Source: Zygnema cylindricum
Lineage: Eukaryota; Streptophyta; Zygnematophyceae; Zygnematales; Zygnemataceae
Reading direction: 5' to 3'
Length of the DNA: 64,000 nt
NCBI GenBank assembly: GCA_037447655.1
Contig: JBBHKE010002999.1
Location: 242,409-306,408, forward strand
Shown here: positions 1 to 64,000 of the stretch, piece by piece
Layout of the letters: the number at the start of each line of letters is the position of its first letter
Position numbering within the stretch: the stretch's first letter is position 1
Translations under genes and position numbers: made by a program
Notes under the pieces: generated by a model
Told to the model about the DNA's origin: nothing
The model's input: the letters and a program-made list of their open reading frames with translations, nothing else
Database searches by the model: none

Positions 1-504
1 GTATTTGTCGATTTTATAAGTTATAACATATATAGAATGTTACAAAATTGGCATTTACTAATTTTACTGCGCTTTTGGATAACAAATTGTAAAATTTCGT
101 ATACAATTTTTTACCGCTTATAACAAAAAAAAAGTAAAAATGTCGTGTTTTTTCTGTATAAAACCCGTCTTCTAAATCACTTCTATCAATCTTTTAACGA
201 TTTTTCATTGCATTTCAATATTTGTTTTAACATTTATGGCTTTTTTGAGGCGATTTTTTAGTTTTGAAGGGTTTTAGGGTCTTTATGGTATTTTATACTT
301 TAAATTTAGGGCTATACATTTGATTATTCTACTTTTGTTGCTGAACCTTTACGTTGCTTCCAACAATTCAAATTGTATAAATTTTATCGTCGTTTGAAAC
401 CTGTACAAAAATTAGGGTTGCCAATGCTATTGAACTGCCATATCGACAAAGATCAAGACCCTTGTGGATATTGAGTCTTCGATTTCCGATATGCAATGAA
501 TCCT
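1..504. other. AT-rich stretch, no gene recognised
   Basis: Very AT-rich DNA with many short T and A runs and no open frame of note. The integrase relic to its right fades out near 505; nothing further can be supported here. Confidence 0.5.
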
Positions 505-1676
505 ATTTAGTGTTTCGTCTACTCTATTTTGCTCCGGATTATAGGGAACAGTTTTATGATTATAAATTCCTTCGTTTATTAATAACTATTTGAAATCATT
601 TGAGGTGTACTCTCCCCCATTATCACTTCTTACTTCTTTTATGGAGGTCTCATGAATTTTCTCACTACAAACTTTATATTCTTGAAAGTACTGCAACAAT
701 TTTGACTTATGATTAATGAAGTATACCTTAGTATATCTAGACCAGTCATCGGTGATTGTCAACATATACCTTTTCCCTCCGTGTGAGAGAAAACTTTGTG
801 GTCCCCACACATCTGTGTATACAAGCTCCAAGACTTTCTCTCTCCTATAAGTGGTAACCTTTGGGAAAGGAAGTCTATGGATCTTCCGTTGTGCACAACC
901 ACTAGAATCATCTACCATTTCTGATTCCTCAAACTTTATCCCATCTACTATTCCCTTGGTCTTCATTTCTTTTAATCTATCTAGATGCACATGTCCAAGT
1001 CTCTTATGCCACAACATATTATCACTTACACAAGAGTAGAGGACACCTTTCTTTTCATTGCCAAGTAAAATTTTGAACATTCCATGGCTACCCTTTTCAG
1101 CTATGAAATAGACCTCACCATCAAAACTAACAGTGAACCCTCTTTTCTTAGTTCTTGTGACAAAATTTTTCTCATCTAAGACAGCTGTAGAGTTAGATTT
1201 TTGCTAAGCTTGGACCTTTAGATCCACTGATCTTACAAGGTTTGTAATCACAACTCTACCATCCTCCTATTCTATCTCAACAGTGGGGATCTTCCTCAAC
1301 TTTGTAAACCACCTATTGTCTTTGCACATATGCATAGATGCTCCGGAATTGATGATCCACCCTTCCTCAGATGGTTCCTTTTTACCTCGAAATGCACATT
1401 TTTGCTTTCTTGGTATTTCCACTTGGTTATCTCTTTTCTTATTGCGGAGAAGCTCCTTGATTTCTTCTTTGTTGTTGTTTACCTGCCCGTATTTGATACT
1501 TTACTCTTCCAATCAGGTGCAATCAACCATGTAATGTCTCGGTGTTTTACAAAAGTGACAAACGCATGTCTTTAGAGCTCCCATTTCTTGTTCATTGGGT
1601 TTTCCTCCTTTTTTTTTCCCTTATAGATAACACCTGAACTATCTTTTATGGCCACTGTATTTGGTAGGCCCATAAC
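505..1676 (-). pseudogene. Ty1/copia remnant A: Gag zinc knuckle to integrase
   Basis: Read on the minus strand this is a degraded copia Gag-Pol. A zinc knuckle (CHFCKTPRHYM) lies near 1540-1575 and a retropepsin site near 1335-1355, where the catalytic triplet reads NSG instead of DSG. The GAG-pre-integrase motif (WHKRLGHVHLDRL) is near 1000-1060, and the integrase core follows with VYTDVWGP, SDNGGEYTS and a decayed PYNPEQN motif near 530. Only about 100 bp separate the primer-binding site at about 1665-1676 from the zinc knuckle, so most of gag is deleted. The only long open stretch is 586-1080; the rest is split by frameshifts and stops. RT and RNase H are missing. Relationship to the copia elements at 25-36 kb is clear from shared motifs. 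Confidence 0.85.
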
Positions 1677-2051
1677 TTGAAATTCTGTGGGGCTCCGTTG
1701 CCCCACAGAATGCATAATTCAAAAGTAGCAACTTTGATAGCATCAACCACTTTGGTTCTCCCAATAATAAATTTCACCCTAGCATGCAATCATTCTAACC
1801 AGCCTCACCCGTGTGAGGACAAGAATCCCTTGGGTCCATCGCAAAAAAAATCACTAAATTTTCTCCTTTGAGCAATTAGTTATGGTTGGCCAAAGGCGAC
1901 TAAATTATACAGTAAGTCACCAGGAGAGAGGCGCCTCAAATATTACAAAGTCCTAGTTTGCCTACTCTCTGCTACTTATAACTAAACCCTAGTCTTTTAG
2001 GAACACTGTATAGTACAAAAAGGTATAGTGGCCGATGTAGTTATTGTACGG

Positions 2052-2316
2052 CCATTGTACGACATGGCCTTCAAGGTGACGCCTGTCAAATCGAGAGCCA
2101 TGGTTCCTCCTCCCATCTTCTTTGGTATTAACTAATGTGGCGCCATGTGGTATTGCGTAACGCTATCTCCAAAGGCCGCCAACGACCATTGTACGACATG
2201 GCCTTCAAGTTGACGCCTGTCAAATCGAGAGTCATGGTTCCTCCTCCCATCTTCTTTGGTATTAACTAATGTGGCGCCATGTGGTATTGCGTAACGCTAT
2301 CTCCAAAGGCCGCCAA
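2052..2316. repeat. 134-bp tandem duplication inside LTR A
   Basis: The sequence starting CCATTGTACGACATGGCC at 2052 recurs at 2186 with only a few substitutions. The two copies run 2052-2185 and 2186 to about 2316. The unit covers the region that corresponds to the promoter side of related LTRs. Confidence 0.9.
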
Positions 2317-2502
2317 AAGCTCATTTCGGGTGGCGGCTAGAATGACGGCCGCCTGATCAATTAAATTTACACGGTTAATATTCGCGTTCGTGCATGAATT
2401 ATTTCACATCCGTCTGGTGGTCATCTTGGTGTGAATTAGCCGTAAAGTCACAGTTTAATTACGTATCAAACTTAATGAGTGCATTGGTTTGTTAATTTCT
2501 TA

Positions 2503-2555
2503 ATGGTTAAGGCGTCTTGATGTATGTAGTCGATGTGACCTATGTTCAAATTCGG
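2503..2555 (+). other. tRNA-like A-box/B-box module in LTR A
   Basis: ATGGTTAAGGCG (2503-2514) resembles a pol III A box and ATGTTCAAATTCGG (2542-2555) a B box, about 30 nt apart. The other copia LTRs hold a comparable module in the same relative place, antisense to the element. No complete tRNA cloverleaf is evident. Confidence 0.4.
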
Positions 2556-2640
2556 TTAAGGGCGACACTTTGGTAGAAACCGCCCTCTACTTAAGTCTAC
2601 CACCTTTCTGAATAGCGCGGCAACCATGGTGTGTCTTTCA

Positions 2641-2641
2641 T

Positions 2642-2678
<37 letters not shown>

Positions 2679-2688
2679 NNNNNNNNNN
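2641..2688. repeat. CT microsatellite running into a 10-N assembly gap
   Basis: A (CT)n run from about 2645 to 2678 is followed by ten N at 2679-2688. The gap size is probably a placeholder, so distances across it should not be trusted. The LTR on its left and the gypsy coding region on its right belong to different elements. Confidence 0.95.
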
Positions 2689-2699
2689 CCTTAGGCTGC

Positions 2700-4106
2700 T
2701 AGCTAACCGTTTCACCACTATACTCTCACTTCTTTCCACTTCTTCTCAAACTCCATTTTCGCCCTCGCCGACCATTCCCTCGCCTTCTCCCTGCTCACCT
2801 TTCTTCACTCTCATATCACCACTTCGCCAATCGATCGTCGGATTCCATTTTTGCAGCCACGGTTTCCCCAAGATTACTTCATGGTCCCCAAGAGGTAATA
2901 CATGAAGCGTGTCATACCATCAGAATTTCCCAATTCCAACGCGTAACCTCGGAGTACGATGGGTAATCGATAAGGAACTTCCGTCGGCCAATTGTACCGA
3001 CTGATGATCCTTTAGCAATACGAGGAGAAATTTTAACCTTTTCACCGTCGACTCGTTGATGAAGTTCCCCGATGCTTCGGAGTCCACCATGATGTTAGTT
3101 GCGTTCACTCCGATTTGACCCCGAAATATCAAAGGGTCTCCTCCTTCTCCGGCTAACCTCATAACGTTGAGTTTTCCCTTTTTGGTACCTTTTCGTTTTG
3201 GACATTCTCGAGCCACATGATCTGGGGAACCGCACTGAAAGCATAGGCCATTTTGCCTCCTCCGCTGAAGCTCCTGAGGGATAAGTCATTGGTCTTGGTC
3301 TTGGTAGGTTTCTTCTTTCTCCGCAGGACGTTGACAACTTCCTTATCCTCGTCAATTGCTCCGAGCTCCATGGGGGTTGGGCCATTGTCTCGGCGGCTTC
3401 CTTCGCCGCTGCTCGACCCGTAATGATAAGGTCTTCGGAGGTTGAAGTCGACCGAATCGGTCCGCTCCGCAAATTGGATGATTGCCGAGAGGCTAGGAGT
3501 CGTGCTTTCTTGAGCAAGCCATTGTTCCACATCCCTACGAATAGAGGATTTAAGCCCCTTCACGTAGCGATCCACGGCTTCATCCTCCGTCATCGTGGGT
3601 ATTTGAACTTTGCACTCGAAGAACCGCTGCGTAAACTCCAACACTGAGGTTCGTTTCTTCATCACTGCGATCTTATCTCTTGCCGCCTTCACCGTATTGA
3701 CGGGCTGCCAAGCGTCACGGAGGAGTTGAATAAAGAGAGCCCAAACGGTCGCTACCTCATCATTCTCCACCATTGTCCTCCACCATGCCCCCGCTGCCCC
3801 TTTAAGAAGACCACCCACATAGTGAATCTTCTCACGATCCGATCAGCTAGGAAAATTCTCGAGATAGTTCGCAACGGAGAATAGCCATGTGTCAAGGTTC
3901 TTGTGTCTTGCAAGGTCAAACTCGTCGGGAAGTCTCAATTTTGGTCTCCTCAAGTCTCTCTCTATGCCTCCATGAGGACGCTCCCCAAGACGAGACTCCA
4001 AGGCTGCGACGGTGTTGCTCAGCAGCGCGTTCTGTAATCTAACGCTTTGCAACTCCCTGAGAACTTGCGCTAACATTTCTGTAGTGGATACGGCGTGTTC
4101 ATCCAT
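2700..4106 (-). pseudogene. Ty3/gypsy-type Gag and aspartic protease remnant
   Basis: Minus-strand coding. Gag starts at 4106 (MDEHAVSTTEMLAQ), 22 bp after the primer-binding site, with a short coiled-coil-like N-terminus. A TAG stop at 3843-3845 interrupts the same frame, which resumes as the retrotransposon Gag domain (GAAGAWWRTM, VLEFTQRFFECKV). A frameshift near 3220-3240 precedes an intact CCHC zinc knuckle (CFQCGSPDHVAREC). The retropepsin follows with IMVDSEASGNFI, where the usual DSG reads DSE, then a TGA just after GIGKF, then LHVLPLGDHEVILGKPWL, typical of Ty3/gypsy proteases. RT and beyond are lost at the gap. Non-functional. Confidence 0.85.
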
Positions 4107-4127
4107 GCTGTCGAGTCACGAGAAATA

Positions 4128-4139
4128 GCTCAGATACCA
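4128..4139 (-). promoter_or_regulatory. Primer-binding site, tRNA-iMet 3'-end type (gypsy)
   Basis: The minus strand reads TGGTATCTGAGC, one mismatch from the common plant primer-binding site TGGTATCAGAGC, complementary to the 3' end of initiator tRNA-Met. It sits one base from the LTR edge. Confidence 0.75.
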
Positions 4140-4140
4140 G

Positions 4141-4650
4141 TGTAAAAGGGACAATTGCGCGCCAGAGCACACCACAATGCACAGCGGAAAACACCAAGGA
4201 TCTCCCTGTAGCAACAGTAGCAGCACACAGCACTGACAGACAAAGTTGCGCTTTATTACTTGGAAGAGAGTACAAGGTTGCGCTCGCTGCGTATGTCTTT
4301 TCGAAGAGTGTCTTATCCACTAAGCCTACCTGACTATTTAAACTAGCTAGCTGTTTGTCAACCTAGTACTGTACAACCGTACACGTGGACCTTCACGGTC
4401 AACCGAGACAAATCCCCGAAATATCTTCTAGAACAATATCGTTCTATCTACATTCCGCGGTGTTGCTATACTGCTAATCTGCGTTGCTCTACTGCGCTGC
4501 TATGCTGCTATGCCACTAAGTAACTATGTTGCTAAGTTGCTATACTGCTATGTTGCGCTGGTCTAGAATCGCAGCTGCGCTGCTCTGACATCGCAACCAT
4601 AGCAGCCTAGTTTCTAACTACTAAGTACCCAACTATGTAACCTTGTTACA
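4141..4650 (-). repeat. 5' LTR (about 510 bp) of the gypsy remnant
   Basis: On the plus strand it starts TGTAA at 4141 and ends TTACA at 4650, so the termini are inverted repeats. A TATA-like TTTAAATA (minus strand, near 4335) and an AATAAA (near 4255) are in the right order for a minus-strand element. Between about 4450 and 4570 there is a degenerate short tandem repeat of GCTATACT/GCTATGTT units. The partner LTR would lie left of the gap and is not seen. The LTR abuts copia Gag sequence, so this element inserted into the third copia. Confidence 0.7.
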
Positions 4651-4655
4651 CTTAG

Positions 4656-5226
4656 AGACCTCCACATTCCTCTCAAAAACCTTTTTCTAGTCTTCTTCCT
4701 CTAACACTATGCGGATTGCCTGACTTAAGTTCCAATCCCTTTTATCAATTTGAGCTATTCTATTTGATGCATCTCTATAGTCACTAGGTAATCCTCTCAT
4801 TAATAAAACAACTTGTTGAGCATCTGTAAAACATCCTCCATCCAAAGCATTTTTTGCAAACAATCTTTCTATACCCATACATTGTTCAACCATGCTTCCG
4901 CTTACATACTTATATCCAAAAAGTTTAGTGGCACTACTAAACCAATGATACAAAGAAGTCTCTTAATACCTTTATTCTAGACATTTCCATAGTTCAGCTG
5001 CATTTCTTAACTTAAGGTATGTCATTACCAATTTCTCTGTCAAGGAGTTCTTGATAACCCTTAGACACTCACGGTTCTTCTTCTCCCATCCAATTGATGT
5101 CTTGGCCAAAGTCCCATCCACCACATCCATTAGCTCCATCACCTCGAAATAGCTCTCGAGCATACACTTCCAGTAGTAATAGTTACATCCCTCAAATATG
5201 GGTAGCCATGGGTGTGGGCCCATAAC
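4656..5226 (-). pseudogene. Third copia: Gag (UBN2-type) fragment
   Basis: Two minus-strand pieces. The first (5223 down to 4972) has the N-terminal Gag pattern LPIFEGCNYYYWKCMLESY, with ENRECLRVIKNSL and RNAAELWKCLE. It ends in a stop and resumes in another frame (4953-4687: CMGIERLFAKNAL, VVLLMRGLPSDYR). Both match the UBN2/Gag module of copia elements. The ATG at 5221-5223 lies inside the primer-binding site; the frame is also open upstream into the LTR to an ATG at 5277. Truncated at 4655 by the gypsy LTR, so the frame cannot give a full Gag. Confidence 0.8.
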
Positions 5227-5227
5227 A
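5215..5227 (-). promoter_or_regulatory. Primer-binding site matching the iMet tRNA anticodon arm
   Basis: The minus strand reads TGTTATGGGCCCA directly after the LTR end. GTTATGGGCCCA is complementary to the anticodon stem-loop of eukaryotic initiator tRNA-Met (anticodon CAU), not to its 3' end. This is the half-tRNA priming arrangement known from Drosophila copia and yeast Ty5. Confidence 0.65.
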
Positions 5228-6448
5228 TGTTGTCCTTGGCCTATTTCAGCCATGGATGACTCACTGAAAACACCCACAGACTACCCTAAAACAGCTGTGT
5301 TTCAGACAGCACAGATTCCTCCACAATGAACACAAACAACCAAAACTTTACCAGCATGTATTGTATTTTATACACTGTAATCCCCCAAAGTAATAGCCAA
5401 ATATACCAAGGAATTCAAAAGATATGAGCTGCAGAGTTTACCAAAAACATCTGACAGCTTATCAAACTAACCAGGTAGACTTCTCACACAATTCTATAGA
5501 AACAACAATAAAGGCTGATACTACTCACAAATATAGTTTCTAGATCATAGAACATCTACACAAAGTTTCACATCAAAATGTCAATCAGAGTGATCACACT
5601 AACAGGTCAAATATGCAGAAAAAAACAGTCTGTCATTACTTTGATAAAACTCAGCTGTGATAATAAAATAAACTAAGTCCTACACAAAGTTGTCTACTGA
5701 GCCCTAAACTAATAAAATAGCTACACGTGTAAACAATTACTGTACTCAAATAAAGACAATGTACGTCAACGGTACATCTACTGTACAGGAGGTACGTCTA
5801 AACCCCAATTATGACTTTTATCTAATTTAACAATTGCCACACTAAAAAGTAATTCACTACATACAAATTAATGTTGTTTAAGATATTTACAAATTGAAGC
5901 CGTACATAAATTGTGTCACTCGCTTAGTTAGCAATTTGCTAATCCGTCCAAGCGTCCGCACAAGTCAGCTCCGAATTTGCGGATCGTCGTTAGATGTAAA
6001 GTAAATCTTCGTCGTGGACGACACGCGTCAAAATCACTTATCCCAATGTGGTCCCATTTTGAATCGAGTTGGTCGACTCGATTCGTATCCACCGTTCATT
6101 CTTTGTCGTGTATTTTAGCATAGTTCATATACGTCTAGCCGACTGTTGCTGTGCGGTATGAAGCACCTGAGTGCGTACGGCATGTTTTGTCACTTGTGGT
6201 CCCGCGTGAATCGCGTCCGTCGACACGATTCGAATCAACGTTCCATACTGATTTCGTACAGTACATTTTCTGGTTGTCCAGTGCAAACTTCGTCCGTGCG
6301 ATTCTTCGAATTTGCTCGTTCGATATTCGACACTACTGTAACACTATTAGGGGTGAGTACTAAAGTGTTTATACTAAAAATTATTCTAAGTACTAATCCC
6401 TCTCTCACTGACCCATTTACTGAGTACTAAAGCTTTCTAATCACAACA
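5228..6448 (-). repeat. 5' LTR of the third copia (about 1.22 kb)
   Basis: Starts TGTTG at 5228 beside the primer-binding site and ends CAACA at 6448, giving five-base inverted termini. It contains a degenerate internal duplication around 6045-6105 and 6190-6250 (GTGGTCCC...GTCGACTCGATTCG versus GTGGTCCC...GTCGACACGATTCG). The adjoining sequence at 6449 reads straight into Gag-like coding of the methyltransferase element, so this copia inserted there. Its target duplication cannot be checked. Confidence 0.6.
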
Positions 6449-8998
6449 TATTCTCCTGGATATAGAGGAGTAGTGGGGAACATCCTTCCTCCAACCATAT
6501 TTTCAGACGTCGCGACTTCTTCTGTGGGAGGGGGATCCACACCTCAGGAGGCCGCACCTTTTACCGGAGGAGGACACGGTTCTGACCTAAAGGAAGATGA
6601 TACGTGAGTCATCTCTCCGGCTTAGTTTGTCCTTCCCACCGGGCCTTCCTCTTCCTATTTCACCAATGTTGCAGAGGAAGAAAAGGAAATTAGGGATATC
6701 CGGATCTTTACAGGAGATAGCTCGAGAATCGCATTTTCGGATTTCGAGTTGTTGTGGAAATATTTCACACAAGCCGAAATCAATAAGTACCGTGGAGGAG
6801 CCATTCCGGATAACTTCGACTCTAGCTCCCTTTCCAGCCTTCAGTGACTACGACAAGTGTGGGGGCTTGGAGAAGGGAGTCAGGGGCAGACTGCCTCTAC
6901 TCTTTTCTATCTAATAAAGACCTAGAAAATACCCAAATATCAACAGATGGCTCCTAGCATTAAGATCTCGGATCTAACCCTCGATGCTGCCATTTTACAA
7001 GAGGAGGCTGACTTTGCTGCCGCGGTTGCGACACCTGTGACCGTTACCTTTACACATGACATGAAACTCCAGGCGCAGGGAGGTGCCTATGTTAACCAGC
7101 TGCAAGCAATCCAGGCAGCCCAGGCAGCAACTCGCATGGTTGCCAATCCTAATCGTTGTACCACCCTGCTTAACATCTGGAGACTCCTTTACACAAAGAG
7201 GAACGAGTCAGCGATCAAGGAATTCACGGAATTCCGATGCTTGAAGAACGAGACTCCCCCGACTCTCTTCAACCGACTTTCAAGCATTTGTCAGAAAACG
7301 AAACTGTCCACGATTGACCCTCCCGCAATGGCAACTAAATACTTTATCGTTGTCCGCAATTCATTCGGACAAACAAGGCAGACTGCTCTAGATAATTGGA
7401 TTGGCGGACAGGCAATTCAGGACATCAATCCCTCGGCAAATGAAATCTCACTGGTGGCGATGAAATTATATGACCACTTTGTCCAGAGTGAGGCAAGGGA
7501 GAAGGCCGTGACATGCAAAGCCCGAGCAAATTTTGCAGGATTCGCTGGGGAGACCTCTCTGAATGAGGAGGAACAGGCTGAACTTCTAGCTTTGTGGAAG
7601 CTTAAAGGGAAGCAAGTGGCTGAAAGCGGGTCAGGACCAGCTATGGGAGCAGATGAGCGAGTATTTGTCTATAATTGCATGAATTGTTAGCAACCGGGTC
7701 ATGGGTGGAAGCACTACACCTGGAAACTCAAACTGGAGCTGGCTTTGAAACTTTAGGAATGTGAGAAATAACGTGCAGAGAGGACCTTGAAACAGCATAA
7801 AAGGCTCAAAGGAGGGAGGGGAGAGAACAAGACACCGGTAACCAAGGAGACTTACCGTCCAACTCCACGGAGCGATACCTCTAAAATTTCAAAATCTCAG
7901 TTGTGGCAAATGAAACTTCCAAACTTTGATGACGCTCAAATCTCCAACGAAATCCGGAGAAAATATACCAACGAGGGCGCGAAGTGCGAAGCTTGTGGAT
8001 TTCTGGGGCATAAGGAAGGGCAATATTTCCGGAAAAATGGAGTACCAAAAAAATGATGCAATTTGCTTTGTTTACTGGAGAATGAGAAACATCCGTTAAC
8101 CCTCTCCCCCTCCAACTACTTTACCCTTGGGGGCGCCAACTTATGTCCACGCCGGAGAGATCTGAACGCGCCCTGGTTGCTCTGGCCAGGCTTATGCCGG
8201 AGATCATCATTCAACAACAAAGTCAGCAGCTGGCCGCAATGGATGCACAAGTTGGCTGCTCTCCGCCTAGGATCTTCTTCTCGGCCTGCTCCTCTCACAG
8301 CAACACAACGACTCCAAAAGCAAAAATAGGAGTTGTTACAGGAACTCGCAAAGCTTGAGCTTGAAGGCACCGCGAATGCCAACGATGACGATTTATTGGG
8401 ATGGGATTTTGAACCCTCAAATACCCACCATGCCTGAACCTTCCTGTCCGGAGCTTGGAATGTTAGGGTGGGAGACAGCCGCCGCCAACTCCGTAGTTCC
8501 ACCTTGATGCAAAGATAGGACAGGCAGAAAATGGGTTAGCGAGATCACAACCGGAAAGCTACAAGGCCTTTGTCATTTACTCCTCCGGCAGTAATGTTGA
8601 ACAACGACATCGGCCTAGGAATCAAACCCAATCAACCCCCATCTCTTCCTCCCAAACCTAAATTGCCTCGGGTTTGAAAATTACCAGAACGAGAAATGGC
8701 AGCGAGAGAAGGAGTCAATGGAACAAGAGAAAAAGGACAATCAGGACTGGTTTGAGAGATATATGGCAAAATTTGCAGAAAATGACACTCCCCAAACTCC
8801 TCCAATCCCTGATTTCGGCTCTGAAAGTGAGAAAGAAGGACAAGATCAATATCTGCAGGAACCTAGCTCATCCCCATCTTCACCGAAAGCAACATCTTCC
8901 ATCCTCAAAACCGGTTGTCATGCTAGTCCGGCACCTCATGCCCTATGCCCTCACACACGTGAAGACTCTATCATCCTCCCACAACCTGGCTGAATAAA
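6449..8998 (+). pseudogene. Gag region of the methyltransferase-bearing gypsy element
   Basis: Degraded plus-strand coding. From 6449 it reads YSPGYRGVVGNILPPT, then after two stops a charged stretch (IRDIRIFTGDSSRIAF, WKYFTQAEINKY) until a copia LTR scrap interrupts at about 6826. The longest frame, 6947-7690, has MAPSIKISDLTLDAA and IKEFTEFRCLKNETPPTLF. Two CCHC-like knuckles follow: NCMNC-stop-QPGHGWKHY at about 7670-7715 and CEACGFLGHKEGQY at about 7987-8030. In both the last Cys is Tyr, and the first is crossed by a TAG. A Gln/Glu-rich segment (8210-8390) and an acidic, Pro-rich segment (8690-8995) lead to the protease. Several stops and frameshifts; non-functional. Confidence 0.6.
6826..6945 (-). 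mobile_element. Copia LTR fragment inside the gypsy gag
   Basis: About 120 bp match the terminal part of the copia LTRs (compare 12490-12618 and 25440-25569): CTTCAGTGACTACGACAAG, GACTGCCTC, GACCTAGAAAATAC, ending CAACA. Only one true LTR terminus (minus-strand TGTTG at 6945) is present; the rest of that element is gone. Confidence 0.6.
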
Positions 8999-9059
8999 TC
9001 CTCATTCAAGCATTGGGAGAGGAGATCCACCCTGGAAAGAGGGGGGTGGATATGACCAT

Positions 9060-9705
9060 TCGCCAACCGCAGTATTTTTGTCCACCAATCCTAAAACATC
9101 TATAGTGGATAGGGACTACAAAGCCTTATCAATGGCTCTTATACTGAACCGGACCAGGAACTTCAAGCTCAATGGGTACGGGGGATACTAGGACGCTGTG
9201 GTCGACACCGGAGCTCTCCCCAACCTCATTACCACCTCCGCTTTGTAGAAAATGCCCGAGGAACTCCGGCCCAAAATCTGCCCAAGCAATATCTGCTTAA
9301 GCACCGTAAGCAGCGACAGTCAACCAGTCCATGGAATAATCAAGACCATGGAAATCGAGTTTTCTGATGACGGAGGCCAAAGGGTGAAAATTGAGCCTCC
9401 TTTCTTTGGTGGTGGAAGGGACTCAATTCGAAATTCTGTTGGGAATGGCCACTTGGACCCGGCTCAATATGAGTTTGAGCGTGTGGAAGGAAAATGTATC
9501 GTCCAGGACCCCAAAAATCCGGAAGGAACCCAAGTGGTGGTTCCTTTGGATTTATGGAACCGGGGGAAGACAAATGTCCCAGTGTCTGGTTCCTACCCGG
9601 TGTACACTACATCATCCACGACGGAACTGTTTGGCAATTCTACAGATATCGCCAAAGAAATCTAGCAATTCCCAATTTCGAAGCGGTGGGAAAAGAAATA
9701 TTAGA
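9060..9705 (+). pseudogene. Retropepsin-like protease of the methyltransferase element
   Basis: The frame from about 9115 reads RDYKALSMALILN, then after a TAG the active-site motif AVVDTGALPNLIT (about 9190-9228), then another TAG. Downstream, after a frameshift near 9395, VVEGTQFEILLGMATW matches the C-terminal ILLG-x-W block of retroviral-type aspartic proteases. The catalytic DTGA is preserved but the frame is broken at least three times. It lies directly before the methyltransferase, as expected for a Pol polyprotein. Confidence 0.65.
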
Positions 9706-9809
9706 ATAGATTATTGCAGGTATCAAAACTCCGGTGGGGAGTGGATAAGGCATTTTCAGACTTAACATTGAAAAAAGCCGTTTCTACACAGCTGTCTAAT
9801 GCTTCCAAA

Positions 9810-10860
9810 CCGAAGTTCGGTAACGAGGAGTTTAATCGACAAGTGGTGTTATTGGCAGTCCTCGATTCGAGACTGCGTATTTTATCTCTATTTTCGAGAA
9901 TTAGTTCCGATTTGGAAGCTATTGTGAAAATAGGATATCTGGTGAAGTCATACGCAGCCGTGGAAATCTCACCCGAGGCGCGGGCTGTCAGCGAACACCG
10001 CCTCCACCAACTTCATCACCTATATCCCCAACAGCTTCCAGTGAAAGTCATTTCCACAACTCACTGAAGTCTCCCCCAAAATGTTGACAACATCCTAGCG
10101 CCTCATCTAGCCTGTTTGGAAAGAGTGGATTTGGTGTTGGCAGGCTGGCCTTGCCGAGGATACTCCCTAACAGGACAAGGAAAAGGGCATCAAGACCGCA
10201 AAAGTGGAACATTTTACCGGATGATCGAATTAATCACGTGGCATCAACAGCATCAGGACACACCGGTGGGGTACGTTTTGGAAAATGTCAACCCAGGAGA
10301 TGATAAAAGGAAACACGTTGCGGACAATTGGAATTACTTAACTCGGATTTTAGGAGCTCCCTTAGTTTTCGACGTCGCACAAATGGGATCCCGCGCACAT
10401 AGAGTAAGGGCATATTGGACCAATATGATACCGCTTCCTATACTTTGACGACTGTTACACAAGCAATTCCCCGACCCGCAGAATTCAGTGCAGCAAATAC
10501 TTGGGGAAGGCGAGATGGCCACCCTGTGACGCGACCAGACCGATCTCATTTCTTTCAGTGCAACAAACCGGGGTTACCACGGAGAGCACTCCCGACTTTG
10601 GTTTCTTTCCTTCACAGTCACGCTTATCGAAAAGGAGCAGCGGGAATGATTTTTGACAGTAAGTCGGGAATCTGGACAACACCGACGATTGCAGAACGGG
10701 AACAAGCGATGGGATTCAATAAAGGCACCACGACACCACTAGGTATTTCAGACCTTCAAAGGTGCAGCCTAATTGGGCAGAATATGTATTTGAATTCTAT
10801 CACATGGGTACTCAAGCATGCACTCACCTTTTCCAGTCTGAAGTCCCCGGAATCCAGGGT
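9810..10860 (+). pseudogene. Cytosine-5 DNA methyltransferase domain inside the gypsy Pol
   Basis: Conserved C5-methyltransferase blocks occur in order. Motif I (ILSLFSRISSDLEAI, about 9878-9922) has Gly replaced by Arg. The catalytic Pro-Cys of motif IV is GWPCRGYS (10143-10166), motif VI is LENVNPG (about 10277-10297), and motif VIII is SRAHRVRAYW. After a target-recognition-like segment come motif IX (TIAEREQAMGFNKG) and motif X (QNMYLNSITWV). A TGA at 10065-10067 interrupts one frame, another lies at 10446-10448, and a shift to a different frame occurs at about 10450-10530. It lies between protease and RT on the same strand, so it is part of the element rather than a host gene. The motif-I Gly loss and the stops make it inactive. 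DNMT subfamily cannot be set by eye. Confidence 0.85.
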
Positions 10861-11129
10861 TGCTTACCTTCAAGCTCCTCAGTTGTTAGCGATGTAGGCA
10901 ACTTTGCAGCTTCAAGGGGGGAGAGAAAGGAGAAGAAAAATTCACATTTCACCACCGTAGTTTTTCCCAATGGGGGGGAGCGACAGCTCCGATGGCAACA
11001 ACTTAGCGGAAGTTGTCAGCAGTAGCGTCCTAGCCGGAGGAGTAGAGGAAGATCTACCGGTAGGATTGGAATTCGACATTAACCTCTGGGTAGACCGCCG
11101 GAGGCTTGGACTGTTGTAGAGAGTGGGAA

Positions 11130-11583
11130 AATGGATTGGACACTAAGGGAGCAATTCGATCCTTAGCAGAAGGCGCGGCTTTCCGAACTATTGGCCGGGA
11201 ACAAGCAAATGTTCTCATGGTCAAAAACAGATGTCGGTATTTACAAAGGAACACCTTTTCGAATTGATTTGATCGACGAGACGTCTACTGTTTGACAGAA
11301 GAAGTATTCTCTCAATTTCAAGGAAAAGGAATTCATCACAGCTACAGTCCCGACTTTGGTGGAAGGCGGATTGGTTCCAGAATGTACCGGACTTCATGGG
11401 TTCGCTTCCCCGACGGTTTTCCCTCCCAAGAAAGACTCGTCCGGGAAGACTGTAGATTTCCGGATGTGCGGAGATGGTCGCATGCTGAACACGCCCACCA
11501 TTTGTGTCCGTTATCCGATGTCGACTACGGAAGAGATATTCGACTCTCTTGTTGGCGCCACTATATATTCCACTCTGGGCATG
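11130..11583 (+). pseudogene. Reverse transcriptase N-terminal half, Ty3/gypsy type
   Basis: From about 11133 the frames read LLAGNKQMFSWSKTDVG and PFRIDLIDETS, then after a stop YSLNFKEKEFI, LVEGGLVPECTG, FASPTVFPPKKDSSGK, VDFRMCGDGRMLN and RYPMSTTEEIFDSLVGA. This is the fingers-to-motif-A part of a gypsy RT. The motif-A Asp appears as Gly (YSTLGM). The domain stops abruptly at 11583 where a copia LTR begins; the YxDD box, thumb and RNase H are not found on the far side. Confidence 0.8.
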
Positions 11584-12618
11584 TGCAATTCTGTGTCCTC
11601 CATTGGACTACAGAATAAAGGAAGCCTCTAGATAGTTGTTAACTAGCCCACTTTAACCCACAGCCACTGCTGGCTAGGTAATCAAGCTGACAATCTGAAT
11701 GCACCCTTTTGCAGCCTAGACTCCCCTGAGTCCGTAGGAAAAAAAATCTCTGAAAACGCCTAACCAGGCGATAAGTTATGAGGCAGTAAAATGCCAATTT
11801 GTACAAACTCTCAAAGGGAGAGGTGACTACCTACCAAAATTTTCTAAGTCCTGATTCTCTCTAATAACTTCTATCTATTAAAGTACGGACCAATCAGATT
11901 ACTGTACCGTACAAAAAAGTACTACTGCCGGTGTACATTTTGTACGGCCTATGTACGACAAGGCTATTAAGCGGACGCGTGTCCGCATTTCACTCGTCTG
12001 TACGTTCCTCGAAATTCCTATGACCGAATGTCATCTTTCCTCGTGGCTCCTGGTCATGCCACGTCACAAAACGCCAAAGTAACCACTCCGGGATTTCGGC
12101 GATGATGTGCGCCGTTGGATTTTATGCGAAACGCAATCTTAGCCGTAATAAATACTTGCGCGGCATTTGTTTCGCTGTCGAAACAAAATGCGTGGTATCC
12201 GTTTTGAATTACTATTTTACGACGTACTTTCTAAAACTGAATCTATATACGCCGTAAACAGTTGTAGTTAAATGGATTTAATTCACCCGAACTATATATA
12301 TATCTATCACATACCATAGCACTTAGCATTGGTCCTTGTCTATTAGGATAAAACTGACCGCTACCGGTCACCTTGACGAACTGTAGGTACCGGGATCAAA
12401 TCTCTGGTCCGTCAAGTATATTTTTAGTAACTTACTAAAATTAGCTGCCTCTTGAACCAAGGCAGCCATGGATCAACCACCCTCTCTAACCTTCAGTGAC
12501 TATAACAAGTATGGGGGCTAGAGAGCGGAGGTGGAGGCAGGTTGTCCGTCCTTTTTTTTCCTTTTATACAAACATATTTAAACCTAGAAAATACTCTAGA
12601 AATCTATAAATTTCAACA
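11584..12618 (-). repeat. 3' LTR of copia D (family of the inner element)
   Basis: Begins TGCAATTCTGTGTCC at 11584 and ends TTCAACA at 12618 (1035 bp). It aligns along its length with the reverse complement of the 1034-bp LTRs at 29479 and 34854, but has clearly diverged. It shows the same CCAAT/GTACGG block, a hairpin near 12155-12190 and a tRNA-like module near 12350-12420. It inserted into gypsy RT coding at 11583. Confidence 0.85.
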
Positions 12619-14035
12619 ACATGAAGAATGGTTTCCACGTCTAATTTTATTTTTTCTTTCAACCCGCATTTTTCCCGACAATATTTTAATTTAGGAGAGG
12701 GCACAGGTTTGGTCATCATGTCAGCCACCATTTCTTCATCAGGTCTATACACAAGATTTAAAATTTTATTTTCAACTTTTTCTCTTACGAAGCTTAATCT
12801 TATGTCCATGTGTTTTGCTTTGAAATGGTGTTTTGGATTGGCTGAAATTGCGATTGCACCTTGATTATCACAAAAGATTTCATGCACTCCCTCCTTCATA
12901 CATCCCAGTTCTTGTAATAATGACTTCACCCACATTAGTTCTTTTACAGCAGAACAAGACGCCATATACTCAGCCTCCATAGTAGATCGAGCGACCACCT
13001 TTTGTTGCTTACTACTCCAACAGCAAGCACCATCCCCCACATACAAAACATATCTAGAAATGCATCTTCTCAAAGGTGCATCCCCATAACTAGCATCACT
13101 CCAAGTGGTGATATCAGTGTGCTCCCCTCCCAAATGCAACCATAATTCTGTGGTTCGAACCAGATATCTCATGACTCTCTTGGCTGCCTCCCAATCTCTC
13201 TTTCTAGGATCTTTGAGACTCCTACTGAGGACTCCTACTGCTGCCGCTATGGCTGGCCTTGTAAATTTCATAAAGTAGATCAAACTTCCTACGGCCTGTC
13301 TGTAAGGAATAGACTTCATAAACTCTCTCTCCTCTGGACTCATCTGATCATCTAAGATTATCACTCCTCCTTCTACACTCCCATCACTTACTTTTTTCAA
13401 GTCCATGGGAGTGGTACAACTATTAGCTTTCTTCATTTGAAATTTCTCAAGCATATTTCCTATTGCTTCTTTCTGAGTGAGTCTTATGATCTTTTTACAC
13501 CTATCTCTTTCCATTTGAATTCCCAAAATATATCTTGCCTCCCTAAATCTTTCATGTCAAATCTGCTTCTAAGATCTTTCTTCAACTTATTGATCTTTTC
13601 TAAAGACTTACTTAACACCAGCAGATCATCCATATAAATTGCAATTAAGACCACACCATTCTCATCGCTAAACATATAGATAGAATGGATAGAGCTGATC
13701 CTGATATATCCTAGACCAGTAAGAAACTCATCTAGTTTCTTATTCCACTGTCATAGAGCCTGATTAAGTCTATATAAGGATTTTATGAGCCTGCAGACTT
13801 TACTCTCTTCTCCATTCTCCACAAATCCCTTTGGTTGCCTCATGAAGATTTTTTCCTCTAACTCACCATTGAGGAAGGCGGTCTTAATGTCCATCTGTTG
13901 AATTTCCATGTCTTCCGCTGCTGCTAGACTGAGGAGAATCGTGACTGATGGGAAACGAACAACTGGGGCGAATGTCTCCTCATAGTCAATCCCCTCCTTT
14001 TGGGTGAAACCTTTTGCCACCAAACGAAAGTGGTT
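12619..14035 (-). pseudogene. Copia D: reverse transcriptase and RNase H
   Basis: Minus-strand copia Pol C-terminal half. From about 14035 it reads RLVAKGFTQKEGIDYEETF, then IQQMDIKTAFLNGELEE, a broken stretch around 13680-13750, then AIYMDDLLVLSKS (the YVDDL box reads YMDDL), and FMKSIPYRQAVGSLIYF. RNase H follows with TTWSDASYGD, STMEAEYMASC and FCDNQGAIA, ending near 12564. The frames 14158-13751, 13675-13484 and 13526-12564 differ, so there are at least two frameshifts. Closest relative here is the inner element's Pol. The 5' half of the element is missing: at about 14035 the sequence switches to plus-strand gypsy integrase. Confidence 0.85.
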
Positions 14036-14039
14036 CCTC

Positions 14040-15180
14040 CCCCCTCTGACCGAGAAATTATGATTACCAATCTCCATCGGCAATGTAGACACTTTGGGCA
14101 AAAGCCGACCACTTCCCTCGTCACGGGCTCCTATTGGTGGCATGGGTTGCGGACCCAAGTTAACCGAATTGTGCAGACTTGCTCTTCATGCGATCGAGTT
14201 AAGGCAGCTTTTGAAAAAAAGGGCGGGACTGCGCTTCATTCGCTTCCTATCTGGGGGTTGTTTTATCGGTGGTCGTTTGATCTTTTGGGACCTCTTCCGA
14301 CCATCAGGCAAAGGAACCGCTTTGTGCTGGTCATGATAAAACATTTTTCCAAGTGGATCGAGTTAGTGGTGTTGCCCCGAAAGGAGTCCAAGGTAATTAC
14401 AGATGCCTTTTTGCAAAGGGTTTTAGCCCAATTCCGGGCGCTTGCGGAAGTTCTAACCGACTAAGGCTCCGAATTTGTCGGAGAATTTTCCAACCTCTTG
14501 GATAAATGCCTAGTCCACCATCGGTTGACCAGCCGTGACCACCCTCAAGCCGGCAGTTTGGCCAAAAGGTGCGTACAGTCAATGAAGCGGTCACTACGAA
14601 AATATGTAGTTGAAGAAGATTTGGGGGAGTGGGACATAAAACTGCCTTGGATTGCTATGGGTTACAGATTCAGCAAGCAATTTCTCTCCACCCTTATTGC
14701 CCTTATTTCATTCTATTTGGACGGCATCCCATCTTGCCCGAAGCTGCATCCGCTTAAGCGGTGGTCCTCCTGGAGATGGATGACAAGGGGACAGTCGAAA
14801 AACTAATCGCCGACAAAGCTAGGATATTCCACCGAGAGATGCCTCTTGCCATGGGCAATTTAAAGGCGGCTCAACACCGAGATCAGTTGTGTTATCTCAA
14901 CGCCGGAGCGGGAATTATGTGCCCTAGCAGCGACGATTTATGCTGGGGGGCTTTGTATATCGGATGCAACAGAAGAAGGGCACGCTGGATATTTCTGCCA
15001 GAAGAGTAATTTTGAAAGTGGTTGAAGTTTCCAACAAAGGGGTTCTTAACTTGGAGGGAAAGGATGGTCGACGAATTAAAGAGAATTAGATCAATGTGGC
15101 CCCCTGCCATCTTCGAGGATTGGAAGACGAACCAACTTTCCACTTAACTTACTTTGCCTATCCTCCTTCCTGTTCATCAG
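14040..15180 (+). pseudogene. Gypsy integrase and Pol C-terminus of the methyltransferase element
   Basis: The zinc-binding region reads NLHRQCRHFG...YWW...TCSSCDRVK, a slightly altered HHCC. The catalytic core has SFDLLGPLP with the first Asp and LTD-stop-GSEF with the second Asp; the third motif, HPQAGSLAKR, has Lys where the catalytic Glu is expected. C-terminal sequence follows with AQHRDQLCY and, in another frame, TLDISARRVILKVVEV and NVAPCHLRGLEDEP, as in plant gypsy elements. Stops at 14462-14464 and near 15088, plus frameshifts, break it. It continues the gypsy Pol interrupted at 11583. Confidence 0.8.
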
Positions 15181-15356
15181 CTTGCAATCAGTCCTCCTAG
15201 CTGTACAACATATTGGTCTGCAATCAGTGTGGTCAGTGTTGGCATTCAGCCTGTCTCCCCTCTTCTTAGGAGCCACACCCTTTACCCTCCAACACCAGGT
15301 TCTGTGGGAACTGCGAATGGAGCGGGTAATTATTTTTTATATCTTAGTCACGGTTG

Positions 15357-15660
15357 ACTAAGAGGGGGGGAAATTGGGATATCAGCGCGATAACCGAGAC
15401 CCAAATCCCTTCCCCCGGCCAACGGGGGGGGAAAAGGAAGGGGGAGGGGATAACTTTCGCCTTCCCCTTGCCCTCATCCCTATTCCCTGTCCAAGCATCT
15501 CTTCTATTTGGCATGCATATCTATGGGAGGGATGTGGGCAACAGTAAGTATGATCAACATTTTGGGAAGCATTCGCATTCGAGGTTTATTTGCAGGACTC
15601 CAATGTCGACGACTCCGGGCAGTGGGCCTTTCCCTGACGTTAATCAGGCACGCTCGACAG
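15357..15660 (+). repeat. Polypurine tract and probable 3' LTR start of the methyltransferase element
   Basis: A purine run GACTAAGAGGGGGGGAAA ends at about 15373 and is followed by TGGGATATCAGCGCGATAAC from 15375, the expected layout of a polypurine tract plus LTR start. The first ~285 bp recur at 16848-17122. The outer end of this LTR and its 5' partner were not identified. Confidence 0.45.
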
Positions 15661-16845
15661 CTGTCAAGCTCATGTGCTTTTCAGGCATACCTTTATATCA
15701 CCAAGGATTTCCGGGCCCTTTTTACACTGTATGGTCTTAAGAGTACGGAGGAGTTAGTGCACCAAGCCAGACTAGGTCCTTGTATTTCCTAAACTGAGCG
15801 AAACACATTTTATTTGGCGCCTAACGGAAGCCGGACGACAAAGTTCTACCGTCTCAAATATTGCAATTCCGTTACAAAGAACCATTTGCCAAGAGCCCCC
15901 GTGGGGGGTACATTGTGGATTGCCATGTACCTTTCCCGATTTGCATTTAGATTATGCTGGTAGCCGTCTATAGGAATTTAGTTCTATCTTAACTGAATTT
16001 TTGTCCATTAATTATGTTAGGTCAAAGTCTAGCAAGTTAATGTCTTTTTCAGAATTTTGTTTTATAATAGTGGACTGAACAATTACTTCCGGCCGCGGAT
16101 CTAGCCGCAGTTCGGAGCAAAACTTTTTGCCCCGAGTGTAGTACTGATTATTTTGTCTTTTGTCAGTTTAATTACACTCGCTTGCCGCTCATTGGTTAAC
16201 TGCATAGCTTTGACTTTTAGACCTGCAATTTTTGAAAAACTTTGATGCATAAGGCACTTGGGATCGAAGGAGACAGGTTGCTTTTCAGTAGTGTCTCCTG
16301 AGAAAACCCTCAGAAATTCCAACAAAACTTCTTTTGGAGAATCTTTGTGTTTTTTCGACTCTATTGCCATCTTGATTTTGGATCTGTCTTTTGTGGAAAT
16401 CACAGTCCGGGCGGGTAGTTGGCAATATCTTCCTTTAGGGTGACTTTGGAATTTTTGCTGTTTGGAACTGAGAAGAGTCTGGTCGGTTCTGAGTTGCGAA
16501 CATCGAAGGTTGCAGGAGTACCATATTTTCGACGATACTACCAGGAAAGGTTTCGCCTTTTTCTAATTTCCATCGTTGATTGCTAGGGTATGTTAAGCTC
16601 GCTTTGCTACATTTCACATTTTCTATCTTTTATTCTTTTTTTTCTGGGACAAGGTGATATTTTCAAATCTGGAAAGCCAATCATATTCATATATATATAT
16701 ATATCTACATGGTAGTGCATTTGTGTATTCATCTGGAGTTCTCTTTGCTTTGGAGTTCCTTTTCCGGAGTAAGCTGAAACCCCCTGGATCAGGACAGTGG
16801 GTTTTGAGGGAACAAATGCGATAGACTTCTCGTAGACAAAGCAAA
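15661..16845. other. Unassigned region between two LTR-like direct repeats
   Basis: It probably includes the remainder of the LTR and a second insertion. Short minus-strand frames at 16101-16403 (TKDRSKIKMAIESKKHKD) and 16435-16617 (YPSNQRWKLEKGETFPGS) look protein-like in composition but match nothing I recognise. A short (TA)n tract is at about 16691-16705. Confidence 0.3.
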
Positions 16846-16847
16846 TT

Positions 16848-17122
16848 GGGATATCAGCCCGATTACTGAGACCCAAATCCCTTCCCTTGACCAAGGGGAG
16901 GAAGGGGGAGGTGATAACTTTCGCCTTCCCCTTGCCCTCATCCCTATTCTCTGTCCAAGCATCTCTCATATTTTGCATGCATATCTATGGGAGGGATGTG
17001 GGCAGCAGTAAGCATGATCATAATTTTGGGAAGCATTCGCATTTGGGGTTTATTTGCAGGACTCCAATGCCGACGACTCCGGGATGTGGGCCCTTCCCTC
17101 ACGTTAATCAGGCACGATCGAC
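16848..17122 (+). repeat. Second copy of the LTR-like repeat
   Basis: Starts TTGGGATATCAGCCCGATTA and follows 15375-15660 closely (AACTTTCGCCTTCCCC, ATCTATGGGAGGGATGTGGG, GGTTTATTTGCAGGACTCCA, CACGTTAATCAGGCACG). Same orientation, moderate divergence. The sequence after it (from 17123) differs from that after the first copy. Confidence 0.7.
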
Positions 17123-17254
17123 AAAGGAGGCAATTAAGGATTTAGAAGTGAGGGAGATAAATGTAAAAAATACATTAGGACAAGGTTTGGCAGACGACCA
17201 ACTTCGAAATATGACTCGATTTAAGACAACGTTTTAGCGAGGCGTTGGTAGTGA

Positions 17255-18225
17255 CACGCAAGCTCGGGGGATGATAACACGAATCAAGTTAGGAAAGATA
17301 CTCATTAAAACACTCTGGTAGGACAACACTTCTACGGAGGATTACACCTCCAACTACACAAACATTTTGGTCAAACTCAACCCGATCAGATTCACTCTTC
17401 AAATGAATACGAAAATTACCAGCCTTACGCTATTACCAGCCTTATGCTTTCTCAACATATTTTCATCTGGTTAGATCAGCGAGACATCCTTCTTTGGAAC
17501 TAGAACAAGGTCGTAGAAAGTTCCCCAAATGCATCTAAGAATTAAAGAACAGCAACAAAAAGAAACAAAATAACGAGAACCATGATAGAAGATGGACATT
17601 GCTTATATTGTGACAAACGCGCCCAGTCTCTCATTAAATGTCGCTTAAACCCTTAATCTAGACAAACGCTTTTGCCATATGGCACGCATCTATATATTCG
17701 ACCCTCTTTTGCAATTTTGTAGATAAAGAGATTAAGAAGATAGACATACCTAGTGTGTTGTTACAAGCATAAATCGAACATGAGTTGCACATGGATCAAT
17801 ATGAAGGTTTTGTAGATCCAGAGAATCCACGTAAAGCTTCCAATTTGTCAAAATATCTTTATGGCCTAAAGCCGTCTAAAAGGTGTTGGACCATAAAGAT
17901 TAACCATTTCTTAAAAAAGAGAAGGATTCAACCAAAATACAAGCTGAACATCATCATTGTAATCGATGTCGACGACCTTATGATCCTAAGAAAGATTGAG
18001 GAAAACAAGGCGAAGTTTAAACAAATATTAACCTGAGCCTTAAAAAATGATGACATCCTGCTAAATTATGTCATTGAAATTAGGGTAACGAGAATGCCAG
18101 ACTATGCAACTAACACAAAACAAGTATATAGGTGAGATGCTTACCAAATTTTGGTTATAGTATGTGAATGGCATCTCGACTACTCTCCCACTTGGCAAGA
18201 AAATCAAAGAGAGTTGAGAGAGACC
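17255..18225 (+). pseudogene. Ancient copia Gag-Pol relic
   Basis: Heavily decayed. A knuckle-like CLYCDKRAQSLIKC (about 17600-17642) has Gln where the zinc-binding His should be. The open frame 17785-18036 carries RT sequence: MDQYEGFVDPENPRKASNL, LYGLKPSKRCW, and IVIDVDDLMIL, the YVDDL box with Asp for Tyr. Coding-like sequence continues past a stop to about 18225 (IGEMLTKFW, ISTTLPLGKKIKE). It is more diverged than the copia elements at 25-36 kb and seems to belong to a different copia lineage. Confidence 0.75.
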
Positions 18226-19915
18226 AAACCAAGCAGGTTGAGGCTCCTTATCGTGAGGGGGCTTTGATCCATGGGATAAACCTCACCAAATCGAACATTT
18301 CCATGACCGCCAAAATCCCCAGCCAGTTCTTATAGAAGTCAGACAAACTGCACGCGACAAAAAAGAGTGTTTCAAAATACCTCAAAGTTACAATTGTCAA
18401 TACACTCACTCTTAAATGCTTAAATCGACACAGATTGGTGAAAGGACACGTGTACTCAAAAGTGACCCACTCGCCACCTAGATAACATGGGAGATATGAG
18501 TGTATTCCGCCGCTGCATAAACAATTCATTGATGCAGGCTTTTCTCAACAAATTTTGATTTAGGCAGACTGGAAGGGGCTTATAATTATACCAAAAACCA
18601 ACATTTTCTTGCCCTCACCAGATATCTAGTTAATCATTTTAAGTCCATGCATATTGTTATGTGATAATACTTTTATCCGAGGCATGGCGACAACTAAAGC
18701 GGTGGTTTTCACCTGTATGTTACAGAAAGAAAATGCAACACTCATGGCACTAAGCCGGTTAGAAATGAGAAGCTAATCCTCTTTGAAGTAAAGAAAGACT
18801 CACTAAGACTGAGAGTTTGACAATAAGAGAGGGTAGTTTTGCAGTGAAGAAGAACAAGAAACAAAAATGAACCAAAACCAAAGTCAACACCGCCTAAAAA
18901 TCAAACACTATCCAATATTTTAGGTCCTTCAGCAAGACGACTAAAAGTTTTAGCCATGCCATTAGCCATTTGATACCAAACGTTTGAGGTTCAAAAATAA
19001 CCGAGGCACATTGCTTGGTGCCACAATTGACACAACTTTTGTACGACTCAAATCGTTACTACTGTCCACTCAAATGTCGAAAGGCCTTGCACGATTCCTA
19101 TGCACATGTATTAGGTTATATTTTTAACGGCCCAATATGGACAAGTGCGGTCTATATGAGATTGCGTTTTCTAAACATACGACGATACTCACAATTTCGA
19201 TTATGTTGCCATTATGTTTAAATTTCCTTAAAAGTGTATGGCGAGGAATTTACTTTGTCATTGGAATTTACTAAAGATAACCACGGAAAAGTAGCCACGA
19301 ACAATCACTGTCAAATCAATCAAACGGTACGAAAACGTCGTCGGAAAAGTGAGTAGGTGCGCTAAGTTTATGCGATTTTGGGCGTTATTTTGGGTTTTGC
19401 AATACTAAAAGAAAATAGACAATTTATTCCGAATCGACTTGAGTCTATTTTTGGTGAATGTAATTCACACTATCACTCTTGAATTTAGTTTCTCCTTTGT
19501 GGATTATTTGAGTAGTTGAATGTGTCGTATCCCATCACCGAGTAAGACGTGCATGGCTCCGTGAAAATTTTTTATGGCCCGAAATGGCTGACTCATAGCC
19601 TATTCCCACTCGAGCATTTCCCATTCCGATGATTTTGAGAATTAGATAATAATATGAAACTTTTAAAATCCTTTGTACGTGCGAAACTTTATTTCTATTT
19701 GTTGAACGACGATCCTTTCATTCTTGGCCATAGTTGTCCCGTGCGCATAATACGCACGAAACGAATCACTTCCGCAACAGATGGACGTTGGAATAATGTA
19801 CGGCTTTCTATGAAAACCGTACAAACGAGCTTCCTCAAAATATTGCCAGATATATTGAAGTCGGGTTAAAGTCGCGTATTTCGCCGAAAAGCTGACGTAG
19901 CGAAAACAACATCCG
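18226..19915. other. No gene recognised
   Basis: Mostly AT-rich noncoding sequence. A fragment near 18650-18680 might be an eroded RNase H piece continuing the copia relic, but it is too short to support. Confidence 0.4.
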
Positions 19916-20371
19916 TACGACTACACCGTCAATCGCTATTAGAGTATATAACGCCAATTCGGTGCCTTTTTTTTCGAATAAAAAACCCGAAATACAATCC
20001 ATAATTTTTTTTCTATTATTCTAATTAGTGTTTTTTTTCAATTTGCGTTAATAATGGAAGTACACTGCGATGGAAATAGTGTGGCGTACGGACAAGATAT
20101 TTCCGTACAAAATGGTACTTTTTGAATTATAAAGGTGTAAAAAGACACTTAACATTGTTGCGCACACATGTGAATGTCCACTGGAAGAAAGAGATGCAAA
20201 CTCATCGACAAAAATCACGTTCTCATATGTTCGTCCATCGACCGTGTGAACAGCGCGACGGTGTACGAATTGTCAGATTTTTTACGAATACACATATTAC
20301 TGTAGACATTGAAAGGGCGGGTATTTATTATTCATGACAACCCAAATTATAGTTAGGGATTAATAAGTATA

Positions 20372-20452
20372 TATTTCATTTTTCAAAAAAAAAAATCCCG
20401 ATTTTCATTTTTCAAAAAAAAAAATCCCGATTAGTGTTAATAACACTAATTT
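20372..20452. repeat. 29-bp tandem duplication followed by a short palindrome
   Basis: The unit TTCATTTTTC-A(11)-TCCCG occurs twice in a row (about 20372-20400 and 20401-20429). Immediately after is the palindrome ATTAGTGTTA-A-TAACACTAAT, which uses the same ATTAGTGTTA word found in the GTACACCG-ended MITEs. Confidence 0.75.
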
Positions 20453-20779
20453 TTTTTACGCTATTTATTCCTTTACTCTAATTGCAATTGACTGTGTAGT
20501 TCATTGTACTCGCGAAAACACTGTAGGATTTTGAACCACCGTCGTCGTCCTTTGAACATTCAATACTGCAGGTTTGTTTTCGCGCCTATGTTTGATGACG
20601 TCAAAGCGTGTACGTTTTCCGATGAGTTTTCGGAAAATCAAATGCTCTGGTGGGAATAGGCTATCAGGTCGATACAATCTACATCAATGATAAAAATCTA
20701 AACATTACATGTTTGGCTTTGATAAACACCATCCGTCAAAATCGGCAAGTTGGCCGCTCGACGCTGGAGTATAGTTACG

Positions 20780-20992
20780 CTACACCGCGAATCGCTTTTA
20801 GCGTTAATCACGCTAATTTGGCGCCCCTGGTTTTTTTCCCAAATTCTTAAATAGAGTGATTAAAAAACCCTAAAAACCAAGTCAAAGTGACTGATTTTCT
20901 TGAAAATCCCCAAATTCTCAATTAGCGTTAATCACACTAATTGTTATTTAACACTAAATATTTGTTAACGCTAATAGCGATTTGCGGTGTAC
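20780..20992. mobile_element. MITE with GTACACCG-type ends (about 213 bp)
   Basis: The left end TACACCGCGAATCGCTTTTA and the right end (reverse complement GTACACCGCAAATCGCTATT) form an inverted repeat of about 28 bp reaching into AGCGTTAA. No coding capacity. It abuts the next element at 20992/20993 with the junction GTGTAC-GTACAC. A related single end lies at 19921-19965. Confidence 0.6.
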
Positions 20993-21552
20993 GTACACCG
21001 TGAATCGTTATTTGACTTATGTACTCTATATCGGCGCCCCAAAATTTGACATTGATACCCGAAATAGAGTGACTGATTCTATTTTATCTGTGATGTTAAT
21101 TACGGTTCTTGTGAATTAGCGTCAATGGAATTACCGTACTTATTTCATGAAATAGTGTGGTGTACGAAATATGTTTGCTGGTACAAAACTGTACTGGATT
21201 ACCGAAAATCGTTCGAAAAGTGTAGTTAACTTATGTCAGTTGCATGCAGAACTGCGCTTAGAATAAACGTGGAGTCGAGTTTGCGACAAACACGTTCGCA
21301 AACCCAAATTAGAATTATGGATTAATTACATTGAAAGGACGCGACGTGGTACGGATTGTCATATTTTGTACTTCTACCTATTTTAACGTATATGTAATGA
21401 CGGCGGATTCTGTATACCTAAATCAACGTTATAGAGAAATTACAATTGAACATTTTTTTCACAATGGTATTGATACACAAATTAGAATCAATGACACTAA
21501 TTTATTATTGATACTAATAATTTCTATAGTCTAATAACCATTCACGGTGTAG
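20993..21552. mobile_element. TIR element with GTACACCG ends (about 560 bp)
   Basis: Left GTACACCGTGAATCGTTATT, right end reverse complement CTACACCGTGAATGGTTATT; inverted repeat of about 24 bp. The interior has many GTAC words and no convincing open frame. Similar in length and ends to the better preserved element at 54625-55169. Confidence 0.5.
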
Positions 21553-21646
21553 CGCTTGAACCACAAGATTTCAGACCCACGCTTGTCCGTGCTGGTAGGA
21601 TGGTGGTTACCGTACGTAGGCTGTACTTATCCAAATGTACGTCGAC

Positions 21647-22358
21647 TAAGGGTGGACTTCCATTAGGCTTCCTAGTAATTGTACGGAAAATTTTACTAAA
21701 TGGCGTGCCTTCCATTAGGTCCAGACAATAAACCACTTTTTATTTGCGTGGCTCATTCTGGTTGTTACACGTAGGTTAATACTAAATGCATAAAATCTTG
21801 AAAGAATCTTAGAATGCAAAGTTTGAACGCTATCTGTACGATCGGAGGTAATATCTGTACCCGCGGAGGAAATATCTGTACCGTCGCAGGTAATTAATGA
21901 CTTGTACATATGGCATTAAATACACTACCCAAAATTTTGAAACGCAACGACAAAAAGGCGGCGGCAAACTTTGATGGTGGGAGCGTGACGGGCTAATTTC
22001 GGCAGATTCGCAGCCACCCTGGCGGAATGCATGTGGCCCTTGCGGCATGTACGCACATATGCCGGCGCTCCTCGTGGATTTTCTTAACCTTTTCCACACG
22101 GCCTATTTTAACACGTTCTGTTTTCGAGAACTATCCTCCTTGTGCACGGTCTTAACAAACTGTAGGGTTGGTGACGTGGCGTCTCGGATAAAAAATGTAA
22201 TAGAATCTGACGGTCTGAAATTACGCCTACAACATTGGACATATTTTTGTAATGTTGTTTTCCTTGGAAAAAAAAAATCTGTACGAACCTGTATGAAACA
22301 GTACGACCGTACGTCAGTAAAAAAACCCTACTTTTTCGCTAATGGAAGTCCACCCTAA
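21647..22358. mobile_element. TIR element with TAGGGTGGACTTCCATTAG ends (about 712 bp)
   Basis: Left end TAAGGGTGGACTTCCATTAG at 21647; the right end at 22358 is the reverse complement apart from one base. The next 30 bp of the right arm (reverse complement GCGAAAAAGTAGGGTTTTT) resemble the left arm of the element at 59984. No transposase frame seen. Confidence 0.6.
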
Positions 22359-22629
22359 CATTCCCTTTCATTGCCGAAATCATTCGTACAGAATTCACCT
22401 TCCAAGAATCAGGTATGTCGTGAAACCGTTCGCGTCAAACGAAGTGGAACATTTCCTTACAGAATAAACATCCTACAATCTTGCAATAAGCATGAAGGCA
22501 TTCCCTCATGCATTCACAGTTTTTCCTTTCAACCATAGTTCAAAAGTAGGTGAAAGTAGGCCCAGACAATATGTTTATTGTATGTAAAACATACAATATG
22601 ACCTTAAGACCCAAGGGGGGGTTTGAAAA

Positions 22630-22826
22630 AAAAAATGGAAATTTCATTTTTTTTATGGCTCGATATATCGCGATAATTTGGTTTTCGATATATCGAAGCG
22701 ATATATCGATTATCGGGTACCTGAAATTTGATATATATCGAATATCGGCAAAAGGTCCTCGATACCCAACACTACAAAAAAAGGCCATATTGAATATCGG
22801 CAAATGGCTATCGAATACACAACACT
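22630..22826. mobile_element. Fragment of the ATCGATAT-rich TIR family
   Basis: Dense in ATATCGAT/TATCGCGATA words and ends ATACACAACACTA at 22826, the same terminus as the complete element at 37541-38018. A second terminus-like CAACACTA lies at 22767-22774, suggesting nested or duplicated ends. Confidence 0.4.
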
Positions 22827-23364
22827 AGTTATTTCACTTGATTGCGAAACGTAGGATGGTAAAAACCATCAAAGTATATCGTGAACAGCTTATAGTGTTA
22901 AGAAATTATTGGTGTAAAGAATTCAATAGTGCTTTCAATGTTACATTGAATTTCATGACTTCAAGCCAACAAAACATTAACTCTAATAAACACACATAAC
23001 GCTAATTCGGATACCACATGCCCGTAGTGAAGCCGCTATAGCCTCAGTTCACAGGCGTTTGAACATGTGAGAACAAGTTCACATGACTTTCAACCCTTTT
23101 TATTCCTAGGAATCAAATCTGAGTGCATCTTCACGTTTCAACGCCACACACTTTACCGTTTGGACGCCGTTAACTAGCACTTTTTCTGTACGTTTGTACA
23201 AAAAACGAGCAGTTTTAGTACAGACTCGCACAATTCGTACACTACACTTTTTAACAAATTAGGGTCATTGACGTAAATTAAACAGTACCTATATTAACGT
23301 AAAAAATATAGTATTATCATTTCTATTTTAGAATTTTTAATCAAAATTTAAGGGCGCTGATATA

Positions 23365-23399
23365 GTGTTATTAACACTATAAGCGATTCACGGTGTACT
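23365..23399. repeat. Isolated GTACACCG-type terminus
   Basis: TTAACACTATAAGCGATTCACGGTGTAC matches the right end of the MITE family at 54.6 kb in two consecutive blocks. No partner end was found nearby. Confidence 0.4.
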
Positions 23400-23924
23400 T
23401 TCGAATCTCTATAACTACTAGATCATTTGTGTTTTGGGGAAATCAGGCACATAATAGTACACTAAGGAAGATGAGACAAATTGGGAGAAAATGTTCCTTG
23501 CGTCCAAAATTTCCCAATTTTTGGTCCTGCGGCACCTTAGAGCGTCGCAAAATCCCTCGTGAATTCGTCCACCTCACCCCCCCTCAAGCTGAGTAATGAT
23601 GCCTTTCATCACGAGGCGCATAGAAAACTGAGAACACGAAGCGTAACTGCGGAAAAAACCATTCACCGAAGGAAAACGAGCTACATAACATTCTTTTGTC
23701 CATTGTCTTTTTTCCATTGCTGAAATTTGAAGTTTTTACTTGTTACCTCATTTCAACACAAAGTACGATTATTTGATCCTAAAAAATACACCATCGTTCA
23801 TAAGTGGCTTCTTATTCTTCTCTTGGATCTTCATTCATCACCACGATGAGTAATATTTGATTGTAGATAAATCGCAAAATGACAAAAAGATAGTATGGTC
23901 AAAGAATTTGAAAGAATTAGTGGG

Positions 23925-24160
23925 TTTGTTGGAAGAGAACAAAATAGTGGGCGAATGGTTCGAGAAAAGAAGGGTAAATCGAGGGATGATATTAATTGTC
24001 AATAAGTTGTTCCTCTTCTTATAAGACATTGGAATGTGCTTGGTTTAATTGGTTATATATATAATATCTGAGGAGACATGACGGTTGTCGTAAAGTGTAA
24101 CGCTGTGCGATGGTTAATACCAGATGGTACCAAGCAAATACCAATTATCTATGTACGATT
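23925..24160. repeat. Dispersed repeat also present at 36955-37190
   Basis: Shared words in the same order at both places: GGGCGAATGG, AGAAGGGT, CTTATAAGACATT or CTTATGCGACATT, ATCTGAGGAGACATGACGGT and AAGTGTAAC. The two copies lie on opposite sides of the outer copia element but at different distances from it, so they are not its target duplication. Confidence 0.5.
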
Positions 24161-24520
24161 ATGATTAAAATGACTGCGCGATGCAATCTGTGACGGTAAT
24201 CAAAGATCTAAAGAGATCCATCCCGCGAAATTCGGCGAAACGATATCTGAAGAGAGCCTTATAAGAATTTAGTTCAGATTCACTTTGAATTTGATTGCAA
24301 CTTACATCATGTTTTACCCCCCCCCCCCATTTTCTTGTGCGAAGGTTTGGAAAATCATTGCATATATTTTTGAAAAAAAATGATAACGCATAAGAGTCTT
24401 ATTGTGCTACTCTTGCCTCTTAATTTAGGGAAATTCACCACAATGGCTAACGGTTGGTTACAAATAAATCGAAAAAAATGACACGGAAGAGAAAATAAGA
24501 TGAAAGAAATTTTTAGAGTT

Positions 24521-25569
24521 TGAAACTCTGAGACCTCCATAAGTCCTCAGAGTGGACAGCTTCCAAGAAGCCTCTAAGATAATCCTGACCCCTTTGTGTT
24601 TAAGCAAAAATAACTGCCACCCTGGCAGACAAAAACTCTGACCAACTTCTTCCCTGTGAAGACAAGACTCCCCTGAGTCGATAGCAAAAAGAATCTCTGA
24701 ATTTGCTCCCCTGAGCAGTAAGTTATGGAGGGTCAAAGTTGACCTTTTGTACAGAAGCTCTCTGGGAGAGAGGGTCCTATCTTCTAATTTTTCTAAGTCC
24801 TATCTCTCTCACAGACTCTATCTACTGATGTACGGAACCAATCAGAATTGAGTTCCGTACGCAAAAGTACAGCTGCCGGTGTACTTTATGTACGGATATT
24901 GTACGACATGGCCAAAATGTCGACACATGTCAAATCCGGATTCGGTGCCATAATCTCCGGAGTTTCCACAATCCAACGGAATTTTGCCACGCGTCATCCG
25001 ATGTGGCGATGGCCACAAACCGCCGAAATCTTCCTCCGCGATCTCGGCGCTAATCCCGGCCGTCCGATTAAATTCGTCTTTAATCGTAGCCGTAATAAAT
25101 ACATGCGCGGTATTTGTTTCATTTACGAAACAAATGCGCGGTACTGATTTATGTCCGTACCGTAAGTCGTACATTACATATTACTGGATCTATGTATCCC
25201 GTAATTAATTCTAGTTAAATGGTTTATCGCTTGTATACATATATAAATAATTATCAAACTATATGCTAGGTAACATTACCGCTAGATGAAACGGCTAAGG
25301 CTACCGGCTACTTCGTGTCTGCCGGCCGTCAGGTTCAAGGATCAAATCCTGCCGACGGCACATACATTTTAATTAAATATATAAACCCTAATATAAAATT
25401 CCCGTAAACCTCAGGATAGCCAAGGTAGCCATGGCTCTAGCTTCCTCTCCAATTTCTCAGTGACTGCGACAAGTTTGAGAGTTGGAGAGAGAAGTTAGAG
25501 ATAGACTGCCTCGACTTCTATATTTCTTTTCAGACCTAGATAATACTAATAAAACCATTAGTTTCTACA
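24521..25569 (-). repeat. 3' LTR of the outer copia element (1049 bp)
   Basis: Starts TGAAACTCTG, ends TTTCTACA, the same length as its partner at 35906-36954. I count about nine mismatches between them by eye, five of them within 25 bp around 25305-25325. Contents: a CCAAT box near 24838, many GTAC words, a hairpin TTTGTTTC-ATTTAC-GAAACAAA near 25105-25128, a TATTTATTAC TATA-like box on the minus strand beside it, and a tRNA-like module at 25288-25360. No clean five-base target duplication was found (left flank GAGTT, right flank GAGAG). Confidence 0.9.
25288..25362 (+). other. tRNA-like A-box/B-box module in the outer copia LTR
   Basis: CGGCTAAGGCTACCGG (A-box-like) and GGTTCAAGGATCAAATCC (B-box-like) are followed by TGCCGACGGCA, which can pair with TGCCGGCCGTCA just upstream of the B box. 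The arrangement recalls a tRNA T-arm with closing stem. It is antisense to the element. The same module occurs at 36673-36747. Confidence 0.4.
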
Positions 25570-25582
25570 CTCCCCTTATTTT
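25570..25582 (-). promoter_or_regulatory. Polypurine tract of the outer copia element
   Basis: The minus strand reads AAAATAAGGGGAG immediately before the LTR's TG, the same 13 bases as in the inner element (34841-34853). The Pol stop codon lies directly upstream. Confidence 0.85.
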
Positions 25583-27882
25583 CTAGTCAATCTTTAATTT
25601 CAGACCACACTTCTCCCTGCAGAAAATTAGCTTAGGGGAAGGCACAGGTTTGGTCATCATATCTGCTACCATCTCACTATCTGGTCTGTACTCTAAACTG
25701 ATTATTTTGTTTTCTACTTTCTCTCTAACAAAGCTGAGTCTGATGTCCATGTGTTTGGCTTTAAAATGGTGTTTAGGATTGGCAGAAATAGCGATTGCTG
25801 CCTGATTATCACAAAATATTTTCTGCACACCACTCTTAAGGTGACCAAGCTCACCAAGCAAAGACTTGACCCACATCAATTCTTTTACAGCAGAGCAAGA
25901 GGCCATATACTCAGCCTCCATGGTGGACTGAGCAATAACCTTTTGCTGTTTGCTACTCCAACAGCAAGCCCCATCACCCACATATAATACATATCCAGAA
26001 GTACATCTCCTCATCGGAGCATCACCATAACTGGCATCACTCCAAGTAGTGATGTCAGTATTCTCCCCACCCAAATGCAACCATAGATCTCTAGTTCCTA
26101 CCAAGTATCTAAGGACTCTCTTAGCTGCCTCCCAATCCTTCTTAGTGGGAGCATTTAGACTTCTACTCAGCACTCCTACAGCTGCAGCTAAATCCGGCCG
26201 GGTACAATTCATAAAATAGATTAGACTTCCCACTACTTGCCTGTAAGGAATAGTCTGCATGAACTTCTGTTCTTCAGGAGATAATTCCTCGTCTAAGACT
26301 ATGACTCCTTCTTCCTCACTCCCCTCACTTCCCTTCTTCAATTCGATTGGAGTTGTGCAACTATTAGCTTTATCCATTTGAAATTTTTCAAGCATGTTTC
26401 CTATTGCTTCCTTTTGAGTCAATCTTATAATTTTTCTTTTTCGGTCTCTCTCTACTTGAATTCCCAAAATATATTTTGCTTCCCCCATATCCTTCATTTC
26501 AAATCTCCCCTTAAGATCGGTTTTCAGTTTATTAATTTTTTCCATTGATTTACTTAAAACAAGCAAATCATCAACATAAATTGCAATAAATATAAAACCT
26601 TCCTCATCTTCGAAAACATAGATTGAGTGATCTGAGCTGATCCGAATATATCCTAGACCGGTAAGAAACTCATCAAGCTTCTTATTCCACTGTCGGGGCG
26701 CCTGTTTCAAACCATAAAGAGATTTAATCAGCCGGCATACCTTACTCTCCTCTCCTTCTTCCACAAACCCTTCGGGTTGTCGCATGAAGATCTCCTCTTC
26801 TAATTCTCCATGCAAAAAGGCTGTTTTGATGTCCATCTGGTGCACTTCCATGTCTTCCGCCGCTGCTAAACTGAGAAGTATGCGGACGGAGGGAAATCTG
26901 ACCACCGGGGCAAAGGTTTCCTCGTAGTCAATTCCTTCCTTTTGTGTAAATCCCTTTGCCACTAATCTGGCCTTGTAGCGCTCGATTGTGTTATCTGGGT
27001 TCAGTTTCAGTTTGAAAACCCACTTACAACCGATTGGTTTTCGGTTAGGTGGACAGTCCACCAGCTCCCAAGTATCGGCTGCCATGATTGAAGCCATCTC
27101 CTCATTGATGGCTGTCTTCCACCGGTTTCTTTCTGGACAAGTCATCGCCTCTCGATAAGTTTGAGGTTCATCTTGATGAGATAGTTTAGTTACCTTGTTA
27201 TTAACCTGTTTTTCTTGCAGTCTTTTGCTACTTCTCCTCCCTCCCTCAAAATCTGAGGCCGGAATAGATGGTTCTCGTGGATTCTTTCGAACAAACTCGG
27301 CTTCTCCCCTATCCCTTGATTCCGAATCAATTTCCACCACGTCTTCCGCTTCGAGTAGAGTTGTCACTGGAGTTTCCACAGCCGAGTCCTTTTTGGTCTG
27401 ATTTGTTCCTGCAAGAATGTCATCGTCTCTAAAACCTGGATAGTTAGGAAGCTCAAAGTCATCAGAATTTTCTGACTCAAATCTGATTTTTACTGACTTT
27501 GTATATTTGAAGGGATCCACAGACTTTCCTTCATCCATAACTACTAGATGCTTTACTAAGATTATATCTTCTCTTTTTAGATCATAAACTCTATATCCTT
27601 TAACATCCTCATCATATCCTAATAAGTATCCCGGTTTTCCTTTAGGATCTAGCTTCCAATTGGACAGATCAGTATCTAGACTGAATACTTGACTGCCGAA
27701 AACCTTTAAATGAGATAAGTCTGGTTTCCGGCCTGTCCATCTCTCATAAGGTGTTTGATCTTTTATAGCTGAAGTAAGAACTCTATTTTTGAGGTAATTA
27801 GCACAGTTCATTGCTTCTGCCCAAAACCTTTTTCCTATCTTCTTATCCGACAACATACTTCTAGCACTATCACTTAGTGTTC
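25583..27882 (-). pseudogene. Outer copia Pol: integrase C-terminus, RT, RNase H
   Basis: An open frame of 757 codons (27856-25583), preceded by the tail of the integrase core (AERLNRTLSDSAR). It starts with integrase C-terminal sequence (KKIGKRFWAEAMNC, LKVFGSQVFSLD), then an acidic linker, then the RT: GCKWVFKLKLNPDN, YKARLVAKGFTQKEG, VHQMDIKTAFLHGELEE and the intact YVDDL box near 26570. RNase H has TTWSDASYGD, STMEAEYMASC, FCDNQAAIA and KHHFKAKHMDIRL. This part is intact. The catalytic integrase core is deleted at about 27890-27900, where the frame changes, so the element cannot make a full Gag-Pol. Confidence 0.9.
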
Positions 27883-27897
27883 TATTTAACCTTTCAG

Positions 27898-29478
27898 CTA
27901 CCCCATCTTTTTCATCTCTCTTAACTTATCTAGATTCACATGCCCAAGCCTCTTATGCCACATCATAATATCATGAACACCAGCATAATAAAGTTTCTTT
28001 GTTTCATTACTTAAGATCAGCCTAAACATCCCATGGCTACCTTTCTCAGCAATGAAATAGACATCCTCCTCAAAACTAGCAGTAAAGACTCCTTCCCTAG
28101 TGCTAGTGAAAAAACCCTTATCATCTAATACTGATGTAGAGATAAGGTTTTTGTTCAGCTCCGGAATAAACAATACATCGGAGAATGTTAATATGGATGT
28201 CTTTCCTTCAACTAACACTTTCAGATCTACCGATCCTACAAGAGTAGTGGTGACTATCCTCCCATCCCCGTACTCTATCTCTACGGTGGGAATCTTTCTT
28301 ATCTTAGTGAACAGGTGTCTATCCTTACACATGTGCATTGAGGCACCTGAATCTATAATCCAGCCTGCTTCACCTTTCAATCCACCGTAAGCACATTTCT
28401 GCCTTCGTGGAATTTCAACCTCAGTTTTCGCCTCCAACTCCTCATCCAAAAGGAGCTCATCGTCCTCGTCCTCGGATTCCGCCTCAAGTACCTGTGTGAC
28501 AAGGGCCTTTTTCTTTCCTCTCGGGGTACCACCGGTCTGCCCCTCCTTTAACCGAAGCTCGGTTAGCTTGGTGCACTCTGCCATATAGTGCCCAGGTTTC
28601 TTACAAAAATGACATAAACCTTTGGGAGCCCTTGGTTCGAACTCGCCAACCTGTTTTTCCCGCTCCCTACCCCCATAGTTTCTGACTGGTTTCCGGGAAT
28701 CCTTGTTCCTCCAATCGGTCGCTGTTGCCAAGGCTTGGCCACTCTTTCCTCCCCTTCGGATCTCAATCGTATTCTCTCGAACGAGAATCATCCCTACCAC
28801 TGAGTTCCATATCCACCTTGAGTCCGGCAAGTCCTGCACACGGTTGACTATGTTCTCGAACTCATCAGGTAACTTCATTAGTAAACAGTTAACTTTTTCT
28901 TTTTCACTAAAAACTTTACCCGCACTCTCTAGCTCCATGAAGAGTGTAGCAAGCTCATTGCAAAAATCCAACATATTTCCCCCTTTGTATACATACTCCT
29001 TAACTTTCTGATCAGCCAACTGTTGTTGCTGAATCGTACCACTTCGGTACATCTCTATGAGAGCCATCCAAAGATCGGATGCCCTCTCTACCTGCAAATG
29101 AGGACATGCAAGTCCTTGAGTGAGATGGCGTAGGATGAAGTGCTTTGCCGCCATATTGTTGAAGTCCCAGGTTTCAGTATCATTCTCCTCGTTCCTCGGA
29201 ATAGGTGACATGAATGCTAAACCAGTTGCTATTGGTGTGGTCGCCTCCTTCTCCTTTCCTTTGTCCACCACCTCTCCTTCCTTTGTTTCCTCCGTTGAAG
29301 GTGAATCCTCTTTCCTGGTGAATCTGCTTCCTTTAAACCCTGGAGGAATTCCAAGACTTGATGGACGCCCCAATCGTCCACTCACTATCCCCCAAAACCT
29401 TTTTTCGCATAGAGCTCCTATCATCATACTTTCCCAGTATATGAAGCCAGTTCCATTAAATATTGGCACCCTAGAGGG
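27898..29478 (-). pseudogene. Outer copia Gag-protease-GAG-pre-integrase
   Basis: An open frame of 523 codons (29469-27898) that lacks its first residues because the inner element is inserted just before it. Order: N-terminal Gag (PIFNGTGFIYWESMMIGAL), UBN2-like region (RHLTQGLACPHLQVE, LADQKVKEYVYKGGNML), zinc knuckle CHFCKKPGHYMAEC (about 28570-28615), acidic linker, retropepsin IIDSGASMHMC (about 28325-28360) and GAG-pre-integrase WHKRLGHVNLDKLRE, ending at a TAG created by the integrase deletion. All catalytic residues visible here are preserved. Confidence 0.9.
29474..29478 (+). repeat. Target-site duplication of the inner copia, left copy
   Basis: GAGGG immediately before the left LTR's TGTTG; the same five bases follow the right LTR at 35888-35892. 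Five bases is the usual duplication length for copia elements. Confidence 0.9.
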
Positions 29479-30512
29479 TGTTGAAATCTATAGATTTCTA
29501 TAGTATTTTCTAGGTTTAAATATGTTTTAATAAAAGGAAAAAGGACGGACAGCCTGCCTCCACCTCGCTCTCTAGCTCCCATACTTGTTGTAGTCACTGA
29601 AGGTAAGAGAGAGAGGTTGATCCATGGCTGCCTTTAGTTCAAACAGACAGCTATTTTTAGTAGGTTACTAAAAATATACTTGACGGACGAGAGATTTGAT
29701 CCCGGTACCTACGGTTCGTCAAGTCGACCGGTAGCGGTCAGCTTTATCCTAATAGACTAGGACCAATGCTAAGTGCTATGGTATGTGATAGATATATATT
29801 TAGTTAGGAAGAATTAAATCCATTTAACTAGAACTGTGTACGACGCACATAGATTCAGTTTTATATAGTACGTCGTACGACGCTAATTCAAAACGGATAC
29901 CGCGCATTTTATTTCGACATCGGAACAAATATCGCGCAAGTATTTATTACGGCTAAGATTGCGTTTCGCATAAAATCCAACGGCGCACATCATCACCGAA
30001 ATCCCGGAGTGGTCACTTTGGCGTTTTGTGACGTGGCATAATCTGGAGACACGTGGAGAGATGACATTCGGTCATAGGAATTCCGAGGAACGTACGGACG
30101 AGTGAAAAGCGGACACGCGTCCACTTAATAGCCTTGTCGTACATAGGCCGTACAAAAGGTACATCGGCAGTAGTACTTTTGTGTACGATACAGTAATCTG
30201 ATTGGTCCGTACTTCAGTAGATAGGAGTTATTAGAGAGAATCAGGACTTAGAAAATTTTGGTAGGTGGTCACCTCTCCCTTTGAGAGTTTGTACAAATTG
30301 GCATTTTTACTGCCTCATAACTAATCGCCTGGTTGGCCTTTTTCAGTGATTCTTTTTTCTACGGACTCAGGGGAGTCCAGGCTACACAGGGGTGCAGTCA
30401 AATTGTCAGTTTGCCTTCTTGGGCAGTAGTGGTTGTGGCTTGAAGTGGGTTAGTTAAATACTATCTAGAGGCTTCCTGTATTCTGTAGTCCAATGGAGGA
30501 CACAGAATTGCA
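29479..30512 (+). repeat. 5' LTR of the inner copia element (1034 bp)
   Basis: Begins TGTTGAAATC and ends GAATTGCA. I found no difference from the right LTR at 34854-35887 in the stretches compared. Contents: an imperfect hairpin ATTTTATTTC-GACATC-GGAACAAAT (about 29906-29930) followed by TATTTATTAC, GTAC-rich blocks, an inverted CCAAT box (ATTGGTCCGTAC), and a tRNA-like module on the minus strand at about 29690-29760. The last 20 bp contain an ATG (30493-30495) in frame with the ATG of the primer-binding site. Confidence 0.95.
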
Positions 30513-30525
30513 GGTTATGGGCCCA
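30513..30525 (+). promoter_or_regulatory. Primer-binding site matching the iMet tRNA anticodon arm (inner copia)
   Basis: GGTTATGGGCCCA directly abuts the LTR. It is complementary over 13 nt to the anticodon stem-loop of initiator tRNA-Met as I know that conserved sequence; complementarity stops after it. The ATG (30517-30519) is the complement of the CAU anticodon and is in frame with an ATG in the LTR. Confidence 0.7.
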
Positions 30526-31774
30526 CCCTCTAGGGTGCCACCTTTAATGGATCTGGGTTCATCTATTGGGAAGCCATGATGATGGGAGCTTTGTGTGAAA
30601 AACGATACTGGGGTATCGTCAGTGGACAAGTGAAACGTCCACCTTCGCGAACTCCACCAGGATTTGGGGGAGTAAGGTTTTCTGCAACAACGGCTGCCTC
30701 AGCGAAGGAGGCAGATGATGGGGACAGTAGTGTGTCCGAAAAGGAGAAAGGGAAGGAGACACCCCTCACTCCTATTGCCACAGTATCGGGAGCGGCGACC
30801 GTGAAGACCGTGGAGAACGATACTCAAATGTGGGAGGATGTAAACATGGCTGCAAAGAACTTCATTCTAAGGCACCTCACTCAAGGTTTGGCCACTCCTC
30901 ATCTTCACATTTACAAGGCCGAGGAGTTGTGGGAGAGTGTGGTGGAGATTTATAGAGCTGGAACTATTCAGGAGCTCCAGTTGGCTGAGCAAAAGCTATT
31001 GAGTTACACTTACAAAGGAGGAAAGATGTTAGATTACTGTAAGGATCTTTTTTGTTTGTATATGGAAATGGAAAGTGCCGGGTGGACAGGTACAATGAAA
31101 ATGAAAGTTAACACCCATATCATGAAATTACCAGATGAGTTCGAAAACATAGTGTACCGAGTACGAGAATGCCTGATAGTTCATGGAAATGGATTACAGT
31201 AGTCAGGATGATACTTGTGCAGGAAAACACAATGAAGATTAGGAGAGGAGGAAAGAGCATTCAAGCTCTAGCAACAGGAGGGGACCGATGGGGGAAGGAC
31301 CCGAAGATACCTTATAGAGGGGAAAGAGATAATTCTGGGGGACAGAGGCCCCCAAAGGGTCTTTGTCATTATTGCAAAAAGTCGGGACACTTTATTGCAG
31401 ATTGTGTCAAGCTATCGGAGCTGAGGCTCGAAGAAAACCCTGGAGGGGGTTCTTCCGGAGGGAAGAAAAAGGCACTTGTGGTTACAAAAGTGTCAGGAGA
31501 AACCGAGGATGAGTCATCTGAGGAGGATGGGGAGCTTCTTCTTGACGAGAATCTGGAGGAGAATGAGATCCTTCGGAGGCAGAAGTGTGCCCTTGGAGCA
31601 ATTCGGGAAGCTCCACAGGAACAATGGATCATCGACTCAGGTGCATCCATGCATATGTGTCGTGATAAAGAACTCTTCACAAAGCTAAGAAAGATTCCTA
31701 CTGTAGAGATAGAGTTTGGGGATGGGAGAGTGGTTACTACAAATCTAGTGGGATCAGTAGATCTGAAAGTCTAA
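30517..31774 (+). pseudogene. Inner copia Gag and protease, frame broken
   Basis: Coding for Gag and retropepsin with three lesions. A one-base deletion near 30540 relative to the outer element puts the PBS/LTR start codons out of frame with Gag. A second shift lies near 31165-31170: frame 30576-31202 gives way to 31169-31774. A TAA at 31772-31774 falls where the outer element has Leu (DLKVLVEG). Recognisable parts: ALCEKRYWGIVSGQ, RHLTQGLATPHLH, zinc knuckle CHYCKKSGHFIADC (about 31363-31405), acidic linker and the active site IIDSGASMHMC (about 31629-31661). Catalytic residues are intact but a continuous product is not possible without recoding. Confidence 0.9.
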
Positions 31775-34700
31775 GTGGAGGGTAAGACTTCTATACTTAC
31801 ATTCTCAGATATACTTTACATTCCTCAGCTGAGTAAAAATCTTGTCTCTACGTCTGTGTTAGATGACAAAGAGTTTGATACCTTCCCTAGAAAGGGAGTC
31901 TTTACAGCTAAGTATGGGGATGAAGTTTACTTCAGAGCAAATAAGGATAGCCAAGGAATGTTTAGGCTTAACTTGAGTAATGAAAAGAAGAATGCTTACT
32001 ATGTTGGTGTTCCTAAGGTGATGATTTGGCATAAGCGGTTGGGGCATGTACATTTTGATAGGTTAAGGGAAATGAAAAAACTTGGGGTAGTAGATGGCAT
32101 TGAGTTTGGGGATAATGAAATGATGGATGATTGTAGTGGTTGTGCTCAAGGTAAGGCTCACAGACTTCCCTTTCCCAAAGCCGCCACATATAGAGGTGAG
32201 AAAGTATTAGATTTAGTCCACACAGATATTTGGGGGCCTGCAAAAGTACCTTCGGTTGGAGGAAAGAGGTTTATGATGACAATAACTGATGACTGGTCTA
32301 GATACTCTAGAGTCTACTTTCTGAAAACAAAGTCTGAAGCATCAACTTACTTCAAAGAATATAAAGCTTGGAGTGAGAAGTTGCATGAAACCCCCATTAA
32401 AAGGATAAGGAGTGATAATGGGGGGGAATATACCTCTAACGAGTTTGAGGAATATTTGAGAGATGAGGGAGTGCAGCACCAGAAAACTGTACCATATAAC
32501 CCGGAACAAAATGGGGTAGCTGAGAGGTTGAATCGAACACTAGGAGATAGTGCATGCAGTATGTTGGCAGACAAGAAAATAGGAAAGAGATTTTGGGCAG
32601 AAGCAATGAACTGTGCAAACTATATTAAAAATAGAGTCCTTACCTCAGCTGTAAAGGGAGTGACACCTTATGAGAGATGGGTTGGAAGGAAACCAGATAT
32701 CTCACACCTTAAAGTATTTGGTAGCCAAGTTTACAGTCTTGATACGGATAGGAAAAACTGGAAACTAGATGCTAAGGGAAAACCTGGATACTTTGTGGGA
32801 TATGATGAGGATGTTAAGGGATATAGAGTCTATGACTTAGCAAAGAAAGATATCATTCTGGTCAAACACTTAGTTGTCATGGATGAAGGGAAGTCATTTG
32901 ACCCCTTCAAATATACAAAAAGGATAAGGATCAGATTTGAGTCCGAAAATGAGGAGAACTCAGTCGTTCCCGAAAAAGACATGAGTGAAACTGTGATTAC
33001 AGACTCAGGGGAGATCGAAGATATAAGAGACTCACCGGAAACCTCACATACTCCTATGGACTTCGAGGAGATGGAAGAAGCGGGACAAGATACGGTTTTT
33101 ATGGACAGGGGAGCCGATGAGACAGTGAGAAGAAATCCAAGACTTCCATCCATTCCAGCTTCGGAGTTTGAGGGAGGAAGGAGGAGCAGCAAAAGGATAC
33201 AGGAAAAACAAGCTGCCCATAAGGTAACTAAGCTATCTCACCCAGATGAGCCTCAGTCTTACTTAGAGGCAGTGAATAGTCCAGAGAAAGAAAGATGGAT
33301 TAGGGCCATAAATGATGAGATGGCTTCTATCATGGAAGCAAATACTTGGGAACTAGCGGATTGCCCTCCAGACAGAAAACCTATTGGATGTAAATGGGTA
33401 TTTAAACTAAAACTGAACCCAGATAATACAATTGAGAGGTATAAGGCTCGATTGGTAGCAAAGGGGTTCACCCAAAAAGAGGGGATTGACTATGAGGAGA
33501 CCTTTGCTCCAGTTGTTCGGTTCCCATCAGTAAGGATTCTCCTCAGTCTGGCCGCAGCGGAAGACATGGAAATTCACCAGATGGATATTAAGACTGCTTT
33601 TCTTAATGGTGAGTTAGAGGAAGAAATTTTTATGAGGCAACCCGAGGGGTTTGTGGAAGAAGGAGAAGAGAGCAAAGTGTGCAGGCTCATAAAGTCCTTA
33701 TATGGACTGAAACAGGCTCCCCGACAGTGGAATAAGAAACTAGATGAGTTTCTCACCGATCTGGGATACATCCGGATCAGCTCTGATCATTCTATCTATA
33801 TGTTTGAAGATGAGAATGGTGTCATTTTTATTGCAATTTATGTGGATGATCTGCTTGTGTTAAGTAAGTCTTTAGAGAATATCAATAGGCTAAAGAAAGA
33901 TCTTAGGGGCAGATTTGATATGAAGGATTTAGGGGAGGCAAAATATATTTTGGGGATCCAAATGGAAAGAGATAGGGGGAAGAAGATTATCAGACTTACT
34001 CAGAAAGAAGCAATAGGTAATATGCTTGAGAAATTCCAGATGGAAAATGCTAACAGTTGTACCACTCCCATGGACTTGAAAAAAGGAAGTGATGGGAGTG
34101 TAGAAGGAGGAGTGATGATCTTAGACGATCAGATGAGTCCAGAGGAAAGAGAATTCATGAAGTCTATCCCTTATAGACAGGTCGTAGGAAGCTTAATCTA
34201 TTTTATGAACTGTACCAGGCCGGACATAGCGGCGGCAGTTGGTGTACTCAGTAGGAGTCTTAATGATCCTAGGAAGAGGGATTGGGAGGCAGCCAAGAGA
34301 GTCATGAGATATCTGGTGGGAACTAGAGAGTTATGGTTGCATTTGGGAGGGGAGCACACTGACATCACTACTTGGAGTGATGCCAGTTATGGGGACGCAC
34401 CTATGAGACGATGCACTTCTGGGTATGTGTTGTATGTTGGGGAAGGTGCTTGCTGTTGGAGCAGTAAGCAACAAAAGGTGGTTGCTCAGTCTACTATGGA
34501 GGCTGAGTATATGGCGTCTTGTTCTGCTGTGAAAGAACTAATGTGGGTGAAGTCATTATTGCAAGAACTGGGATATATGAAGGAGGGAGTGCATGAAATC
34601 TTTTGCGATAATCAAGCTGCAATCGCAATCGCAGCCAATCCAAAACATCATTTCAAAGCAAAACATATGGACATAAGATTAAGCTTCGTAAGAGAAAAAG

Positions 34701-34840
34701 TTGAAAACAAAATTTTAAATCTTGTGTATAGACCTGATGAAGAAATGGTGGCTGACATGATGACCAAACCTGTGCCCTCTCCTAAACTAAAATATTGTCG
34801 GGAAAAATGTGGGTTGAAAGAAAAATTAAAATTAGACTAG
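31775..34840 (+). CDS. Inner copia Pol: integrase, RT and RNase H (open after an upstream stop)
   Basis: An open frame of about 1021 codons continuing the Gag-protease frame right after a TAA. GAG-pre-integrase (WHKRLGHVHFDRLREM, about 32020-32080) leads to the integrase core with HTDIWGP, RSDNGGEYTS and PEQNGVAER, giving a complete D-D-E triad. Then the integrase C-terminus, an acidic linker (32940-33130), RT with GCKWVFKLKLNPDN, IHQMDIKTAFLNGELEE and YVDDL (about 33839-33853), and RNase H with TTWSDASYGD, STMEAEYMASC and FCDNQAAIA. Length and order are normal for Ty1/copia Pol. It could only be made by readthrough or in trans, as the upstream frame is broken. Confidence 0.9.
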   Translation: MEGKTSILTFSDILYIPQLSKNLVSTSVLDDKEFDTFPRKGVFTAKYGDEVYFRANKDSQGMFRLNLSNEKKNAYYVGVPKVMIWHKRLGHVHFDRLREMKKLGVVDGIEFGDNEMMDDCSGCAQGKAHRLPFPKAATYRGEKVLDLVHTDIWGPAKVPSVGGKRFMMTITDDWSRYSRVYFLKTKSEASTYFKEYKAWSEKLHETPIKRIRSDNGGEYTSNEFEEYLRDEGVQHQKTVPYNPEQNGVAERLNRTLGDSACSMLADKKIGKRFWAEAMNCANYIKNRVLTSAVKGVTPYERWVGRKPDISHLKVFGSQVYSLDTDRKNWKLDAKGKPGYFVGYDEDVKGYRVYDLAKKDIILVKHLVVMDEGKSFDPFKYTKRIRIRFESENEENSVVPEKDMSETVITDSGEIEDIRDSPETSHTPMDFEEMEEAGQDTVFMDRGADETVRRNPRLPSIPASEFEGGRRSSKRIQEKQAAHKVTKLSHPDEPQSYLEAVNSPEKERWIRAINDEMASIMEANTWELADCPPDRKPIGCKWVFKLKLNPDNTIERYKARLVAKGFTQKEGIDYEETFAPVVRFPSVRILLSLAAAEDMEIHQMDIKTAFLNGELEEEIFMRQPEGFVEEGEESKVCRLIKSLYGLKQAPRQWNKKLDEFLTDLGYIRISSDHSIYMFEDENGVIFIAIYVDDLLVLSKSLENINRLKKDLRGRFDMKDLGEAKYILGIQMERDRGKKIIRLTQKEAIGNMLEKFQMENANSCTTPMDLKKGSDGSVEGGVMILDDQMSPEEREFMKSIPYRQVVGSLIYFMNCTRPDIAAAVGVLSRSLNDPRKRDWEAAKRVMRYLVGTRELWLHLGGEHTDITTWSDASYGDAPMRRCTSGYVLYVGEGACCWSSKQQKVVAQSTMEAEYMASCSAVKELMWVKSLLQELGYMKEGVHEIFCDNQAAIAIAANPKHHFKAKHMDIRLSFVREKVENKILNLVYRPDEEMVADMMTKPVPSPKLKYCREKCGLKEKLKLD

Positions 34841-34853
34841 AAAATAAGGGGAG
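34841..34853 (+). promoter_or_regulatory. Polypurine tract of the inner copia
   Basis: AAAATAAGGGGAG sits between the Pol stop codon and the TG of the right LTR; it is the expected plus-strand primer. Confidence 0.9.
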
Positions 34854-35887
34854 TGTTGAAATCTATAGATTTCTATAGTATTTTCTAGGTTTAAATATGT
34901 TTTAATAAAAGGAAAAAGGACGGACAGCCTGCCTCCACCTCGCTCTCTAGCTCCCATACTTGTTGTAGTCACTGAAGGTAAGAGAGAGAGGTTGATCCAT
35001 GGCTGCCTTTAGTTCAAACAGACAGCTATTTTTAGTAGGTTACTAAAAATATACTTGACGGACGAGAGATTTGATCCCGGTACCTACGGTTCGTCAAGTC
35101 GACCGGTAGCGGTCAGCTTTATCCTAATAGACTAGGACCAATGCTAAGTGCTATGGTATGTGATAGATATATATTTAGTTAGGAAGAATTAAATCCATTT
35201 AACTAGAACTGTGTACGACGCACATAGATTCAGTTTTATATAGTACGTCGTACGACGCTAATTCAAAACGGATACCGCGCATTTTATTTCGACATCGGAA
35301 CAAATATCGCGCAAGTATTTATTACGGCTAAGATTGCGTTTCGCATAAAATCCAACGGCGCACATCATCACCGAAATCCCGGAGTGGTCACTTTGGCGTT
35401 TTGTGACGTGGCATAATCTGGAGACACGTGGAGAGATGACATTCGGTCATAGGAATTCCGAGGAACGTACGGACGAGTGAAAAGCGGACACGCGTCCACT
35501 TAATAGCCTTGTCGTACATAGGCCGTACAAAAGGTACATCGGCAGTAGTACTTTTGTGTACGATACAGTAATCTGATTGGTCCGTACTTCAGTAGATAGG
35601 AGTTATTAGAGAGAATCAGGACTTAGAAAATTTTGGTAGGTGGTCACCTCTCCCTTTGAGAGTTTGTACAAATTGGCATTTTTACTGCCTCATAACTAAT
35701 CGCCTGGTTGGCCTTTTTCAGTGATTCTTTTTTCTACGGACTCAGGGGAGTCCAGGCTACACAGGGGTGCAGTCAAATTGTCAGTTTGCCTTCTTGGGCA
35801 GTAGTGGTTGTGGCTTGAAGTGGGTTAGTTAAATACTATCTAGAGGCTTCCTGTATTCTGTAGTCCAATGGAGGACACAGAATTGCA
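34854..35887 (+). repeat. 3' LTR of the inner copia element (1034 bp)
   Basis: TGTTGAAATC to GAATTGCA, same length as the left LTR and identical in all stretches compared. It is followed by GAGGG (35888-35892), the second copy of the target duplication. The complete element therefore spans 29479-35887, plus strand. Confidence 0.95.
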
Positions 35888-35905
35888 GAGGGTGGGCCCA
35901 TAACC
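35888..35905 (-). promoter_or_regulatory. Leader and primer-binding site of the outer copia
   Basis: The minus strand reads GGTTATGGGCCCACCCTC between the outer 5' LTR and the inner insertion. It has the same 13-nt anticodon-arm complement as the inner element. The frame through it is open back to an ATG in the LTR at 35923-35925. Confidence 0.7.
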
Positions 35906-36954
35906 TGAAACTCTGAGACCTCCATAAGTCCTCAGAGTGGACAGCTTCCAAGAAGCTTCTAGGATAATCCTGACCCCTTTGTGTTTAAGCAAAAATAACT
36001 GCCACCCTGGCAGACAAAAACTCTGACCAACTTCTTCCCTGTGAAGACAAGACTCCCCTGAGTCGATAGCAAAAAGAATCTCTGAATTTGCTCCCCTGAG
36101 CAGTAAGTTATGGAGGGTCAAAGTTGACCTTTTGTACAGAAGCTCTCTGGGAGAGAGGGTCCTATCTTCTAATTTTTCTAAGTCCTATCTCTCTCACAGA
36201 CTCTATCTACTGATGTACGGAACCAATCAGAATTGAGTTCCGTACGCAAAAGTACAGCTGCTGGTGTACTTTATGTACGGATATTGTACGACATGGCCAA
36301 AATGTCGACACATGTCAAATCCGGATTCGGTGCCATAATCTCCGGAGTTTCCACAATCCAACGGAATTTTGCCACGCGTCATCCGATGTGGCGATGGCCA
36401 CAAACCGCCGAAATCTTCCTCCGCGATCTCGGCGCTAATCCCGGCCGTCCGATTAAATTCGTCTTTAATCGTAGCCGTAATAAATACATGCGCGGTATTT
36501 GTTTCATTTACGAAACAAATGCGCGGTACTGATTTATGTCCGTACCGTAAGTCGTACATTACATATTACTGGATCTATGTATCCCGTAATTAATTCTAGT
36601 TAAATGGTTTATCGCTTGTATACATATATAAATAATTATCAAACTATATGCTAGGTAACATTACCGCTAGATGAAACGGCTAAGGCTATCGGCTTCCTCG
36701 TGTCGTCCGGCCGTCAGGTTCAAGGATCAAATCCTGCCGACGGCACATACATTTTAATTAAATATATAAACCCTAATATAAAATTCCCGTAAACCTCAGG
36801 ATAGCCAAGGTAGCCATGGCTCTAGCTTCCTCTCCAATTTCTCAGTGACTGCGACAAGTTTGAGAGTTGGAGAGAGAAGTTAGAGATAGACTGCCTCGAC
36901 TTCTATATTTCTTTTCAGACCTAGAAAATACTAATAAAACCATTAGTTTCTACA
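35906..36954 (-). repeat. 5' LTR of the outer copia element (1049 bp)
   Basis: TGAAACTCTG to TTTCTACA, partner of 24521-25569. Together they delimit the outer element, 24521-36954, minus strand, of which 29479-35887 plus one GAGGG copy is the nested insertion. Confidence 0.9.
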
Positions 36955-37190
36955 GAGAGTGATTGCTTAACAAAAAAAGGGCGAATGGGTGTAATAAAAG
37001 AAGGGTGAAGCGAGAGAGGGTACTAACTGTCGCGAAGGTGCCACTTTTCTTATGCGACATTCAAATGGTCTCACTTTGTTCAACCGTAAGTATAAGGTGT
37101 GCAAACGATCTGAGGGGACATGACGGTTGTTGTTAAGTGTAACCTAGGCTATATTCGATACCAGATGTTTAAAAGTAAGAAACATAAGCA
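36955..37190. repeat. Dispersed repeat, second copy
   Basis: Counterpart of 23925-24160 (AGGGCGAATGGG, AAAGAAGGGT, ATCTGAGGGGACATGACGGT). It begins right at the edge of the outer LTR. The following 350 bp hold nothing recognised. Confidence 0.5.
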
Positions 37191-37540
37191 AAGAAAAGTA
37201 AAAAGCAATACAAGATAGCATCGTAAGGTTACCATTTTTGTGATCCTACCTGGCAATTTGAGACGTATTCCGAGATCCACAAAGATTCATCGGGGGAAAT
37301 TTGGGAAGTCGTAGGATCTGCAAGTGCGCTTGTAGTTCAAACCAAGTCGATTAGTAAATGGACGTTCTGAGATGTCATAACGCCATAAGTTGGTTATTAG
37401 GTGGGCTACTAGTGAATAGACAGGATGCATGTTAGATTAGTAGGTCACAAAGATGTTAGCAAGCATTAAAGGCTTATATGAAGGATAGGAGAATAATCAA
37501 CTTTTTTAAAGTTGAATTCGGAATTAGCAAGCGTATTTTC

Positions 37541-38018
37541 TAGTGTTGTGTATCGGCAAGGTTTTGTCGATAATCGATATATACATTTTTTTGGCTTGCC
37601 GATAATCGATATATTGGCACGATATATCGAAACTGGTGTTATCGGCGATAAAATACCGATAATAACGGTTTTTTATCGCGATAACACAGGTACCGATAAC
37701 TATCGGCGATAGTTGTGCCGTTTGTACCGTACAAGTGTACATTTTATTCCGTCGCACTGAACCGCCGTTACGCCTTTACACAGAGTACGGAACACTTCGT
37801 TACACGTGACATGCCACACTATATACAGTAAAATATATAATACAGTATATTATAAAGTACTATTATATAGCGTACTGTATATTTTCCACTTATCGTCGAT
37901 AAGGGATTTGTTGGTCTCGGAGCGATATATCGAGACCCCTGACCGTTCGATAACTAATAACTGATAACTATCGGTAGCACTGTTATCGCGATAAATTTCT
38001 TGCCCATACACAACACTA
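37541..38018. mobile_element. TIR element with TAGTGTTGTGTAT ends, rich in ATCGATAT (478 bp)
   Basis: Left TAGTGTTGTGTATCGGCAAG; right end reverse complement TAGTGTTGTGTATGGGCAAG; 19 of 20 match. The interior is packed with short palindromes (ATCGATAT, TATCGCGATA, CGATATATCG). No protein frame. TAGTGTTG-type termini are reminiscent of hAT elements, but no 8-bp target duplication is evident (flanks GTATTTTC and ATTGTTTG). Confidence 0.6.
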
Positions 38019-38564
38019 ATTGTTTGGCGTTTTTCTTTGACTGTGGAGGGCAGTTATACAAGAAATCATTACAAGGTTATAACCTTTCAGGGGAATTTTC
38101 AAACCGGTACATTCGAATCTCTATAACAGCTAATTGTCTATATTTCAGGGTAATAGTACATAGTTATACACGAAGAAAGGATAAGTCAAGCTACTAAAAC
38201 TGGACAAAAAAAGATGAGGAAAAAAAAGGTAATCTAACCTCGACTATAAACCTAGTTGTCTGAATCCGGTTTTGAGAAATAAAAGTTCTCCACTGAATGA
38301 AAATATTACAAGTCATGGGACCAAATTTAGAGTAATTTTAGCCTTCTTAAAGTATTAGGCTGATCCTCATCTAATTTTTATTTAGTGAACCTACTTTGTA
38401 TCGTAGCTAAGATTTTCCCTGCAAGGTTTTCTAAGGGTATGTTCCCATGTAGCCGTAACTTAGTCTTGCTACTTTGTTTTTTAGTGAAGATTCTCCGAAC
38501 TACTTTTCAGAGTCACCATCGCCACCTACGCAGTAAACTATTGAGGCCCTTCGAGCACTTCACC

Positions 38565-40932
38565 GCATTAGCTGAACTTCTATCATTCATTAAATCATAA
38601 GACCCTCGTGACTCTTCTGAGCTTGACCTGAATACTTTCACTAAAGCTTCGTTCCAATCTCCTTATCTCTCGGTGGGGGACCTTTTGGTATGGTATATGA
38701 GATTTTGCGTGAAATTTTTCATCCAGAAAGTGCATTGCAAGTGGCTTCTAATTGGCTCGGGGAAATGTAGCAGCCCTTGTAGTACTTTTTGGCAACAGCA
38801 CGCCTTGTTACAAACTCAAAGCCTATCGGTGGTGTTCGATCTCTCGTTGTGGGGAAGGTCCTATATCGTCTTGTGGCTCGATTAATGTGTTTACAACTTC
38901 AAGGGACTTTCCACGATTATTTTTTCCCACACCAATTTGGTGTCGCAACGCGGAGCGGTTGTGTCTATGGTTTACTTGCGAAAATGGACTTGCACCCAGA
39001 TTGGGTCGTTCTCTTAGTTGACATTGCTAATGCTTTCAAAATTGTTGATCGTAATGACATTTTTTGCTAGCTCTGACACATCCCCCCCTCCCATCAACCA
39101 ACTTTTAGCTTTCGTTCACACTTTCTACTTCACCTCCGGCTCTCTCCTTTATTCCGTTGGTGGCCCCTTAGGAGATGTTGCCACTTTCGACTCCGTTACT
39201 GGTACTCGTCAAGGCGACCATTTTGGAGCCCCTTTGCGTGCTCTTGCCCACGTACAAGCCTTACAAGTATCTCCTACCGCTCTTCGAATTTGTTTGTTCC
39301 CTTCGCTGGCGGATGACACTTATATCTTTGGTCCGCCACACCAAGTTGTTCCGGCCTTCCACCATTTTTTTTAGAAACTTTCAAAAATAAATCTATCTTT
39401 GAAAGTCCGTAAATTTGTCACGTCCTCACCTTCTGGCTTGCCACCTGATTTCCCTCTCCCTACCGGCTTTTGTGTTTGTACACCTCAAGAGGGTTTAAAG
39501 ATGTTATGTTCCCCAATTGGCGCCCCTGAATTTGTTCACCAATTTGTAAAGGATGACATATTGGATGACCTTTACCACTGTGAGGACCTTCTTTAAATTA
39601 TGTATTCCCAAGTGGCTTTCTCTATTTTCATTCGTTGTTTTGCGCAACGACCTTTGTACTTGGCGCGCACTCTACACCCTAGTTTGCCTTTCTTTTTCTC
39701 ACTTTCAGATTATGATAATCGTCTATTTGCGATTTTGTATCCTCTTATTGGGCATGGTATATTTGATCATCCGTAAGGGCTCCTCGCTCGTCAACAATCT
39801 GCTTTTCCAATCTCTTTCGAGGGTCTTCGTCTGTGTTCCACAACCACCACCACGCTAGCCACTTACTTTAGTAGTTGGGCTCTAGTGTCATCTATCATTA
39901 GTTCGAGGTTTGTGGTGGAGGAGAGTCTTATATTAGCACATGTGATCGCTACCGTTGATAAAGGCTCGTTATCTTTTTAGCAATCGTTATTTACTTGTTT
40001 GCTTCTACTGATCGTGGCCCAAGATGTCATTCCTCCATTCTATTCCCTCATCACCAGGACTCATTCTTGGGTGCAAGAACATATCAGCGACAAGGTAGAC
40101 GCCACCGATTTTATGAACCTCATCGAGGCGCGGCATACGGCTAATGCGCAAGCTCGACTTGACTCGTTTGGGACCGGGTGTTGGGGTTTCACTCATTGCT
40201 ACTCCAAATTTTGACTCACTCTCGTTATCTTCTCAACAATTTTCTTCAGCATCCCGCTTACGTCTCGGCTTGCCACACCCCTATCTCTTGGGCAAGCCCC
40301 TTTGCCATTGTGGCCAAATTATTGATGAGCAAGGCGTCCATTTGCTCCGTTGTTCACATGGTGGGGAGCTCACAGCGACACATGATACGAGTCTAGATGC
40401 CATCGCTTCAGTGGGTAGCGATGTAGGATACACAGTGAAAAGTTAGGTGCCGCGTATCCTTCCCTCACGCTCTCAATCTAGGGGTGTATGCGGCCCTCGT
40501 GTGGATCTTGTGTTTTCGCAAGGCAAAGAGAGAACGCTAGGGGGTGTAGTTCTCACCAACCTTACCGGGTCCCATGTTCCCTAGAATGCGGCATTATGTA
40601 CGGGTGTTGCGGCTCGTGATGCACCAGCCTCTAAAGAATGCGATTACGCTCACCAAGAGCCAACCGACAACTTCCTACTATTTGTTATGGAGATATCTGG
40701 GACCTTGTACCTGTCGTTCGACAACTTTATCCGTGAAGTTAAGGGACCTGGTAGCCCTTCCCCAAGCATCATGTATGCTTTTTACCGCCAACGTATCTTT
40801 GACACGCTTCAAAGGTCTCATGCATTGGCCCTTATCCGACAAAGCATGGTGGTGACCGATGGTCGTGGCTTGTGGGGTTTACCTCTAGGCCATCCGGTGC
40901 ACATTGACAATATTTGTCGTTCCGACCTTTAG
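38565..40932 (+). pseudogene. Non-LTR retrotransposon: RT and C-terminal nuclease-like region
   Basis: A frameshifted plus-strand Pol. RT blocks in order: GVRSLVVGKVLYRLVARL, LLVDIANAFKIVDRNDIF (motif A), GTRQGDHFGAPLRALAH (motif B), FPSLADDTYIFGP (motif C, ADD intact), then LPTGFCVCTPQEGLK and SPIGAPEFVHQF. The C-terminal part has LRLGLPHPYLLG, a CCHC cluster CHCGQIIDEQGVHLLRC (about 40303-40353), then GELTATHD and GPRVDLVFSQGKERTLG. The last recalls the restriction-like endonuclease end of R2-type elements, which is inference. The stop is at 40930-40932. At least five frame changes make it inactive. No LTRs. A minus-strand relative lies at 62110-62800. Confidence 0.8.
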
Positions 40933-41321
40933 TGTGGATTTGTTTTAGGTTTTGGGCCGACAGCCTCGTTTGTCTTTTAGAGTTTGTGTATAGGGTGGTT
41001 TTTTATGCTCTTGTAGTTTAGTTTTGTTATTTGTTTTTTCTTTTAGTGTTGCTTAGCTAGTGTAGTTTATGTTCTTACTTTTGGGTTTTTCCAGGTGTAG
41101 CCTTTAATGGTAGAGAACAATTTTCAATCACGTTTTGTACTCAGATGGTTTAACCATCGCGAATTTGATAATAAAATCTTCTTTCCTCTCTATTACAATG
41201 GACATTTGCCCTAACCAAAATCTCACCAAGATTTGCTTTCAAGTAACCACGTGGGACAAAATCATTGGCCTATTTGATGACGTGGCTGTCACCTACGCGA
41301 TTTTCAAAATGTTGGCAAAAC

Positions 41322-41545
41322 TGCACCGCTAATCAATTATTAGTGTTAAAAGTTTTTTTTGCCAAAAAAAGAAAAACATCTTTCGTTCATGCACACTTGT
41401 CGGATCGTCAATCCAACACTATCAGAAAGCAAGAGTTTCACCTTCCTATTGGCTTTGTCTGATTGACAATCCGTCAAGTGTGCACGGAGACAAGATGTTT
41501 TAAGCGGCGAAAAAAACTTTAACACTAGTAGAGATTAGTGGTGTA
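41322..41545. mobile_element. Hairpin MITE with GTACACCG-type ends (about 224 bp)
   Basis: Nearly the whole element folds back. The left arm starts TGCACCGCTAATCAATTATT and contains GTGTTAAAAGTTTTTTTTGC and GCACACTTGTCGGAT. The right arm is its reverse complement with scattered differences, ending AGATTAGTGGTGTA. Arms about 95 nt, loop about 35-45 nt. No coding. Confidence 0.7.
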
Positions 41546-41599
41546 TTGCTGTTAACCATTCCATGGATAACTCTATAACAAGACAAAAAATACAATAAA

Positions 41600-42533
41600 T
41601 CAATGAGAAAATTGTAGGGGAATTATTCGATCCAAGGGAAAACGAAAAGTAAAAAATGATGTCGAAATGTTAAGATAAACAACCCACACAAAAAAAGAAA
41701 GCCAAAAAATACTCGAAAAAGCCTTAAAAAAAATGCAAAAAACAGACAGACCGACACGAAAAGAAAATGAAGCACCAACCCAACGGAAAAGAACATTCAA
41801 ATAAGCGAAAAATACATGTATTTAAAATTCCATTTACTAAGAAATTTTCGACTTAAAAACCTCCATAACAGATTTTTTTCCATTCGAAATACACTTTTTC
41901 ATTAACAAAATAGGATAGAAATACGTATTGTTACATATTTTTCACATTAAAAAAAAAGAATGAGCCAATGCGGCTTTCAAAAAAAAAAAAAAAACTATCG
42001 AAGAACAGAAAAAAAAAGATACCACACACAAGACACTGACAACGTTCCCTTTCCTGAATCCTCTAGAGCATATTGGACAACATTTTCTACTTTCATACAA
42101 AAATTCAACTTTAAACTAACTCCACATAACTGACAATTTCTTCTTTGTCTTCGTCTTCTTCGATTTCTTCATTTTAATCTTCGTCCTCTTCTCATTCTCA
42201 TTCTCCTTCTTAGTCTTCTTCTCCTTCTTCGTCTTCTTCTCCTTCTTCGTATTCTTCCTCTCTTTCTTTGTCTTCAACTTCTCCTTCGTCTTCTTCCTCT
42301 CCTTCTTCTCCTTCTTCTTTCATCTTCTTCTCCTTCTCCTTCTTCTTCATCCTCATCCTCTTCTTCTCATCTTTTTTTTTTCCTTAATTTTTGCAGCACC
42401 ACATGATAATCTCTGTAACTTTTTTCTTTTTCCTTAGCGATGCATTATAACCCCAAGAAACCTCACCACGTCTTCTTGCTCTCTCTACCACTTATTTTTG
42501 CAAGTTCTTCTTTCTTTTATTTGTATTTTTTTT
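41600..42533. repeat. Low-complexity region with a CTT/TTC-rich tract
   Basis: A-rich sequence to about 42010, then (CTTCTC/TTCGTC)n repeats at about 42130-42370. This is the 3' flank of the DEG7-like gene. No gene recognised. A-rich runs on the plus strand make open frames here meaningless. Confidence 0.6.
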
Positions 42534-43063
42534 TTACCGGTGAGATCGGTGAATCGTGCGGCGCCACATGGAAGTCATCGGATCGTACCGGAGCTCCCAC
42601 GTGGGCCAATAGTGGAGGTCCAGTTTTAACGTTAAAACCCGAGGTTTCCCATTCAAGTGGACCGTTTTTACTCGGACAAACGCACCATGTTCCAGATCCT
42701 GAAAATTCAAAGTCATCGGATCATCGTTCAGCGGGCTTTATCCGATCGAGCGATTCCTTTTTGCCGTCCTCAAATCAATCGACGGATCTCGTGGAGGCAT
42801 TAGAGACCGTATCGGTGGGCAGGGCTCGTGAGACCCCTTTATAAAGAAAGAAAATAATCATAATAATAATAATTAATTATAAATGACATTTTTAACAAGA
42901 TTAGCTCGCTGTGATGTGAGGATTTCACGAGACCGTAACAACTAAAAAACAAAAAAAAGACGGGGAAAAGAGGGAGGAAGAGAAGGGATTACAAGGCGAA
43001 AAACACTATAAAAACCCTAAAAGGAAAAATTAACAAGATTCGAGATAGGCTTCCATGAGACCG

Positions 43064-43122
<59 letters not shown>

Positions 43123-46100
43123 TTATGTATATATATGTATATATATATACATATACATATATACATATACATATACATATATACATATATATATATAAAA
43201 GTGAGAAAAAAAAACAACATGAATCAACACCTTCGCACAAAATTAGAGGTACGCGAGGCAAAACCAACATCAAAATTGGGAGAGAAAAAATGAAAATTGT
43301 CAAAAATATATTTAATATATAGTTTTTATATTTTTTATATATAGTTTTAATATATTTTTACTTTCACTTAACTCGCCATATAAGTTCCATATCTGTTAGC
43401 CCTCAGAAGCTTTCAAATTCTGACAGCAAATTACCAAAACAAGATAAAAAAAATAATAATAATAATAATGAAAATGTGACCAAAAAAAAAAAGGGTTTAT
43501 CTTTAAACGAAGTTTACATAACTCGGACTTAAAAAGGTTCCATGTGCTTCAAACTTTTGATTTCACGATTTTAGTCCAATAACAAAATAAATGGGAAGCA
43601 AAAAAAAAAAACTTTGATTTCTCTCTGACAGCTTCCATGTCCTTTAGACGGCAAATACCCGAAATGGCTAGATACGAAAAAGACAAGGAAAAAACGAGAA
43701 AAAAAAAGAGAAAAAAAATGCCCAATAAAAAAAAAGGTAAAATAAAAAAAACGTAGATTTACCTTGCAATATAAGTTCCATGTCCGTTAGACGGCAAAAA
43801 TCCGAGAGATCGTACAGACGAATGGGGCTCCTGAATAAGACAACCGGCCCAATTAAGGACTCGAGAAGTTCCAAAGCCATCTCTTACATCGGTTCCCACG
43901 GAAATTTCCATCTCTTTTCCCTGCAAAAATTCAAAAAGATGTACAAAAAAAGTATAAAAAAGGTGAGAGAAAAACGTGAGAAAGTGGTGAGGAAAAGGTG
44001 CCAAAAAGTAAGGAAAAAGTAAGAAAAATGTAAGAAACACGTATAAGGCACAAATGAAAATGGTAAGAAAAAGGTTAAAAAACTCCCTTAAACTCAACAA
44101 TCCAAATCCCCTCTGATATTTAACAAATTCTAACAAACAACATTCTAACAAATTTTGATGTATTTTAACAAACTTAAACATACCAGATTTAATGTTTTAT
44201 TTTAACAAATTTTAACGTGAGTCCCAACGACTGAGTTTCTCTTACTTGACGCAAAATTGTGAGAGAAAGTGAACAGTTTCTGTTTTCATTTCCGTCTCCA
44301 ACGATTATGTTTTCGTTTCTGTTTCCGTTTCCATTTCTGTTACTTTCAACGGAATCTATCTGTTGACAAGCCAACTCCACATCACGAACGCTCGTGATTG
44401 GTTCGTTATTTATTGCCAAAAAAATATCATTTGGTTCCAAAAAAATTCCGGCCTCAGAACCGGCGAATGTTCCTTGAACTCGTAAAACTTGTCGTCGAAT
44501 AGGATCCTTTTTTACGAGTGACTGAAAAAAAAATTGAAAAAAATACGAAAAAATGAGTTGAAAAGGATTAAAAAACACCAAAAAAAAAGTTAGACAATGT
44601 TTTGCGAGCTGAAAAAAAAAAAACGGAAAGAATAATAGGGAAATGAGTTCAAAACTTTTAAAACACCAAAAAAGAAAAGGTTTTACGAGCGCCTAGAGAA
44701 ATTAGAAAAAAAAGACAACGAGTTAGAAAACGTTAAAAAAGGTGAAAAAAAAGAGACGGAAAAGGAGATCTTTTTTTTACGGCGCCTGGAAAAATTATAA
44801 AAAACATGAAACAACAAGTTAGAAAAGGTGACAAAGACAAAAAAAGATAGATAAGGACAGATACCTTTCTACAAGAGCCTGAAAAAATCAGAAAAAAGAC
44901 GAATATGAGTTGAAAAGGTTAAAAAAACGAAAAAAGTTGGACAACGGTTTATGAGAGCCTCGAAAAATCAGAAAAAATATGAAAAGACCAAGGTAAAGGA
45001 TCTTTCTGCGAGTGGCTGGAAAAATCAGGAGAAGGAAAAAAAGCGAGTTAGAAAAGGCTAAAAAGACAAAATAAAAAGAAAGAAAAAGTTATTCTTTGTT
45101 TCGAGTGCCTAGAAAAATTAGAAAAAAAAAAGAAACAAAAGTTTAAAGAAGACAAAAGGTAACAAAAGACAAGATTAAGTAGGAAAGGACAAACCGGCAA
45201 ATTAGGAAAAAAGGCAAAAAAGAGATTAGAAAACGGAAAGGCCAATTAGAAAAGGACAAAAGAAGCTACTTAACTAAATTTTTCTGTATCTAGTTTGTCC
45301 TTAATGACAAGTACTTGGCAAGTAGAGTGGTATGTTATAAGCTAATAATTTTAAGGGAAGGAAGAGCGGGAAAAGGAGAGGGGGAAGGAGAGGAAGACGA
45401 AGAGTGAGAGGGTGAAGAAGAGGGTGCAGGAGCAGGAGAAAGGGAATGAAGGAGAGAGATAGAGAGATCAAAAATTTCAAACCCCTTTTATACCCGTTCT
45501 CACCTTGACCCACTTCTCACTAAGTCCAAAATTTCGAGCTTTTGAGAGCAACATGGGGCTCAGTTCCACTTCTAACGTTCGAATCCGGGGCATTTGTTGG
45601 AGACGACCGTTTATTTGTAATAACGGAGCTCCGTTTCCGTTTCTGTTTCCGTTTATTATGGCGTTTACCACCGGCCAAACAGTGTGGATATGCAATCCTC
45701 TCACAAACTGTTGGTCTTCTGAACTCGAATCTGCATATCGAACCTGAAATAGGGAGGCGGGAGAGAGAGAGGGAGGGAGGGAGAGAGAGAGAGCAAGAGA
45801 GAGAGAGAGAAAGGAGAGAGAAGGGAAAAAGTAGAAGGAAAAAGAGTGGGAAAAAAAAGGATAAAAAAGAGGGAAGAAAAGAAAGGAAGTAAGGAAGAAA
45901 AGAAAGAAAGAAGAAGGAAAAAAGGAAAGAAAAAAATAACGAAAGAAAGAAAGAAAAAAAGAAAGAAAGAAAGAAAGAGAAGGAAGGAAGAAAATGAAAA
46001 TTGGAAAGAAGAAAAAGGAAGGGAAAAAATGTAACTACTTATGGGACTAATCTTTAATTTGAATCGTAAAAATCAAAATAATAGAATTTATATTTCTTCA

Positions 46101-46310
46101 AGCTACAGAGGTTCGAGAGAGAGGCAGAATTGGGAAAAGGGAAAAGGAGGGAGACATGGAGAGGGAGGGCGAAAGAGAGAAGAAGAAACGGAGGGGTGGA
46201 GAGAGGGGATGAGGAAGGAGAAAGGAGAGAAAGCAACAAAAGGAGAGAATGATAAATAGGGAGGAGATGGAAAGATGCAGGTGAAGGAAAGAAAAAAGGG
46301 CAGAGAGGGG

Positions 46311-46343
<33 letters not shown>

Positions 46344-49300
46344 GATATAAAATTTTTACCTGCGTGGAGAAACTTGCCCATAAAGCGTGCACTCCTCCTC
46401 TCTCGTCCGTTAGAATACCAGAAAACAGAGATCCAAAATCTATACTCCCCCCAAAAAAAGGGAAGAGGGGAAGGAGAAGAAAAAAAAACAAAAAAAAAAA
46501 TCGTGATCACTTTTATCGTAATTCTAAACACTTTCTAGAAAAAAAAAAACTTCAAAATGATCATCAAAAAGAAAAGAAAAAAGGACTACTGGACAGATTG
46601 CTGATGAGTTTTTTTCCAGTTCTCGAGTTTTTTTTAGGATTTTTTAGGATTCTTTTCTTTATTTTGTTAGATGAGGACGAAAAAAAAAAATCTAGGAATC
46701 TAGGCAAATCTAGGAAATTTAACACTCTTTTAAAAGGTTTTCAAAAGTTATACAGATTTTTTTTGGTTTTTCAGTTTTTTTTGGAGTTTGAAACATTCCT
46801 CAAAAAAATTATAGATTCAAAAAAAAGCTTATAAATACTTTCAAGGAGATCCATCAAACTCTAATAAAAATTTAACGAAAAAGATCGAAATAATCAATGG
46901 AAAATAGAAATAGAAATAGAACTTCAAAATCCAAATAAATTTGACTTTCACACATTTATCAGTTAAATGACCTTCTGGCGATTTTTCAATTATTTTAAGG
47001 TGTTCTAAGTTAATTGAAGGGTTTCTTCGAGGATCTCTTCTTTAGGGCATTTTTAAGAAGTTTCATTTTTAAGAAAAAATTCGGTTTAAAATTATAACGA
47101 TAACCTCCAAACAAATAGGGACACTCAAAGAAATACTTAATAAATACTCGAAAAAATACCTAAGAAATATTTACAGTTTAGGGGGAAAACAAATTTGGGA
47201 AAAACAGTATTTTCAGACAATTATCTTCGACAACGATAAATGGACAACAAACTAAAATAAAAACCGAATGTAGAACTACAACATTTTGACAGACAATTTC
47301 AAAAAACAATTTTAAATTTACATCTTTACCAACATGCAACAGCCACTTTAAACAACTTTAAACAAAAAAAATTACAGAAAATCCCAACAAATTTCAACAG
47401 ATTTCAACAAAATTCAGCAAATTTCAACAGCAAATTAACAATTGAAAACGTCTTAACAACATCATCTAACAACATTTAGCGTCTAACAATATTTAACAAC
47501 AGATAATAAAATTGAATAAACAATTGATAATAAACAATTTACATCATTTAACTACACCCAGTAGCAAAATTTGAACTCCGTTAAATCCACACTGAAATCC
47601 ACACTAAAAACCACACTAAAAACTGCATTCAGGTCATTTCCTCACCTGTATCGAGTTCGATGACCTCTGTATTAATTGCTCGATATCGAGGACTGTCGGC
47701 TTTTCCGATATCTAACCAAGCTCCTGGATTGGTCACAGTGGAGCGACGTGACGTGACGTGAAGACTGCGACTCAGACCCACCAGATGGACACTGGCACCT
47801 CTGCAAAGTGTGACATCTGTCACAGACAAGGGGAGAGCGAGAGAGAGGAGGGAAAGGAGGAAGAAAGAGAGGGGAAAGGAGAGTGGGGGAAAGAGGAGCG
47901 GGAGGTTTAGAGCTATTTCATGGCTTCTGCTGCATGTTGATAGCAGTGGTACTGGCCCCCCGCCTCCCCCTCCCCCTTCCCCCTTCCCCCTCCCCCTCCC
48001 CCTCCCCCTCCCCCTCCCCCTCCCCCTCCCCCTCCCCCTACCCCTTTCTCCCTCTCTCCCTCCCCTTTTCCCTCCTCCTTCCCCCCTCCCTCTCGCTCTC
48101 CCTCTACCCTCCTCCCTCTCGCTCTCCCTCTACCCCCCTCCCTCTCCCTCTCTCCCTATCTTCCTCACCGGGCAGCAGTGTGGCTGCTTTTACCGCCCTC
48201 TGTCCTCCCTCCCCCAGCGCCTCCGGTTTGTAAGCCAGAATCGCAAAATTGTACATAGGATGCAAAAATATCACCTGGAAAAAGAACCACAGAGAGAGAG
48301 GGAGAGAGAGATGGAGAAGAAGAGGGAGAAGGACAGGGAGAGGGAATGGAAGTGGGAGAGGGAGGAAAAGGTCATATACATGTGAGTATCTTCAGTTTTG
48401 TTTGTGATTTTCAAGGATTGTTATTCGTACCTCCTCAAAGGGAAAAAACGAACCTGAAATACCAAGATACTAATGTCACATTTGACTAAAATCAATTATC
48501 AAAGCAAATCATAACACTAACATTTTGAGTAAGAGTTAAACAACTTCAGTTGACATGTTGACTAATTCATTCACATTTCAACAATTTGAATTCCAATTAA
48601 ACACTTTTCTTTACAATTGAGCAATTTAGTTTACGACTCGACAGTTTGGTTACATTCTGAAAAATGGATTCACAGTTCTGTAGTTTGATTCACATAGTAC
48701 TAATTTGAGGTATAAAGAGAACTTTAATTTAATTCCCATTTAAACAATTTGATGCAAAGAAAAAAACTAATTCCCATTTAAACAATTTGATGCAAAGAAA
48801 AAAACTAATTTCCATTTAAACAATTTGATGCAAATAAAAAAAACTTACTTCTGCTGGTATTTCTATCGGATATCCCGCAAAACTCAGCATCACGTCCGAA
48901 ACAAAAACCGCAACTGTATTACAGTCAACGACAACAAGACCTAAATTTTTTTCATGATGAACAATTAATCCCGTTCCCGAAAACCGTTGCGAATGGACTC
49001 CGTCGATCATTACAGAACCTGGAACATTAACCTGAAAATAAAATTTTATGCAAAACAGTGTTGTTAAAACAACATCTGGATAGTAAAAAATCATCAAATG
49101 GAAGCTTTTTTTCATCATTACGATCTTTTTCTAACCGTTAATGTACTCGTCAACAAACAAACCCCAGTGTCTTGGCTAATACAACTTCTGTAAACCAATC
49201 CCGATTCTAGTAATCAAAAGAGATAGAAATAAAAGAGACAAGAAAACATATTTTTAACATGATATTTCAAATGAATTTCAGACTTTTAGTGAATACATGG

Positions 49301-52300
49301 TAATGTGAATTTACAGTTGGTGTCATCGAGAGTGAATACAACTTCTAAAATACGGAAAAATCAACGCTCATCTTATAAGGCAGGGAAAAATTCGATAATT
49401 CTCAGATTTCCAGATAACTGTTGATACTGAATTATCATTGCTATTTGACTTCAATTGCGGATTCAAAGTCAACTCTAATATTATTTTCAGATCAAAAGGC
49501 CAAATCTACTTTTTAGACTCGAACTTTAGTTCATAATTCCAATTAGGTTTTAAATTCCAAATGAAAATCAGTTTCCTAATAAAAAATCCAGATTAAACTC
49601 CGATTTTCACTTCCAATTTCTGTGTTATAATAAACTTATGAGATGACCAGAATATTAATTCCACACACCAAATTATATAGACAAAAATTAGCATACACAA
49701 TCCCAAAATTATAGGAAAAATATATATATATATCCGATCAATATAATACTGCAAAAAATGCATTTCAATTGATAAGAGAGAGGAAGTGATATACAGGGGT
49801 TAAAGAGACGGGAAAAGAGACAGAGAGACAGAGAGAAAGGAGAGAATTAGAAACAAAGAGAAAGAGAGAGAGGAGGGGAGGGAAGAGAAAGAGAGAAGGG
49901 GTTGGGGACGGTCATTTAAACTCACATCCAACATAACCAATGAAGGTTCGATTATATTCTCCACATCTCGAGTCACCACATCAGTGTTTCCTATTTCATC
50001 CCTTTCCAATTCTTTATTCAAATTTTCTTCTCCCTCACTACTCTCTCCTTCCTCTCCCGCTAATTCTACAACGTCACTCTCTACAATATTTTTGTCATCT
50101 TTTCTAAGTTCATTTCCTTCCATCCCTTTTCTCCCTTCGATATTATTTTCTTCGGTTTTATTTTGCCCAATTTTATTTTCTTCCGTCGCAGATTTATCTT
50201 TTTCTTTGATCTCATTATTTCCAACTCCTTTTTCTGTGAATATTCCCGTACACTCGTTTCCAGAACCTGAAAATTCAAATGCGGACGATATTTTCCACAA
50301 TCCCGTTGAATCCTGTCGTCGATAAATTTCCGGAGAGGCATAATATTCCTGTCGATCCACAGTAATTAAGGTCGTTCTCATCTGATGTCGATGAGCATGA
50401 GTATAATATTCAATCGGGACTCGATCGCCCGGTTTCAAATTCCTAAAAATTTCCAAAAATTCTTTCATTCCCGGAGTTTGTTTTCCCGCTACCGACTTAA
50501 TTATCGAAAATTTCGGAACTCGAGCTCGAGAAAACATATATCCGGGCTCTGCGACATAAACTAATCCACATTTGAACCGAAAATTTCGAGCTTGTTGGTA
50601 AGAGAGAGAGTGGATTATTCCTCCACTTATTTCAAGGAAAGCATTGGGGGTGATAGAGTGGAGATCTTGCACAAAGGGAGAGAGAGAAATAGAGGTGCCT
50701 CCTCTTTCGACAGAGAGAGAGATAGTGTTTCCGACATTGTCGTCGAGAATTATTTCCAGGTCAAGGAATTGGGTAACAACCTATGGGAGGAGGAGATAAA
50801 AAAAAGATGGGGAAAGGGGGAAGAAGAATGGGAGTCAGAGAGAGAGTGGAGGGAGGTAATTGAAGTGGAGGGAGAGAAAGGTGAAAAGAATGACTGTGTG
50901 GGTCAGGTATCTGGATAAAATGGCAAGTAAAAATTCCATTTGAGGAAAAATAAACAAAAGACGAAGGGGATGTTAATGGAATCGGATAGGGAAGAGAGAG
51001 AGAGAGAGAGGCGGACCAAAAGATAGAGAAATCCACATGCCATTGGCTAATGAAAAACAAAAAAGCAAACAAAAACAAGGGAAATCCGGTGAAAAGGCAA
51101 TGAGAAAAAAATAAAAATCTGGACCCAATATCACGATTTATGAAAGTATTTCCTTTTTTAACCCCAAATCAAAATCTACTCCATTTTTTCCTTTTCCCAC
51201 TTCGAATCAATCGTCCTCTTCTGTTTTCCTTTAGGAATCCTCCTATATCCTTTTAAACTGGAAGGAAACGCTCCACGTTTTTAAATCTCAAACTCTCACC
51301 TTTCCATTTATTTCAATCAAAATATCTCCGATTTCAAGATTCCCAAAGGCCGGTCCTCCCGGGACCACAGAATCGACGACAAGCATTCCTGTTTCGCCAG
51401 GTGGCGCACTTTGTCTCACTCTCTCTTCCGTCTTTACTGATAGACCGAGTCGACGAGTATCGTCAAATCCTTTATGGACAAAGGTTGTCTGAAAAAAAAA
51501 ACAAAACAAAGTAAATAGATTTCTCCGCAGTCTTTCTATCAGCAATTTCTTCTTTCATTTTGCCTCTTCGTTCAAACTAGTATGTCTTAGAAATTGCACT
51601 TTGATGAAGTCGCAGAATTAGATATTCAAATGGAGTTTTGAAAAAAAAAAAAAATGCTGAAGACCAAAAAAAATGCGGCATTAAAACTAGTTCTTGGAAA
51701 AAAGTTTCCGCGAGATATTAAGGACAGGATATTAGGACGATTTATTAAAGACGAGGTGTTAAAGAGAAGACATTTACATGTAAAAATAACGTTTCTTTGT
51801 CCATGGTCTGACAAAATTGATAACTGCCGGTAACAGTTATCTCTAAATGCAAAAAAAAAAACACAGCTATTGAAAAACTACCGATAAAAAATGCACTCTA
51901 AATATGACCGAATGGGGTATAAATGAAACCCCACCTGGAGAGTACCACGAGGAATCTCAAAACGCTGCCAGGTGTCACTTCCCGGTATCTTCGCCTTTCT
52001 TAAAATTTCAAATGCCCGAACTACTCTATGAAGAGGTAAATAATAAGCCGACGAACTCGAATTTTTACTTCCCGCATTCATCGCAACTGCCCGACCTTTG
52101 GAATCAATAACCGGAGATCCCGAGGAACCCCCCTTTGTACCTGATGCGGCTTGCATATAAAAAGTATTAAAATCATTATACCCATCTTTTTTATATATTG
52201 GGGCTTCTCGATCTAATCTCGCGATTGTCCCTGCAAGAATCGAAAGTTTTTCTCCCGAATCATTTCCGACAACTCGAATTTCAAGACCAACCGTGGCCGA

Positions 52301-53784
52301 CTCCGGAGATAATTCGATTTCGTCAAATTCCATAAAATGAACATTTTTGGGATCGAAATGTAAAAATCCAAAATCGTGAACAGGGTCTCGATAAAGGGGG
52401 TATACTGGAACTTCTTCTCTGTTCAGGAAAACAGCCTCAGCAATGATCGGGCCTGCATGTTAGGCAGGAAAAGACGAAAGAAATATTCATGAGAAAAAAA
52501 AATCGTTTGTTCCTTTTTTTGCGTGTGTCCGCATTTCAAAAAGGAATTGAAGCTTCAAAGATTTAATTTTCTAAGAGAAAGCTTCACAAATATTTACAAT
52601 CTAGGAAAACAAAAGAGTTGCACAATGAACAATTCTAACAAAACCAATTAAAATTTTCCAATTTAATTCGAAGACAGAGAGGGAGTGAGAGAGAAAGAGA
52701 GAGGTAGTGCCGGAAAAAATTTGACTGTGTCTTTCATTCTCAAAGGATCAATTCTAAGTGCTTTGATTTTCAAGCCAATGAAAAGCTGCCACCTGGCTTG
52801 ATAACGTGGCGATTTGTGAGAATTATGCCTCGTTCCTTATCCACAATAATTCCGGTGGCATGGCTAGCATTGGCCGTTTCTGTGTCAAACGGACGTGTCG
52901 CCGTTATCCGTAAAACGACGACTCCGCTCACAACACGACTGAGGGCAAGGCGCCAGTCCTCTGCTGTGGCTGCAAGGAGAGGGAGGGAGAGAGAGGGGGG
53001 GAGGGAGAGAGAGAGGAAAAAATACTTCCAAATCCACACAAACATTGGTGTCACACACCACAAAATCAATTATGGTTACAAAGGGAGGAGGAGAAGAGGA
53101 AGGAGAGGGAGGGGAGGGAGAGAGAGAGGGAGAGAGGGAGGGAGGAAGGGAACTCACCACAAAATCACATCGTAACTGCAATCTTTCGTCTTATTCTCCA
53201 AAAAATTCTCCGAATGAAATTTTACTCGTTTCCTAAGCATTTCTGAAGTCAATCCCTCCTCTCCTCCCTCCTCACATCCCTCCTCTCCTTTCTCTCTCTC
53301 TTCCTCCCTCTCATTTTCCCTCTCTCTCTTCGTCCCTCTCTCCTTCCCCCCATTTTGCTCTTTTTCTGCATTAATTTCTTTCCCTCTACCCCCTTTTCCA
53401 CAACTTTCACTCCCTCCTCCTTCTCCATTTTGTCTTCCAGAATTCTCCTCCCTCCTCTCCCTTCCCTTCCTTCCCTTTCCCCCTTCGCCTTCCCCCATCT
53501 CTCCTTCTCCCTCCTCTCCTTCTCCCCCCCCTCCCTCTCCCTTATTCTCTACCTCCCTCCCTCCCTCCCCATCCCCTCCGTTCCCTCCCCTCCCTTCCCT
53601 CCCCTCCCTTCCCTCCCGTCCCGAATAATTCCCCCCTCCTACCTGCTGTTCCACTAGTTGACGGATTCTCAATTTCCGGAATTGAGGGGCAAAACGACAA
53701 AAGCCTAGCTGGTGACACATCAGCAGGCTCATTTCCGTTGACTGATGGTGACTGAGGAGCTGACGTGGCAGTGTCCGTATCCAT
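42534..53784 (-). CDS. DEG7: DEG7-like serine protease with PDZ domains (multi-exon)
   Basis: Exons inferred from GT-AG sites and similarity to plant protease Do-like 7 (minus strand): 53643-53784 (5' limit uncertain), 52793-52969, 51935-52452, 51300-51488, 49926-50780, 48849-49031, 48169-48274, 47646-47816, 46360-46439, 45504-45743, 44246-44521, 43763-43920, a decayed exon at about 42717-42835, and 42534-42698. Reading phases agree across all junctions from the first exon to 43763. Catalytic triad: His in TNRHVIKPG, Asp in DPVHDFGF, Ser in [16 protein letters not shown]-type segments and a second, degenerate protease-like region follow. In plants DEG7 is a chloroplast stromal protease linked to photosystem II repair. 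The acidic linker in exon 49926-50780 is longer than usual. ATG at 53784 may not be the true start, since the open frame extends up to an acceptor-like AG at about 53814. Confidence 0.85.
42698..43920 (-). other. DEG7: DEG7-like 3' end: decayed penultimate exon and repeated exon scraps
   Basis: Exon 43763-43920 encodes [13 protein letters not shown] at its end and splices in phase 2. The next family segment should read along the lines of a short His-Arg-Tyr-Gly block; the minus strand at about 42717-42835 contains AHRYGL and, in another frame, GKKESLD, but with several small indels and two stops and no clear acceptor. The last exon 42534-42698 is intact ([19 protein letters not shown]). Fragments resembling the end of exon 43763-43920 recur at about 43620-43660, 43505-43540 and 43375-43415. 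Either the C-terminus is eroding or the assembly has errors here. Confidence 0.5.
43064..43200. repeat. (AT)n microsatellite with TATACA variants in an intron
   Basis: (TA)n from about 43067 to 43118, then ATACATAT/TATGTATA variants to about 43198. Lies in the last long intron of the DEG7-like gene. Confidence 0.9.
45757..46345. repeat. GA-rich microsatellites in a DEG7-like intron
   Basis: GAGAGA, AAAG and GGAA repeats almost fill the intron between exons 45504-45743 and 46360-46439. The open frames here are composition artefacts. Confidence 0.85.
47955..48165. repeat. (CCCCCT)n hexamer and CT-rich tract in an intron
   Basis: About fifteen near-perfect CCCCCT units on the plus strand at about 47959-48040, followed by CCCTCT variants. 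On the transcribed minus strand this is an AGGGGG run, which can favour G-quadruplexes. It lies between DEG7-like exons 47646-47816 and 48169-48274. Confidence 0.85.
49926..50780 (-). other. DEG7: DEG7-like exon with an expanded acidic linker
   Basis: A 285-codon exon. It begins [18 protein letters not shown], the end of PDZ 1, continues [31 protein letters not shown] and [14 protein letters not shown], then a long Glu/Asn/Lys-rich linker (about 49950-50240 on the DNA) and ends EPSLVMLD. Acceptor CCATAG, donor GAT-GTGAGT. The linker is low complexity and may vary in length. Confidence 0.8.
51935..52969 (-). other. DEG7: DEG7-like protease domain exons
   Basis: Two exons encode the trypsin-like domain. 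52793-52969 has [19 protein letters not shown] and [11 protein letters not shown], with the general-base His. 51935-52452 has [15 protein letters not shown] (Asp), [38 protein letters not shown] (Ser) and [10 protein letters not shown]. Acceptors TTGCAG and ATGCAG and donors CAG-GTGGCA and CAG-GTGGGG are in place. The triad is complete, so proteolytic activity is expected for this part. Confidence 0.85.
53043..53640. repeat. GA/CT-rich low complexity in the first DEG7-like intron
   Basis: Purine-rich runs at 52972-53155 and pyrimidine-rich runs at 53250-53640 fill the 673-bp intron between the first supported exon and 52793-52969. Long frames seen here on either strand are not genes. Confidence 0.8.
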
Positions 53785-54364
53785 GCCGTCAGCTTCTGCT
53801 TCGGAAGCTCTTAAAAAATAGAAATAAAAAAAAAAAAAACGAGTAAATATATAAAATTCAACTATTTTTTGAGAGGAAAACCCTAAAAAAAAATAATGAA
53901 AGCCTAAAAAAAATCCTAAATTATATAAAAAAAACCAGCAAAACTGAATCTAACATCCAGATTCCAGCAGAATAAGGAAATCATAGCAAAAAATTTAGAA
54001 ATTCAGGTAAAAAAAAACTTCAAAAAAGGCCAGGATTAGGTTAAAAAACGGAAAAAAAAACCTAACAGAACCCTAAGAAGAGCTCAAATCAACTTCCAGT
54101 CCTTCCACTGCCACAGGCTTTGCTGCTTCGCAAGTTTCGTACATGTAAGAATCGGGCTGTCCGTACATCGTCTACAGTACGGATAACTCGGATCATTCAT
54201 GGAACATAATGTCGTCATTAACACCAGCGTCAGCATCCAGACTTCTCAGCCTTCAGATCTGATTCAACGGTTGAAATGTGGTCAGCTGACGATTGCGCTA
54301 ATTAAGGCACATCATCAAGCGTCAAGCCGTCAATCAATGTAGACTACAGTACAGTACACCGTGT

Positions 54365-54417
54365 AATATCAGCACTAATAGCGATACACGGCGTGTATCG
54401 CTATTAGTGCTGATATT
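54365..54417. repeat. Perfect 53-bp palindrome at a MITE end
   Basis: Arms of 26 nt (54365-54390 and 54392-54417) around one base. The arm reads AATATCAGCACTAATAGCGA then TACACG. It looks like the left terminus of the MITE joined head to head with another copy. Confidence 0.85.
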
Positions 54418-54608
54418 TTTTTCTCCACTTAAAACATTTTTTCCCCGTACACACTTGCTGGATTGTAGATCTGACGATTACGATTGAAAGGTAAAGCTAT
54501 CGGCTTCCGATTGGCAGTCTCAAATTGAAAATCGGACAAGTGTGTACAGAGAAAAGATATTTTAAGTGGTAAAAAAAACATTAACACTAATAGCGATTCA
54601 CGGTGTAC
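54393..54608. mobile_element. Hairpin MITE, same family as 41322-41545
   Basis: Left arm GTGTATCGCTATTAGTGCTG then TTTTTTTCTCCACTTAAAA and GTACACACTTGC; the right arm mirrors it (GACAAGTGTGTAC, TTTTAAGTGGTAAAAAAAA, CACTAATAGCGATTCACGG) ending GTAC at 54608. The arms share words with the element at 41.3 kb, such as ACACTTG and ATTAGTGTTA. No coding. Confidence 0.7.
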
Positions 54609-54624
54609 TGTACGTTACAGTACA

Positions 54625-55169
54625 GTACACCGCGCATCGTTATTAGTGTCAAAGTCACTAATTTGGGTTCTTAAAACTTTGATTTTTTTCCTCAAATAGG
54701 ATACATGATTTTAATTTTTCCTTGACGTTAATTGAGGTACCGTACAAAATAGCGCAAAGAACTAAAGTTCAATAAGATCTAAATAGCATGGTGTACGATC
54801 GATGTCAGACCGTACATAACTGTACCTTTTCAAGTGAAAACTTTACAGAAAATGAATTAAATCGGACGCGTACGCATAGGAACGTGCGCTAAAAACACGG
54901 GATTGGACTGACACGTAAATTAGTCTGACATGTACGGATATTTAAATTTCACTACGGTGTACGATTATTTATACTTTGTACGAACACATATAATATGTGT
55001 ATAATCGTACAGAAAATTTTCCATTTTTGCTGTTCCAAATTAGCGTTAACACTGAAATTAGAATAAACCTTTTTTTATTTTTTTTTTCAAATTCTTAATT
55101 ATTGTCAATGACGGTATATTTACTTACACACTATTTAAACTTTGACACTAATAACGATGCGCGGTGTAC
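54625..55169. mobile_element. TIR element with perfect 31-bp GTACACCGCGCATCG ends (545 bp)
   Basis: GTACACCGCGCATCGTTATT, continuing AGTGTCAAAGT, is repeated in exact inverted form at 55139-55169. The interior holds many GTAC words and a palindrome around ATATAATATGTGTATAATCG; no plausible protein frame. Both ends carry GTAC, which could be target sequence or part of the repeat. Confidence 0.75.
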
Positions 55170-55328
55170 CTAGTCTGTACTATACTGTAAGTACTTGTAT
55201 TTCCTGCAACACGCTACCGTACGGATACCTAATGTCGTCATTTGGACGACAATATGACATCGCTCTTCGCAGACATTTGTCGGCCGTGCACGAACAGGTA
55301 AGGTTCGTTAGTTTTCTCGCCCGTGGTG

Positions 55329-56058
55329 TGAAAGGTGTGAAACCCTCTTTCACACCGAGAAATGCCCCGTGCCTTTCACACTTCGCAAAACACCGCCCGG
55401 GTACCTCGGATTTTTAGGGTCATAGGGTTATTGGTTGTGTTTTTTTATATATAAAAAAAACACAAATGAGAAAAAAACCATAGTTGTTCAAATCGCGCGA
55501 TTTTTTACTTTTTCCCGATTAAAACGTATAACTCGTGACTTTTGAATAAATCGGAAAAAAAACGCGATGTACTTTCTGTCCGGTAAACTGACCGGATAAT
55601 TAACGGGAACTGTATGGTATGTACAGTAAATGTACGGTTTTGTAACAAAAAATTACGGAATCTGACTAAAAGATACGTTGCACTTCGTAGTACATTCTGT
55701 CCGATAAACTGAACAGAAATTTAACGGGAAGCGTACGAAATTGTACCAAATATGTACGGACCATGACGAAAAGAGACGGGAGATGTACGGAAAATGTACA
55801 AACTGCGGGATATGTAAAATTTATTTTTGTTTACATGTACGGAATAGTACGGACGAAAATTCATTAACGATTTTTACTATTTTTTCAAAAGGTTCAATGC
55901 GTTTGTTACGTATAATTCGTTGCGATAAAATCGTTCGCACTAAACGCCGTGAACAACTATGGAAAAACCGAAAAAGCCCTAAGCATATTTATACTAGCGA
56001 AATTGGAGTGAAAGGAGTGAAAGGCGACGTGGACCCTTTCACACGCGACATTCACACC
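55329..56058. mobile_element. Candidate TIR element with GGTGTGAA ends
   Basis: The left edge has GGTGTGAAAGGTGTGAAA, the right edge TTTCACACGCGACATTCACACC; these can be read as imperfect inverted termini about 730 bp apart. The interior contains many TGTACGG words and no gene. Boundaries are uncertain. Confidence 0.3.
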
Positions 56059-56059
56059 T

Positions 56060-58170
56060 AAAAACGCTCGGTTCAGTAATAGTGTCGAAATTGTAAATAA
56101 AAGAGTGAATGTCTGATTATTTACTCCATTTTAGTGTAGGTATTCTTAACCTTTGTTTAAACAATTATGTACGAACAAGATCTACCTTTTTTTAACTAAG
56201 CCCAAAGTTTATTTTAGAGTACAAGAAAATAGTCGCTAATCAACTTAGCATTTTGGAACTCATTGAGGGGCTTTCCTACACTTACTTTAAAATTTCCAAA
56301 ACATAATGCAAGTTAAAATGTTGTGTTAAGAGTCCATTTGGAAGTAAAAAAAAAACAATTAAAATGTACTTCCAAACCATACAATTAAGCTTGAGAATAA
56401 CAGCTATGGGACAAAGGTATATTTCTTCTCCTTCAAACCTTCGCAAACAATTTTGTAATATCTGAATCTGAATCTAAGGCAGAAGTAAAGAAAAAATAGA
56501 TAACGAAGAGTAGAATACTAGGCTACGTTATCTAACAATAAGACTAATAAATCTAGTTTTTAAATTTCAATTTGCGAGTTTTGTAAGAAAATTTGTAGGA
56601 AATGGAAATATTGTTGTATTCAATAATATCTTCTTATAGGTCCACAAAGACCCACGCTATAAAAGTGTGATCCTACTTCATGGCCATATATAAATCAGCT
56701 ACATGGAATTAATCTGGTATAATCGTGGAGAATAATCATTTGTTTTCTATGTTTTTACTCCACTACTTTACATTTTCGGTCTACTTTTTGCTTTCAACCT
56801 CTAGATCTTCATGCCTTTGTGGGTGCTTATGTGGGTATATTTTTTGAAGTTTAGTGTTACAACAGTGACAAAATGTAATTCTTATTCAGTCAAAATGGAC
56901 GAAAATGGCTAAAAGAAAAGAATATTAGTGGGAACTCTGTCGCTCTAATAATCCTACAAGAAACCTGAAAATTTACTGTATATAGTGTAAAACCCGTGTA
57001 ATATTAACCTATACCTAACTAAATGTCTGCTTCCGTCCTTTTTTCTGAAGGCGGCAACTTCTTCAAAATCACTTTTTTTAACGGAAACGAACCAGAACAA
57101 AAGCTTAATGAAGAAGAGAGAAAAGGTACGAAGTCTCTGGTATTTCTCCGTGCTTAGTTACTGTTAAAGAACTGAACCATAAACCATGTAAGGAAAAGAA
57201 CCGAAGTCCTTTTGAACTACCAACGGAACTTAGCAACATGGAAAGAGACTTCATAACAAGTATTAATTGTAGATTCACAAATATTATAGGGAGACTCAAG
57301 TGTTCAACATTTTTAGTGTTGATAAAAAAATCTTTGATTATGTGTGCTTTGCCCATTTCCGTGGGTTGTTTCATTCCGTGTAGCTCTTCATTTAAGTTTC
57401 TTTCTTCCCTTGTTTGGCCTCTCTCTCCCCCTTCCCCTCCCCCTCTCCCTCTCCCTCTCCCTCTCAAGATTATATCGCATTTATTCAGAATGGTGGAGGG
57501 AAAACTGTCGAATTCTTGGATCGGCTTTTCAGTGATGACCAAATAAACATCAAAATGAAATAAAATAAAATAAAACGAAGAAATAAAAAAACAAATCGAT
57601 CTTGACAAAAGTGAAAGAAAATAAAACACAAATAATAACACAGGAAAAAAAAAAACAGACAACAAACAAAGAAAACAAATACACGACAGAAAAACTGTAA
57701 ACCGGAACAAAAATGTTTTTAAAAGCAGGCAAATAGTTACTTAAAAAAAAACAAAATTGGCACACTAAATATAGTACAGCAAGGTCTTGAAACGTCCAAA
57801 ACCCTAAAGATACACAAAAATGGAGAATGGTTTTTATGCTCCACTTTCTCGCTTCCTCCAAGTTCCCTCTATAAACATAACATCCATCCATCTCTCCCTC
57901 CTATCGATCTATCCCTCTACCCCCAAGAAAACATAAATAACACCTTCCCTCGCCTTTCTCCTACCTTTTTTCTCGCCACTTATCCTCTCGAACAAATACC
58001 ACTACCTCCTCCATTCGCTCTCTCACCTCCCCTCCCCTCCCCCCCCCCTCCTCCCCTCTCCCTCTCCCATTTTCTCTTTTCCTTACACAGATGCTGGTAG
58101 AAAAACTCTCTCTTTCTCCCCCCTCTGTCTTCCCCTCCCATTCCTCTATCGCTCCCTCTCCCTCCCTCTC
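56060..58170. other. No gene recognised; AT-rich then pyrimidine-rich
   Basis: 56060-57100 is AT-rich without a supported feature. 57415-57470 holds (CCCTCT)n and 57900-58180 is CT-rich 3' flank of the hydrolase gene. Frames in either direction look like low-complexity artefacts. Confidence 0.4.
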
Positions 58171-58176
58171 TCCCCC

Positions 58177-59103
58177 TCACACATGTTCCAGGAAAAACTT
58201 CTTCACTTCCCCCCTCCACTCCTCCGGATACCAAGAATGGATATCATGCCCCGCTTCCGGGAAATTGTACTCTCTCCCATTCTGCCACGTGGCAAGTGTT
58301 GGCTCTAACACGTGTCTCTGAAGGTGTCCCTCACTGCCACCTGTCATCACCAGAGTGGGTACAGATATTCCGTCCACCGCCTGGTTGCTTACCTCATCTC
58401 CCATTCCTTTCCCTCCCCTCCCTCCTCCCCTCCCTTCTCTTCCTCCCCCCCCTCCCCTCCCTTTCTCTCCCTCCCCTCTCCCTCTCCCTACCCCTCTCCC
58501 TCCTCTCCCTTCCCCTCTCCCTCCTCTCCCTTCCCCTCTCCCTCCTCTCCCTCCGTCTCTCCCTCCATCCCCTCTCCCTCCATCCCCTCTCCCTCCCCGA
58601 CCTCCCCTCCCTCCTCCTCCCTCTCCCTCTCCCTCCTCTTGGAAGGGATAAGTGGGCCTTGGACCCGGAGGAGGTCCCCCAAAAATTAAATTAGGGTTTT
58701 TGTCTTCAGTTAAGGGTTCCCCATCTCTCACTAGCCAGGCTGGATCCTCCAATACTAGGGCTTTTACTAAATTAGGGTAAAATTTAGCGACACGTGGCGC
58801 CACCGTAGCGCCCATAGAATGCCCTATTAAAAAAATGGGCTCATTGGGTGACACGTGGCGGATCATGGCGGCGGCATCTTCCACCATATCTAGAGTGTCG
58901 GTGGGTTTTTGGGAATTTTTTTTAGACTTCCCGAAGCCTCGGGCAGAGGGAAGAAAAATTTGGAAGGAGTCGGAGAGAGGGGAGAAGAGAGGGATGTTTT
59001 GAGGTCCATGGCCGCCTCCTCCGTGGAGGAACATTAATTTTGGTAGAGGGGTGGAGGGAGAGAGAGTGTGGTGGAAGTCGCGGAGGGAACGGCCTCCTCC
59101 CAT
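58177..59103 (-). CDS. Alpha/beta hydrolase with a low-complexity insert
   Basis: An intronless frame of 308 codons. LMFLHGGGGHGPQN near residues 23-36 supplies the oxyanion-hole HGGGG; FLPSARGFGKS is strand beta-4 and the following turn; the nucleophile elbow is IGHSMGATVAP (Ser about residue 96). The C-terminus has VPTLVMTGGSEGHLQRHV and FPEAGHDIHSWYPEEW, whose AGHDIH supplies the catalytic His. The acid could be the Glu in GGSEGH or a nearby residue. About residues 160-235 are a Gly/Arg/Glu run encoded by a GA-rich microsatellite in the cap region. Without it the length would be typical of the superfamily. The insert keeps the frame open, though a cryptic intron is possible. Substrate unknown. 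An upstream out-of-frame ATG lies 16 nt before the chosen start. Confidence 0.75.
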   Translation of the reverse strand: MGGGRSLRDFHHTLSPSTPLPKLMFLHGGGGHGPQNIPLFSPLSDSFQIFLPSARGFGKSKKNSQKPTDTLDMVEDAAAMIRHVSPNEPIFLIGHSMGATVAPRVAKFYPNLVKALVLEDPAWLVRDGEPLTEDKNPNLIFGGPPPGPRPTYPFQEEGEGEGGGGRGGRGGRGDGGRGDGGRDGGRGGRGEGRGGRGEGRGGRGVGRGRGEGEKGRGGGGGREGRGGGRGGKGMGDEVSNQAVDGISVPTLVMTGGSEGHLQRHVLEPTLATWQNGREYNFPEAGHDIHSWYPEEWRGEVKKFFLEHV

Positions 59104-59119
59104 TCTGTTGAATCTGGCA

Positions 59120-59980
59120 TGAGAAGGGAGAGAGAAGAAGAGGAGAGCAGGAGGAGAGGAGAAGAGAGAGGAAGGTAGTTCGCAGGTCTTTGGAGAGAAA
59201 GAGAAAGAGGACTTGGGGAATATACTTTGGGAAAAATGATTTATTTTTGTTTACTTTATGGTGTGTTCGTGTGACAGGATGTCACGGATAAGGCAAGGTG
59301 TCCCTGGACAGTATCCGTACGGATGTACGGAATTAGGGTTAAGGACTGCTGACGGACTTTCCGGTTTGACCGGAAGTATACGATTCGAAATAGGATGATC
59401 TCTGCCGTTGGTTTGACTGCCCATCCGAAAGCTTGTTAAAGTTCGTGTAGGTTCGAATTTACTGTAGACGCGAATGTCGTTTCCGGTTAACTCCAAAAAT
59501 TGAAATTGTACGTTAGATCTTCTCAGAATATCATCGTAGCCGTCCATTTAAAGTCTAATGTCGTTAGCGACAGTTCTAGACTTTTGGGCATAAAACTGCC
59601 CTGCATAGGAACACCTGTGCAAGCGTTTCCGCGTATTTTTCGACAATAGTTGTGAAGCGCGTTTGTCTTTTTGCTACGTGTCAATTTATGATTCCCTGCA
59701 TTATAAAACCGCAAGGTGCCGTGACGCTTGCAATTTACCAAATTTGAAAGCTTCTCCAAGGAATGTAAAACGTGTCGTTTTCTGCGTTACTCTGGAAGAT
59801 TCTAAGTGCAAAAATTTCTCCCACGTGGCAGCATGGTCACTGTAGAAGTTTAGACATTTCATCGTGTTCTTGTCTTCTTATAGGACACGTATACTGTACA
59901 GCTAACAGTCTAATATTTACACGTGCCAAAATGTCGAACGCTGAGGTTACTAGGTTTGAATTTTTGAAAGGATGGGAGGT
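59120..59980. other. Hydrolase 5' flank and unassigned sequence
   Basis: GA-rich 59110-59220 is probably the 5' UTR/promoter side of the hydrolase. 59220-59980 contains no recognised gene. Confidence 0.4.
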
Positions 59981-59983
59981 TCA

Positions 59984-60763
59984 TTAGGGTGCGTCTCCAT
60001 GTACCAAAGTAGGGGTTTTTTTCTGTCGTTTTCTTGTAAAACTTAGAGCCGTACCGCGTAAGTTTCAACCGTACAAAAAATAATGAGAAGTACATTTTGC
60101 GTCATCATCGAATTTAAGATGTACAACATATTGTCGTTTTGTGTTCTTCGACCCACGGCCACGCCAAAAACGTCATCTTCAAACTTTTCTTTAAAACACA
60201 GGGAAGATGTGTTTTAAAACAAATAAAATTCGAAAAACAAATAAAAACACGTAGTCGCACGTGTAAAAAAATTCCAGGAAAATTTCAAAAGAATTCAAGC
60301 GACGACGAAAAGTGCACGATCCGCTGTATTTTTTCCGTTTGCATTCAGGTACGACAAAGCAAAGTACACAATTTGTTTGGTTTTGTCCGTTTGGGCCTGG
60401 TACGGATTTTATTTCGCCAGGGGTCTCAAGATCCGATGCCATTTCACGTCGCGCGGACAAGAGACGCGAAGGCAAAGTGCATCTTCCTCACCGTGAAACG
60501 GCACAGGCTGGATGGCGGTACGTCTACAATGTCACGAAAACTCATGCGACGTCACAACCTGCTACAAAAAATAGCGTGCGTCATCACAGATTGTAGACGT
60601 TGACAGCCGTCACGGGCATTGTCGACGTATACAATCGTCACACGCTTAAGTAACTATGTCGTTGTTACACATAGGGACACCCGAAATCCGGGTCCGCCGG
60701 ATCTGCGCTCAAAAAAACAAAGTTTTATCTCTAAGTTTCAAGTACATGGAGACGCACCCTAAA
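59984..60763. mobile_element. TIR element with TTAGGGTGCGTCTCCATGTA ends (about 780 bp)
   Basis: The left end at 59984 and the right end at 60763 match over the first 21 bases in inverted orientation. The interior contains TCGACCCACGGCC and, toward the right, several GTAGACG/CGTCAC words. No transposase frame. It lies about 150 bp from a related element. Confidence 0.75.
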
Positions 60764-60912
60764 TTGCGCTCTAAATTCGAAAATGTTTGACGGAAATGTT
60801 TCCTACCTTTTCCGTACTTTCTCCAGTGGACCGCGAGGTCTTGGCTAGGCTCGACCACACTACTTATCAAACAAATAAGACAACGGTGACTAGAACAAGT
60901 AACCACCAAAAC

Positions 60913-61868
60913 TAAGGGGGTGTCCCCATGTTTTAAAGTACATACTTTTCTCTGCTTTTTGCCCTAAAATTCAAGGAACTTTGACAAAAACTTTAGCCCT
61001 ACAATAAAATCATGTTTACCAAAGTATAGTGAACGTCAATTCATACTTTGGATGTACGGCTTGTTTGTCTTCATGTGAACGCATTTTGGCGTTTTCCCCT
61101 TTTCGACCCACGGGCAAGAGAATCCAGCCCAAAAAAAAACTTCATCCAAAAATCACCTCGAGGGGGTGATTTTAGATAAAGTATCGCCCAAACAGCGAAT
61201 GAAAAACGACCCACGCACGCGCCACACGAGAGCATTTTTTTTTGGAATGGGGAGAGTCCTCGCTATTTTTCTCCGTGGCCGTCACGCGCATGTACGGAAA
61301 ACAATTTGCAGGGGTCTCGGACCTCCACTTTCTTTATGGGTCCTTTGGATGATTTTTCGCCGTCGTTGCCTCTTCCCCTCTCCCTCTCACACTATCACTT
61401 TTATCTCACACTTTTTAGAATGAGACACGAAAATATTGATATAAAATGAAAGATCTTTTAAAAATATTTTTGTTGACAATATTTAGGTTTTTTTATAATG
61501 GCAAGTCGAATGGGAAAAGTAGAAAAAACGAAATCGGGAAACCACGGCGTTAAGTTCTTGAATCAGTGACGTCGACGTTGTCACAAGTGAGCGTGACGTC
61601 ACAATGTCACCAAACCCTAAACATCTACAATTTCACAAAATCTAGGCGTCTACAACTGTCGCTATTTTTGTTGGCGTCACCAATCGTCGGAAGTTTCGTA
61701 GTCGCGTTCAATCGTCACAAAGTTGTACCTACGTCTACAACCGTCACATTTCAAAGTTCCGATTTCATTTTCGCACATTGGGACGCTCTTCAAAGTAGTA
61801 CGGAGAATCTTCACTACAGTCCAAAATACTTTATCAAAGTACTGATTACATGGGGACACCCCCTAAAT
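60913..61868. mobile_element. TIR element with TAAGGGGGTGTCCCCATGT ends (about 955 bp)
   Basis: The left TAAGGGGGTGTCCCCATGT is mirrored at the right by ACATGGGGACACCCCCTAA. It shares TCGACCCACGG and the GTCTACAA/CGTCAC subterminal words with the element at 59984. ACCACCAAA flanks it on both sides (60902-60910 and about 61872-61880), a possible 9-bp target duplication displaced by a few bases on each side. No transposase frame. Confidence 0.75.
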
Positions 61869-62109
61869 AAAACCACCAAAGATGATTATTCGCAAAGAAA
61901 AGAAACCTAAAATGTAGTGTATGACTACCCACAATCCTAATAAACTAAGGTCTACAACCTAGAAGAGTGTGGATGAGGGACTGGCTTCCTTGGTCGAAGA
62001 TATGGAAGGCCCTACCTATCGACTGCTCTTGTGCTTCGGTCGAGAGAGACGTGGCCTGCATTCTTGGGAGGGCAAATGATAAACATTCACGGCAAAAAGC
62101 AGGGCAAAT

Positions 62110-62800
62110 GCTTCAAAGAGGGCTCCTTGGACTTCTGGTTTCAAATGTTTTTTGTGTACAATCGGGTCCGCAATTGTCAAAGAACTTATCCAAGATGCCA
62201 AAAAGCCCCGTTACAAATTCAAAGTGATATGTTGGCTCTCGGTGAGCAAAAGCTCTTTCCTCGAAAGCCGATGCGCCCCATCCGCCACGCCTGCATGTAA
62301 TGCCGTACGAGGAGAAATGTGTGCCCATATCGGATCCTCGAGGAACATATCACCAAGGGTCCTCCTAGACCCGTGGACGAAAACCAAGTCAACCCTATGA
62401 CTTCAAAAACCTGTAAGGTGGGAGCCCGGAAGGACTATATTATAAACCTCTCGTTTGATAGTGTACCCCACTTTGGCACCAACCGCAGCAATTGCATCAT
62501 GCACCGAATCATGCGCAACAGTAAGTTCCCATCGATATGAGCAACGAAGTAAATCAATCCCTTCCGGACCAATAGCCTGGTTTAAAACAGAATGTGGACG
62601 CCCTAGAAGTGGAGAGTGAGGCAAACCCAAACATATACATAAGGCAATGCAATTTGGCGAGAGGTCAAAAGAAGCGTTGGAAAAATGGTGTGGCTTACAA
62701 CCAAACTCAAACAAAAACGTGTCCAAAAGACTAAGTAATTCAAGAGAGGGAGACCAACTGTACAACGAAGAGCAATAGTAAGAGCAATGGTAAACTACAT
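62110..62800 (-). pseudogene. Non-LTR retrotransposon C-terminal fragment
   Basis: Minus-strand relative of 40220-40800: ICLGLPHSPLLGRPHS, EGIDLLRCSYRWELTVAHD, AIAAVGAKVGYTIKREV, then in another frame HRVDLVFVHGSRRTLGDMF and LHAGVADGAHRLSRKELL. The paired Cys positions of the CCHC cluster are partly lost. RT is absent. A MITE abuts it at 62803. Confidence 0.7.
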
Positions 62801-62802
62801 AG

Positions 62803-62951
62803 TGTACCGGCATTAGTGTTAATGTTTTTTGCGCCAAGTACAGACCCGTCGCATGGTTTATCCAAACGTTGCGATTGAAGCGTAGCAAGCGTGCTAACAA
62901 AAAATATGTTTTAAATGGAGAAAAAAACTTCAAATAGTGATATAGTGTGGC
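62803..62951. mobile_element. Short MITE, GTACCGGCATTAGTG end (about 149 bp)
   Basis: Left GTGTACCGGCATTAGTGTTA then ATGTTTTTTGCGCC; right arm TTTTAAATGGAGAAAAAAAC...TAGTGATATAGTGTGG. It matches the hairpin MITEs at 41.3 and 54.4 kb in order of words, with a shorter core. It sits at the edge of the non-LTR fragment. Confidence 0.5.
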
Positions 62952-63650
62952 GACAAATGAAGTCAAGGGAGGTAAAATTTAATGCATAAGAGCTAAACAT
63001 ACGACAAAGAAAGGGTCAAAAAAAATTACTAGAGGAGGCATGGACTTAAGGTAAATGAAAAGAAAATGTTTTTATCAGCTGGTTGAAAGAAAAATTTGAT
63101 CAGTCCCACAAATAATCTTCAAGATTGGAAAAATAATAGACAGTGACTTATCAGGCAAGTGATACCCTTTACCTGCCAAGTACAATTATTATTTTCTTAC
63201 AATAATCCCTTTAATTACATACATTTTTTTCTTAGATTCTTTGATTGTTTGGACCTGAAAACAACAAAAAAAAATCTAGATTGTCGGTCCGAACCGTAAT
63301 ACTTTTGGGAAGATGAGGCCATACTGTACACTTTTTTATTAAAAATAATCAAATTATAAATTTTCAATATGGCCTCATTTCTTGAAACTATGGTATGAAC
63401 CATAGTCACTACAGGACAAAAGCAATTTGGGCGACTTTTAAATGTTTGCAAACCTGGAGAGAAATTTGAGAATTCAATATCGAAAACTTATCGAATAACC
63501 AAAAAAAAAAAATATTACAAATCCTGAGTTTATTCCTAACTAATATACGACCCATAGTACTATTTTTGTACTATTTTCTTCTCCAAGTTGATCTACTTTC
63601 CCAACTATTATCTTCTCTCTCCAATTTCCCAACATTTCTATTTAAATTAT
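62952..63650. other. No gene recognised
   Basis: AT-rich sequence with an inverted AATATGGCCTCATTT / AAGATGAGGCCATA pair around 63311-63380. No coding evidence. Confidence 0.4.
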
Positions 63651-63689
63651 TATTATTGGTACTTCGGTTACTATTTTCAGAATCCTTCC

Positions 63690-63945
63690 CACTTCCTTCC
63701 CTCTCCCCCTCTCTTCCTTCCCACTGCCCCTCTTCTATATCACTTTCCTCCTCTTCACTATCGTCCCAACAGTCAAAGGGATCTTTATCTGCAGAAACCG
63801 TGTTGAACCTCTTCTTATCTGTTCCGTTGAATTCATTTTCTTCTGTACCGTTAAACTTTTTTTGTTCCGTTCTGTCAAAACCAGTTTCTCCGTTTCGGAC
63901 CCACCAGGCTTCTTCATCCTCGACTTCCCTTCTCCCTCGCTTAAC
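63690..63945 (-). CDS. Candidate exon of an unknown acidic protein with short repeats
   Basis: The minus-strand frame from a good acceptor (CTCCCTCAG then GTTAAGCG at 63945) reads VKRGRREVEDEEAWWVRNGE, then a repeat of eight residues (FDRTEQKK, FNGTEENE, FNGTDKKR, FNT), then DPFDCWDDSEEEESDIEEGQ. The frame is open for about 100 codons, to a stop near 63640. The 3' limit (donor) is unclear. Nothing in it identifies a family. The composition is not the GA-microsatellite type until its last part, which supports real coding. The window ends 50 bp upstream of it, so the rest of the gene is outside. Confidence 0.4.
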
Positions 63946-64000
63946 CTGAGGGAGAGAGAGAGGGAGAGGGAGAGAGTGAGGGTGAGGGGGAGGGAAAGGG

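What the first reader, a model, noticed from the sequence alone, without database searches (positions are those of the whole stretch)
6449..15660. A Ty3/gypsy-type retrotransposon carrying its own cytosine-5 DNA methyltransferase
Seen: protease DTGA, then methyltransferase motifs I, IV, VI, VIII, IX and X in order, then gypsy RT and integrase, all on one strand. Known: methyltransferases captured by retrotransposons have been reported in dinoflagellates and a charophyte alga. Inference: this copy is a relic of such a lineage, with the enzyme placed between protease and RT. The enzyme may have protected or silenced the element's own DNA.
Basis: partly seen in the sequence, partly recalled or inferred. 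Interest (0 to 1): 0.88.

Follow-up and report, generated by a model that had tools for sequence, protein, structure and literature searches.

The report
Jumping gene carrying DNA-methylating enzyme
The window holds a decayed copy of a retrotransposon (a copy-and-paste jumping gene) that carries its own DNA-methylating enzyme; other copies, some with unbroken coding frames, lie in the same plant or algal genome, and a similar case was described in one green alga in 2018.

Summary
Window 6454-17124 is a decayed Ty3/gypsy-type copy: gag, protease, C5-cytosine methyltransferase (MTase), RT, [antisense copia relic], integrase, PHD-finger relic. The MTase belongs to the element: of 20 places fetched from the same genome, 19 encode it, 15 with RT downstream and 14 with protease upstream; the twentieth is a host chromomethylase-like exon. 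A metagenomic polyprotein, P0002, fuses MTase, RT, RNase H and integrase. Three subfamilies are seen. In one, MTase dN/dS is 0.13-0.24, RT 0.07-0.27. One copy has a 2395-aa open frame and repeats 100% and 99.6% identical. The ends are not plain LTRs: three of six copies show A1-coding-B1-A2-B2; the window keeps B1-A2-B2, so the element ends near 17124, not 15660. This matches the published description of KnitGypsy-Dnmt3 of Klebsormidium nitens, so it is a new member of a known kind. The MTase is nearest DNMT3 among solved structures, but some phage MTases score as high, so host origin is not shown. Inferred mechanism: the enzyme methylates the element's own cDNA. Host unnamed, probably a streptophyte.

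The parts
6926..7690 (+). gag-like open stretch (254 aa), start of the coding region
   Evidence: 34-79% protein identity to the same place in other copies, by pieces; no Pfam family above its cut-off
9192..9662 (+). aspartic protease region with DTGA at 9204 (one stop at 9246)
   Evidence: 37-63% identity, by pieces, in 14 of 19 other copies
9705..10445 (+). C5-cytosine methyltransferase, N-terminal part with motifs I, IV, VI, VIII (stop at 10065)
10403..10894 (+). methyltransferase, C-terminal part with motifs IX/X, after a frameshift
11167..11583 (+). gypsy reverse transcriptase, N-terminal part only (one stop at 11293), cut by the copia insertion
11584..14027 (-). inserted relic of a copia element (RNase H end and 3' LTR), not part of the gypsy element
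   Evidence: about 90% identical to the young copia element at 29478-35888
14036..14844 (+). gypsy integrase (H2C2 zinc domain and rve core), broken by a stop at 14462 and a frameshift
   Evidence: H2C2 6.4e-13; rve 1e-4, below its cut-off; 66% to P0002
15204..15326 (+). relic of a PHD-finger domain at the C-terminal end of pol
   Evidence: 70% to the open frame of L014 over 14853-15326; Pfam calls PHD in L023 (1.5e-9) and, below cut-off, in L014
15361..15373 (+). purine-rich tract, possible polypurine tract (by eye)
15373..15660 (+). repeat B1
   Evidence: 89% to B2
15663..16845 (+). repeat A2 (matches the 5' A1 repeat of other copies; the window's own A1 was not found)
   Evidence: 65.6-68% to A1 of L022, L010, L014, L027
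16846..17124 (+). repeat B2, 3' end of the element

Best explanation
A decayed copy of a Ty3/gypsy-type element family with several subfamilies, whose Pol polyprotein carries a DNMT3-like C5-cytosine methyltransferase between protease and RT and a PHD finger after the integrase. Shown: architecture, several copies with unbroken frames, purifying selection in one subfamily, split repeats, and one young copy. Inferred: the enzyme travels with RT in the particle and methylates the element's cDNA, most likely at CG, before or during integration, so new copies arrive already marked; the PHD finger helps the integrase find a chromatin state. Being marked at birth would limit harm to the host and let the family persist.
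For: Order gag-PR-MTase-RT-RH-IN across the fetched copies: of 20 loci, 19 have the MTase; of these 14 have PR upstream, 15 RT downstream, 13 integrase, same strand. Open frames of 1520 aa (L014) and 2395 aa (L023) hold MTase, RT, RNase H and integrase; PHD is above cut-off in L023 and below it in L014. P0002, a metagenomic polyprotein, has PF00145 with RT and integrase. Motif IV cysteine and motif VI E-N kept in 19 of 19 loci, the window and P0002. MTase dN/dS 0.13-0.24 in 8 measurable pairs (three distinct comparisons, all subfamily A) against RT 0.07-0.27 in 10 pairs. In L023 A repeats of 931 bp are 100% and B repeats of 242/243 bp 99.6% identical, with TTGG on both sides. Profile of seven copies against the PDB: DNMT3 1e-19, HaeIII/HhaI 1e-7, DNMT2 2.5e-6, DRM2 1.2e-5 (4onj, recalled as a tobacco DRM, 1.1e-6), DNMT1 0.65. 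Passages and one part of PMC5890265 say that two SymbioDIRS-Dnmt3 enzymes methylate CG in yeast.
Against: No test of activity was possible, and the Klebsormidium enzyme, the nearest published case, gave an inconclusive yeast test. The window copy is dead (stops, frameshifts, truncated RT). Transitions between the element's own A repeats (L022, L010) and the window's B repeats are only weakly higher at CG/CHG than at CHH, on few sites, and copia copies give a mixed picture; this does not show methylation. Subfamily C has E-C instead of P-C in motif IV, so its activity is uncertain. Of 28 MTase pairs, 17 were saturated, 2 identical and 1 nearly so. The 100 RT copies without a listed MTase match were not checked. 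Only L023 showed a clean target-site duplication; L022 and L010 did not.
Confidence: 0.72

Rival explanations
1. The enzyme was captured from a phage or bacterial C5 methyltransferase, not from the host's DNMT3; in use it would still methylate element DNA, perhaps with another sequence preference.
For: With the profile of seven copies, phage enzymes score 78.4 bits (Pelagibacter phage, L069) and 73.3 bits (Escherichia phage PaulScherrer, L070) against 72.6 for DNMT3A. In the tree the elements, DNMT3 and three phage enzymes group together (100) apart from 26 IMG/VR enzymes, and DNMT3 falls with the phage enzymes (91) rather than with the elements; holding elements and DNMT3 as one clade is 4.24 log units worse, not rejected (p 0.385). 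PHROG 116 matches 7 of 7 members.
Against: Among solved structures DNMT3 leads the bacterial enzymes by about 39 bits, but the PDB list shows none of the phage enzymes that score as well. De Mendoza et al. place the Klebsormidium relatives in the DNMT3 family, with sequences I could not compare.
Confidence: 0.3
2. The MTase was gained more than once, or moved between gypsy lineages by recombination, rather than once in a common ancestor.
For: By RT, MTase-bearing elements are not one clade (AU p 0.00015; 16 rows against 11), whereas the MTases form one clade (99) among the 41 rows. Copies L027 and L028 have identical MTase but RT dS 0.12, as recombination would give.
Against: The relatives called MTase-free (P0003-P0013) are predicted proteins that begin shortly before RT, some on short contigs; an MTase in an upstream frame would not be seen. 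The MTase trees leave the order of P0002, A, B and also C unresolved, so they do not contradict a single gain.
Confidence: 0.3
3. A host methyltransferase gene fell into a gypsy copy by chance and the two have no shared history.
For: None found beyond the decay of this one copy.
Against: 19 of 20 fetched loci carry the MTase, 15 with RT and 14 with protease beside it; it lies in open frames with RT and integrase, is under selection, and occurs in a polyprotein from another source.
Confidence: 0.01
4. The enzyme works in trans on the host: it alters host methylation or competes with host silencing instead of marking the element's own cDNA.
For: Many copies (184 C5-MTase matches in two capped searches, at least one of them a host exon) could give host-wide effects, as discussed for Symbiodinium (passages of PMC5890265). 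The host has a chromomethylase-like exon, so cytosine methylation probably matters there (inference).
Against: Fusion inside Pol between protease and RT suggests a particle-bound enzyme (inference); Klebsormidium with such elements has a land-plant-like methylome.
Confidence: 0.2

Closest known systems
KnitGypsy-Dnmt3 of Klebsormidium nitens (de Mendoza et al. 2018, PMC5890265; abstract, passages and part 3 of 7 of section 3 read)
   Same: Gypsy Pol with a DNMT3-type MTase in the Pol frame, intronless, purifying selection on the MTase, DIRS-like repeat structure with gypsy domains; probably also a streptophyte host.
   Different: Here three subfamilies, a PHD finger after the integrase, and MTase between PR and RT. 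The text read does not give the Klebsormidium domain order, and the words PHD and protease do not occur in its main text. No sequence comparison was possible.
SymbioDIRS-Dnmt3 and SymbioLINE-Dnmt of Symbiodinium (same paper)
   Same: Retrotransposon-borne C5 MTase; A-coding-B-A-B repeats in the DIRS forms.
   Different: Those have a tyrosine recombinase (DIRS) or a LINE backbone; this one has the gypsy DDE-type integrase and a 4-bp flanking repeat in one copy.
Gypsy elements with a C-terminal PHD finger (P0003-P0010 and P0012-P0014; the Calypogeia fissa protein P0011 is close by sequence but lists no PHD)
   Same: Same RT, RNase H and integrase lineage (45-66% to P0002 over RT-RNase H).
   Different: No MTase in the predicted protein; whether one lies upstream is unknown.

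Membership tests
Ty3/gypsy-type (Metaviridae-like) retrotransposon | Pol order PR-RT-RNase H-integrase with H2C2 and rve domains | tested here: met
   (RT and RNase H truncated in the window, complete in other copies)
Ty3/gypsy-type (Metaviridae-like) retrotransposon | Two plain identical long terminal repeats | tested here: not met
   A1-coding-B1-A2-B2 in L023, L022, L010, 3 of 6 copies with flanks fetched; L024 lacks a found A1, L014 and L027 show no repeat pair
KnitGypsy-Dnmt3 kind | DNMT3-related MTase inside the Pol frame of a gypsy element | tested here: met
   MTase in the Pol frame; DNMT3 best in the PDB; but some phage enzymes score as high
KnitGypsy-Dnmt3 kind | DIRS-like repeat structure A-coding-B-A-B | tested here: met
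   for 3 of 6 relatives; the window keeps B1-A2-B2 only
KnitGypsy-Dnmt3 kind | Purifying selection on the MTase | tested here: met
   dN/dS 0.13-0.24, three distinct comparisons, one subfamily
KnitGypsy-Dnmt3 kind | Common descent with the Klebsormidium elements | not testable with these tools
   no Klebsormidium sequence was available to me
DIRS order | Tyrosine recombinase instead of DDE integrase | tested here: not met
   Pfam finds rve and H2C2 and no phage-integrase family at E 0.01 in three open frames; other frames of the element were not scanned for it
DNMT3 family | Unrearranged motif order I-IV-VI-VIII-IX-X (not DRM) and best match to DNMT3 | tested here: inconclusive
   order met; DNMT3 leads the PDB list but phage enzymes score as high and the tree does not decide
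Active DNA methyltransferase | Catalytic P-C in motif IV and E-N in motif VI | tested here: met
   window, P0002 and the 15 loci of subfamilies A and B; the 4 loci of subfamily C have E-C
Active DNA methyltransferase | Methyl transfer to DNA | not testable with these tools
   needs an assay

The most novel reading that the evidence does not exclude
A gypsy lineage that carries both a chromatin reader (PHD finger on the integrase) and a DNA-methylation writer, kept across subfamilies whose RT is only about 50% identical, with the writer module exchanged between gypsy lineages that do not form one RT clade; possibly the module came from a phage-type enzyme rather than from host DNMT3.
Probability: 0.25. 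Interest if true: 0.75.

Novelty: new member of a known kind. Interest (0 to 1): 0.52.

Why it matters
It suggests that the Klebsormidium case was not a one-off: in another genome, about 353 Mb and probably of a streptophyte, DNMT-bearing gypsy elements form at least three subfamilies with unbroken frames and one very young copy among those examined. A genome with such copies makes it directly testable whether self-methylation helps a retrotransposon: compare methylation and age of MTase-bearing and MTase-free gypsy copies in one host. The pairing with a PHD finger suggests joint reading and writing of chromatin marks by one mobile element.

Tried and rejected
Tried without result: protein searches with the window MTase (573 candidates, none at E 1e-3; 1518 candidates, none at E 10); viral contigs with the single window piece (8 stretches, no relative); Rfam and tRNA scans (nothing); a plain LTR pair for the window (none). 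The viral-contig scan with the alignment of copies gave 26 relatives at 28-41% and the phage collection 297 records under 60%; 26 and 3 of these went into the tree. CG-transition signature: weak, not used as evidence. Rejected: chance insertion of a host gene; DRM (motif order not permuted); DNMT1/CMT (DNMT1 E 0.65). Host DNMT3: a DNMT3C segment gave 137 matches, 150 of 521 candidates scored, at 29-41%; none stood out from the element copies, and short exons would be missed. Two places on contig C2414 match only the first ~100 residues, which would fit a DRM gene (recalled motif order); not examined. The MTase and RT lists were, but for the fetched loci, used as coordinates only.

Rows dropped before counts and trees: L026's RT (antisense, another element) and P0014 (short) from the RT trees; P0015 and the window too. 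L015 is left out of the 19. One of 137 places was not entered (136 used).

Literature: paper searches were answered; others failed. One search (KnitGypsy and two phrases) listed only PMC5890265. One search (two of Zygnema, cytosine methyltransferase, gypsy) listed 10 of 72; by title and abstract start none but PMC5890265 concerns such elements. PMC11096116 and PMC11105155 were seen as passages, PMC12344493 as passages and one section. Its statement that retrotransposon DNMT3s lie in LTR Copia and DIRS elements differs from the 2018 paper, which says Gypsy.


Full report
What is in the window. Frames read from 6400 to 15800 show, on the + strand, a gag-like stretch (6926-7690), a protease region with DTGA at 9204, a C5-cytosine methyltransferase, the start of a gypsy RT, and a gypsy integrase. 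Pfam supports the methyltransferase (PF00145, E 1.5e-6, above its cut-off) and the integrase (H2C2, E 6.4e-13); TIGR00675 gives E 7.1e-9, below its curated cut-off. The protease and motifs I to VIII share one frame with four stops (9246, 9663, 9702, 10065); motifs IX/X are in the next frame. The RT is broken off at 11583 by an antisense copia 3' part (11584-14027) that is about 90% identical to a young copia element at 29478-35888. A PHD-finger relic (15204-15326) closes the coding part. This copy is dead.

Relatives outside. A search with the integrase piece found 14 proteins among 1219 candidates. The best, P0002, from a JGI source, is 1494 aa and carries PF00145 together with RT, RNase H and integrase. 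The other 13 list no PF00145. Of the twelve close ones (P0003-P0014) eleven list a PHD finger, the exception being P0011 from the liverwort Calypogeia fissa; P0015 is distant. These predicted proteins begin close to RT, so an upstream MTase cannot be excluded. Searches with the MTase piece alone found nothing. The second allowed candidates of roughly 540 to 1720 residues, which includes P0002, and still missed it; so these misses say little about absence.

Relatives in the same genome. The window lies in a 352.8-Mb assembly of 2,689 contigs. The PF00145 search scored 123 of 782 candidates, all 123 matching; a DNMT3C segment matched at 137 places, 150 of 521 candidates scored. Together (123 and 136 entered) they give 184 distinct C5-MTase places, a lower bound for matches; at least one (C514, L015) is a host exon, and which of the rest are element copies was checked only in the fetched loci. 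By tblastn 19 of 20 carry the element MTase; the twentieth (L015) is a host exon whose best solved matches are 9mvy, 7ubu and 4fsx (E about 2e-27), the next, other DNMT1 entries, 1e-11; I recall 4fsx as the maize chromomethylase ZMET2. Of the 19, 14 have the protease upstream, 15 RT downstream and 13 integrase, same strand; 10 have both protease and RT. The misses are partly divergence (the protease query is the window's own, and the four subfamily C loci gave no match to it) and partly truncation. Three subfamilies are seen: A (with the window), B (L011, L019, L026) and C (L012, L013, L023, L024), the last with RT 47-51% identical to P0002.

Copies with RT but no listed MTase. An RT search scored 150 of 3187 candidates. 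At least 50 of the 150 have an MTase place within 3 kb upstream on the same strand.

Selection and age. Of 28 MTase pairs among eight unbroken copies, 8 gave measurable values, dN/dS 0.13-0.24, which are three distinct comparisons in subfamily A; 17 were saturated, 2 identical, 1 nearly identical. RT gave 0.07-0.27 in 10 subfamily A pairs. The youngest copy examined with both flanks, L023, has A repeats identical over 931 bp, B repeats 99.6% identical, one open frame of 2395 aa, TG...CA ends and TTGG on both sides. L022 and L010 are older (A repeats 91% and 83%; B 97.5% and 94.8%) and show no clean duplication. The window's B repeats are 89% identical.

Repeat structure. Three of six copies with both flanks fetched (L023, L022, L010) show A1-coding-B1-A2-B2; L024 shows B1-A2-B2 without a found A1; L014 and L027 show no A or B pair. 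The window's 15373-17124 fits B1-A2-B2, and its A2 matches the 5' A1 of L022, L010, L014 and L027. The published legend for KnitGypsy-Dnmt3 states that its repeats are like those of DIRS while its domains are gypsy. With a DDE-type integrase and a 4-bp flanking repeat, this is not a DIRS element.

Which methyltransferase. A profile of seven copies (A1) ranks DNMT3 first in the PDB (E about 1e-19), then HaeIII/HhaI (1e-7), 4onj (1.1e-6, recalled as a DRM), DNMT2 (2.5e-6) and DRM2 (1.2e-5); DNMT1 is at 0.65. The order of motifs is not that of DRM. Against a DNMT3 origin, some phage enzymes score as high on the same profile (78.4 and 73.3 bits; DNMT3A 72.6), and a tree of 41 rows joins elements, DNMT3 and three phage enzymes (100) with DNMT3 beside the phage enzymes (91); one clade of elements and DNMT3 is neither favoured nor rejected (p 0.385). 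No plant or algal DNMT3 was available, so host origin is an inference from the 2018 paper, not a result. The 10 element MTases in that tree form one clade (99).

One gain or several. By RT the MTase-bearing elements are not one clade (AU p 0.00015). This can mean unseen MTases in the relatives, losses, a second gain, or exchange by recombination. The MTase trees do not resolve the order of P0002, A, B and C. Identical MTases with differing RTs in L027 and L028 suggest that copies are mosaic.

How it probably works. The enzyme sits between protease and RT in Pol, so it would be made, cut and packed with RT (inference from gypsy biology). De Mendoza et al. showed CG methylation in yeast by SymbioDIRS-Dnmt3 enzymes and proposed that retrotransposons could self-methylate reverse-transcribed DNA; their Klebsormidium enzyme test was inconclusive. 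I take self-marking of cDNA as most likely, with the PHD finger guiding the integrase. Nothing here tests this directly; the transition pattern between repeat copies is too weak to use.

Comparison and verdict. In architecture, repeats and selection, and probably in host group, this matches KnitGypsy-Dnmt3, so I file it as a new member of a known kind. Not in the text of that paper that I read: the position between PR and RT, the PHD finger, a 4-bp duplication, the E-C motif of subfamily C, and doubt about the enzyme's source (the paper does mention a possible viral source for the Symbiodinium enzymes). The host is probably a streptophyte (chromomethylase-like exon; that chromomethylases are confined to plants and their algal kin is recalled); Zygnema cf. 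cylindricum is a guess from genome size and copia content.

Noticed in passing
window 24521-36954: Nested copia elements: an outer LTR pair 99.1% identical holding an inner element at 29478-35888 with 100% identical LTRs, so copia moved recently.
   Followed up: no
window 44189-52459, - strand: Exons of a host serine protease with PDZ domains (Trypsin_2 1.9e-16, PDZ_1 4.8e-18), spread over at least 8 kb with CT-rich stretches between; looks like DegP7/Nma111 (recalled).
   Followed up: partly
window 58177-59250, - strand: Alpha/beta hydrolase gene part (9.9e-21) whose frame runs through a low-complexity G/R/E-rich stretch.
   Followed up: no
window 3159-3842, - strand: Gag of another gypsy element (Retrotrans_gag 9e-10, Ty3_capsid 3.1e-8).
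   Followed up: no
L015 about 4200-4450: Host chromomethylase-like exon that turned up in the PF00145 search; supports a streptophyte host.
   Followed up: partly
L012, L013, L023, L024 (MTase motif IV): The four subfamily C copies have E-C instead of the usual P-C in the catalytic motif, although L023 and L024 have long open frames.
   Followed up: no
L027 and L028: Identical MTase but RT dS 0.12: these copies look like mosaics, by recombination or gene conversion.
   Followed up: no
G000 C2414:27648-27956 and 41537-41905, - strand: Two DNMT3-segment matches that stop after motif IV, as a permuted DRM gene would give.
   Followed up: no
G000 C961:71797-72495, - strand: An RT match reported inside an open frame of 5743 aa, far longer than in the other copies listed.
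   Followed up: no
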